A stretch of 35,296 nt of DNA. Origin: Lachnospiraceae bacterium UBA3802. Its GTDB lineage: Bacteria > Bacillota > Clostridia > Lachnospirales > Lachnospiraceae. The position numbers and the translations under genes were made by a program. Positions 1 to 35,296 of this stretch are shown piece by piece (positions within the stretch are counted from its first letter, which is position 1; each line of letters starts with the position of its first letter). The stretch is taken from contig DFEM01000017.1 in the NCBI GenBank assembly GCA_002369155.1, positions 1 to 35,296 of the forward strand, read 5' to 3'. Under the pieces are notes generated by a model. It was not told the origin of the DNA, ran no database searches, and worked only from the letters and a program-made list of their open reading frames with translations.

Positions 1-40
1 AAAAGAAAACAATAATAATATTTATAATATTTTTTTCATA

Positions 41-71
41 AAAAACCGAATCTTAAAGGATTCGGTTTTTT
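41..71 (+). terminator. Rho-independent terminator at left edge
   Basis: A 7-bp stem (46-52 with 59-65) closes a 6-nt loop and is followed by six T (66-71). Five A residues ahead of the stem could pair with the T-run, so it may work in both directions. It would end a plus-strand gene lying before the window. Its loop and right arm contain the 13-bp sequence found again at 10654-10666, so the hairpin may have been the target, or been remade, when the mobile element entered. Confidence 0.8.
52..64 (+). repeat. Left copy of 13-bp direct repeat (candidate att core)
   Basis: CTTAAAGGATTCG here is identical to 10654-10666. It lies in the loop and right arm of the left-edge terminator. Because the surrounding sequence is nearly palindromic (CGAATC-TTAAAGGATTCG), the two ends also match in inverted orientation with one gap and one mismatch. 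Palindromic cores of this kind suit tyrosine recombinases, but the role is inference. Confidence 0.5.
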
Positions 72-250
72 GGTTACCCAAACGTACCAAAACTCTTGAG
101 TTTAGGCGGTATTTCATAACATTAGAGAATTGATGGAAAAATTATAGTCAAAACTGATGGTCATAAATGGCATAATCATAACAGTTAAAGTATTGAATAT
201 AAAGGCAAAATTCAGTATGCATAAATAGTAATTATAAATATCTAAATAAT
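72..250. other. AT-rich left-end non-coding region with palindromes
   Basis: No convincing gene is seen between the left-edge terminator and the terminator of the XRE-HNH gene. Two features stand out. A near-palindrome at 87-106 has arms CCaAAACTC and GAGTTTaGG around TT. A smaller inverted repeat at 72-88 has arms GGTtAC and GTACC around CCAAAC. The stretch ACGTACCAAAAC (82-93) resembles the 3' half of the array repeat at 10379-10416 (GCGTACCATTAAAAAC). These could be recombinase or accessory-protein sites at the element's left end. Confidence 0.4.
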
Positions 251-288
251 AAAAAAGGCTTTGTGTACTTGTTTAGTACATAAAGCCT
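250..288 (-). terminator. Terminator of the XRE-HNH gene
   Basis: A 13-bp stem (256-268 with 276-288, one G-T pair) with a 7-nt loop is followed, on the minus strand, by six T (250-255). It lies just downstream of the minus-strand gene ending at 313. Confidence 0.88.
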
Positions 289-312
289 AGTTTTTGTTTT
301 CTCGAACTAAAT

Positions 313-855
313 TTAATTATGATTTTCTGCCACACTAATAAGCTTTTGAATATCTTCCTTTTCGGGTGCATATTCTAATTTTGCATGGCAATTTGGGCAT
401 AGGGCCACGGCATTATTAATCAGTTTAGAATTAACAATGGCGTATTTTTGAAGATAAAAGACCTCAAGGTAAGGGTTTCCAGAAAAATCATCAAATGGTG
501 CCGGTTCTCCACATAATTCGCACTTTCCGTCAGCATTTTTTTTGATTTTATTTTCAAGTTCGGCAAATTGTGATGAAGCATAGGCCAACATTCGATTAGA
601 ATAGTCGATAATTGGAATTTTTTGAGTTTCGATAGTAGATGAACCTACTTGATAGTCTACATTTTGAGAAGCATCCGATGAAATGAGGTCATCAATAGTA
701 ACATCTAAAGCATTAGCAATTAGTTTAATTTTACTGATTGGAGGATCAATAAGTCCATTTTCATAACGTGACAACATTGATTCAGGAATATTTACCATAC
801 CAGATAAAACTTTAAGACTATATCCCTTAGCCTGGCGAAATTTTTTTATATTCAT
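313..855 (-). CDS. XRE-family regulator with C-terminal HNH-like zinc domain
   Basis: The 180-aa protein has an N-terminal XRE/Cro-type helix-turn-helix (about residues 1-60). An acidic linker follows, then an HNH-like zinc domain with cysteine pairs C112/C115 and C153/C156 and the final H157. In active HNH nucleases the stretch before the second pair carries a catalytic His (LEVHH-type). Here it reads LEVFYL (130-135), so the nuclease may be dead and the fold kept for DNA or protein binding. Start: GAGGG lies five bases before the ATG on the minus strand. The gene diverges from the recombinase operon, and the intergenic region holds two similar 15-bp operator-like sequences. It is therefore probably the element's own repressor. 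The role as regulator is inferred. Confidence 0.85.
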   Translation of the reverse strand: MNIKKFRQAKGYSLKVLSGMVNIPESMLSRYENGLIDPPISKIKLIANALDVTIDDLISSDASQNVDYQVGSSTIETQKIPIIDYSNRMLAYASSQFAELENKIKKNADGKCELCGEPAPFDDFSGNPYLEVFYLQKYAIVNSKLINNAVALCPNCHAKLEYAPEKEDIQKLISVAENHN

Positions 856-930
856 TTTTCCCTCGAAATAGCGTAAATAAAAGGTTTTTATACATCAAAC
901 GTAACACATTTTTCGTATGCATGCAATTTC

Positions 931-1000
931 TTTCGCTAAACGAAAATAAAAAAGTTATTGACAATTACGTAATATATAATTAAAATTTCGTTAAACGCAA
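931..1000 (+). promoter_or_regulatory. Promoter of the recombinase-cas operon with paired operators
   Basis: A near-consensus promoter is visible: -35 TTGACA (958-963), 17-bp spacer, -10 TAAAAT (981-986). Two related 15-bp sites bracket it: TTTCGCTAAACGAAA (931-945, arms TTTCG/CGAAA) upstream of the -35, and TTTCGTTAAACGCAA (986-1000) starting at the last base of the -10. Partial copies (TTTTCG near 910, ACGAAATA near 1013) lie further out. This arrangement fits cooperative repression by the divergent XRE protein. Confidence 0.75.
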
Positions 1001-1057
1001 TAAAATTACATATACGAAATAAAATTGCAAAAATGAAAAAGGACAATTATAAAGAAA

Positions 1058-2344
1058 ATGTATGAGGCTTATACAATTTTTTTAAATGGAACGAAAAGAA
1101 AGCTTATTGCATATAGACCATATCAAGTAAAAGAATTGGTTAGGTTTTCTGTTGCCAATCGATATTTGAAAATAAGAGAAAGTGGAAATACAGGTTTGAC
1201 TTATTCTGCCAGGGATTATGTATTTGCAGTAATTAGATTTTTAAACTATTGCATGGATCAATTGGGATTAGAGGATCTTGAAAACGATTTACCTAATATA
1301 ACATTTCAAATGGCCCAGGATTATATAACTGATTATTGTCGAAAGCCAAAGACCAATAATGGAGAATATCGCGGCAAACAAGCCAGGTTGAATGAAGTAA
1401 AACTAATTACCCGATATTTAATTAATATCAAGAGTATCAATCCAAATCTTGCTGAATGCTGGCTCAAAGAGAAAAATGATGACAATGGAAAAACAAAATA
1501 TCAAATAAAACCGATTTTGACATCGTCTGTTCCCAGTAAAGAAGTTAACAGAGACTGTGAAGATTGGTTTGCACAATTATTTCTGGACTATGCCTATAAA
1601 GAGGACATTAGAGTTTGGTTTATAGCGTTAATACAGTATTATACCGGTCTTCGCCCCAGCGAGGTTCTAAACTTAAGACACCCAAACTCGATATATGGCC
1701 CAAGCATAATATATTCGGTTGATTTAAGCGGAAATATTATGGATGTAGGGATAGATTTATCAAAAGAAGCATGGGAAAGACCTTTGCGTGATGATGGTGT
1801 AATTAATGGAAGAGTAAAAAAACCAAGAAATGCAATAATTTCTTATAAATCACATGAAATAATCATTGATGCATATTTGTTGATTTTAGGCCTTACAAGG
1901 GATAAAGAAAGACAGGATTACGGTCCTCTAATAATAAATAATTATAAAAACAAAAAAACCGGGAAATATATGGCATATACCTATGACAGCTATAGAATAG
2001 CCTTTCATAAAATAGTTGAAAACTATGTGTTTCCAAAACTTAGGGAGCAGGGTGGAAAATATGAAGCATATGTAAATCGTTTTGCGGGAAAAGACTATGG
2101 ACCGCATATGTTTAGGCATGGATTTAGTTGTAGATTCGTAGAAGAAGGAAGCGAAGACTGGGCAACATTAATGGCATTAAGAGGCGATAAAAGTCCGGAA
2201 TCTGCTGTTACTTATGTAGTTAAGGGCGGCGCATTCAAGCATATAACACAAAGATTGGCCAATTTGACCGGCGAAGAAATGTTAGGGGATAAAAAAAATG
2301 GAAGAAAAAATGGTGATATTGGAACATTGCCATTTAACCTTTGA
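1058..2344 (+). CDS. Tyrosine recombinase/integrase, first of the module (TnpA-like)
   Basis: This 428-aa protein is a phage-integrase-type tyrosine recombinase. The box I arginine is R199 in TGLRPSEVL, a likely catalytic-hairpin lysine lies near K254-K264, box II is HMFRH (H350, R353), and the nucleophile is most likely Y386. The usual LGH of the third motif reads LRGD (374-377), so the box III His/Trp seems replaced. The N-terminal 150 residues look like a SAM-like core-binding domain. Start: the ATG at 1058 has only a weak ribosome site. A 10-codon leader ORF (1033-1065, MKKDNYKENV) with no better site overlaps the start and could couple translation. It is the first gene of the operon and overlaps the next by 47 bp. 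In Tn554-like elements such proteins cut and rejoin the transposon ends. Confidence 0.9.
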   Translation: MYEAYTIFLNGTKRKLIAYRPYQVKELVRFSVANRYLKIRESGNTGLTYSARDYVFAVIRFLNYCMDQLGLEDLENDLPNITFQMAQDYITDYCRKPKTNNGEYRGKQARLNEVKLITRYLINIKSINPNLAECWLKEKNDDNGKTKYQIKPILTSSVPSKEVNRDCEDWFAQLFLDYAYKEDIRVWFIALIQYYTGLRPSEVLNLRHPNSIYGPSIIYSVDLSGNIMDVGIDLSKEAWERPLRDDGVINGRVKKPRNAIISYKSHEIIIDAYLLILGLTRDKERQDYGPLIINNYKNKKTGKYMAYTYDSYRIAFHKIVENYVFPKLREQGGKYEAYVNRFAGKDYGPHMFRHGFSCRFVEEGSEDWATLMALRGDKSPESAVTYVVKGGAFKHITQRLANLTGEEMLGDKKNGRKNGDIGTLPFNL

Positions 2345-4724
2345 AAAGAAAATAGATATTTTGGAAAAAGAGGCAAAGGATTGTTATAAAGTATCTAATA
2401 ATCAAAGAGTTTATATAAAGGAATCATTAAAAAAAGAAATAGAACAAATACGTAAAGAAGCAACACCAATAAGCGAAATTCTTTCGAATGAAGATAAACA
2501 GGTAGTCAAAAGAACAATAAAACAACTTGAGAAAGAAGGAAAAATTTTTGAAAACAGACTAATGCCACTGGTGCAGGGGAAGTCAGTTAAAACAGAAGAT
2601 ATAAAAAGAGTATACGAAATTGCTGAGGAGTTAAAAAAAGATAATGATGGTAGATATAAGTCTGTACATTCATTATCAAAGATATATAAAGTTCCACAGT
2701 ATAAAATAAATAACGCTGTTAGTTTTAACCGTCTAAATCAAAATTCTGAAGGTAGAATATCTCAGTTTGAATTTGAAAATCTCTATTGCGAAGATCAGAA
2801 AAAAGTCTCTTTAGAAGCCGTATTAGATAAGCTTGGTAAGAAAAACAAGTGGGTATATAGTACCGGTTTTATAAAAAGAATAAAGGATGGAGTACGGGGA
2901 AAAAGTATAAAAGGTGAATATGTTCCCGCTGCTATAACTTTAAACACAGATAAAGCCAATACTTTCTATATGGCGGATGATGAATTCGAGATTGAAAAAT
3001 ATATAAATAATCATTTCGAAAACATGCCTATAGAGAATTATGGATATTTATGGTCTCGTTTGGATGAAAAAACGAAAAATATACTGTGGTATGCGCTAGG
3101 AATAACGCCTTACGAAATTAACGCCGAACTTCAGCCCGCCCTTCATCAGGTAATGTCAATTCTTCTTAAGAGTGGAAAATGCTTTGAGGATTGGCAAGCA
3201 GGTGAAGTCCAGTTATACCTTCCTGATCTTTCGGAAAAAGCAATAAATCTCTTTAGAAGGATGGATGATTACACTAAAGAAGTAAGAGCGGGAAGGAAAA
3301 TAATTAATTCCAGGATGCTACAAAGCGGGAAAGATGAAAGAAAATATACCGAGTGGCAATATATGAATCTTGGAAAAGCATTGTTTGATGAGGAATATAT
3401 ATTTGCATCAAACATGGTTGAAAGGGCAATTGAAGATTCAAAAGTGGCCCAGGCACTCTTGTATATGGCAATGAACATTATAGCAGCTTGGAGAAATATA
3501 GATATTTGTAGAATATACTTAGGCTTTACAATTCCTGAGATTCAAAGCACTGTTGATGAGATAAAAAAATCAAAGAAAGTGCAAGAAAACTTATCAAAAA
3601 TCTATTTAAATTTTTCAATAACATATACTGAAGCGGTGCGCGCCTCAAAAAATAAAGGTGAGTTGGTATTTGCGTGTCCTATTCAGTTTTATTGTGTAAT
3701 GGGAATGTACTTAACAATTGCTGAATACCATAGACTTAACGAAAATAGGGAAACTCTTTTATGCAGAAAAGACTTTCACAAAATCAATATATATGAAGAT
3801 GCATTAGGCGAAGAAGTATATAAAAAACTATTCAATGATGAATTATTCAGTAATCGTCAGATTAATAAATCAATGCTTCAACATTACGTCGATATGGCAA
3901 AAAAATTATATAAGAATATTAAAATAAAAAGTCTGCCTGAGTTTTTAGGTTCGTATTTAAGAGGTCATAAGATGGATTATAAAAGAGGCCCTAAGAGTAT
4001 TTTTCATTACATTAACCTATCAACAGATGACCTGAATTTTGATGAAATCACCTTATCGTTATGGCTTATAGGTACTTTGGGATTATATAAGAGTAAAGTG
4101 GCAAGAATTATATGTGATTTTCTTGACGAAAATAGGGATTGGGAAATAACAGAAACTGCGGAATTAATCAGTAGATTAAACATAGATCCGCTGGTGATGG
4201 AAAAAAAGATAGATATACTTAAAACAACCAACAATCAAATAAAGAATTTGGAAAGATTACCTCAAAACAACGAAGAACTGATTAATAAAGAAAAGTTTAT
4301 TCAAGCGTTACTATTAGGAGTAGGAGAAAGAAAAGAAAAGAACGTTTTTTGCCTATTCAATGTTATTCACGGAAATGGAGAACATGAATGTAAAGGTCAA
4401 AAATATTGTTCCGGAGCTCCCAATGAGTATGGGGGACTGTGTCAATATGCTATTTATTCATACGAATACATATTTGAATTAATTATAAGGCGTAGGGCAT
4501 GTATAAGAAAATTGAAAGAACTAGATGAAAGCTATAATAAAGGATTGCGTTCGGAAGATATAGTAAATCAAATTAAAAGAAACGAAAGGGTTAAAGATAA
4601 CCTTGAGAATACAATTAAAAATTTCATGGGAAATTCAGAATTTCCGAAGATGCTAAGAGAAGATTTGTATCAATTATATGTGGAGAGTGAATCAAATGAT
4701 TATTCCGCTTTACCAGAAGGATAA
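2298..4724 (+). CDS. Large diverged recombinase-like protein, second of the module
   Basis: This 808-aa protein is not securely assignable. It looks like the large central member of multi-recombinase transposon modules. The stretch around 387-407 (MAMNIIAAWRNIDICRI) has the shape of the box I helix-Arg region of tyrosine recombinases (R399). YLRGHK (553-558, R555, H557) resembles a box II core. No convincing nucleophilic tyrosine follows at the usual distance, so it may be an inactive structural partner. Near the C-terminus four cysteines (C685, C698, C704, C715) probably bind zinc. The N-terminal 110 residues and the last 80 are strongly charged and helical. Start: AGGGG lies about ten bases before the ATG at 2298. 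It overlaps both neighbours, which implies coupled translation and a shared complex. Function in end binding or target choice is inference. Confidence 0.7.
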   Translation: MEEKMVILEHCHLTFEKKIDILEKEAKDCYKVSNNQRVYIKESLKKEIEQIRKEATPISEILSNEDKQVVKRTIKQLEKEGKIFENRLMPLVQGKSVKTEDIKRVYEIAEELKKDNDGRYKSVHSLSKIYKVPQYKINNAVSFNRLNQNSEGRISQFEFENLYCEDQKKVSLEAVLDKLGKKNKWVYSTGFIKRIKDGVRGKSIKGEYVPAAITLNTDKANTFYMADDEFEIEKYINNHFENMPIENYGYLWSRLDEKTKNILWYALGITPYEINAELQPALHQVMSILLKSGKCFEDWQAGEVQLYLPDLSEKAINLFRRMDDYTKEVRAGRKIINSRMLQSGKDERKYTEWQYMNLGKALFDEEYIFASNMVERAIEDSKVAQALLYMAMNIIAAWRNIDICRIYLGFTIPEIQSTVDEIKKSKKVQENLSKIYLNFSITYTEAVRASKNKGELVFACPIQFYCVMGMYLTIAEYHRLNENRETLLCRKDFHKINIYEDALGEEVYKKLFNDELFSNRQINKSMLQHYVDMAKKLYKNIKIKSLPEFLGSYLRGHKMDYKRGPKSIFHYINLSTDDLNFDEITLSLWLIGTLGLYKSKVARIICDFLDENRDWEITETAELISRLNIDPLVMEKKIDILKTTNNQIKNLERLPQNNEELINKEKFIQALLLGVGERKEKNVFCLFNVIHGNGEHECKGQKYCSGAPNEYGGLCQYAIYSYEYIFELIIRRRACIRKLKELDESYNKGLRSEDIVNQIKRNERVKDNLENTIKNFMGNSEFPKMLREDLYQLYVESESNDYSALPEG

Positions 4725-6174
4725 TACGGCGAAAAAGCAGATGATGATTAATATCAGTTTACACAAAGAGGAGGAATTCCCATTTGCTGATTATTATTCA
4801 AATCTTGTTACAGAGAAAGTAATAATTGGAAATGATTATTATGCTTCTATGTGGATTATAACAAATCAACAAGATAAGGTGACAATAAATTTTGATTCCA
4901 TAAAATATACTCCCAAAGGGCTTGAAGAAGATTACGAGGAATTCTTAAAAAGATTTCTTCTTGGAAGGATAAGACAAGAAAGATACGCCATCACGGAAGC
5001 AAGATATATAAAAAGGTTTATTGAGATTGGAAATAAAACAAAGGGCTTTGAAGTAATAAACAATATAAAACTAAATAAAGGAGAATATTATGCATTAGAA
5101 GAATTCATAGAGGAAACAAATCTTAACATTAATATTGATTTGTTTGGCGCAGAAGATGAAAAAAGTGGTGGACAAAGGGAATTGGCGGAAGGATGCCATA
5201 CATATTACGTTATTGATAAGGAATTAAAGAGTTTTTGGAAAAACGCATCTGAGGAAGAAAAGATAATATATTTCCCGTTATATATGTTTTGGATTGTATG
5301 TAATGTCATCCCTACAAGGCCGGTTGAGTTTTGTATAACCCAAAGAAATTGCGTTTACAAAAAAGGAACGCAGTATTACCTTCGATTGAAAAAAACTCCT
5401 AACAAAGGATCCCAGCAAAAAAGAATCAACAATGTAGACAAGTACCCGGAACTTGTGGTTCCGATTCTTTCAGATTTAGGAGAAGAAATACTTTGGTACA
5501 TATTTAAAACCAATAATACTCACCCCAAAGAATCAAATAGGCTATTTACAAATGATTCATATAATCTGTTATTAGGAAGAAATGTCGACAGTTTGTTTAA
5601 AGTTATAAACTTGGCAGGATTAAAGGATTCTTTTAATAAAAAGCTAGTGGATGAAAAAAACTATCAAATGGTTTTCGAAGAAAATGGTGTTACTTCATAC
5701 CAGCAAGATGAATGGATTTCAAATTGGTGCCTTGGAGATTTAAGACATTTAGCTATTTCTCATTTGATAAGAGATGTCGGAGACGTATCCCTTGCAATGA
5801 TTTATGCTGCACATTCTAACATTTCAACAACTTGTGGTTACTACAATATAAAAGAATTTGAAAATAATATGATTAATAAATTTTCTGAAGACCGAAAGGA
5901 AAAGGCAATCATATATGGGCAACATCTTGAAGAAGGTTTACCAAAGATAAATGGAGGTTTCTGTACTAATAATCTTGGTTTAGATAATGATATATGCGCA
6001 TTATACCCAACCGATTGTAGTGGCTGCAGATTCCACATAAAAGAAAGAGGAGTCGTAAAAGAAAAAACAAAAAAAGAAGAAACAGAGGAAAAATATAATC
6101 ATATGGTAAAACTAGTGTTTAAACAGGAAATAGAAGAAGCTAGGGAAGTAATGCGGGAATTGGGATTTATTTAA
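4696..6174 (+). CDS. Tyrosine recombinase with C-terminal zinc cluster (TnpB-like)
   Basis: Starting at the ATG at 4696, ten bases after GGAG, the protein has 492 aa; an upstream in-frame ATG at 4678 lacks such a site. Tyrosine recombinase motifs are clear: box I arginine R208 (IPTRPVEFC), a likely lysine at K232/K233, box II LGDLRH with R350, AAHSNIST with the box III H373, and nucleophile Y382 (Y383 adjacent). The first His of box II (HxxR) is replaced by Gly (G347). After the catalytic domain, C423, C434, C441 and C444 form a probable zinc cluster, as seen in many transposon-type integrases of the Tn554 TnpB kind. It overlaps the previous gene by 29 bp. It likely works with the first recombinase, each treating one end or strand. 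Confidence 0.88.
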   Translation: MIIPLYQKDNTAKKQMMINISLHKEEEFPFADYYSNLVTEKVIIGNDYYASMWIITNQQDKVTINFDSIKYTPKGLEEDYEEFLKRFLLGRIRQERYAITEARYIKRFIEIGNKTKGFEVINNIKLNKGEYYALEEFIEETNLNINIDLFGAEDEKSGGQRELAEGCHTYYVIDKELKSFWKNASEEEKIIYFPLYMFWIVCNVIPTRPVEFCITQRNCVYKKGTQYYLRLKKTPNKGSQQKRINNVDKYPELVVPILSDLGEEILWYIFKTNNTHPKESNRLFTNDSYNLLLGRNVDSLFKVINLAGLKDSFNKKLVDEKNYQMVFEENGVTSYQQDEWISNWCLGDLRHLAISHLIRDVGDVSLAMIYAAHSNISTTCGYYNIKEFENNMINKFSEDRKEKAIIYGQHLEEGLPKINGGFCTNNLGLDNDICALYPTDCSGCRFHIKERGVVKEKTKKEETEEKYNHMVKLVFKQEIEEAREVMRELGFI

Positions 6175-6192
6175 AGATTATCAAGGAAATAA

Positions 6193-7008
6193 ATGGGAAG
6201 AGCAAAGAAATTTACAGATAAAGAACTGAAAATGATAGCAAATGCTGCTATATATGACATTGAAGGCAAAGGGCTATTATTTAGCAAAATTGGAAATAAT
6301 CTAATCTGGGAATATGTCTGTCATCTTAAAGACATTAATAAGGATGAAGCAATAAAAAAGTTAAGAATGTCGGACCATACATACGATCAGACGCAATTAG
6401 AAGAGTTATATGAAAGGATAATAACTAAGTACGAACTAAGTGATGCATATAAAGAAGCAACACAGGAAGCATTAAATGAGCGAAAAAAACTCCAGGAAAC
6501 GTTTTTTGACAATAATCAGAGAAAAAAGGGAGTAACCAATCGCTTATATACTAGATTTAATGCGAAAAGTTTTTATGAAAAAAACAAAGAAAATATAAAG
6601 GAAGCCTTATTGGAATTGGAAAACAAGTTCAATGCATTGCTTGATACGAATTTTGAATTAAACCAAAAGATTAAAAAATTTGAAAACGAAACATATCATT
6701 CGGAATCTGTCAGTGAACTGCTTTTACAGATTGATAATCTGAAAAAAGAAAAAAAGGAAATAGCGGATGATAATATTCAACTCATAAATACGTTGAAATC
6801 CCAGGAGAATCTACTTAAATCATTAAATGAAAAAGCTGCGTTGATTGTAATTAATGACTGCAATATGGACAAGGTGCCATTAAGAGAATATGAAGCAAAA
6901 TACACTTTGGCCAAAGAGTTAACTTATCTAAAAGAGAAAATAGAAAAGGATGAAGAAGAATTCAATAGGGAGATGATTCATTTGGTGGAAAAGAATGGAG
7001 AGGAGTAG
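6193..7008 (+). CDS. Coiled-coil transposition accessory protein (TnpC-like)
   Basis: This 271-aa soluble protein starts with MGRAKKFTDKELK and a small helical domain, and then has a long heptad-rich coiled coil (roughly 135-255, many Leu/Lys/Glu). Position right after the recombinases and the overall plan (basic, DNA-binding-like N-terminus plus coiled coil) match the TnpC proteins of Tn554-family elements, which set transposition frequency and orientation preference. No catalytic motif is visible. AAGGA precedes the ATG by a normal distance. It follows the second recombinase by 18 bp and its last codons overlap the cas5 start by 14 bp, so it physically links the transposition and Cas halves of the operon. 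It could bridge the two machineries; that is speculation. Confidence 0.7.
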   Translation: MGRAKKFTDKELKMIANAAIYDIEGKGLLFSKIGNNLIWEYVCHLKDINKDEAIKKLRMSDHTYDQTQLEELYERIITKYELSDAYKEATQEALNERKKLQETFFDNNQRKKGVTNRLYTRFNAKSFYEKNKENIKEALLELENKFNALLDTNFELNQKIKKFENETYHSESVSELLLQIDNLKKEKKEIADDNIQLINTLKSQENLLKSLNEKAALIVINDCNMDKVPLREYEAKYTLAKELTYLKEKIEKDEEEFNREMIHLVEKNGEE

Positions 7009-7642
7009 TAACAATTTTTGCTTCCAAATCTCGGCACCTATGGCGATGTTTGGAACGCCGACAAGCAAATTAGGATGTGAAATGATCTCATATCCGATGC
7101 CAACGTATTCTTCCGTAATAGGTATGCTAAATGCCATATATCACAGAGACGGGTTAGAATGGGTGGTCTCGGCAGTAAGAGTCATGAATAAGGTAGAATA
7201 TCAAAGTATGACAATAAAATATCCTACATATAAGAGAAAGAAAGACAGGTTTATTTATTCGTATTTGTCGAATCCTAAATATCAGGTTCTTGCGTATTAC
7301 AAGATGGATAAAAAATATATAAATGACGAAAATGCAGATTGCTATCTTGATGCTGATGAAGAAATTGAAAAAGCTATAAGAAGAGGCGGAAACAACATTG
7401 TATTTCTCGGGAAACGACATGGGAGTATGGCTTTGGTAGAGCCATGTGAGTGGATGTCGGGAGATGGATATTACGATAATAAAGGAAAAAGTGAGCCGAT
7501 TAGAATGTTTTATAAGTTTGAATTTATCGGAAAAAGAAAGAAAAAAAGAATTAACAAAGTTGGTTTTTGCATGCAGTATATGGAAAATGGTGTCATAAAC
7601 TTTGAAAAGAGGCTTTCTCATATTTACGAGGTGAAAAGATAG
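6995..7642 (+). CDS. cas5c: Type I-C-like Cas5 (Cas5c/Cas5d family)
   Basis: This 215-aa Cas5 shows the family's ordered motifs: an N-terminal beta strand followed by ISYPMPTYSSVIGMLNAIY (31-49), VRVMN (61-65), RRGG then FLGKR (129-141), VEPCEW (148-153) and a GYYD near 158-161. In ordinary type I-C systems Cas5 replaces Cas6 and cuts the precursor crRNA using a Tyr and a Lys-His pair. Where family members have the Lys-His pair just before the arginine-glycine segment, this protein reads NADCYLD (113-119), so cleavage activity may be lost or altered. GGTGGA lies seven bases before the ATG, and the gene overlaps the TnpC-like gene. Cas8 follows after 2 bp. It should cap the 5' handle of the guide in the Cascade. 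Confidence 0.85.
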   Translation: MERSSNNFCFQISAPMAMFGTPTSKLGCEMISYPMPTYSSVIGMLNAIYHRDGLEWVVSAVRVMNKVEYQSMTIKYPTYKRKKDRFIYSYLSNPKYQVLAYYKMDKKYINDENADCYLDADEEIEKAIRRGGNNIVFLGKRHGSMALVEPCEWMSGDGYYDNKGKSEPIRMFYKFEFIGKRKKKRINKVGFCMQYMENGVINFEKRLSHIYEVKR

Positions 7643-7644
7643 CG

Positions 7645-9501
7645 ATGTTAACAGAAGTATTATCTACGTATGGCGAAAATCTTGTTAGGAACAATATCAT
7701 AGATAAAATAGCATTTACAAAAAAGCCCATAGCTATATATTTCGTACTGTCTGAAGAAGGGGAATTATTAGAAAAAATTGAGCCGGAAAAACTTTTATTT
7801 GAATATATTCCTGTTTCATTTTTTGGAAATAGTTTTTCTACCGCTAGAGTATCTGAAAACGACATAGTATTTCCTCTGTTTGAACAGATTAGTACTTTTT
7901 GTAGGCCGGAAAGAAAAGAACTGTATTTCAAAGAAATAAAGAAATTTCGTGAAGAGATAAACGACGAAAAGATAAGTGTAATTAGCAATTTTATCCTGAA
8001 TTACGACTGGGATAAAGATGTTACTAATTGGACTGCAAAGCAAAGCAAATTTGTGTATGTGTATTTAAAAAAACGAGGTGAAACTGTTTCTATTACAGAG
8101 GATTCCGAATTAGTCAAAAAAATAAACAAATGGCTCCTGGACAAAATAACATCGGACTCAGGTGAAGTTGATTTATTGGGACGTGAATTGTCACACGATA
8201 TTAGAAAACATAGTACTATAAAATTAGACGGCCCGATACAACCTAGGCTTATTTCAGAAAAGGCTTATAAAGAAAAATATTATTGGGAAGAGAAAAGGGA
8301 TGGAAAAGTATGTGTTATATCTCCTAAAACAGAATTATATTTTGATTTGGGAATAAAATATTTACAAGATAAGGCATCAACCCAAATACATGGAAGATAT
8401 TATTCATTAAATGATATTAATAGTGATTTTTATGTTCCGTTGTATTTTAATATGTCAAATTTTGCAAGAAGATATGGGTTTGAGGTTGAAGAAAAAAAGG
8501 ATTGGGACGAATTTAAAGAGTGGTTTCTAAATAAAAGCAAAAATGTGAAATTGATGTATGTAGAATTTGATAATTTTAATCAAGGAAGAATAAGCCAATA
8601 TCAAGTTTACAAATATAACGAAATAGAGTCAGAGGAAAAAATACTGAACATTATAAAGTATATAGAAAAAACGACAGTATTTCGTAAGGGAGAAATTGCA
8701 TTTTCCCTTCAAAGAACAATCAAAGAAGTAATTGATCGGAAACATGGATATCAAAGAGGTAATAACGAAGGATTGTATTCCGGCGACGCTAAATCGAATA
8801 TTAATTTTAATCAGGAATATTCAAAATTTATTCGCGCGGTGCTTGAAGGAAATTATGAAAGAATCGCCACAGAATATGTTCTTCCAGATTTGGCTCAAAA
8901 GATAAAGGCTGAAGAAAAAGAAGAGATAAAAAAAGATATTTATTTTATGGCAGCGTTGAATCAAAAAGAATTAAATAATCAAAATATAAGAAATAGTATT
9001 GATTATATGTTTGGAGAATTGCTTGCATCGTTTCATATGTATGAGATGTATTCAAGAAATAAAAACAGCAGAAATTATGATGAACTGACTTATGTACAAA
9101 AAAAGATTACTTCACTAAAGGCAAATCCATATAGGGCATTAATTATATTAGAAGACGTGCGACGAAGATACAGGGATCGTGACAGTAAGAGGCAAGACTA
9201 TTTTGAAAAAAGAATTGTAAGAACGAAAAATGAATTGCTGGCTTTAGGATTAAATAGCAACACAAAATGTCTTACCAATGAAGTTTTTGTAGGATTCGAA
9301 AATGTTTTAAATAATGAGTATCTGAAACATAGGGAGCCGGATGATGTTGTCTATTATTTATCTAAAATAGTAGATAAGAATATAATTCAAGTAGAGCTAT
9401 TATCAGAAGACAAAAAAGAGGATTTTTCGCCAGATTCAAAAATCGGGTACAGGGTGATAATACAAGAATATGTAGAGAAAAAGGAGAATAGTGATGCTTA
9501 A
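7645..9501 (+). CDS. cas8c: Type I-C-like Cas8 (Cas8c/Csd1 family)
   Basis: The 618-aa protein occupies the Cas8c slot between Cas5 and Cas7 and has the size and layout of Csd1. The N-terminal strands read PIAIYFVLSEEGELL (near 29-43), echoing the Csd1 opening. A middle region is rich in aromatic and charged residues. The helical C-terminus contains a YMFGELLASF segment (about 453-462), comparable to the YLLGRLFA-type helix of the family. Similarity is distant, so the class call rests partly on neighbours. In Cascade, Cas8 reads the PAM and contacts target DNA. In canonical I-C the small subunit Cas11 is made from an internal start in cas8; I could not pick out a clear internal ribosome site here. 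GAGGTG precedes the ATG. It overlaps cas7 by 8 bp. Confidence 0.75.
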   Translation: MLTEVLSTYGENLVRNNIIDKIAFTKKPIAIYFVLSEEGELLEKIEPEKLLFEYIPVSFFGNSFSTARVSENDIVFPLFEQISTFCRPERKELYFKEIKKFREEINDEKISVISNFILNYDWDKDVTNWTAKQSKFVYVYLKKRGETVSITEDSELVKKINKWLLDKITSDSGEVDLLGRELSHDIRKHSTIKLDGPIQPRLISEKAYKEKYYWEEKRDGKVCVISPKTELYFDLGIKYLQDKASTQIHGRYYSLNDINSDFYVPLYFNMSNFARRYGFEVEEKKDWDEFKEWFLNKSKNVKLMYVEFDNFNQGRISQYQVYKYNEIESEEKILNIIKYIEKTTVFRKGEIAFSLQRTIKEVIDRKHGYQRGNNEGLYSGDAKSNINFNQEYSKFIRAVLEGNYERIATEYVLPDLAQKIKAEEKEEIKKDIYFMAALNQKELNNQNIRNSIDYMFGELLASFHMYEMYSRNKNSRNYDELTYVQKKITSLKANPYRALIILEDVRRRYRDRDSKRQDYFEKRIVRTKNELLALGLNSNTKCLTNEVFVGFENVLNNEYLKHREPDDVVYYLSKIVDKNIIQVELLSEDKKEDFSPDSKIGYRVIIQEYVEKKENSDA

Positions 9502-10309
9502 ATATAATTACAGATATGTTTTGTTGTTTGATGCAATCAATTGTAATCCTAATGGAGATGCGAGCTTTGGTGAACCTAGAGTAAGAGATATTGATGACAG
9601 GGGATTAATTACAGAATGGTGTATCAAATATAAAATTAGAAAGGTGTTTTTTGAAGAAGGAGAAAAAGTACTTCATTTTCAAAGGGATGAAGATTATACG
9701 GTATTCGGAGAGATTGATGCATATAATAAAACAAATGAGAAAGCCAAAGAGGATGAATTGGATTATATCGATACAAGGCTATTCGGTTCGCTTGATGCTG
9801 CCAGTCGACTTAAGGATTCCAGAGCAATAAAACTTATGGGTGCTTTTTCAATTGATCATGCGATGACAATCGATCCAATTATTATAAAAGAACTGGCGAT
9901 AAACAGGGATTTTAAAGTTGATGTGGATGAAAAAGGAAATAACAAAGGAAGAAAAAATGATAATAAATTCCCAATAGTAGAATATGGATTATATTTAAGT
10001 AAAGGAGGTATAAATAAAAAAAGAGGGACCCAAATGAATGTGTCGGATCAAGATGTGGAATTGCTTTTTGAAGCAATGTTAAGTATGTTTGAAGGAGATT
10101 ATTGTTCAACTCGACCAATGGGTTCAATGAACATAAGGAAACTGATTGTATGGAAAAGTGAAGAAAGCCTTCCATCGCCAACAAAACTTATGGAAAGTAT
10201 TGTTATATCTAAATCTGAAGGAGTGGGAATTCCATCAATGTATTCAGATTATAAGATAACAATAAACAGTGATATACCTTACAAAGAATATGTTATGTTG
10301 AATACATAA
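9494..10309 (+). CDS. cas7c: Type I-C-like Cas7 (Cas7c/Csd2 family)
   Basis: The 271-aa protein is a clear Csd2-type Cas7 backbone subunit. It opens with NYRYVLLFDAINCNPNGD, whose NPNGD motif is a family signature. It continues with VRDIDDRG and CIKYKIRK, then RLFGS, GAFSIDHAMTIDP and, near the C-terminus, STRPMGSMNIRKL. These match the strand-and-thumb order of Cas7c. Multiple copies coat the guide RNA. The ATG at 9494 has AAGGAG at good spacing; the GTG one codon earlier is too close. It is the last gene of the operon, and no cas3, cas4, cas1 or cas2 follows. The array begins 70 bp downstream, so the guide region may be on the same transcript. Confidence 0.9.
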   Translation: MLKYNYRYVLLFDAINCNPNGDASFGEPRVRDIDDRGLITEWCIKYKIRKVFFEEGEKVLHFQRDEDYTVFGEIDAYNKTNEKAKEDELDYIDTRLFGSLDAASRLKDSRAIKLMGAFSIDHAMTIDPIIIKELAINRDFKVDVDEKGNNKGRKNDNKFPIVEYGLYLSKGGINKKRGTQMNVSDQDVELLFEAMLSMFEGDYCSTRPMGSMNIRKLIVWKSEESLPSPTKLMESIVISKSEGVGIPSMYSDYKITINSDIPYKEYVMLNT

Positions 10310-10340
10310 ACTAATAATATGAAATATCAAGAATATTAGT
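10310..10340 (+). repeat. Inverted repeat just after cas7
   Basis: ACTAATA (10310-10316) pairs with TATTAGT (10334-10340). The right arm also forms part of a longer 13-bp inverted repeat: 10329-10341 is the exact reverse complement of 10693-10705. The local hairpin lacks a T-run, so it is not a clear terminator, and read-through into the array is plausible. Confidence 0.4.
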
Positions 10341-10378
10341 CTGGAATATGTCATTTTACATGCCTATTATTGTTTGAG

Positions 10379-10595
10379 GTTTTAGATGTATGTAATAAAG
10401 GCGTACCATTAAAAACGTTTTTGGTTTCCTTCCGCAGTTCTAATATGTAAAATAGCATATCATTATAATTCACAAAGCATCATTTCTTCTTCACAAACCA
10501 GTTTTAGAGGAATGTAAATAGCATATTATTAAAAACAAAGTTCGTAGGCTGCTCTAACTACGCTCAGAAAGCATGTAAAAGCATACCATAAAAAC
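10379..10595 (+). CRISPR. Short degenerate CRISPR-like array (four repeats)
   Basis: Four related units are seen at 10379-10416, 10437-10471, 10501-10536 and 10562-10595. Two start GTTTTAGA and three end in AAAAAC. All share a centre of the type ATGTAAA(A/T)AGCATA. Each centre has ATG and CAT arms around a short loop (ATATG/CATAT in the second), like the small hairpin of CRISPR repeats. Intervening sequences are unique: 10417-10436 (20 nt), 10472-10500 (29 nt) and 10537-10561 (25 nt). A fifth, weak unit sharing GTAATAAAG with the first may lie at 10620-10653. Starts are 58, 64 and 61 bp apart. Repeats differ from each other far more than in an active adapted array and do not look like normal I-C repeats. 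Alternative: subterminal recombinase-binding repeats. Confidence 0.55.
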
Positions 10596-10653
10596 TGCAG
10601 ATAATCCGAAAGATCCAGGATGATAGACTAGGTAATAAAGTAATCTTTTAATC

Positions 10654-10666
10654 CTTAAAGGATTCG
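10654..10666 (+). repeat. Right copy of 13-bp direct repeat (candidate att core)
   Basis: CTTAAAGGATTCG is identical to 52-64 and lies in a palindrome, AATCCTTAAAGGATT (10650-10664). It sits about 60 bp after the last clear array repeat and 96 bp before the FHA-type reading frame. Sequence between 10667 and 10710 is AT-rich with no gene. Confidence 0.5.
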
Positions 10667-10708
10667 TATAATAACAAAAAAATAATTAGAAGGACTAATA
10701 TTCTTATT

Positions 10709-10738
10709 AAAAAGGGGAGCATAAAGCTCCCCTTTATA
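10709..10738. terminator. Strong bidirectional terminator
   Basis: A perfect 10-bp stem AAAGGGGAGC/GCTCCCCTTT (10711-10720 with 10726-10735) encloses a 5-nt loop and has A-rich and T-rich flanks. It closes transcription from the element's operon and array, or is an original chromosomal terminator. It sits only 27 bp before the FHA-type reading frame. Confidence 0.8.
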
Positions 10739-10762
10739 GATTCAAATATAAAAAATTATAAA

Positions 10763-11521
10763 ATGAATAAAAATAAATTTTCTGTCTATTCTGAAAATAT
10801 TTTTAGTTTTTTAAATTTTCGGACTTCAATAATTGCGGAATACCTTCTTGAGCATATAGACAACGGGAATCAAAGTGTCGTCAAAACAACGTATGAGCTT
10901 TACCGAAGAGCAAAGGAAGGCAGCATCGATGCCGAGAATCTTTATGAACTTTTGCAAAGCGAGGAAGAGGAAGAACAAAGCAGGAATGAAAATGAAGTCG
11001 TAAAAGAATCCGCCGATCCGGCAGAAAAAACAAACTTCAAAGAAATCAAAAAAAATAAAACAAAACTTGAGCAGACAATAGACAAACTCTTTTATTTAAT
11101 GAAAAAGAAAAACAATGAAAGAGAAAAAACGCAAGAACCGCTTTTTAATCATGAAGAAATGTTTAATGTAACGGAAGCGAAAGAGGAAAGGTATGCAGTA
11201 GGCGAAACAGTGATACTCAGTCTGCCCGAAGGAAATTCAAGAAGACTTATCAGCAGGGATCAGAACATAGAGGATGCCCGACTTGAAGATTTTCCCTGTG
11301 TTTTGGGTTCAAAATCCGACTGCGTGGATATCCTTTTGCGCGATAAATCCGTATCGCGCATGCATGCTCAGATAGATGAGGCGGAAGGAAAGCTTTACAT
11401 TTATGATCTGAATTCGACCAATGGGACCTATATCAACGGAATCAAGGTGGTTTCGGGGGAGAACGAGATTAAAGAAGGCGATGAAATAAGGCTTGGAAAC
11501 CTTCGTTTTGTACTCGCATAA
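10763..11521 (+). CDS. DUF6382-FHA domain protein, apparently 5'-truncated
   Basis: The C-terminal 90 residues form an FHA phosphothreonine-binding domain (SRMHAQI, YDLNSTNGTYING, GDEIRLGNLRF). The middle is a charged linker. The first 65 residues resemble only the end of a DUF6382 domain (the IIAEYLLEHID and YELYRRAKEGS helices), which in Lachnospiraceae FHA proteins is normally about 170 residues long. The ATG at 10763 has no ribosome site and follows a strong terminator by 27 bp. The same frame is open upstream without a stop to 10652, that is, to the right 13-bp repeat. The 5' part is therefore missing, probably through the insertion or a later deletion, and the gene may be dead. Intact relatives are often tied to Tad/Flp pilus loci. 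Confidence 0.75.
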   Translation: MNKNKFSVYSENIFSFLNFRTSIIAEYLLEHIDNGNQSVVKTTYELYRRAKEGSIDAENLYELLQSEEEEEQSRNENEVVKESADPAEKTNFKEIKKNKTKLEQTIDKLFYLMKKKNNEREKTQEPLFNHEEMFNVTEAKEERYAVGETVILSLPEGNSRRLISRDQNIEDARLEDFPCVLGSKSDCVDILLRDKSVSRMHAQIDEAEGKLYIYDLNSTNGTYINGIKVVSGENEIKEGDEIRLGNLRFVLA

Positions 11522-11630
11522 CTAAAGGAAATAGACTTGCGTATGAATTGGCACGATATTATAATTGACCTTGGGAGCATTTTATATGAAGTTTTGCTTC
11601 ATAAATGTATAAAGAAAAGGTGCTATTAGG

Positions 11631-12626
11631 GTGAATATTAATATTTATTACGGCGGCCGGGGGCTTATAGGGGACCCGACGCAATATGTCATAAAGAAAA
11701 TGTGTGAAGTTCTTGAAGAACTTAACGTAAACGTAAAAAGATATGATTTATACGAAATCAAGAATGCGATTACGACTCTTCCGAGAACTTTAAAGGAAGC
11801 TGACGGTGTTATTCTTGCCACGACGGTTGAGTGGTACGGAATAGGCGGATATATGCAGCAGTTTCTCGATGCCTGCTGGCTTTACGGAGACAAGGATGTT
11901 ATTTCAAAGATTTACATGTGTCCGGTTTGCATGTCCACTACTTACGGCGAACGTGAAGGCAAGATGAACATGACCACCGCATGGGAAATTCTCGGCGGCA
12001 AGCCGATAAGCGGTATTTGCGGATACATTCCCGATATTGCTTCTCTCGAATATAAGGAAGAATATGACCGTATAATTGAGAAAAAGGCCGAAAACATGTA
12101 CAGAAGCATTTCTCAAAAGCTCGCATCCTTCCCTTCGAGCAATCAGGCGGTTAAGCAAAAGGTATCCGTTACTCAGAATGTTGACCTTACTCCGCAGGAG
12201 ACCGAACAGCTTTCCATGTATGCGGCAGATGAGGAATATGTGGCAAGACAGAAGGAAGATATCAAGGAACTTACGGGTATTTTTCATAACAAGCTTGAGA
12301 ATCAGGAAGTCGACGACGAGGAGAAATACATCGATGATTTCAAGAAAAAGTTTACTCCTCAGGCAGGTGTTAATGCCATCTATCGACTTAAGATAAAGAA
12401 TTTCAAAAAGGATTTGATTATAAAAGTTGCCAATGCGAAGCTTGAAGTATTTTACGGGCAGAGCGAATACAGCGATGTAAAGCTTGAGTTAAATTCTGAG
12501 ATTCTCGATCAGATTATCGCAGGCGAAAATACATTCCAGAGAATGTTTATGAGCGGAAAAATGACATCAAAAGGAGATTTCAATTTATTGAGAGCCCTTG
12601 ACAATCTTTTCCCGTTTTCGGTATAA
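11631..12626 (+). CDS. NADPH-dependent FMN reductase-like domain fused to SCP2 domain
   Basis: The 331-aa protein opens with a flavodoxin-like fold: the strand INIYYGGRG, then DGVILATTVEWYGIGGYMQQFLDAC, typical of the NADPH-dependent FMN reductase family. After a linker (about 170-240) the C-terminal 100 residues resemble an SCP2 sterol-carrier domain (YRLKIKNFKKDLIIKVANAKLEVFYG, ending ALDNLFPF). A GTG start follows AAAGGTG at normal spacing. A weak hairpin, ATGAAG/CTTCAT, lies in the 109-bp upstream gap. Substrate is unknown. A flavin reductase that holds or presents a hydrophobic ligand is a reasonable guess. Confidence 0.75.
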   Translation: MNINIYYGGRGLIGDPTQYVIKKMCEVLEELNVNVKRYDLYEIKNAITTLPRTLKEADGVILATTVEWYGIGGYMQQFLDACWLYGDKDVISKIYMCPVCMSTTYGEREGKMNMTTAWEILGGKPISGICGYIPDIASLEYKEEYDRIIEKKAENMYRSISQKLASFPSSNQAVKQKVSVTQNVDLTPQETEQLSMYAADEEYVARQKEDIKELTGIFHNKLENQEVDDEEKYIDDFKKKFTPQAGVNAIYRLKIKNFKKDLIIKVANAKLEVFYGQSEYSDVKLELNSEILDQIIAGENTFQRMFMSGKMTSKGDFNLLRALDNLFPFSV

Positions 12627-12666
12627 CACATACAATACAAATACTTTTTAAAGGAGATCGGAAAAG

Positions 12667-13074
12667 ATGAAAGACGATTGCATTTTCTGCAAACTTGCAA
12701 ACGGAGTAATTCCCACAAATTCAATATATGAAGATGATGATTTTAATGTGATTCTGGATTTGGGTCCCGCAACCAAAGGACATGCGTTGATCCTCCCCAA
12801 AGAGCATTATGCAAATATTTATGAAATTCCCGAAGAGACTGCAGGCAAAGTCATGATTCTTGCAAAGAGACTTGCAATCAAAATGACAGACAGACTCGGG
12901 GCTGACGGCTTCAATCTGGTTCAGAACAACAATGAATGTGCCGGCCAGACAGTTTTTCATTTTCATTTCCACCTTATTCCCAGATATGAAAATGACGGCC
13001 AGAATCTTTTATGGAATCCCACTTCTCCTTCGGCAGAAGAACTCGCCGAAATAAAGGATATCCTTACAAAATAG
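12667..13074 (+). CDS. HIT family nucleotide hydrolase/transferase
   Basis: This 135-aa histidine-triad protein contains the active-site string HFHFHLIPR, with H98, H100 and H102. An N-terminal CIFC (C5, C8) often binds zinc in this family. Length is normal for bacterial Hint-like purine nucleoside phosphoramidases. AAAGGAG precedes the ATG. It lies 40 bp behind the FMN reductase gene and 27 bp before a membrane-protein gene, likely in the same operon. The cellular substrate is not evident. Confidence 0.92.
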   Translation: MKDDCIFCKLANGVIPTNSIYEDDDFNVILDLGPATKGHALILPKEHYANIYEIPEETAGKVMILAKRLAIKMTDRLGADGFNLVQNNNECAGQTVFHFHFHLIPRYENDGQNLLWNPTSPSAEELAEIKDILTK

Positions 13075-13101
13075 TTTATCAATCCTTAAGCGGAGACCGA
13101 T

Positions 13102-14022
13102 ATGGAAGACAATAAAGAGAATGTAACGGAAAATCAGTCCGTCGAAGATAAGATTAACGGGCTTCGAAAAAATTATCTTAAAGCGGATATAATATGGAAA
13201 CTCGTATCCACGGTGGTGTTTATCATCGCGGGTGTTTATGTTGTACTTGTTTTTAAGAGAGTCATCAATTTCAATTTTCTTACGAACTCACTTATAGTAC
13301 TTGCACTGCTTATAGTCATTTTCTTATGCGTATACCTTCTTCCGCATTTTTTGAAAATGAACTCAAAGCACAAGGAATACATGACCAAGTACAAAGAGGC
13401 ATTTTTAAAACCCACTTTGGAAGAAGCTTTTTCCAAGGGCGAATACAATGATTTCGAAAAGATTTCAACCAGGGATCTGACGAGAAATTCAATGCTAAAA
13501 AAAGCCAAAAGTGCGGTAGCAAACGACTGCATCAGAGGCACATATAAAAAGATTCCTTTTCTTCGTTACGATCTTGCTTTAAGATACGGAAAGAAAAAAG
13601 CAGGCTCGGACTGCGTTATGATTGTTTCTCAGGTAGACACTCATTTAAAATCGGAAGTTCAGATAATCGGCAAAGACTTTAAAATCGGCGGAATGGAATA
13701 CGAACAGCCCGAGACATATTGCAAGATATTAAGTTCCCATGAGAAGTTCGATTCGAAATTCTCGGTATATGCCAAGGAACAGGATGACGGACAGAAATTC
13801 TTAAAGGAATCTCTTGCAGCGAAAATAGTCAAATTCAAGGCCGGAGGTCCCATAGCTTTATTCTTTGACAAGGATGAAGTCAGCATCATCATAAGAAGAA
13901 GCAAAGATGCAATGGAAGCTCCCGTTTACAAAAAAATTAAAAAGTCCCAAGCCGTAAAGGAAGCCAACGAGGAAGTTAAAATCATCAAAGAATGGATTGA
14001 TATTCTTGAAGACTGCATGTAA
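13102..14022 (+). CDS. DUF3137-like membrane protein
   Basis: The 306-aa protein has two transmembrane segments (about 32-52 and 60-84), leaving most of the chain on one side of the membrane. The soluble part has the DUF3137 pattern: a DFEKISTRD segment, IRGTYKKIPFLRYDLAL, then a KFDSKFSVYAKEQDDGQKFL region followed by a strand-rich end. Function of the family is unknown. It follows the HIT gene closely and is closed by a terminator at 14102-14131. Confidence 0.7.
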   Translation: MEDNKENVTENQSVEDKINGLRKNYLKADIIWKLVSTVVFIIAGVYVVLVFKRVINFNFLTNSLIVLALLIVIFLCVYLLPHFLKMNSKHKEYMTKYKEAFLKPTLEEAFSKGEYNDFEKISTRDLTRNSMLKKAKSAVANDCIRGTYKKIPFLRYDLALRYGKKKAGSDCVMIVSQVDTHLKSEVQIIGKDFKIGGMEYEQPETYCKILSSHEKFDSKFSVYAKEQDDGQKFLKESLAAKIVKFKAGGPIALFFDKDEVSIIIRRSKDAMEAPVYKKIKKSQAVKEANEEVKIIKEWIDILEDCM

Positions 14023-14101
14023 TCGAAGAGAGATTAAGCGTATCATGCAATGGAGTTTCGAAATGAGTTTTCGAAATTAGAAATAAAAGAATGAGTAAAA
14101 T

Positions 14102-14131
14102 AAAAAACACGATATCAAAATCGTGTTTTTT
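14102..14131. terminator. Bidirectional terminator between convergent genes
   Basis: AAAAACACGAT and ATCGTGTTTTT pair around a short loop, with A- and T-runs on both sides. It serves the DUF3137-like gene on the plus strand and murG on the minus strand. Confidence 0.9.
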
Positions 14132-14152
14132 ATGTATAAGTTTATATAATTT

Positions 14153-15226
14153 CTACGGACGGTTTATTACCGCATCTTCAATCAAAGAGATGATTTTGTC
14201 GATGGCGTTTATCTGAGAACTGTTTTCCATGGCTTCTATGTATTTTTCCTTGTTCTCATCAAGCTCTTTAACCTTGGCAACCAAAGTTATTTCATCCAGA
14301 TCCTCTTCCTGAAGAACGAGCGAGTAGCCCTGTGCTTCGAATGAATTGGCATTAAGAATCTGGTCACCTCTGCTGGCTGCTTTGGAAAGCGGAATCAAAA
14401 GGTTGGGCTTTCTTAATGAGAGCAGTTCGCAAATGGCATTGGCTCCGGCACGCGATATTACCAGATCGCTCATTGCCATGACATCCTTTAATTCGCTCTT
14501 TAAATATTCAAACTGCTTATATCCTTCTGTAGTAAGCAAAAGATTGTCGATTCTTCCGTTTCCGCAAAGATGAACAACCTGATAATCCTTAAGAAGTTCG
14601 GGAAGTGCTTTTCTTACGGCCTTGTTGATGGCAACCGAACCTGTACTTCCTCCGATTACCATGATGACGGGCTTTTCTTTGTTAAAGCCGCACATTTCTC
14701 TTGCAGCATCGGCATTTCCTTCGAAAAGTTCAGCTCGAACGGGTGAACCGGTAAGCTCGGCTTTGTTTTCGGGAAGTTTGGAAACCGTCTCGGGGAAGTT
14801 GCAGCATACTTTTAATGCCTTGGGTATGCATAATTTGTTTGCAAGACCGGGAGTCAGGTCGGATTCGTGAATGATGCAGGGAATTTTCAGACTCGCTGCG
14901 GCTCTGACAACAGGTACGGCCACATAACCGCCTTTTGAAAATACCACATCGGGTTTGATTTCCTTTAAATACTTTTTGGCCTCAAAGAATCCTTTTATTA
15001 CCTTGAAAGGATCGGTAAGGTTTTTGGGATCGAGGTATCTTCTTAATTTTCCGACGGGAACTCCGTAGTAAGGAATGTCAAAATCGGCAATTAACTTCTT
15101 TTCGATGCCGTCCACGGAACCCATATATGTTATTTCATACCCGAGCTCTTTGAGTTTGGGCAAAAGTGCGAGATTGGGAGTAACATGACCGGCAGTACCG
15201 CCGCCGGTAAGAACGATTTTTTTCAT
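14153..15226 (-). CDS. murG: MurG, lipid II-forming GlcNAc transferase
   Basis: This 357-aa GT28-family enzyme transfers N-acetylglucosamine from UDP-GlcNAc to lipid I at the cytoplasmic face of the membrane, making lipid II for peptidoglycan. Visible motifs are the N-terminal GGGTAGHVTP, FSKGGYVAVP, HESDLTPGLANK, the UDP-binding MVIGGSTGS region and the SRAGANAICELL segment with GDQILNA nearby. Length is normal. The ATG has AGAGG upstream on the minus strand. It stands alone rather than in a mur-fts cluster. Confidence 0.96.
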   Translation of the reverse strand: MKKIVLTGGGTAGHVTPNLALLPKLKELGYEITYMGSVDGIEKKLIADFDIPYYGVPVGKLRRYLDPKNLTDPFKVIKGFFEAKKYLKEIKPDVVFSKGGYVAVPVVRAAASLKIPCIIHESDLTPGLANKLCIPKALKVCCNFPETVSKLPENKAELTGSPVRAELFEGNADAAREMCGFNKEKPVIMVIGGSTGSVAINKAVRKALPELLKDYQVVHLCGNGRIDNLLLTTEGYKQFEYLKSELKDVMAMSDLVISRAGANAICELLSLRKPNLLIPLSKAASRGDQILNANSFEAQGYSLVLQEEDLDEITLVAKVKELDENKEKYIEAMENSSQINAIDKIISLIEDAVINRP

Positions 15227-15262
15227 ATATAAAACCTCTTATGTTGTTCTTTTCAAAATGCT

Positions 15263-15291
15263 ATTATAGCAAAAAGATTTAAGCATTTCCA
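15263..15291 (-). promoter_or_regulatory. murG promoter
   Basis: On the minus strand a perfect -10 TATAAT (15263-15268) lies 17 bp from a fair -35 TGGAAA (15286-15291). The -10 is about 36 bp before the murG start. Confidence 0.6.
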
Positions 15292-15337
15292 TAAATATAA
15301 GAAGAAAGAACGAAATTGCAAAAAAGACGGGGCATAC

Positions 15338-15366
15338 TTGAAATAAGAGGGGGTATAAAGTATAAT
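15338..15366 (+). promoter_or_regulatory. pgi promoter
   Basis: -35 TTGAAA (15338-15343), 17-bp spacer and perfect -10 TATAAT (15361-15366), about 62 bp before the pgi start. Confidence 0.8.
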
Positions 15367-15428
15367 CCATATTGTTAAAAATATAGCAGACTTAAATTTT
15401 CATAAATCGAATAAAAACGGAGGAATTA

Positions 15429-17012
15429 ATGATGGCTAATTGGAAAAACCTTGATACACTCGAATCTTTCAAGGAACTAGAAGGAAAAAAGAAAGTAAGC
15501 GTTAAAGAAGCAATGAGCGGCGAAAACGGCGCAAAGAGAGTAAAGAATTACAGCGTTCCCATGGCAGCAGGCCTTACTTACAATTATGCTGCAAAGGCAG
15601 TTGATGACGATATTCTCGCCGTATTCGAAAAGCTTGCAAAAGAAGCTGAACTTACGGAAAAATTTGAGGAACTTTTCAACGGAGAAGTAATCAATACAGG
15701 CGAAAAGAGACTTGTTCTTCATCATCTTACACGTTCCCAGCTCGGAAACGATGTCATCAAAGACGGTGTAAACAAGAGAGAATTCTATCTTGGCGAGCAG
15801 AAGAAAATCGCGGATTTCGCCAACGATGTTCATGCAGGAAAGATAGTTAACGGTGCAGGTGAGAAATTCACTACCGTTGTTCAGATTGGTATCGGCGGTT
15901 CTGATTTGGGACCCCGTGCCATTTATATCGCCCTTGAAAACTGGGCAAAGAAGACCGGCAATTTCAACATGGAAGCAAAGTTTATAAGCAATGTCGATCC
16001 CGACGATGCAGCAGGAGTTCTTGCGGGAATCGATGTGGCTCATTCGCTTTTTGTACTTGTTTCCAAATCCGGTACTACACTTGAGACACTTACCAACGAA
16101 TCATTCGTAAAAGATGCGCTTGCAAAAGCAGGTCTTGATGCATCAAAGCATATGGTTGCCGTAACAAGCGAGACATCACCTCTTGCAAGCAACAGCGGAT
16201 ATCTTAAGGCATTTTTTATGGATGACTTCATCGGCGGACGTTTTTCATCATGTTCTGCAGTAGGCGGTGCGGTATTGTCACTTGCTTTCACACCCGACGT
16301 TTTCGCACGTTTCTTAAACGGTGCGGCTGAGGAAGACAAGCTTGCCACAAACAAGAGCGTTAAGGAAAATCCCGCAATGCTCGATGCTTTAATCGGTGTT
16401 TACGAGAGAAATGTTTTGGGATTCCCTTCAACGGCACTTCTTCCTTATTCACAGGCTTTGAGCCGTTTCCCCGCACATCTTCAGCAGGCTGACATGGAAT
16501 CAAACGGCAAGTCTGTCAACAGATTCGGAGAGTTCGTAAATTATCCTACAGGTCCCGTTCTTTTCGGAGAGCCCGGTACCAACGGACAGCATTCATTCTA
16601 TCAGCTCCTTCACCAGGGCACTGATATTATTCCTCTTCAGTTCATCGGATTCAACGAAAGCCAGCTCGGCGTAGATGTAAACATTCAGGGAAGCACAAGC
16701 CAGAAGAAGCTTTGCGCCAATGTTGCGGCACAGATTATAGCTTTCGCATGCGGAAAAGATGATGAGAACAACAACAAAAAGTTTGCGGGCAACCGTCCTT
16801 CAAGCATCATAATCGGAAAGCAGCTTACACCCGAATCCATGGGTGCGCTCCTTTCACACTTTGAAAACAAGATTATGTTCCAGGGCTTCTTATGGAATGT
16901 AAACAGCTTCGATCAGGAAGGCGTTCAGCTCGGCAAGGTCCTTGCAAAGAAGGTTCTTGCACATGATACGGAAGGTGCATTAAAAGAATTCAGCGATTTA
17001 TTCGAGATTTAA
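15429..17012 (+). CDS. pgi: Glucose-6-phosphate isomerase
   Basis: This 527-aa enzyme interconverts glucose-6-phosphate and fructose-6-phosphate in glycolysis. Signatures include IGIGGSDLGPRA, the phosphate-binding SKSGTTLET, GGRFSSCSAVGG, and the PTGPVLFGEPGTNGQHSFYQ segment with the downstream HQGT. This is the long type of Pgi, unlike the 450-aa form common in Bacilli. GGAGG precedes two adjacent ATG codons (15429 and 15432); the second has the better spacing, so the protein may be one residue shorter. The sortase gene begins 4 bp after the stop. Confidence 0.96.
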   Translation: MMANWKNLDTLESFKELEGKKKVSVKEAMSGENGAKRVKNYSVPMAAGLTYNYAAKAVDDDILAVFEKLAKEAELTEKFEELFNGEVINTGEKRLVLHHLTRSQLGNDVIKDGVNKREFYLGEQKKIADFANDVHAGKIVNGAGEKFTTVVQIGIGGSDLGPRAIYIALENWAKKTGNFNMEAKFISNVDPDDAAGVLAGIDVAHSLFVLVSKSGTTLETLTNESFVKDALAKAGLDASKHMVAVTSETSPLASNSGYLKAFFMDDFIGGRFSSCSAVGGAVLSLAFTPDVFARFLNGAAEEDKLATNKSVKENPAMLDALIGVYERNVLGFPSTALLPYSQALSRFPAHLQQADMESNGKSVNRFGEFVNYPTGPVLFGEPGTNGQHSFYQLLHQGTDIIPLQFIGFNESQLGVDVNIQGSTSQKKLCANVAAQIIAFACGKDDENNNKKFAGNRPSSIIIGKQLTPESMGALLSHFENKIMFQGFLWNVNSFDQEGVQLGKVLAKKVLAHDTEGALKEFSDLFEI

Positions 17013-17016
17013 TCCG

Positions 17017-18108
17017 ATGGAGGAAAAAGTAAAATCCATTTGGGATGAGGTAGATTTACCAAAAGAAGAAGCCGCTGATAAGCCTGATCCCGAACAGTCT
17101 GAGAATACGACTGACGGATTGTTCAAAGTCAAAACATTTGAAAACGCTGAAAAAGGCGAAAAATACGATAAAGAGCCTGCCGAATACGAGAGCAGTCCCG
17201 AATTCAAACTGAGCATTGAAAAGGAAGACAATGCCGAGAAAAAAGGTCTTTTAAGTCTTTTGATTATCGCTCTTTGCGCCGTGGTGCTTTGTGCTTCGAT
17301 TGCCGGAATTTTCGTTACGATTGTTCACAGAAACAGGGAACTTAAGAATTCCCAGGCCGAGATGGAAAGACTAAGGAATCTTAAAGACATAACACCGTCG
17401 GATCCGTCTTTATCGGGCGGAGCGGAGACAGTGCTTGAGGGCTCTGCCGAAGGCAATTCTCCCGTAAAAAAAGAGAGCGAAAAAGCAGAGATTCTTGATA
17501 AATACAAGGCGCTTTACGAAGAAAACCCCGATATAATCGGCTGGCTATCCATCGACGGTACCGTAATAGATTATCCCGTAATGCAGACTCCGGATGATGA
17601 GGAATATTATCTGAACCGCGGGTTCGATAAACAATACAGCGATAACGGATGTCTTATCATGGATACCGATTCAAACGTGGGTGTGGGAACAAAAGAAGGC
17701 GATTATCTCGGCGGAAGCGACAGGCCTTCGGATAATCTCATCATTCATGGTCATACGATGAAAAACGGCGAGATGTTCGGAAACCTCTCCCTTTATGAAA
17801 AAGAGGATTACGCAAAAGAACATAATATCATTAAGTTCGACTCGCTTTACGAATCAAGGGAATACGAGGTCATTGCCGTCTTTTATTCACAGGTTTATTA
17901 CACTACCGACGATTGCTTTAAATATTACAAATTCTTCTCGGCTGACAATCAGGAAGAATTTGATGACTGGTACGACAACATAAAGGATTTATCCCTTTTT
18001 GACACCGGAGTTGAGGCAAAATTCGGAGATGAATTCATCACTCTTTCGTGCTGCGCTTATCATGTGGAAGACGGAAGATTCGTGGTTGTCGGAAAGCGAA
18101 TTAAATAA
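17017..18108 (+). CDS. srtB: Class B sortase
   Basis: This 363-aa membrane-anchored transpeptidase attaches proteins to the cell wall or to each other. An acidic cytoplasmic N-terminus (1-75) is followed by one transmembrane helix (about 77-104) and an external catalytic domain. The catalytic His is H246 in NLIIHGHTM, the Cys is most likely C346 in ITLSCC (TLSTC in most members), and the Arg is R354 in RFVVVGKR. GWLSIDGTVIDYPVMQ is typical of class B. The gene starts 4 bp behind pgi with no strong ribosome site, so translation may depend on pgi. No LPXTG-like substrate is encoded nearby, so it is probably a housekeeping sortase. The N-terminal cytoplasmic region is unusually long. Confidence 0.9.
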   Translation: MEEKVKSIWDEVDLPKEEAADKPDPEQSENTTDGLFKVKTFENAEKGEKYDKEPAEYESSPEFKLSIEKEDNAEKKGLLSLLIIALCAVVLCASIAGIFVTIVHRNRELKNSQAEMERLRNLKDITPSDPSLSGGAETVLEGSAEGNSPVKKESEKAEILDKYKALYEENPDIIGWLSIDGTVIDYPVMQTPDDEEYYLNRGFDKQYSDNGCLIMDTDSNVGVGTKEGDYLGGSDRPSDNLIIHGHTMKNGEMFGNLSLYEKEDYAKEHNIIKFDSLYESREYEVIAVFYSQVYYTTDDCFKYYKFFSADNQEEFDDWYDNIKDLSLFDTGVEAKFGDEFITLSCCAYHVEDGRFVVVGKRIK

Positions 18109-18123
18109 CAATATCGAAAACAA

Positions 18124-18160
18124 GGCAATATCCGCTTATCGGGTATTGTCTTTTTTTTTA
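18124..18160 (+). terminator. Terminator after pgi-sortase
   Basis: A stem of about 10 bp (GCAATATCCG with CGGGTATTGT, one G-T pair) is followed by nine T residues. Confidence 0.9.
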
Positions 18161-18192
18161 TTCCGTCAAAGAAAAAAAGTTTACATAAATTG

Positions 18193-18221
18193 TGGAACAT
18201 ATTTGATTTTAGTGTTATAAT
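18193..18221 (+). promoter_or_regulatory. Promoter of the FAD oxidoreductase gene
   Basis: A perfect -10 TATAAT (18216-18221), 17 bp from a weak -35 TGGAAC (18193-18198), lies about 80 bp before the start codon. Confidence 0.5.
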
Positions 18222-18303
18222 TTAATGGATAATGTGCGCAGTATTGCTTTTTAACGGGAACATTTATCTTTGCAAAATTAATTTTACTTAACGGGGGTTC
18301 ACA

Positions 18304-19674
18304 ATGAAATATGACGTAATAATCGTCGGAGCAGGCCCGGGAGGCATATTCTCGGCATATGAACTGACGAAATTAAACGATAAACTTAAAATAGCAATCT
18401 TTGAGGCAGGCAATCCTCTTGAAAAAAGAAAATGCCCCATCGACGGCGTAAAGGTTAAAAACTGTATCAAATGCCCGAGCTGCGCGATAATGAACGGCTT
18501 CGGCGGAGCAGGTGCTTTTTCGGACGGCAAATACAATATCACCAATCAATTCGGCGGCTCGCTTTACGAATATATCGGCAAAAACGAAGCAATTGATTTG
18601 ATGAAGTATGTTGACGATATTAACCTTCAATACGGCGGAAAAGGAACAAAATTATATTCAACCGCCGACACAAAGATTAAAAAAATGTGCCTCGAAAACG
18701 GCCTTCATCTTTTGGATGCACAGGTTCGCCATCTTGGTACAGACATAAATTACGTGGTTCTTGGAAACCTTTACAATCATTTAAAAGACAGAGTTGAGTT
18801 CTTCTTCAGAACTCCTGTTGAAAAGGTCGAAAAGAACGAAGACGGCTACACAATCGTTACCGCAGACAACAGGTATGAGTGCGAAAAATGTATTATTTCG
18901 GTCGGTCGAAGCGGAAGCAAATGGATGGAGACCGTCTGTGCGGATCTTGATATCCCCACAAAGTCCAATCGAGTGGACATAGGTGTCAGAGTCGAACTTC
19001 CCGCAGAGATTTTCTCGGCACTTACGGATGAATTATACGAAAGCAAGATTGTGTACAGAACCGAGAAATTCGAGGATCTGGTTCGTACCTTCTGTATGAA
19101 TCCTCACGGTGCGGTTGTTAACGAGAATACAAACGGAATCGTGACGGTTAACGGTCACAGCTATGAAGATCCCGAAAAGCATACGGACAATACCAACTTT
19201 GCTCTTTTGGTATCCAAGCATTTTTCAGAGCCTTTTAAGGACAGCAACGGATACGGCGAGAGTATTGCACGCCTTTCAAATATGCTCGGAGGCGGCGTAA
19301 TCGTTCAGCGTTTCGGAGATTTGGTAAGAGGAAGACGAAGCAATCCCGAGAGAATCAGAGAGGGATATGTTACACCTACTCTTGCGGCAACACCCGGCGA
19401 TTTGAGTCTTGTCATTCCAAAGAGAATTCTCGACGGAATCATCGAGATGATTTATGCGCTCGACAAGATCTGCCCCGGTACCGCAAACGACGATACGCTT
19501 TTATACGGTGTGGAAGTCAAGTTTTACAATATGGAGGTTGAGATAGATAACAACCTCGAGACCAGAAACAAGGGCCTCTTCGTTATCGGCGACGGTTCCG
19601 GCGTGACACATTCGCTTTCACATGCATCTGCGAGCGGCGTATATGTTGCAAGATATATTGCAGGTGCAAATTAA
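18304..19674 (+). CDS. FAD-dependent oxidoreductase, COG2509 type
   Basis: This 456-aa flavoprotein opens with a dinucleotide-binding motif, VIIVGAGPGGIFSAYEL, and the acidic strand end IFEAG. It has a cysteine-containing insert (CPIDGVKVKNCIKCPSCAIMNGFGGAGAFSDGK). Towards the C-terminus GLFVIGDGSGVTHSLSHASASGVYVA contacts FAD. This pattern is that of the COG2509 'FAD-dependent dehydrogenase' family found in many anaerobes, whose substrate is unknown. GGGGG precedes the ATG, and the product is soluble. It is followed by a thioesterase gene after 28 bp. Confidence 0.88.
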   Translation: MKYDVIIVGAGPGGIFSAYELTKLNDKLKIAIFEAGNPLEKRKCPIDGVKVKNCIKCPSCAIMNGFGGAGAFSDGKYNITNQFGGSLYEYIGKNEAIDLMKYVDDINLQYGGKGTKLYSTADTKIKKMCLENGLHLLDAQVRHLGTDINYVVLGNLYNHLKDRVEFFFRTPVEKVEKNEDGYTIVTADNRYECEKCIISVGRSGSKWMETVCADLDIPTKSNRVDIGVRVELPAEIFSALTDELYESKIVYRTEKFEDLVRTFCMNPHGAVVNENTNGIVTVNGHSYEDPEKHTDNTNFALLVSKHFSEPFKDSNGYGESIARLSNMLGGGVIVQRFGDLVRGRRSNPERIREGYVTPTLAATPGDLSLVIPKRILDGIIEMIYALDKICPGTANDDTLLYGVEVKFYNMEVEIDNNLETRNKGLFVIGDGSGVTHSLSHASASGVYVARYIAGAN

Positions 19675-19702
19675 ATTAATAAAATGACGGAGACATGAAT
19701 TA

Positions 19703-20101
19703 ATGAGCAATCTTGAAGAAGTCAGAAAGTTTTTTGAAAAAGACAGATTCGCCACGGAAAACGGAATGATTATCGAAGCCGTCGGCGAAAAATATGCCAA
19801 ATGCAGCATGACGGTTTCCCAAAGGCACATGAATGCGGTCGGAAATGTCATGGGAGGCGTATATTTTACCATCGCGGATTTTACATTTGCGGTAGCAACC
19901 AACCATGAAGAACCCGGAATAGTATCGCTTTCTTCAACCATTACTTTTCATGCAACCGCAAAAGGCGAAAAAATAATCTGCGAAGCAAAGAAAATAAAAC
20001 ACGGAAGGACGACCTGTGTTTATGAAATGACCGTAACCGACGAAAACGATAATTTACTGGCTACGGTTTTGACAACGGGATACAATACCCGGAAACATTA
20101 A
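19703..20101 (+). CDS. PaaI-type hotdog thioesterase
   Basis: The 132-aa protein has the hotdog core: MNAVGNVMGGVYFTIADFTFAVATN (the helix carrying the usual catalytic Asp and Gly region), then VSLSSTITFHATAKGEKIICEAKKIKHGRTTCVYEMTVTDENDNLLAT. Such enzymes cleave acyl-CoA thioesters; the substrate is not evident. It lies 28 bp behind the oxidoreductase and 41 bp before the NlpC/P60 gene, in the same direction. Confidence 0.85.
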   Translation: MSNLEEVRKFFEKDRFATENGMIIEAVGEKYAKCSMTVSQRHMNAVGNVMGGVYFTIADFTFAVATNHEEPGIVSLSSTITFHATAKGEKIICEAKKIKHGRTTCVYEMTVTDENDNLLATVLTTGYNTRKH

Positions 20102-20142
20102 CCCGGAACAATCGAATCGGCGTTAACGCAAGGAGACGAAAT

Positions 20143-21237
20143 ATGGTAAGATTGGGAAAAATTTTCAGTATAACTAAAATCAGTGCGATTCAGACAGCGG
20201 CATTAAGCGCTCTCTTTTTCGCGGTTTTCATTACATCCTACAGTTCTAATGCTGCCGGAGATTATGAGATGAAAGCGTGGGAAAAAACCTACATAAAACA
20301 ACCGGAATATTTCGAGACATCAATCGGATTGGATTCCTATGAGGTTGCCGAGGCTGAAATCACAGGGGTTTCCAGAAAAATGGAAATCGAAGACGGAAGC
20401 AATATCGAGGTAATCAGTCCCGAATCACAGCTTCTCATGGATATAAGCAATACTCTCGGAGGTCAGATAGGAATTGCATGTGTCGATTCATACGTAAATG
20501 TAAGAGTCGAACCGAATTCCGAAGCTGAACCGACAGCCAAGATTTATGACGGCGCCGTGGTATTTATCAACGAAAAAGACGGAGACTGGTTTAGAATCAA
20601 ATCGGGAAATGCCGAAGGATACGTAATGAGTCAGTATTTCCTCTACGGCGAGCATCTTGCCGAGCAGATTCTGATGGATGAGCCTTACACCAAGGAAGAA
20701 CTTCTCGTTGACAAGACATACACGGTAGGCATTACCCTCGAGGAAGAAGAAGCGATAAGAATTGCCAAGGAAGAGGAAGAGAGAAAAGAGAGAGAAAGAA
20801 TTGCCAAGCAACAGGAAGAGGCAAGAAAAGCTGCAATGGCTGAAGGCAATACATATTCTCTTGAAGATACAAGTGAATTAAGAAGAGAACTTGTTAATTA
20901 CGCATGCCAGTTCGTAGGATTGAAATACGTAATGGGCGGTAACTCGCTTGAGACTGGTACGGACTGCTCAGGATTTACAAAGCTTATTTACGCTCACTTC
21001 GGATACGGCATAGACAGAACACCTTCCGGTCAGTACAACAACAACGGAAGACTGGTTACTTATGCCGAAGCACAGCCCGGAGATATCATCATCTACGGTA
21101 AGAACGGAGTTTGTACACATGCCGCAATTTACATCGGCGACGGAAAGATTGTACACGCTGCGAACAGCCGTCAGAATACATATATAGGTAATGCAACATA
21201 CAACACCATTATGGGTGTTAAGAACATCATAGACTAA
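20143..21237 (+). CDS. Secreted SH3b-NlpC/P60 cell-wall hydrolase
   Basis: The 364-aa precursor has a signal peptide (1-37, hydrophobic core around 18-32, likely cut near SNAAG). A bacterial SH3 domain follows (about 107-168, YVNVRVEPN to GYVMSQYFLYG), then a highly charged coiled coil (198-234), and a C-terminal NlpC/P60 peptidase (about 245-360). Catalytic residues are C275 (TDCSGF), H326 (THAAIYIG) and H338 (IVHAAN). It should cut peptidoglycan stem peptides outside the cell. A good ribosome site (AAGGAG) is present. The methyltransferase gene starts 6 bp after it. Confidence 0.93.
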   Translation: MVRLGKIFSITKISAIQTAALSALFFAVFITSYSSNAAGDYEMKAWEKTYIKQPEYFETSIGLDSYEVAEAEITGVSRKMEIEDGSNIEVISPESQLLMDISNTLGGQIGIACVDSYVNVRVEPNSEAEPTAKIYDGAVVFINEKDGDWFRIKSGNAEGYVMSQYFLYGEHLAEQILMDEPYTKEELLVDKTYTVGITLEEEEAIRIAKEEEERKERERIAKQQEEARKAAMAEGNTYSLEDTSELRRELVNYACQFVGLKYVMGGNSLETGTDCSGFTKLIYAHFGYGIDRTPSGQYNNNGRLVTYAEAQPGDIIIYGKNGVCTHAAIYIGDGKIVHAANSRQNTYIGNATYNTIMGVKNIID

Positions 21238-21243
21238 AACAAA

Positions 21244-22647
21244 ATGATTAATCTTCCCGTTGAATTTGAAAACAGAATGAAAGAAATGTTAAAAGATGAT
21301 TTTGAGCAATTCATGGCATCTTATGACGAGAAAAAGAAAACGGGAATAAGAATCAATACGGTAAAGATTTCAAAGGATGATTTTATAAAGACATTTCCCG
21401 TTAACCTTTCACCGGTACCCTGGTGCGATACGGGATTTGTTGCTTCCGGCGATGAAAAATACGGACGTGATGCATTGCATGATGCGGGCGCATTTTACAT
21501 GCAGGAGCCCTCGGCAATGGGACCGGTTGCCGCAATCGCCGATATAACGGATCTTACAGGTAAAAAGGTTCTTGATCTATGTGCCGCTCCCGGAGGAAAA
21601 TCAACTGAACTTGCCTCATACATGGGCGATACGGGCTTGCTTGTATCCAATGAAATCAACAAAGACAGATCATCAATCCTTTCTTCAAATATCGAAAGAT
21701 GCGGCATAAGAAACTGCGTGGTTTTAAACGAAACTCCGGAGAACATCGCCGAAAGGTTTGAAGAATTTTTCGATGTGGTGGTAGTCGATGCTCCGTGCTC
21801 GGGCGAAGGAATGTTTCGAAAAGACGAAACGGCTATAAAAGAGTGGAGCATGGAAAATGTAACAATGTGCGCCAAAAGGCAGGAAGATATCCTTAAGGAA
21901 GCTGTAAAAACAGTAGCTCCGGGCGGATATCTTGTATATTCCACCTGCACATTTGCTCCTGCTGAGGATGAGGAGCAGATAATAAAATTCTTATCGGACA
22001 ATCCGGATTTTGAAGTGATGTCCGTTCCGCTTTTTCGTTTTTTTGATTTCGGTCATAAGGAATGGCTTTCAAACGGTTTATCAGATGAAGAGGATGTTTT
22101 GAAAAAATGCGCCAGACTCTGGCCGCATAAAATCGACGGCGAAGGACATTTCATCTGCGTTCTTCACAATACATCCTTACACAAAGAAAACGAAAAAGGA
22201 AAAAAGAAAAAAGCCGAAGGGTCAGCCGACAGGAAGACATTTTCGTTAATCGAGACTTTTGTCAAAGACAATCTTAACGGCTTTGAGATAAACAAAGAAT
22301 GCACGGTATGTTTTAAGGATTCGGTTTATCTTTTGCCCGAAGCGTTTGACAAAACATTAAAAGGATTAAAAGTCGTACGTGCCGGGATTAATCTCGGAGA
22401 GATAAAGAAAGACAGGTTTGAACCTTCGCATTCTCTTGCCATGGTTCTTTCAAAAGAAGAAGCAAAAAGAAGCATTGAACTTGATGAGGATGAGGCACTT
22501 AAATTCAGACACGGCGAAGAGATAAAAAAAGATTGCGAAAACGGGTGGACGCTAGTATGCTTTAAGGGTGTTTCGCTCGGCTGGTGCAAGGCAACAGGCG
22601 GAAATTTGAAAAATCATTATCCCAAGGGATTAAGGATAAAATATTAA
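21244..22647 (+). CDS. RsmF/NOL1-NOP2-Sun family rRNA m5C methyltransferase
   Basis: This 467-aa enzyme methylates cytosine-5 in RNA, by family 16S rRNA (YebU/RsmF type). The SAM-binding motif is DLCAAPGGKS (111-120). The two catalytic cysteines are C185 in DAPCSGEGMF and C235 in VYSTCTF. The C-terminal third (about 325-465) matches the extra PUA-like RNA-binding region of RsmF relatives. It begins 6 bp after the NlpC/P60 stop with no strong ribosome site, so translation may be coupled. Confidence 0.93.
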   Translation: MINLPVEFENRMKEMLKDDFEQFMASYDEKKKTGIRINTVKISKDDFIKTFPVNLSPVPWCDTGFVASGDEKYGRDALHDAGAFYMQEPSAMGPVAAIADITDLTGKKVLDLCAAPGGKSTELASYMGDTGLLVSNEINKDRSSILSSNIERCGIRNCVVLNETPENIAERFEEFFDVVVVDAPCSGEGMFRKDETAIKEWSMENVTMCAKRQEDILKEAVKTVAPGGYLVYSTCTFAPAEDEEQIIKFLSDNPDFEVMSVPLFRFFDFGHKEWLSNGLSDEEDVLKKCARLWPHKIDGEGHFICVLHNTSLHKENEKGKKKKAEGSADRKTFSLIETFVKDNLNGFEINKECTVCFKDSVYLLPEAFDKTLKGLKVVRAGINLGEIKKDRFEPSHSLAMVLSKEEAKRSIELDEDEALKFRHGEEIKKDCENGWTLVCFKGVSLGWCKATGGNLKNHYPKGLRIKY

Positions 22648-22700
22648 ATACCCCATAATCGGATTCAATGAAAAATTGTCCGAGAAGGAAAGGAAAAAAG

Positions 22701-23654
22701 TTGAAAACCAAAGTTTATATTGACGGAAGCGAAGGAACCACGGGTCTTCGAATCAATGAACGTTTCGAAGGACGTGATGATATTGAAGTATTAAAGATAG
22801 ATTCAGAAAAGAGAAAAGATCCCGAAGAAAGAAGAAAATTTATCAATGCCTCGGATGTGACATTCTTATGTCTTCCCGATGCTGCGGCAATCGAAGCTGT
22901 ATCTTTGGTAAATTCCGATAACGATCATACAGTAATCATCGATGCTTCGACAGCTCACAGAACCGAAGAAGGCTGGGCTTACGGTTTGCCCGAACTCGGA
23001 AAGGAATTCAGAGAGAGGATTGCAAAGAGTCAGAGGATTGCCAATCCCGGATGTTACGCTTCCGGCTTTTTAATGGATGTTTATCCGATGATTAAATCAG
23101 GCTTTATCGGAACGGATTATCCGGTATGCGTCAACGCATTGTCAGGGTATTCGGGTGCAGGCAAGAAAGCAATAGCGCTTTACGAAGCAGAGGATAAAAG
23201 AAACGATTTATTCGCTCCGAGAATGTATGCTCTTTCACAGCAGCATAAGCATTTAAAAGAAATGCAAAAGATTTCCGGACTCGACAAGGCTCCTCTTTTT
23301 GTGCCCGTTGTGGACGATTACTATTGCGGAATGATTGTTACATTCCCCGTTTATACGGATTTAATGAAAAAGAAATATTCTCCTAACGATGTTCATAAAA
23401 TGTTTGAAGAGTTTTTCGCAAATGAGCAGTTCGTGAAGGTAATGCCGTTCGGCTCCGAAGAAGAGATGGGCAATTTCCTTCATGCCAATGATTATGCCGG
23501 ACGTGACGATGCCAAGATTTATATCACGGGCAACGAAGACAGAGTGCTTATTTCATCAGTGTTCGACAACCTCGGAAAAGGCGCTTCGGGTGCTGCGATT
23601 CAGTGCATGAATATCCGCCTTGGCCTTCCCGAAGAAACAGGTCTTTGCATCTGA
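22701..23654 (+). CDS. argC: N-acetyl-gamma-glutamyl-phosphate reductase, type 2
   Basis: This enzyme reduces N-acetylglutamyl phosphate to the semialdehyde in arginine synthesis. I place the start at the TTG at 22701 (317 aa), behind AAGGAAAGG, because type 2 ArgC proteins begin KVYIDGSEGTTGL directly. The in-frame ATG at 22668 would add 11 unrelated residues and lacks a ribosome site. The NAD(P)-binding GSEGTTG, catalytic C118 in NPGCYASGF and YSGAGKKA are present. The short C-terminal form is typical of the AGPR type 2 family. No other arg gene is in the window. Confidence 0.92.
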   Translation: MKTKVYIDGSEGTTGLRINERFEGRDDIEVLKIDSEKRKDPEERRKFINASDVTFLCLPDAAAIEAVSLVNSDNDHTVIIDASTAHRTEEGWAYGLPELGKEFRERIAKSQRIANPGCYASGFLMDVYPMIKSGFIGTDYPVCVNALSGYSGAGKKAIALYEAEDKRNDLFAPRMYALSQQHKHLKEMQKISGLDKAPLFVPVVDDYYCGMIVTFPVYTDLMKKKYSPNDVHKMFEEFFANEQFVKVMPFGSEEEMGNFLHANDYAGRDDAKIYITGNEDRVLISSVFDNLGKGASGAAIQCMNIRLGLPEETGLCI

Positions 23655-23708
23655 TGAGAGATTTATAAACATTGATTTTACAAGAAACTTAAAAAGAGAG
23701 GAAATACA

Positions 23709-24551
23709 ATGTTATATATTTTAACGGCACTCGGTTTAATCAGTGCCATCGGAACACAGCTTTTATTTAAATGGTACACATCACCCTGGCATATTCTTTT
23801 ATTCGTCGGCAACCTTCTTGCATGGATTGTCATCTGGGAACTTATTTACTGGCTGATTCTTTTGCTCTGGTCATTGACCGTAAACAAGAAAAAAGAAGTG
23901 ACAAAGCCTTCGAAATTTTACAGATGGATATTCGTTGAGACGGTTCAGATAGCACTCTTTTTCCTTAATGTGCATGTACATGTCGAAGGTAAGGAAAAGC
24001 TTCCGAAGCCCGGCGAGAGGTTCCTTGTTGTTGCAAACCATTTATCAAATTACGATCCCATGAGTGTTATGTATGCACTCAAAAAACATATGCTTGTGTT
24101 TGTCAGCAAGCCAGAAAACTTTAATATTCCCATTACCGGAGCAATAATGCACAAAACCGGTTTTATGGCCATCGACAGAGACAGTGTAAAGAATGCAATT
24201 GTCACAATCAACAAAGCGGCCGATTACATCAAAAACGATTTGACGAGTGTATTTATTTTCCCCGAGGGAACAAGAAACAGAACAGACGCTCCGCTTCTTG
24301 AATTCAAAAACGGAGCTTTCAAAATAGCCACAAAGGCCGAGTGCCCTGTAGTCATTATCGCCATAAGCGGTACTGAATTTGTTAAAAAGAGAATTCCGAG
24401 AAGATCCGATGTTTACTTAAAGATTGTGGATGTCGTACCTCCCGAAAAAGTTGTCGAAATGAAGACGGCAGGTCTTTCGGAGCACGCATACAAACTTATT
24501 TACGATAATATTACTCACGGAAAAGACAAGGCGGCAGCGCCTGAAAACTAA
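23709..24551 (+). CDS. plsC: 1-acyl-sn-glycerol-3-phosphate acyltransferase
   Basis: The 280-aa membrane enzyme acylates lysophosphatidic acid to phosphatidic acid in phospholipid synthesis. The acyltransferase motifs are NHLSNYD (catalytic H111, D116) and FPEGTRNR (E186-R189), with GFMAIDRD between them. Two hydrophobic stretches at the N-terminus (about 1-20 and 28-56) anchor it. AGAGAGG precedes the ATG. It is 54 bp behind argC and 33 bp before a DUF805 gene. Confidence 0.92.
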   Translation: MLYILTALGLISAIGTQLLFKWYTSPWHILLFVGNLLAWIVIWELIYWLILLLWSLTVNKKKEVTKPSKFYRWIFVETVQIALFFLNVHVHVEGKEKLPKPGERFLVVANHLSNYDPMSVMYALKKHMLVFVSKPENFNIPITGAIMHKTGFMAIDRDSVKNAIVTINKAADYIKNDLTSVFIFPEGTRNRTDAPLLEFKNGAFKIATKAECPVVIIAISGTEFVKKRIPRRSDVYLKIVDVVPPEKVVEMKTAGLSEHAYKLIYDNITHGKDKAAAPEN

Positions 24552-24584
24552 GAATAATTAAGTCATGGCAGGGGAGGAAAACAT

Positions 24585-25307
24585 ATGGATAAAAAAGATG
24601 TGAATTTTTTCTCGGCACAAATAAAATTATGGGCAAGGATTTTTGATTACAAGGGAACAAGCACCAGAAAAGAATACTGGTTTCCTTTCATTTTGCATGC
24701 GCTTATCGGTCTTGTTGCTTTTATCAATCTCTTTTCGTCGGGGTTGTTCGTGATTTTTATGAAGGACTGGAATTTACGCACTTTTGCAACGGTCGGTCAT
24801 TATATAGGATTGATTTTGGGTGTTATTCTTCTTGCATATCTGGCTTTGTCGACAATTCCCTGGATAGCACTCACGGTAAGAAGACTTCGCGATGCCGGAA
24901 AGAGCGGATGGTGGGTTCTTCTCCTTTTGGTATTCGGTATCGGACAGATTATCATTCTGTTCCTTTGCTCGCTTGGTTCCGCAATTGCGGGAGCTTTTGC
25001 GTTTAACCCGGGCAACAATCTACCGGAGGGAATTTACGGACCTCCCGAAATGTTTGATCCCGGATATAACATAAACGGTGATGTTTACGGACCTCCGCCT
25101 TTTGATCCGGATATAAATGTTCCCGATCCCGTATACGGACCTCCCGGATTTGATGAGGACAATAACGATCCGTTTAATTCCGAGGACAACATTCAGCCTA
25201 CGCTTTACGGACCGCCTGATATGTTCGATGAGGGTGATTACAATTTTGATCCCGATGCGAATCTGAACGAGGATGTTTACGGACCTCCCGAGTGGTTTGA
25301 TGAATAA
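24585..25307 (+). CDS. DUF805 membrane protein with YGPP-repeat tail
   Basis: The 240-aa protein has a DUF805 membrane domain (about 8-145). It starts with FDYKGTSTRKEYWFPF and contains the family's RRLRDAGKSGWWVLL segment and three or four transmembrane helices. The last 95 residues are a repeat tail: five YGPP units (IYGPPEMFD, VYGPPPFD, VYGPPGFDE, LYGPPDMFDE, VYGPPEWFDE) separated by acidic Asn/Asp-rich spacers, ending at the stop. DUF805 function is unknown. The next gene, 23 bp on, is a radical SAM/SPASM enzyme, so the tail could be its substrate; this is speculation. GGGGAGG precedes the ATG. Confidence 0.85.
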   Translation: MDKKDVNFFSAQIKLWARIFDYKGTSTRKEYWFPFILHALIGLVAFINLFSSGLFVIFMKDWNLRTFATVGHYIGLILGVILLAYLALSTIPWIALTVRRLRDAGKSGWWVLLLLVFGIGQIIILFLCSLGSAIAGAFAFNPGNNLPEGIYGPPEMFDPGYNINGDVYGPPPFDPDINVPDPVYGPPGFDEDNNDPFNSEDNIQPTLYGPPDMFDEGDYNFDPDANLNEDVYGPPEWFDE

Positions 25308-25330
25308 AAACAGTCTGACAGGAGAAAAAA

Positions 25331-26428
25331 ATGAACAATAAAAACAACTCCGGACTGAACGCAAAAACAAAAAAAGAACATATGCATCAGCTTGCACAAT
25401 ACAGAGAAGAGACACTGAGACCCCATCCGGAGCTCAGGTCTCTTTTCTTGGAAATAACACCTTTTTGCAACGAGCATTGTCTTCATTGCGGTTCAAGATG
25501 CGGTGACATAGATGTATCCGGAATGCTCTCAAAAGAAGAGATATTCGAGATATTAAGACAGGTAAAAAATGATTTTGATATCACAAAGATGCGCCTTTGC
25601 ATTACAGGCGGCGAACCGCTTCTTCGGCCCGAGTTTTTTGAAATAATGGAATATGCAAATAAACTCGGATTTGCATGGGGAATGACTTCAAACGGTACTC
25701 TTATAGACGAAGAATGCGCAAAGAAGTTAAGAAGTGCGGGACTAAGAACCGTTTCGGTAAGCGTGGACGGATTAAAAGAAAACCATGAGTGGTTCAGACA
25801 GTCACCCGGATGTTACGAAAAGACAATAAACGGGATAAAAAATCTTATCAATGTCGGAATTTCCCATGTTCAGATAACAACGGTTATATATCATAAAAAC
25901 ATAGGCGAACTCGATAAGATGTATGAGGAATTTCAAAAGGTCGGAGTGCGCTCATGGAGAGTAATCAATATTGAACCTATCGGAAGAGCAAAGGAAAATC
26001 CCGATCTTATGCTTTCAAAAGACGAATACATAAAGCTCTTTGATTTTATTCGTGACAAGAGATTTTTAAACAAAATGGAAGTTACCTACGGTTGCTCCCA
26101 CTACCTTGGAGTCGAAATGGAGCGTGAGGTCAGAAAATGGTATTTCCTCTGCAATGCCGGCGTATATACCGCAAGCATTATGTACAACGGAGATATCGGC
26201 GGCTGTCTTGATATCGAAAGAAGACCGGAACTTGTTCAGGGCAATATAAGAAAAGACAATTTAAAGGATGTCTGGGAAAACCGTTTCGAGAATTTCAGAA
26301 ACGATTTCAGAAAGACCGGCAAATGCGCCGACTGTCCCGATTACGAATTCTGCAATTCGGATTCGTTCCACACCTGGAATTTCGACACGATGGAACCGAA
26401 CCTCTGCATGAAAGGAATATTGTTTTAG
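25331..26428 (+). CDS. Radical SAM/SPASM domain protein
   Basis: This 365-aa enzyme carries the radical SAM cluster motif CNEHCLHC (C46, C50, C53) with an added C57, then GGEPLLRPE for SAM binding and VSVDGLKENHEW. The C-terminal SPASM region has cysteines in FLCNAG, GGCLD, GKCADCPDYEFC and NLCMKG, suited to auxiliary Fe-S clusters. SPASM enzymes often mature peptides or activate enzymes. It follows the YGPP-repeat protein by 23 bp and is followed by the cysteine-rich DUF6472 mini-protein, either of which could be a partner. GGAG precedes the ATG. Confidence 0.9.
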   Translation: MNNKNNSGLNAKTKKEHMHQLAQYREETLRPHPELRSLFLEITPFCNEHCLHCGSRCGDIDVSGMLSKEEIFEILRQVKNDFDITKMRLCITGGEPLLRPEFFEIMEYANKLGFAWGMTSNGTLIDEECAKKLRSAGLRTVSVSVDGLKENHEWFRQSPGCYEKTINGIKNLINVGISHVQITTVIYHKNIGELDKMYEEFQKVGVRSWRVINIEPIGRAKENPDLMLSKDEYIKLFDFIRDKRFLNKMEVTYGCSHYLGVEMEREVRKWYFLCNAGVYTASIMYNGDIGGCLDIERRPELVQGNIRKDNLKDVWENRFENFRNDFRKTGKCADCPDYEFCNSDSFHTWNFDTMEPNLCMKGILF

Positions 26429-26492
26429 GTGAATCTGATACAGAAATTTACGACTTTAATAAATTAAACATAATACATAAAAGGATAAAAAT

Positions 26493-26669
26493 ATGGATAT
26501 CTCATGTGAAGAATGTGCAAACTTTGTATTTGATGATGACGAAGAAGATTATGTCTGCTGCGTCAGCATGGACGAAGACGACTACATTCGCTTAAACACC
26601 GACTCGCACTATCAGTGCCCGTATTACCAGTGCGGCGACGAATACAAAATCGTAAGACATCAAATGTAA
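26493..26669 (+). CDS. DUF6472 family mini-protein
   Basis: This 58-aa protein begins MDISCEECANFVFDDDEED and ends YQCGDEYKIVRHQM. It has six cysteines (C5, C8, C22, C23, C42, C47), an acidic centre and a conserved basic tail. The pattern fits the small DUF6472 family that I associate with Lachnospiraceae; its function is unknown, and zinc or Fe-S binding is plausible. AAGGA precedes the ATG by seven bases. It lies 64 bp behind the radical SAM gene, probably in the same transcript, and the fold-back element begins 10 bp after its stop. Confidence 0.8.
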   Translation: MDISCEECANFVFDDDEEDYVCCVSMDEDDYIRLNTDSHYQCPYYQCGDEYKIVRHQM

Positions 26670-26679
26670 GTCAGAGTAT

Positions 26680-26972
26680 CGCCGTGCAAATCGTGCGGCA
26701 GAAATATAACTATTACAGTGCTTTGCGAATCACGCATCAAAGAAGCTTAAGCGATTGCAGCGTCGCATGTTACACCGCGGGCACGCTCCCGCTAAAGTGG
26801 CATCACGTAACGATCACTAAATTCGCATTCGCACTTCGTGCTCTGCTCATTAAGTGACGACGGCTGCCAATTACCCGCTAACGCAACATACGACACTGCA
26901 ATCTTTCACGAGATTATACGTGATTCGCAAAGCACAGACTCAGAAAAAAACTGCCGCGCGATTTGCACGGCG
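26680..26972. repeat. 293-bp fold-back element with nested inverted repeats
   Basis: Nearly the whole interval folds on itself. The outer arms 26680-26701 and 26951-26972 pair over 22 bp (one G-U). A second stem is perfect over 17 bp (26718-26734 with 26919-26935). A third pairs 17 of 19 bp (26753-26771 with 26885-26903). Shorter stems continue inward (26798-26802 with 26865-26869; 26814-26818 with 26853-26857) to an apical hairpin GCAC-TTC-GTGC (26831-26841). No gene is supported inside it. It could be a palindromic MITE-like insertion or a large structured RNA. The sirtuin ribosome site starts just after it. Confidence 0.75.
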
Positions 26973-26995
26973 TCGATATAAAGGAGGGGTTAAAG

Positions 26996-27757
26996 ATGGA
27001 TGAGAAAATTGCTACTTTGAAAAAGTGGGTTGATGAGAGCGACAATATCGTGTTCTTCGGGGGCGCGGGCGTTTCCACGGAAAGCGGTATACCTGACTTT
27101 CGAAGTGTGGACGGACTTTATAATCAGAAGTACGATTATCCGCCCGAGACGATTTTAAGCCATACTTTCTTTATGATAAAGACTTCGGAGTTTTACAGAT
27201 TCTATAAGGATAAACTTCTGCTTGAAGGAGCAAAGCCGAACAAAGCACATTTAAAACTTGCTGAACTTGAGGCGGCAGGCAAATTAAAGGCTGTTATCAC
27301 GCAGAATATCGACGGCCTTCATCAGCTTGGCGGAAGCAAAGAGGTTATGGAACTTCACGGCAGCGTTCAAAGGAATTACTGCATGAAGTGCCATGAATTT
27401 TATGATTTTACGGCAATCAAAAATAAGGTCGAGGAAGCATCGAAGAAATACGAAAAGGGCGACGAGAACTATGCCGTTCCAAAGTGCGATAAGTGCGGCG
27501 GCATCATAAAGCCCGATGTTGTTCTTTACGAGGAAGGTCTCGACGGATACACGATGCAGAAGTCCGTTCAGTATATTCAGAATGCTGATGTCCTTATAAT
27601 AGGAGGAACTTCGCTTGCGGTATATCCCGCGGCCGGACTTATCGATTATTACAGGGGCAACAAACTCGTGCTTATCAATCTTCAGCCGACACCCAGAGAC
27701 AGGTATGCAAATCTTTGCATCGCCGGAAAGATCGGAGAAGTATTCTCACAAATCTAG
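26996..27757 (+). CDS. SIR2-family NAD-dependent protein deacylase
   Basis: The 253-aa sirtuin removes acyl groups from lysines using NAD+. Visible motifs are GGAGVSTESGIPDFRS, TQNIDGLHQLGG, the catalytic H121 in LHGS and a zinc site made of CMKC (C129, C132) plus CDKCGG later. The ATG at 26996 follows AAGGAGGGG. A longer reading frame from a TTG at 26963 would run into the fold-back element and is rejected. Type: CobB/NpdA-like. Confidence 0.94.
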   Translation: MDEKIATLKKWVDESDNIVFFGGAGVSTESGIPDFRSVDGLYNQKYDYPPETILSHTFFMIKTSEFYRFYKDKLLLEGAKPNKAHLKLAELEAAGKLKAVITQNIDGLHQLGGSKEVMELHGSVQRNYCMKCHEFYDFTAIKNKVEEASKKYEKGDENYAVPKCDKCGGIIKPDVVLYEEGLDGYTMQKSVQYIQNADVLIIGGTSLAVYPAAGLIDYYRGNKLVLINLQPTPRDRYANLCIAGKIGEVFSQI

Positions 27758-27862
27758 AGTGAGCGAAAGGTTCGATTTGACGGATTTAATAATCGAGCGG
27801 TTTTCGAACAGGACTTATAACATAAATTTTGCACATACGGATATCTTATGAAGGTATAATAA

Positions 27863-28033
27863 ATGGTTATCATTAAAGAAGGCGAAACAATTGAATTCAA
27901 AAAGAAGCACCCATGCGGAGAAACCCACTGGAAAGTACTCCGCGTGGGGAGCGACTGCAGGCTTCAATGTGTGAAATGCGGACACCAGATTGAGATATCC
28001 AGAAGCAAAATTGAAAAAAACATGAAAGCTTAA
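27863..28033 (+). CDS. DUF951 family mini-protein
   Basis: This 56-aa protein reads MVIIKEGETIEFKKKHPCGE, continues with WKVLRVGSDCRLQCVKCGHQIEI and ends with a basic helix. The HPCG, CVKCGH and RSK motifs match DUF951, a zinc-ribbon-like protein found beside rpsF and ychF in many Firmicutes. Function is unknown; nucleic-acid binding is plausible. AAGGT precedes the ATG by seven bases. Confidence 0.88.
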   Translation: MVIIKEGETIEFKKKHPCGETHWKVLRVGSDCRLQCVKCGHQIEISRSKIEKNMKA

Positions 28034-28106
28034 CGGAAGAGTATTTGATAGATAATAAGGTAATCACACGGATTGGCATGAATTTTAACCGCTCGGAAAA
28101 AAATTC

Positions 28107-28135
28107 TTGCGATTTGAAAATCGCTGTGTTATCAT
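28107..28135 (+). promoter_or_regulatory. Promoter of rpsF-ssb-rpsR
   Basis: -35 TTGCGA (28107-28112), 17-bp spacer and -10 TATCAT (28130-28135). The leader is about 65 nt. Confidence 0.7.
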
Positions 28136-28161
28136 ATAAGTCCGTGATGAAATAATTCCTT

Positions 28162-28183
28162 GCTCTCATCTTGGAATGAGGGC
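28162..28183 (+). promoter_or_regulatory. Leader hairpin of rpsF (possible S6:S18 autoregulation site)
   Basis: GCTCTCAT (28162-28169) pairs with ATGAGGGC (28176-28183) around CTTGGA, just ahead of the rpsF ribosome site. Many bacteria regulate this operon through binding of the S6:S18 complex to a leader hairpin. Position fits, but I cannot verify the motif details. Confidence 0.45.
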
Positions 28184-28208
28184 CAGAGACCAAAAGGAGG
28201 TAATTAGC

Positions 28209-28499
28209 ATGAATAAGTATGAGTTATGTATTGTTGTCAATGCTAAGATCGAGGACGATGAAAGAGCTGCGGTAGTAGATAAGTGCAAAGCTTACATCGA
28301 AAGATTCGGCGGTACAATCACAGAAGTTGAAGATGCCGGAAAGAAAAAATTAGCATATGATATTCAGCATATGCATGAAGCATTTTACTACTTCATTCGT
28401 TTCGATGCAGAAGCAACTGCTCCTGTCGAAATCGAAAACCGTGTTCGTATCATGGACAACGTGCTCAGATTCTTAGTTGTAAGACTTGATGAGCAATAG
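28209..28499 (+). CDS. rpsF: Ribosomal protein S6
   Basis: The 96-aa S6 begins MNKYELCIVVNAKIEDDERAA and contains RFGGTITEVEDAGKKKLAYDI and the RIMDNVLRFLVVR strand typical of the family. The ATG at 28209 has AAGGAGGT upstream; an in-frame ATG at 28176 lies inside the leader hairpin and is not used. S6 binds S18 and 16S rRNA in the 30S platform. It is the first gene of a conserved three-gene operon. Confidence 0.97.
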   Translation: MNKYELCIVVNAKIEDDERAAVVDKCKAYIERFGGTITEVEDAGKKKLAYDIQHMHEAFYYFIRFDAEATAPVEIENRVRIMDNVLRFLVVRLDEQ

Positions 28500-28512
28500 A
28501 AAGTAGGTTAAT

Positions 28513-28938
28513 ATGAATAAAGTAATTCTTATGGGTCGTTTGACCAGAGATCCCGATATGAGAGGCGAAGGTACAGGTCTTGTTGCAAGATATACACTTG
28601 CCGTAGACAGAAGATTTTCCAGAAACGAGGAGAACAATACGGATTTCATCAACATTGTTGTTTTCGCAAAAGGAGCTGAATTTGCCGAGAAATATCTTAA
28701 AAAGGGAACGAAGGTAGTGGTTACCGGTCGTATTCAGACAGGAAGCTACACAAACAAGGACGGTCAGAAGGTTTATACAACAGATGTTGTAGCTGAAGAT
28801 CAGGAGTTTGCCGAGAGCAAGAACGCTGCAGGCAGCAACGGGGGACAGACAGAAGTATCATCTTCGAACAATTCGGTTCAGGACGACGGAGATTTCATGA
28901 ATATTTCCGACGGAGTTAAGGATGATATGCCGTTTTAG
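28513..28938 (+). CDS. ssb: Single-stranded DNA-binding protein
   Basis: The 141-aa SSB has the OB fold ([71 protein letters not shown]). A low-complexity linker follows, then the acidic tail ending DDMPF, which binds replication and repair partners. It lies between rpsF and rpsR as usual in Firmicutes. Confidence 0.97.
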
Positions 28939-28955
28939 TTTTTAGGAGGTTTATC

Positions 28956-29222
28956 ATGGCATTCGTTAAAGAGAATAAAACAGCCGATCCTGCTATGAAG
29001 AGGAAAGGCAATGTTCGCAGAAGAAAGAAAGTCTGCGTATTCTGCGGTAAGGACAACGAGATTGATTACAAGGATACAGCTAAGCTCAAAAGATACGTAT
29101 CTGAGAGCGGAAAGATTCTTCCCAGAAGAATCACAGGAACATGTGCAAAGCATCAGAGAGCTTTGACAGTTGCTATCAAGAGAGCACGTCACGTTGCATT
29201 AATGCCTTACACAGTAGATTAA
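28956..29222 (+). CDS. rpsR: Ribosomal protein S18
   Basis: This 88-aa protein carries [60 protein letters not shown], diagnostic of S18. It keeps the zinc-type cysteines (CVFC and GTCAKH). AGGAGGT precedes the ATG. It is the last gene before a terminator. Confidence 0.97.
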
Positions 29223-29229
29223 TTAAAAC

Positions 29230-29258
29230 AAAGGATGCGATTTTTCGCATCCTTTTTT
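29230..29258 (+). terminator. Terminator after rpsR
   Basis: A perfect 11-bp stem AAAGGATGCGA/TCGCATCCTTT (29230-29240 with 29245-29255) is followed by T residues. Confidence 0.93.
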
Positions 29259-29325
29259 ATGTCAAGTGGCAGATTTGGAAAAGCCGACACTATATATAGT
29301 AATGGTATGAGATTGAAAAAAGTGG

Positions 29326-29331
29326 TATAAT
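29326..29331 (+). promoter_or_regulatory. -10 element upstream of gdpP
   Basis: TATAAT with a TG-rich lead-in, 48 bp before the gdpP start. The -35 at 17 bp (TGGTAT) is poor. Confidence 0.45.
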
Positions 29332-29379
29332 ACACATATCTTTTGGGTAAATTGTCATATATTGCGCGAGGATTTGGAT

Positions 29380-31416
29380 ATGGCTAAAAGAATTAAAATA
29401 AAAGGCAAGATGAGACTTTATTTTTCTCTCTTGATTGCTTTCGGGATTGTGTTGGCAATAGTCAATATTCCCATATATATTCTTAACATTATTTCCGGTG
29501 TTATTATTTCAATATTCCTTATAGTTTACTTTATCGGCATACTGCTGATGTGGATTTATTTCAGGCAGTTCCTGGTCGATGAAATGGTCAGTTTCGCCAC
29601 GGAATACGGGCAGATACAAAAGCAGATATTAAAGGAACTCAATCTCCCGCATGCATTGATTGACAGCAACGGAAGGATTGTTTGGACCAACAGCGAATTT
29701 GAAAAAGTAATCGGAACCAACAAAGGTTTCGGAAAAACCATCAGTTCTTTCTTCGAAGAACTGACACTTGAAACTTTTCCTGCAGAAGAGCCGGAAACCG
29801 AAGTTAACATTAATTTTGAATCACGCGACTTCAGAGCGAATATCAAAAAGATAAGCATTGAAAACATGCTTCAAAACAGCAAGTTCATTGAAGAGACTAC
29901 GGAAGAAGATTTCCTTTACGGATTGTATCTCTTTGATGAGACAGCATTAAAGATCGCTCTTAAGGAAATCGATGACCAGAGCGTTGTTGTCGGAATGATT
30001 TACATAGACAACTACGAAGAAGCGCTTGAAAACGTGGACGATGTAAGAAGGTCCCTTCTTCTTGCTCTCGTCGACAGAAAGATTACTCAGTGTATTTCGT
30101 CTCTTGACGGTATTGTAAGCAAGATCGAAAAAGACAAATACATGATCGTTTTGAGAAAGAAATCGCTCGCCGAATTAAAGGAAGCAAAGTTCGATATTCT
30201 CGAGGAAATCAAGACCGTCAGCATAGGTAACGAGAGACCGATTACTTTGAGTATCGGTATCGGACTTGACGGATTGTCATACAGCCAGAACAGCGGATTC
30301 GCAAGAGCAGCCATTGACCTTGCATTAGGCCGAGGCGGAGATCAGGCAGTTATCAAATCTCCGGGCAACGTTCAATACTTCGGAGGAAAGAGTCAGTCCA
30401 CCGAAAAGAATACGCGTGTTAAGGCCAGAGTAAAAGCACAGGCTTTAAGAGAAATCCTTATCAACAAGGATCAGATATTTATCATGGGACACCGTCTTGC
30501 GGACGTGGACAGTTTCGGTTCCGCAATCGGTGTATACTGTATTGCCAAGGCTTTGGACAAGAAGGCTTATATTATCTTAAATGATGTCACACCTTCATTA
30601 AGACCTCTTGTTAATCTGTTTGCAAACAACGAAGAGCAGTATCCGGGACTCCTTGTCAACAGCGAGGGAGCGCTTCAGACTGTCGGCAACAACGCAGCAC
30701 TTGTAGTAGTGGATACCAATAAGCCTTCGATGTGCGAATGTCCCGATATCCTAAAAAACTGTAAGGCAATCGTGGTACTCGACCATCACAGACAGGGCGA
30801 GGAAATCATCGACAATGCCACACTTTCGTATGTCGAGCCTTACGCATCTTCGGCAAGCGAAATGGTAGCGGAGATTCTTCAGTACATCGATGAAGGAGTT
30901 AAGCTTTCGGGTATTGAGGCGGATGCTCTTTATTCGGGTATCATGATCGATACCAACAACTTTATGACCAAGACCGGTGTCAGAACATTCGAAGCCGCAG
31001 CTTATTTAAGAAGAAGCGGTGCGGATGTCACCAGAGTCCGCAAGCTTTTCAGAGAGGACGCATCGGAATACCTTGCGAAAGCAAAGACCATAAAGGATAC
31101 AACAATTTATCGAAACGATTATGCGATATCGGTATGCGACTCAGCAGGATGTCAGAGCCCGACAATCGTTGCCGCACAGACAGCCAACGAACTTTTGAAC
31201 ATCAACGGAATCAAAGCCAGCTTCGTATTTACGGATTATCAGGGCAAGATTTATTTAAGCGCCCGTTCAATCGACGAGCTTAACGTTCAGGTTGTTACCG
31301 AGAAACTTGGCGGAGGCGGACATATGAATATTGCCGGTGCTCAGTTTGAGGGCATTACCATGGACGAGGCGATTAATCGCTTAAAAGAAATCCTCGATTC
31401 GATGATCGACGATTAA
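29380..31416 (+). CDS. gdpP: GdpP-type c-di-AMP phosphodiesterase
   Basis: The 678-aa membrane enzyme hydrolyses cyclic di-AMP. Two N-terminal transmembrane helices (about 14-33 and 37-60) precede a PAS-like domain (around 85-150) and a degenerate GGDEF domain (about 170-320, no GGDEF motif). The catalytic DHH-DHHA1 part holds H371, D375 and D377 in GHRLADVDS, D445 in VVDTNKP, D468-H469-H470 in VLDHHRQ, and GGGGHMNIAGAQ near the end. The ATG at 29380 lies eight bases after GAGG. Start of the gdpP-rplI-dnaB group. Confidence 0.95.
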   Translation: MAKRIKIKGKMRLYFSLLIAFGIVLAIVNIPIYILNIISGVIISIFLIVYFIGILLMWIYFRQFLVDEMVSFATEYGQIQKQILKELNLPHALIDSNGRIVWTNSEFEKVIGTNKGFGKTISSFFEELTLETFPAEEPETEVNINFESRDFRANIKKISIENMLQNSKFIEETTEEDFLYGLYLFDETALKIALKEIDDQSVVVGMIYIDNYEEALENVDDVRRSLLLALVDRKITQCISSLDGIVSKIEKDKYMIVLRKKSLAELKEAKFDILEEIKTVSIGNERPITLSIGIGLDGLSYSQNSGFARAAIDLALGRGGDQAVIKSPGNVQYFGGKSQSTEKNTRVKARVKAQALREILINKDQIFIMGHRLADVDSFGSAIGVYCIAKALDKKAYIILNDVTPSLRPLVNLFANNEEQYPGLLVNSEGALQTVGNNAALVVVDTNKPSMCECPDILKNCKAIVVLDHHRQGEEIIDNATLSYVEPYASSASEMVAEILQYIDEGVKLSGIEADALYSGIMIDTNNFMTKTGVRTFEAAAYLRRSGADVTRVRKLFREDASEYLAKAKTIKDTTIYRNDYAISVCDSAGCQSPTIVAAQTANELLNINGIKASFVFTDYQGKIYLSARSIDELNVQVVTEKLGGGGHMNIAGAQFEGITMDEAINRLKEILDSMIDD

Positions 31417-31451
31417 TTATTCACAAAAAATATCAGACCGGGAGAAAAAAG

Positions 31452-31898
31452 ATGAAAGTTATTTTATTACAGGATGTTAAACCCCATGGTAAAAAAGGGG
31501 ATATGGTAGAAATAAACGACGGATATGCAAGGAATTATATTCTTCCCAAGAAACTCGGAGTAGAAGCGAATTCCGCCAATGTCAACGATCTTAAACTTCA
31601 GAAAGCCAATCAGGAAAAGATAGCGGCAAAGCAGCTTGCGGATGCAAAGGAACTGGCCGAGAAGCTCGAAAAACTCAAAGTTGACATGAAGATTAAAACA
31701 GGCGAAGGCGGAAGAACATTCGGTTCGATAACCGCGAAGGAAATCGCTGAAGCATTGAAGAAACAGCACGGCATCGATATCGACAAGAAGAAAATAGTAA
31801 TGAAGGATGCCATCAAGAGTGTAGGTTCGTTCAGCGTAAACGTCAAACTTCACACTCAGGTTAATGCTGAACTTTCAATCAGCGTGGATTCCGAATAA
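31452..31898 (+). CDS. rplI: Ribosomal protein L9
   Basis: The 148-aa L9 begins MKVILLQDVKPHGKKGDMVEINDGYARNYILPKKLGVEA, the N-terminal RNA-binding domain. A long connecting helix and the C-terminal domain with GRTFGSITAKEIAEALKKQHGIDIDKKKI follow. It lies between gdpP and dnaB, as usual. Confidence 0.97.
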   Translation: MKVILLQDVKPHGKKGDMVEINDGYARNYILPKKLGVEANSANVNDLKLQKANQEKIAAKQLADAKELAEKLEKLKVDMKIKTGEGGRTFGSITAKEIAEALKKQHGIDIDKKKIVMKDAIKSVGSFSVNVKLHTQVNAELSISVDSE

Positions 31899-31939
31899 CA
31901 AATATTCGGAAAAATCTTTTGGGGATACGAGGGAAAACA

Positions 31940-33283
31940 ATGGAAGAAGCTTTGGTCAAGCAGGAAATGCCAAAGGATCTGGTTGCCGAAAAAAGCATAC
32001 TCGGTTCAATACTCATGGATCCGGAAGTGGTTATATCGGCTGCCGAAATGATTACCGGCGATGATTTTTATCTTAAAGAACATGGTGTTATTTTCGATAC
32101 CATGGTTAGCATGTATAACAACAAGGTAACGCTTGATTACGTTACTCTTCAGGATAAGCTAAGGGAAACCAATCTTCCCGAAGAAGCATACAGCGATGAC
32201 AAGATAAATTCATTTGTGGATGTTGCCACAACTTCGGTAGGAATAAAGCATCACTGCAAAATCGTATATGAAAAATCAGTAAAAAGACGACTTATAAAAG
32301 CCTGCGAAGAGACGGCATCGAACTGCTATGCGGGCAAAGAAGAGTTATCCAAGTTGCTCGACAGTACCGAGAAAAAGATTTTCGATATTGTTCAAAAGAG
32401 AAATACGGAAGACTTTGTGCCAATCAGCACGGTCGTAATGAATTCGCTTAAGATGATTGAGAAGGCGCATAATACCGACGGTACGGTAACGGGTATTGCG
32501 TCGGGATTTACGGATCTTGATTACAAGACAACGGGATTTCAGCCTTCCGATCTTATTCTTCTTGCGGCACGTCCTTCAATGGGTAAAACCGCATTTGCGC
32601 TTAATATAGCAATTCATGTGGCAGCAGTCGAGAGAAAGCATGTTGCGATATTCTCTCTGGAAATGAGCAAGGAACAGCTTGTAAACCGTCTGCTTGCACA
32701 GGAATCCCATGTTGATTCGCAGCATTTAAGAACCGGTAATCTCGGCGACAACGAATGGGCCGCACTTATCGAGGGTGCGGATACCGTAGGAAAATCCTGC
32801 CTTGTAATAGACGATACTCCCGGTATTTCCATTCCCGAACTTCGTTCCAAATGCAGAAAACAGCAGATGGAACATGGTCTGGATATGATTATTATCGACT
32901 ACCTTCAGTTAATGACGGGTTCAGGAAAAGCAGAGTCGCGTCAGAATGAAGTATCGGAAATTTCAAGATCCTTAAAGGCTATTGCCAGAGAATTGTCGGT
33001 ACCCATTATCGCTCTTTCACAGCTTTCGAGAAAGGTTGAAGACAGAGCGGATCACAAGCCTCAGCTTTCGGATCTTCGTGAATCCGGTGCCATCGAACAG
33101 GATGCCGATGTGGTAATGTTTATTGACAGAGAAAGATCCGAGACGGAGGATGCCAACAAAGCGACCATAATTATAGCCAAGCAGAGAAACGGCCCCATCG
33201 GTGACGTTAATCTTATGTGGCTTCCCAAATATACTCAGTTTAAAGATATGGACAGATCTCTGTTCAAAGAAGAAGCAGAATAA
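31940..33283 (+). CDS. dnaB: Replicative DNA helicase DnaB
   Basis: The 447-aa hexameric helicase unwinds DNA at the replication fork. The N-terminal domain (about 10-105) is followed by a linker and a RecA-like domain with Walker A ARPSMGKT (210-217) and Walker B MIIIDYLQLM. SQLSRKVEDRADHKPQLSDLRESGAIEQDADVV is a DnaB-specific stretch. The ATG at 31940 has GAGGG upstream; the reading frame from 31919 adds seven non-conserved residues. Confidence 0.97.
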   Translation: MEEALVKQEMPKDLVAEKSILGSILMDPEVVISAAEMITGDDFYLKEHGVIFDTMVSMYNNKVTLDYVTLQDKLRETNLPEEAYSDDKINSFVDVATTSVGIKHHCKIVYEKSVKRRLIKACEETASNCYAGKEELSKLLDSTEKKIFDIVQKRNTEDFVPISTVVMNSLKMIEKAHNTDGTVTGIASGFTDLDYKTTGFQPSDLILLAARPSMGKTAFALNIAIHVAAVERKHVAIFSLEMSKEQLVNRLLAQESHVDSQHLRTGNLGDNEWAALIEGADTVGKSCLVIDDTPGISIPELRSKCRKQQMEHGLDMIIIDYLQLMTGSGKAESRQNEVSEISRSLKAIARELSVPIIALSQLSRKVEDRADHKPQLSDLRESGAIEQDADVVMFIDRERSETEDANKATIIIAKQRNGPIGDVNLMWLPKYTQFKDMDRSLFKEEAE

Positions 33284-33317
33284 AAAAGTGGCGGTTAGAA
33301 TTCTAACTGCCACTTTT
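33284..33317. terminator. Bidirectional terminator between dnaB and ferredoxin
   Basis: A 34-bp near-perfect palindrome (17-bp arms, one G-U) with A- and T-ends, placed between convergent genes. Confidence 0.92.
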
Positions 33318-33342
33318 AAACATTAAAAATATTAATCAATAA

Positions 33343-33513
33343 TTAAGCCTGTGTAATAGCCTCTGCAGGACATCCGTCAGCACATCCGCCGCATTCGATG
33401 CAAGCATCTGCATTGATTTCATATTTTCCATCGCCTTCAGAGATAGCTCCTGCGGGACACTGAGCTGCGCAAGCACCACACATAACACATGAATCACCAA
33501 TAACGTAAGCCAT
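33343..33513 (-). CDS. 2[4Fe-4S] ferredoxin
   Basis: The 56-aa protein has two clostridial-type cluster motifs: CVMCGACAAQCPAGAI and CIECGGCADGCPAEAI. It transfers low-potential electrons in anaerobic metabolism, for example with pyruvate:ferredoxin oxidoreductase or hydrogenase. AGGAGG lies ahead of the ATG on the minus strand. It is shorter than many automatic thresholds. It diverges from the alcohol dehydrogenase gene. Confidence 0.96.
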   Translation of the reverse strand: MAYVIGDSCVMCGACAAQCPAGAISEGDGKYEINADACIECGGCADGCPAEAITQA

Positions 33514-33619
33514 TTTTATTTCCTCCTTACAAAAGTATATAAAATGAATAATATGTTAGCCGTACATATTTTATAGTAAGTTTATTATAAATTTCGGCAA
33601 AAATCAAGAAAATGAGAGA

Positions 33620-33674
33620 ATAACATCGTTATATAAGTCAATAACATTGTTATATTTTTTAATAACATTGATAT
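33620..33674. promoter_or_regulatory. Three phased 13-bp palindromic operators
   Basis: ATAACATCGTTAT (33620-33632), ATAACATTGTTAT (33641-33653) and ATAACATTGATAT (33662-33674) start exactly 21 bp apart, two helical turns. The first two are perfect palindromes about a 3-nt centre. They lie between the divergent ferredoxin and alcohol dehydrogenase genes, just upstream of the latter's promoter. The binding protein is unknown. Confidence 0.75.
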
Positions 33675-33690
33675 GTATGAAAAAAACACT

Positions 33691-33724
33691 GTTAATTGCA
33701 TTTTGAAACGGCATAATATAAGAT
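33691..33724 (+). promoter_or_regulatory. Promoter of the alcohol dehydrogenase gene
   Basis: Two overlapping readings are possible: TTGCAT (33696-33701) with TAAGAT (33719-33724), or GTTAAT (33691-33696) with TAATAT (33714-33719), each with a 17-bp spacer. It begins 16 bp after the third palindrome. Confidence 0.5.
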
Positions 33725-33753
33725 GATGTAGAAAAAGATTAATGGAGGATTTT

Positions 33754-34938
33754 ATGAACGATTTCAGATACTGGGCACCCACGGAAGTGATTTTCGGAAA
33801 AGATGCAGAGAACAAAACAGGCGAAGTTGCTGTAAAATACGGCAGGAAAGCATTGCTTGTATACGGCATGTCCAGCGCAAAGAAGAGCGGTCTTTTGGAT
33901 CGCGTGGAAGAATCCTTAAAGAAATCAGATATTGAATATAAAGAATTCGGCGGTGCGGTAAGCAATCCGACTCTTTCCCATGCGAGAGAGGGCATTAAGG
34001 AAGCGCTTGATTTCGGTGCGGATCTGATTATCGGAATCGGCGGCGGAAGCGCAATTGATACTGCAAAAGCCATAGCACACGGTGCGGCAAATCCGGAGTA
34101 CGATTTATGGGATATATGGACAAAGAAGGTTCCCCTTACAAAGTCGTTTGCACACGGTGCTGTACTTTCAATGGCGGCAGCGGGAAGCGAAATGAGTGAT
34201 TCAGCGGTTTTAACCAACGAAGAAATCCATAAAAAATGCGGAATCAACACGGATTTTAACAGATGCCGTTTTGCAATTATGAATCCGTCCCTTGAAGAGA
34301 CGCTTTCAAAAGAACAGATAGCGGCCGGTGTTACGGATATTATGATGCATACGATGGAGAGATATTTTATCCCCGGAGTATACGAAGGAATTACCGATGA
34401 GATTGCCGAAGGTCTGCTTCGAAGCGTAATCGAAAACGGAAGAAAGATAGTGGATAATCCGAAGGATTACGATGCAATGTGCGAAGTATTCTGGGCATCG
34501 AGCCTTTCTCACAACAATCTTACCGAGTGCGGAAGGGGCAAGGATTTCTCGGTCCACAAATTCGGACATGCACTTTCCGCAAAATACAATGCGACTCACG
34601 GAGCTTCTCTTTCGGCAGTCTGGGGAGCATGGGCAGAGACTCTGTATGAGGATGCAGAAGACAGATTTGCAAGATTTGCCAAAAAGGTTTGGGGTATCGA
34701 AAACGAAGACAAAAAAGTGGCGGCAAAGGCAGGCATTATTAAAACCGTTGAGTTTTTCAAATCCATCCAAATGCCCGTAAATCTTAAGGAACTCGGCATT
34801 AATGCAAGCGATGAAGACATTAAGGCTCTTGCTCTTGATGCCACAATGAACGATACGATAAAGCTTTCGAGGATTCGTCCCATCGGAGCCAAAGAAGCCG
34901 AAGAAATATTCAAAAAAGCTTCCGATTACAGTATCTAA
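33754..34938 (+). CDS. Iron-containing alcohol dehydrogenase (butanol dehydrogenase/YqhD-like)
   Basis: This 394-aa group III dehydrogenase reduces aldehydes with NAD(P)H. The nucleotide site is IGIGGGSAIDTAKAIA, and the metal site includes GVTDIMMHTMERY (Asp, His) and HKFGHALSAKYNATHG (two His). FRYWAPTEVIFGKD at the start and the overall length fit the BDH/YqhD branch. The ATG at 33754 follows GGAGG by five bases; the upstream ATG at 33742 would place the ribosome site inside the gene. Three phased palindromes upstream suggest tight control, perhaps by redox or aldehyde stress (inference). Confidence 0.93.
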   Translation: MNDFRYWAPTEVIFGKDAENKTGEVAVKYGRKALLVYGMSSAKKSGLLDRVEESLKKSDIEYKEFGGAVSNPTLSHAREGIKEALDFGADLIIGIGGGSAIDTAKAIAHGAANPEYDLWDIWTKKVPLTKSFAHGAVLSMAAAGSEMSDSAVLTNEEIHKKCGINTDFNRCRFAIMNPSLEETLSKEQIAAGVTDIMMHTMERYFIPGVYEGITDEIAEGLLRSVIENGRKIVDNPKDYDAMCEVFWASSLSHNNLTECGRGKDFSVHKFGHALSAKYNATHGASLSAVWGAWAETLYEDAEDRFARFAKKVWGIENEDKKVAAKAGIIKTVEFFKSIQMPVNLKELGINASDEDIKALALDATMNDTIKLSRIRPIGAKEAEEIFKKASDYSI

Positions 34939-34952
34939 CAGTATTCCTGACC

Positions 34953-34981
34953 TTTACATAAAAAGTATGCAATGTTATAAT
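34953..34981 (+). promoter_or_regulatory. ileS promoter
   Basis: -35 TTTACA (34953-34958), 17-bp spacer, perfect -10 TATAAT (34976-34981). Only about 38 bp separate it from the start codon, so there is no room for a T-box leader. Confidence 0.85.
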
Positions 34982-35019
34982 AAATAGTTGATTTTTGCAA
35001 AAGAAATAAGGAGTTTGCT

Positions 35020-35296
35020 ATGTATAACAAAGTCGAAACGGACTTGAATTTCGTCCAGAGAGAAAAAGAAGTCGAAAATTTCTGGAAAGAGAATGACATT
35101 TTCAGAAAAAGCATGGAAAACAGGAAGGAAGGACCGACATATACTTTCTATGACGGACCGCCTACCGCAAACGGAAAACCCCATATCGGTCACGTGCTTA
35201 CACGTGTTATTAAGGATATGATTCCCAGATACCGTACAATGAAGGGTTATATGGTACCCAGAAAAGCCGGATGGGATACTCACGGACTTCCCGTAG
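35020..35296 (+). CDS. ileS: Isoleucyl-tRNA synthetase (5' part, cut by window end)
   Basis: The first 92 residues are present. They begin [19 protein letters not shown] and contain [18 protein letters not shown], with the class I HIGH signature (PHIGH), then [11 protein letters not shown]. This arrangement is that of the long, eukaryote-like clade of IleRS common in Clostridia. AAGGAG precedes the ATG. The gene continues beyond the window. Confidence 0.95.

Follow-up and report, generated by a model that had tools for sequence, protein, structure and literature searches.

The window, 35,296 nucleotides of contig DFEM01000017.1 from Lachnospiraceae bacterium UBA3802, probably begins inside a tyrosine-recombinase transposon that ends at position 10834 and in which cas5, cas8, and cas7, together with a short CRISPR array, would constitute an RNA-guided target selector for the interrupted DUF6382-FHA gene. 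It is also reasonably likely that the element is a first example of an RNA-guided transposon whose movement relies on tyrosine recombination: in a widespread four-gene recombinase module, the protein target selector would have given way to a type I-C Cascade, and a homing crRNA would direct the element into a conserved FHA gene. In the literature found, RNA-guided insertion is described only with Tn7- or Mu-type transposases. If the interpretation is correct, RNA guiding has been co-opted independently by an unrelated chemistry, and the element is a candidate system that joins DNA via a covalent enzyme–DNA intermediate rather than by transposase cuts, which makes it interesting for genome engineering.

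The uninterrupted operon noticed in the sequence-only reading is borne out: seven genes, all on the forward strand, encode a tyrosine recombinase (A), a large protein (B), a second tyrosine recombinase (C), a coiled-coil protein (D), Cas5, a diverged Cas8c, and Cas7, and are followed by the array (Table 1). Neighboring genes overlap by 47 (A/B), 47 (B/C), 14 (D/Cas5), and 11 bp (Cas8/Cas7) or are separated by 18 (C/D) and 2 bp (Cas5/Cas8). The promoter-like site ahead of the operon is a consensus match alone, and the scan gave fewer such sites than shuffled sequences did. The divergently oriented HTH/HNH-type protein is, by its sequence, a probable regulator. In one related locus (L098), a gene that resembles it by eye and has an HTH_3 match sits to the left of A.

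The residues R199, K254, H350, R353, and Y386 of A are invariant across 53 aligned rows, as are R214, K243, R356, H379, and Y388 of C across 57, and the catalytic residues of both recombinases are intact. A also has a weak NCBIfam match to Gamma-mobile-trio. B had been described as recombinase-like, but Pfam detects no recombinase domain in it; its structure model (pLDDT 64) gave no Foldseek match at E 0.001 or better. In a tree of B proteins, that of the window occupies a very long branch of unsure placement. D is inferred to be a candidate link between Cascade and the recombinases.

Table 1. Features of the element and of the interrupted host gene (window coordinates)
Feature	Position	Strand	Evidence
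Left part of element up to contig start	1..312		Contig begins at 1
HTH (Cro/CI-type) protein with HNH-type C-terminus	313..855	-	PF01381 E 3e-13, PF01844 E 2e-5
Promoter-like site ahead of operon	958..986	+	TTGACA-17-TAAAAT, 11/12 consensus
A, tyrosine recombinase, 428 aa	1058..2344	+	PF00589 E 7e-6, under gathering score
B, 808 aa, Tfp-like by position	2298..4724	+	No family above cut-off (Pfam, NCBIfam)
C, second tyrosine recombinase, 498 aa	4678..6174	+	PF00589 E 0.0024, under gathering score
D, coiled-coil protein, 271 aa, Srap/TnpC-like by position	6193..7008	+	17-26% identity to D of three relatives
Cas5 (type I-C)	6995..7642	+	TIGR01876 104 bits (cut-off 85); PDB 4f3m E 1.6e-23
Cas8c-like (Csd1-like) large subunit, very diverged	7645..9501	+	hhalign against 28 Csd1 partials
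Cas7 (type I-C), GTG start	9491..10309	+	PF05107 E 6e-40; PDB 7kha_B E 8e-25
Repeat 1, hairpin and 10-nt tail	10388..10416	+	Repeat scan, predicted fold
Spacer S1, 26 nt	10417..10442	+	
Repeat 2, hairpin and 10-nt tail	10443..10470	+	Repeat scan, predicted fold
Spacer S2, 39 nt	10471..10509	+	
Repeat 3, weak hairpin	10510..10536	+	Repeat scan, predicted fold
Spacer S3, 34 nt, guide-like, matches interrupted host gene	10537..10570	+	
Repeat 4, shortest copy, hairpin barely folds	10571..10596	+	Repeat scan, predicted fold
Hairpin AAAGGGGAGC-ATAAA-GCTCCCCTTT within element, possible terminator	10711..10735	+	Sequence
Right junction, element/host gene	10834..10835		Homology to host gene; located to within 1-3 bp
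3′ part of host DUF6382-FHA gene	10835..11521	+	P0006 100% identical over shared part
Host-gene site matched by S3	10870..10901	-	21/32

The effector set of type I-C—Cas5c, Cas8c, and Cas7—is present (TIGR01876, PF05107, Csd1 profile), and the reading frames of all three genes are intact. Cas7 matches TIGR02589, the family of type I-C Cas7, under the cut-off. Cas8 was matched to no Cas family in scans of Pfam and NCBIfam, and its AlphaFold model (pLDDT 34) was useless; profile comparison with Csd1 by hhalign yields a weak match, with a probability of 53-56% (74% when aligned globally) and a score of 41.6-42.4, whereas none of 40 shuffles exceeded 21.6. As had been stated from the sequence, Cas1, Cas2, Cas3, Cas4, and Tn7-type genes find no match in the nine scanned ORFs (Pfam, NCBIfam). 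A cas3 completing an ordinary system elsewhere in the genome was likewise looked for, and no cas3 core above the cut-off was found in the assembly, which is 80.7% complete. Of 29 other family loci, 27 have a Cas4-like ORF 3′ of Cas7, which the window locus lacks; these ORFs were named by motif, one being a 101-aa fragment. Cas5d of B. halodurans reportedly has a catalytic Lys-His (Nam, 2012). In the alignment, Cas5 of the window does not retain this pair, a difference that bears on crRNA processing and is a point against guided insertion. A search for Cas8 relatives in 397 family genomes returned only the window's own, hence no second guided element. Copies of Cas8 and B that are 85-89% identical occur in other public assemblies (P0002 and P0003 for close Cas8 copies); no close relatives were found of B or Cas8 in IMG/VR, of A or Cas8 in plasmids, or of B in a single-sequence search of genome contigs.

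The A-B-C-D module itself is widespread in Firmicutes. A gene for a DUF4379 zinc-finger protein, variable in length and in zinc-finger number, follows D within 600 bp in 46 of 55 related loci, whereas the window has cas5, cas8, and cas7 there. The remainder comprise four loci with another or no clear gene after D, four in which no D was found, and one that is too short. The 55 loci omit second copies (L030, L032, L044, L045, L046, L047) and are not independent, as near-identical streptococcal loci and same-genome pairs were retained; matches in L036, L042, L149, and L151 were left out of the annotation. Recombinase modules always lacking cas genes had been named as evidence against the Cascade directing insertion. 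Profiles built from the window's Cas5, Cas7, and Cas8 indeed find no match in 55 of 55 related loci, but this is not taken as a refutation because in 46 of them a different gene fills that slot. Such an exchange after D is the pattern expected of an exchangeable target selector, and the cas-free relatives with their variable DUF4379 gene would make exchangeable selectors testable outside Tn7. Two other elements, L098 and L099 (B of ~810 aa), likewise adjoin a DUF6382-FHA gene, as well as genes of tad/Flp type identified by eye.

Relative to the uninterrupted protein of 359 aa, the element breaks the host gene at Ala132; full-length DUF6382-FHA genes exist in relatives and, as P0006, in public assemblies. 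The right end had earlier been placed at 10666. Homology to the host gene begins only at 10835 and the stretch 10667-10834 is likewise foreign to it, so that 10666 is rejected. The earlier ends, 52 and 10666, seem to have been based on the 12-mer TTAAAGGATTCG, which occurs on the forward strand only at 53 and 10655, inside palindromes. An inverted copy of the right end, sought as a marker of the left end, was not found above chance (104 of 200 shuffles as good). A search of the source genome for the FHA gene returned the 3′ part only and not the 5′ half. A weak point is that the evidence comes from one insertion and its right junction.

The mini-array described in the sequence-only reading was recovered as four degenerate units of 26-29 nt. 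The 3′ halves of these units reach 17.2-19.2 bits, compared with 11.3 for the runner-up elsewhere in the window, and the repeat hairpins show no more covariation than shuffled sequences do (244 of 500 scored at least as high). The intervening spacers are uneven in length. The units were also considered as recombinase-binding sites, which was rejected on the grounds that all four are clustered and the scan found no further unit at the left end. S4, the sequence 3′ of repeat 4, is not counted as a spacer since no repeat follows it; it was also discarded as a second guide, its best match coinciding with the insertion point in 3 loci of the 24 and not exceeding 20/32. An Rfam scan of 10000-11000 gave nothing above gathering, and the hairpin downstream of the array is not among the terminator-scan results.

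Comparison of the spacers with the sequence adjoining the insertion, as the sequence-only reading had suggested, showed a partial match of S3 to the interrupted gene in reverse orientation; 35 bp separate the far end of the match from the junction. The host copy agrees at 21/32 positions, and S3 has no better site in 24.4 kb of host DNA; the copy of a sister species agrees at 25/32. Translated in the frame of the gene, the S3 reverse complement gives LSVVRAAYEL against QSVVKTTYEL, a score reached anywhere in P0006 by 8 of 1000 shuffles. The bases adjoining the site are GGT; this differs from the usual type I-C PAM, TTC, and is a further point against guided insertion. The 11 mismatches of the host copy, two of them in the first eight bases, also count against it, although they favor third codon positions (7/11 versus 4/21 at the others, p 0.02). 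For I-F3 CRISPR-associated transposons (CASTs), tolerance of mismatches is attributed to wobble variation in att genes, according to available sections of PMC11406308.

The proposal that Cascade directs insertion is strengthened by two observations, the S3 match 35 bp from the junction and the position of Cascade in the slot held by another gene in cas-free relatives. Alternatively, DNA specificity of the recombinases themselves might determine the site, and Cascade with S3 would only repress or mark the host gene. CRISPR-free target specificity is reported for strand-biased circularizing integrative elements (SEs) and Tn554 in the accessible part of PMC10214605, a nuclease-free Cascade would be enough for repression, and S3 matches coding sequence downstream of where the element inserted. 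This explanation is nevertheless unlikely: the gene is already interrupted, leaving little gain from repressing its remaining 3′ part, and Cascade takes the slot after D rather than a place among cargo, with cas5 overlapping D.

Slightly less likely still is an S3 match that is a coincidence or remnant, in which case a minimal CRISPR array would have decayed and the cas genes would be transient cargo. The degenerate repeats, the uneven spacers, and the 21/32 in the host would fit this view, as would exact IMG/VR searches with the last 20 letters of S1 and the first 26 of S2, which found no match. Moreover, a blind scan of all 32-mers of 10310-10760 against 200-bp host windows reached at least 21 in 60 of 241 windows; the host match therefore counts only since the repeats define S3. 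However, in 9 of 10 genus loci—those with a gene at least 36% identical to P0006—the best site for S3 in the whole locus is at +35 from the junction codon (+38 when counted from one codon earlier) on the reverse strand. Sharing among 5000 S3 shuffles reached at most 7/10, none attaining 8/10, and did not exceed 5 among 600 shuffles and 600 host 32-mers; S1, S2, and S4 share a best site in at most 1, 2, and 3 loci. A point against guided insertion is that, once every genus locus whose gene could be aligned is counted, 9 of 24 have the shared site, which is absent in 14 more diverged genes and in L023 (29 loci were fetched, of which L025, L026, L028, L117, and L118 lack alignment across the junction; genus genome G299 gave no match in the locus search). 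The intact cas frames and the close copies of Cas8 and B in other assemblies also speak against decay. Least probable of all is a guide for target immunity or competition, by which Cascade would mark or block the occupied site so that neither a second copy nor rival elements using this locus could insert: S3 does still match the occupied locus, and L098 and L099 being near a DUF6382-FHA gene makes competitors plausible, but the element would then lack the gene found after D in 46 of 55 relatives, and the short spacing between match and junction would have no reason.

If S3 guides insertion, the array would be transcribed together with the operon and processed into crRNA. Cas5, Cas8, and Cas7 would then bind the S3 crRNA and pair with the DUF6382-FHA gene; as there is no Cas3, the target would be bound and not cut. 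D and/or B may connect the bound complex to the recombinases, and A and C would join the element ends a constant distance away, on the PAM-distal side. S1 and S2 may direct the element to other targets. S3 and the junction are arranged as in CAST homing, although the enzymes here are tyrosine recombinases.

Tn7-like CASTs combine a nuclease-free effector, a spacer against an attachment gene, and a short fixed insertion distance on the PAM-distal side (PMC10293859 and PMC11406308, in part). The element resembles those of types I-F3, I-B, I-D, and V-K in having a nuclease-free CRISPR effector as presumptive target selector and a spacer matching an attachment gene near the insertion (S3). In contrast, TnsA, TnsB, TnsC, and TniQ find no match here (Pfam, NCBIfam; nine ORFs, 313-11521), tyrosine recombinases stand in place of a DDE transposase, and the effector is of type I-C. 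CasMu-I and CasMu-V join a nuclease-free CRISPR effector to a non-Tn7 transposon, and in one CasMu-V the site matched by a homing spacer lies 68 bp from the right end (PMC10910872, in part). They differ in their MuA-type transposase, which has no match in the nine ORFs, and in their type I-A or V effectors. The same source, as far as available, suggests as a DNA binder an incomplete type I-C system lacking Cas3; unlike the present effector, it carries a Cas8-Cas5 fusion, and no transposon association is given in that portion.

By layout the module is closest to SEs (IntA-Tfp-IntB-Srap), described in Gammaproteobacteria, and to GInt (GinABCD) in the consulted text of PMC10214605, the main text of which does not contain the word CRISPR. 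The order of recombinase, large protein without catalytic motif, recombinase, and small protein is shared with SEs, as are overlapping genes and site specificity; the likeness to GInt is by description and not by sequence. SEs have imperfect terminal inverted repeats of 13-19 bp and a strand-biased circle, and their core proteins lack detectable homology to A-D: profiles of A-D against the four pAQU1 SE proteins reached at best 5.0 bits (hmmsearch) and a probability of 3.3% (hhalign). The earlier assignment to the Tn554 family, with which the element shares recombinases and a small TnpC-like protein, finds no support in the layout, which has four core genes in SE order as opposed to the three of Tn554, a distinction that concerns layout and not sequence. 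Tn554 has no counterpart of the second SE gene, Tfp, according to the same partial source. Tsy is a tyrosine-recombinase transposon that has a dedicated selector, TnsF, and interrupts the conserved gene comM (PMC10293859, in part). That selector is a protein and not RNA, and Tsy has other genes; the element described here sits in a DUF6382-FHA gene instead of comM.

The single, tightly spaced operon proposed in the sequence-only reading was borne out by gene calls and by Pfam and NCBIfam scans of the window, which is one entire contig of a draft genome of 2.28 Mb (193 contigs, 80.7% complete). Pfam matches of A and C to tyrosine recombinase are weak; both proteins are nevertheless tyrosine recombinases by sequence, since the catalytic positions of A (R199, K254, H350, R353, Y386; 53 aligned rows) and C (R214, K243, R356, H379, Y388; 57 aligned rows) are invariant. 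B (808 aa) has no family match in Pfam or NCBIfam, and D is a coiled coil. The top NCBIfam, Pfam, and PDB matches of Cas5 and Cas7 are all type I-C, that of Cas7 lying under the NCBIfam cut-off. Cas8 matches no Cas family in Pfam or NCBIfam and is taken as a putative diverged Cas8c: in hhalign comparisons with a Csd1 profile made from 28 partial Csd1 proteins of other loci of the family, it scores 42.4 (three-row alignment) or 41.6 (single sequence), as against at most 21.6 for 40 shuffles, 21.2 for the reversed sequence, and 13.5–18.4 for A, B, C, and D. A Lys-His pair is catalytic in B. halodurans Cas5d; in an alignment, the window Cas5 lacks it.

Features of the element and its right flank
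Feature	Position	Remark
Core genes A–D	1058-7008	+ strand
cas5	6995-7642	
cas8	7645-9501	
cas7	9491-10309	
Direct 12-mer repeat TTAAAGGATTCG	53-64; 10655-10666	both copies within palindromes
Repeat units of the array	10388-10596	four, degenerate
Spacer S3	10537-10570	34 nt
Stretch after repeat 4	10597-10628	
Right junction	10834/10835	
S3 site in DUF6382-FHA gene	10870-10901	reverse orientation

For cas3, the 80.7% complete genome gave no TIGR01587 match over the cut-off and two below it; all 14 control genomes gave a match, 6 of them over the cut-off. With E 1e-10 as threshold, 76 of the 397 genomes of the family, the window's own among them, contain I-C-like Cas7 relatives (27–38% identity). 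A Cas4-like ORF, called by motif, follows Cas7 in 27 of 29 other loci inspected (one is a 101-aa fragment) and is absent from L121 and L146; the 1.5-kb flanks seen at these loci end short of the region before their cas5. Relatives of the window Cas8 were found in no other genome among the 397, and a large protein set contains two further clusters at 85–86% identity.

Genus relatives carry a longer DUF6382-FHA gene, of which the window keeps approximately the last two thirds, from the right junction onward; the window starts at contig position 1, so that this junction is the one in view and the left one lies outside. A protein search identified an intact 359-aa form (P0006, in which 43 sequences are clustered at 90%). 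Because its representative matches the window protein with 100% identity wherever the two overlap, and runs unbroken across the junction, sequence comparison places the interruption of the gene at Ala132. The intact form thus exists, in a species that is very probably the host's own. The 5′ half of the gene was not found in the source genome (80.7% complete).

Two repeat units of the array form a hairpin with a 10-nt tail and the other two fold weakly or hardly. S3, preceded by S1 (26 nt) and S2 (39 nt), is the last spacer and is flanked by the two worst-folding repeats, resembling in both respects the att-site guides of I-F3 CRISPR-associated transposons (CASTs). It matches the host gene at 21 of 32 positions, the top site in 24.4 kb of host DNA, and its best site is the same place in the same gene in 9 of 10 genus loci (4.3–5.7 kb), with up to 25/32 in L022. 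S1, S2, and the stretch after repeat 4 have no such common best site in these ten loci. Over all 24 usable genus loci the site is shared by 9, those without it being 14 genes of <32% identity plus L023. Among 5000 S3 shuffles, at most 7 of the ten loci had one common best site, and 25 matches anywhere were reached once; for 600 S3 shuffles and 600 random host 32-mers the maximum was 5 of ten. Translated in the gene's frame, the S3 reverse complement gives LSVVRAAYEL, where the host has QSVVKTTYEL and L022 has QSVVRTTYEL. Third codon positions account for 7 of 11 S3–host mismatches (p 0.02) and, as a plain count, 4 of 7 S3–L022 mismatches. Against this, when all 32-mers of the array region are scanned blindly, 60 of the 241 host windows tested reach 21 matches, so the host match would be unconvincing without the array and the relatives. 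The match is guide-like and occupies one fixed place near the junction. The stretch after repeat 4, reversed, reads SIILDLSDYL and loosely resembles the residues that the host gene encodes where the element is inserted, a likeness not above chance.

CASTs insert on the side of the protospacer far end, at a short fixed distance. In spacer sense, the S3 protospacer starts at 10901, and the junction lies 35 bp past its far end at 10870. For one CasMu-V, a Mu-type CRISPR-associated element, a homing spacer is reported whose matching site lies 68 bp away from the element's right end (PMC10910872). The flank of the S3 site in spacer sense is TTCGGT in the host and TCCGGT in L022. TTC, the usual I-C PAM, is adjacent to the site in neither.

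RNA-guided insertion is a probable working of this operon: a crRNA would be made from the array, Cascade would bind the target, and the recombinases would be recruited, the guide setting the insertion site. The element would be CAST-like in working; it belongs to neither the Tn7 nor the CasMu family. Co-option of CRISPR for transposition involves Tn7-related elements in all cases according to the abstract of a 2024 review (PMC11406308), and CasMu extends it to Mu (PMC10910872). Among the papers found by searching the open-licence literature to August 2026, outside which most subscription papers lie, none describes an RNA-guided tyrosine-recombinase transposon in its title or abstract opening.

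The A-B-C-D module is familiar by layout, and the searches made found no name for it. IntA-Tfp-IntB-Srap (SE) elements share its order of recombinase, large protein, recombinase, and small protein, all four termed core genes in their description (PMC10214605). Profiles of A–D matched none of the four SE proteins that plasmid pAQU1 encodes; the likeness is therefore one of layout, and common descent is not established. By layout Tn554 differs, having no Tfp counterpart according to the same source (PMC10214605). B matched 4 of 299 family genomes and 1 of 31 genus genomes (the window's own in both counts), and a B alignment matched 10 of 392 order and 3 of 398 phylum genomes, own included, one of the three being a fragment with stops. 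A pattern scan of named genomes yielded 51 module loci, many from streptococci and Lachnospiraceae. Profiles made from the window Cas5, Cas7, and Cas8 matched in none of 55 distinct related loci. In 46 of these, a DUF4379-type gene, called with a profile built from seven such proteins, lies ≤600 bp 3′ of D; the other nine comprise four with another or no clear gene after D (L049, L069, L083, L099), four without a recognised D, and one with too little sequence. Three fifth genes scanned with Pfam contain 2, 13, and 18 PF14311 (DUF4379) stretches. The window Cascade begins within the end of D (14-bp overlap) and occupies this slot, so that cas5-8-7 stands where most of these relatives carry a DUF4379-type gene.

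The DUF4379-type proteins of the 46 loci (L050–L100 and others) vary greatly in length. In 19 of the 46, a XerS-like gene lies ≤2.5 kb downstream, so the DUF4379-type gene may encode a protein that selects a target site by xerS. The L049 element (genome G513, ~4.0–15.8 kb), without DUF4379 or Cas5/7/8 match, splits recQ (named by eye) between DEAHCVSQ and WGHDFRP, and its ends, CTATATACAAAG and CCTTGTATAG, resemble imperfect inverted repeats of short length. At L099 (Pseudobutyrivibrio sp. OR37, 14134-17271), the slot after D is taken up by an unknown protein of 581 aa and by one of 462 aa whose C-domain is of the IS21/Mu-like transposase kind (PF22483); this may be a further type of selector. 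A B of ~810 aa is also found in two other elements, L098 and L099/L047, and both adjoin tad/Flp-pilus-type genes (by eye) and a DUF6382-FHA gene as in the window, the DUF6382 match of L098 being under the gathering score.
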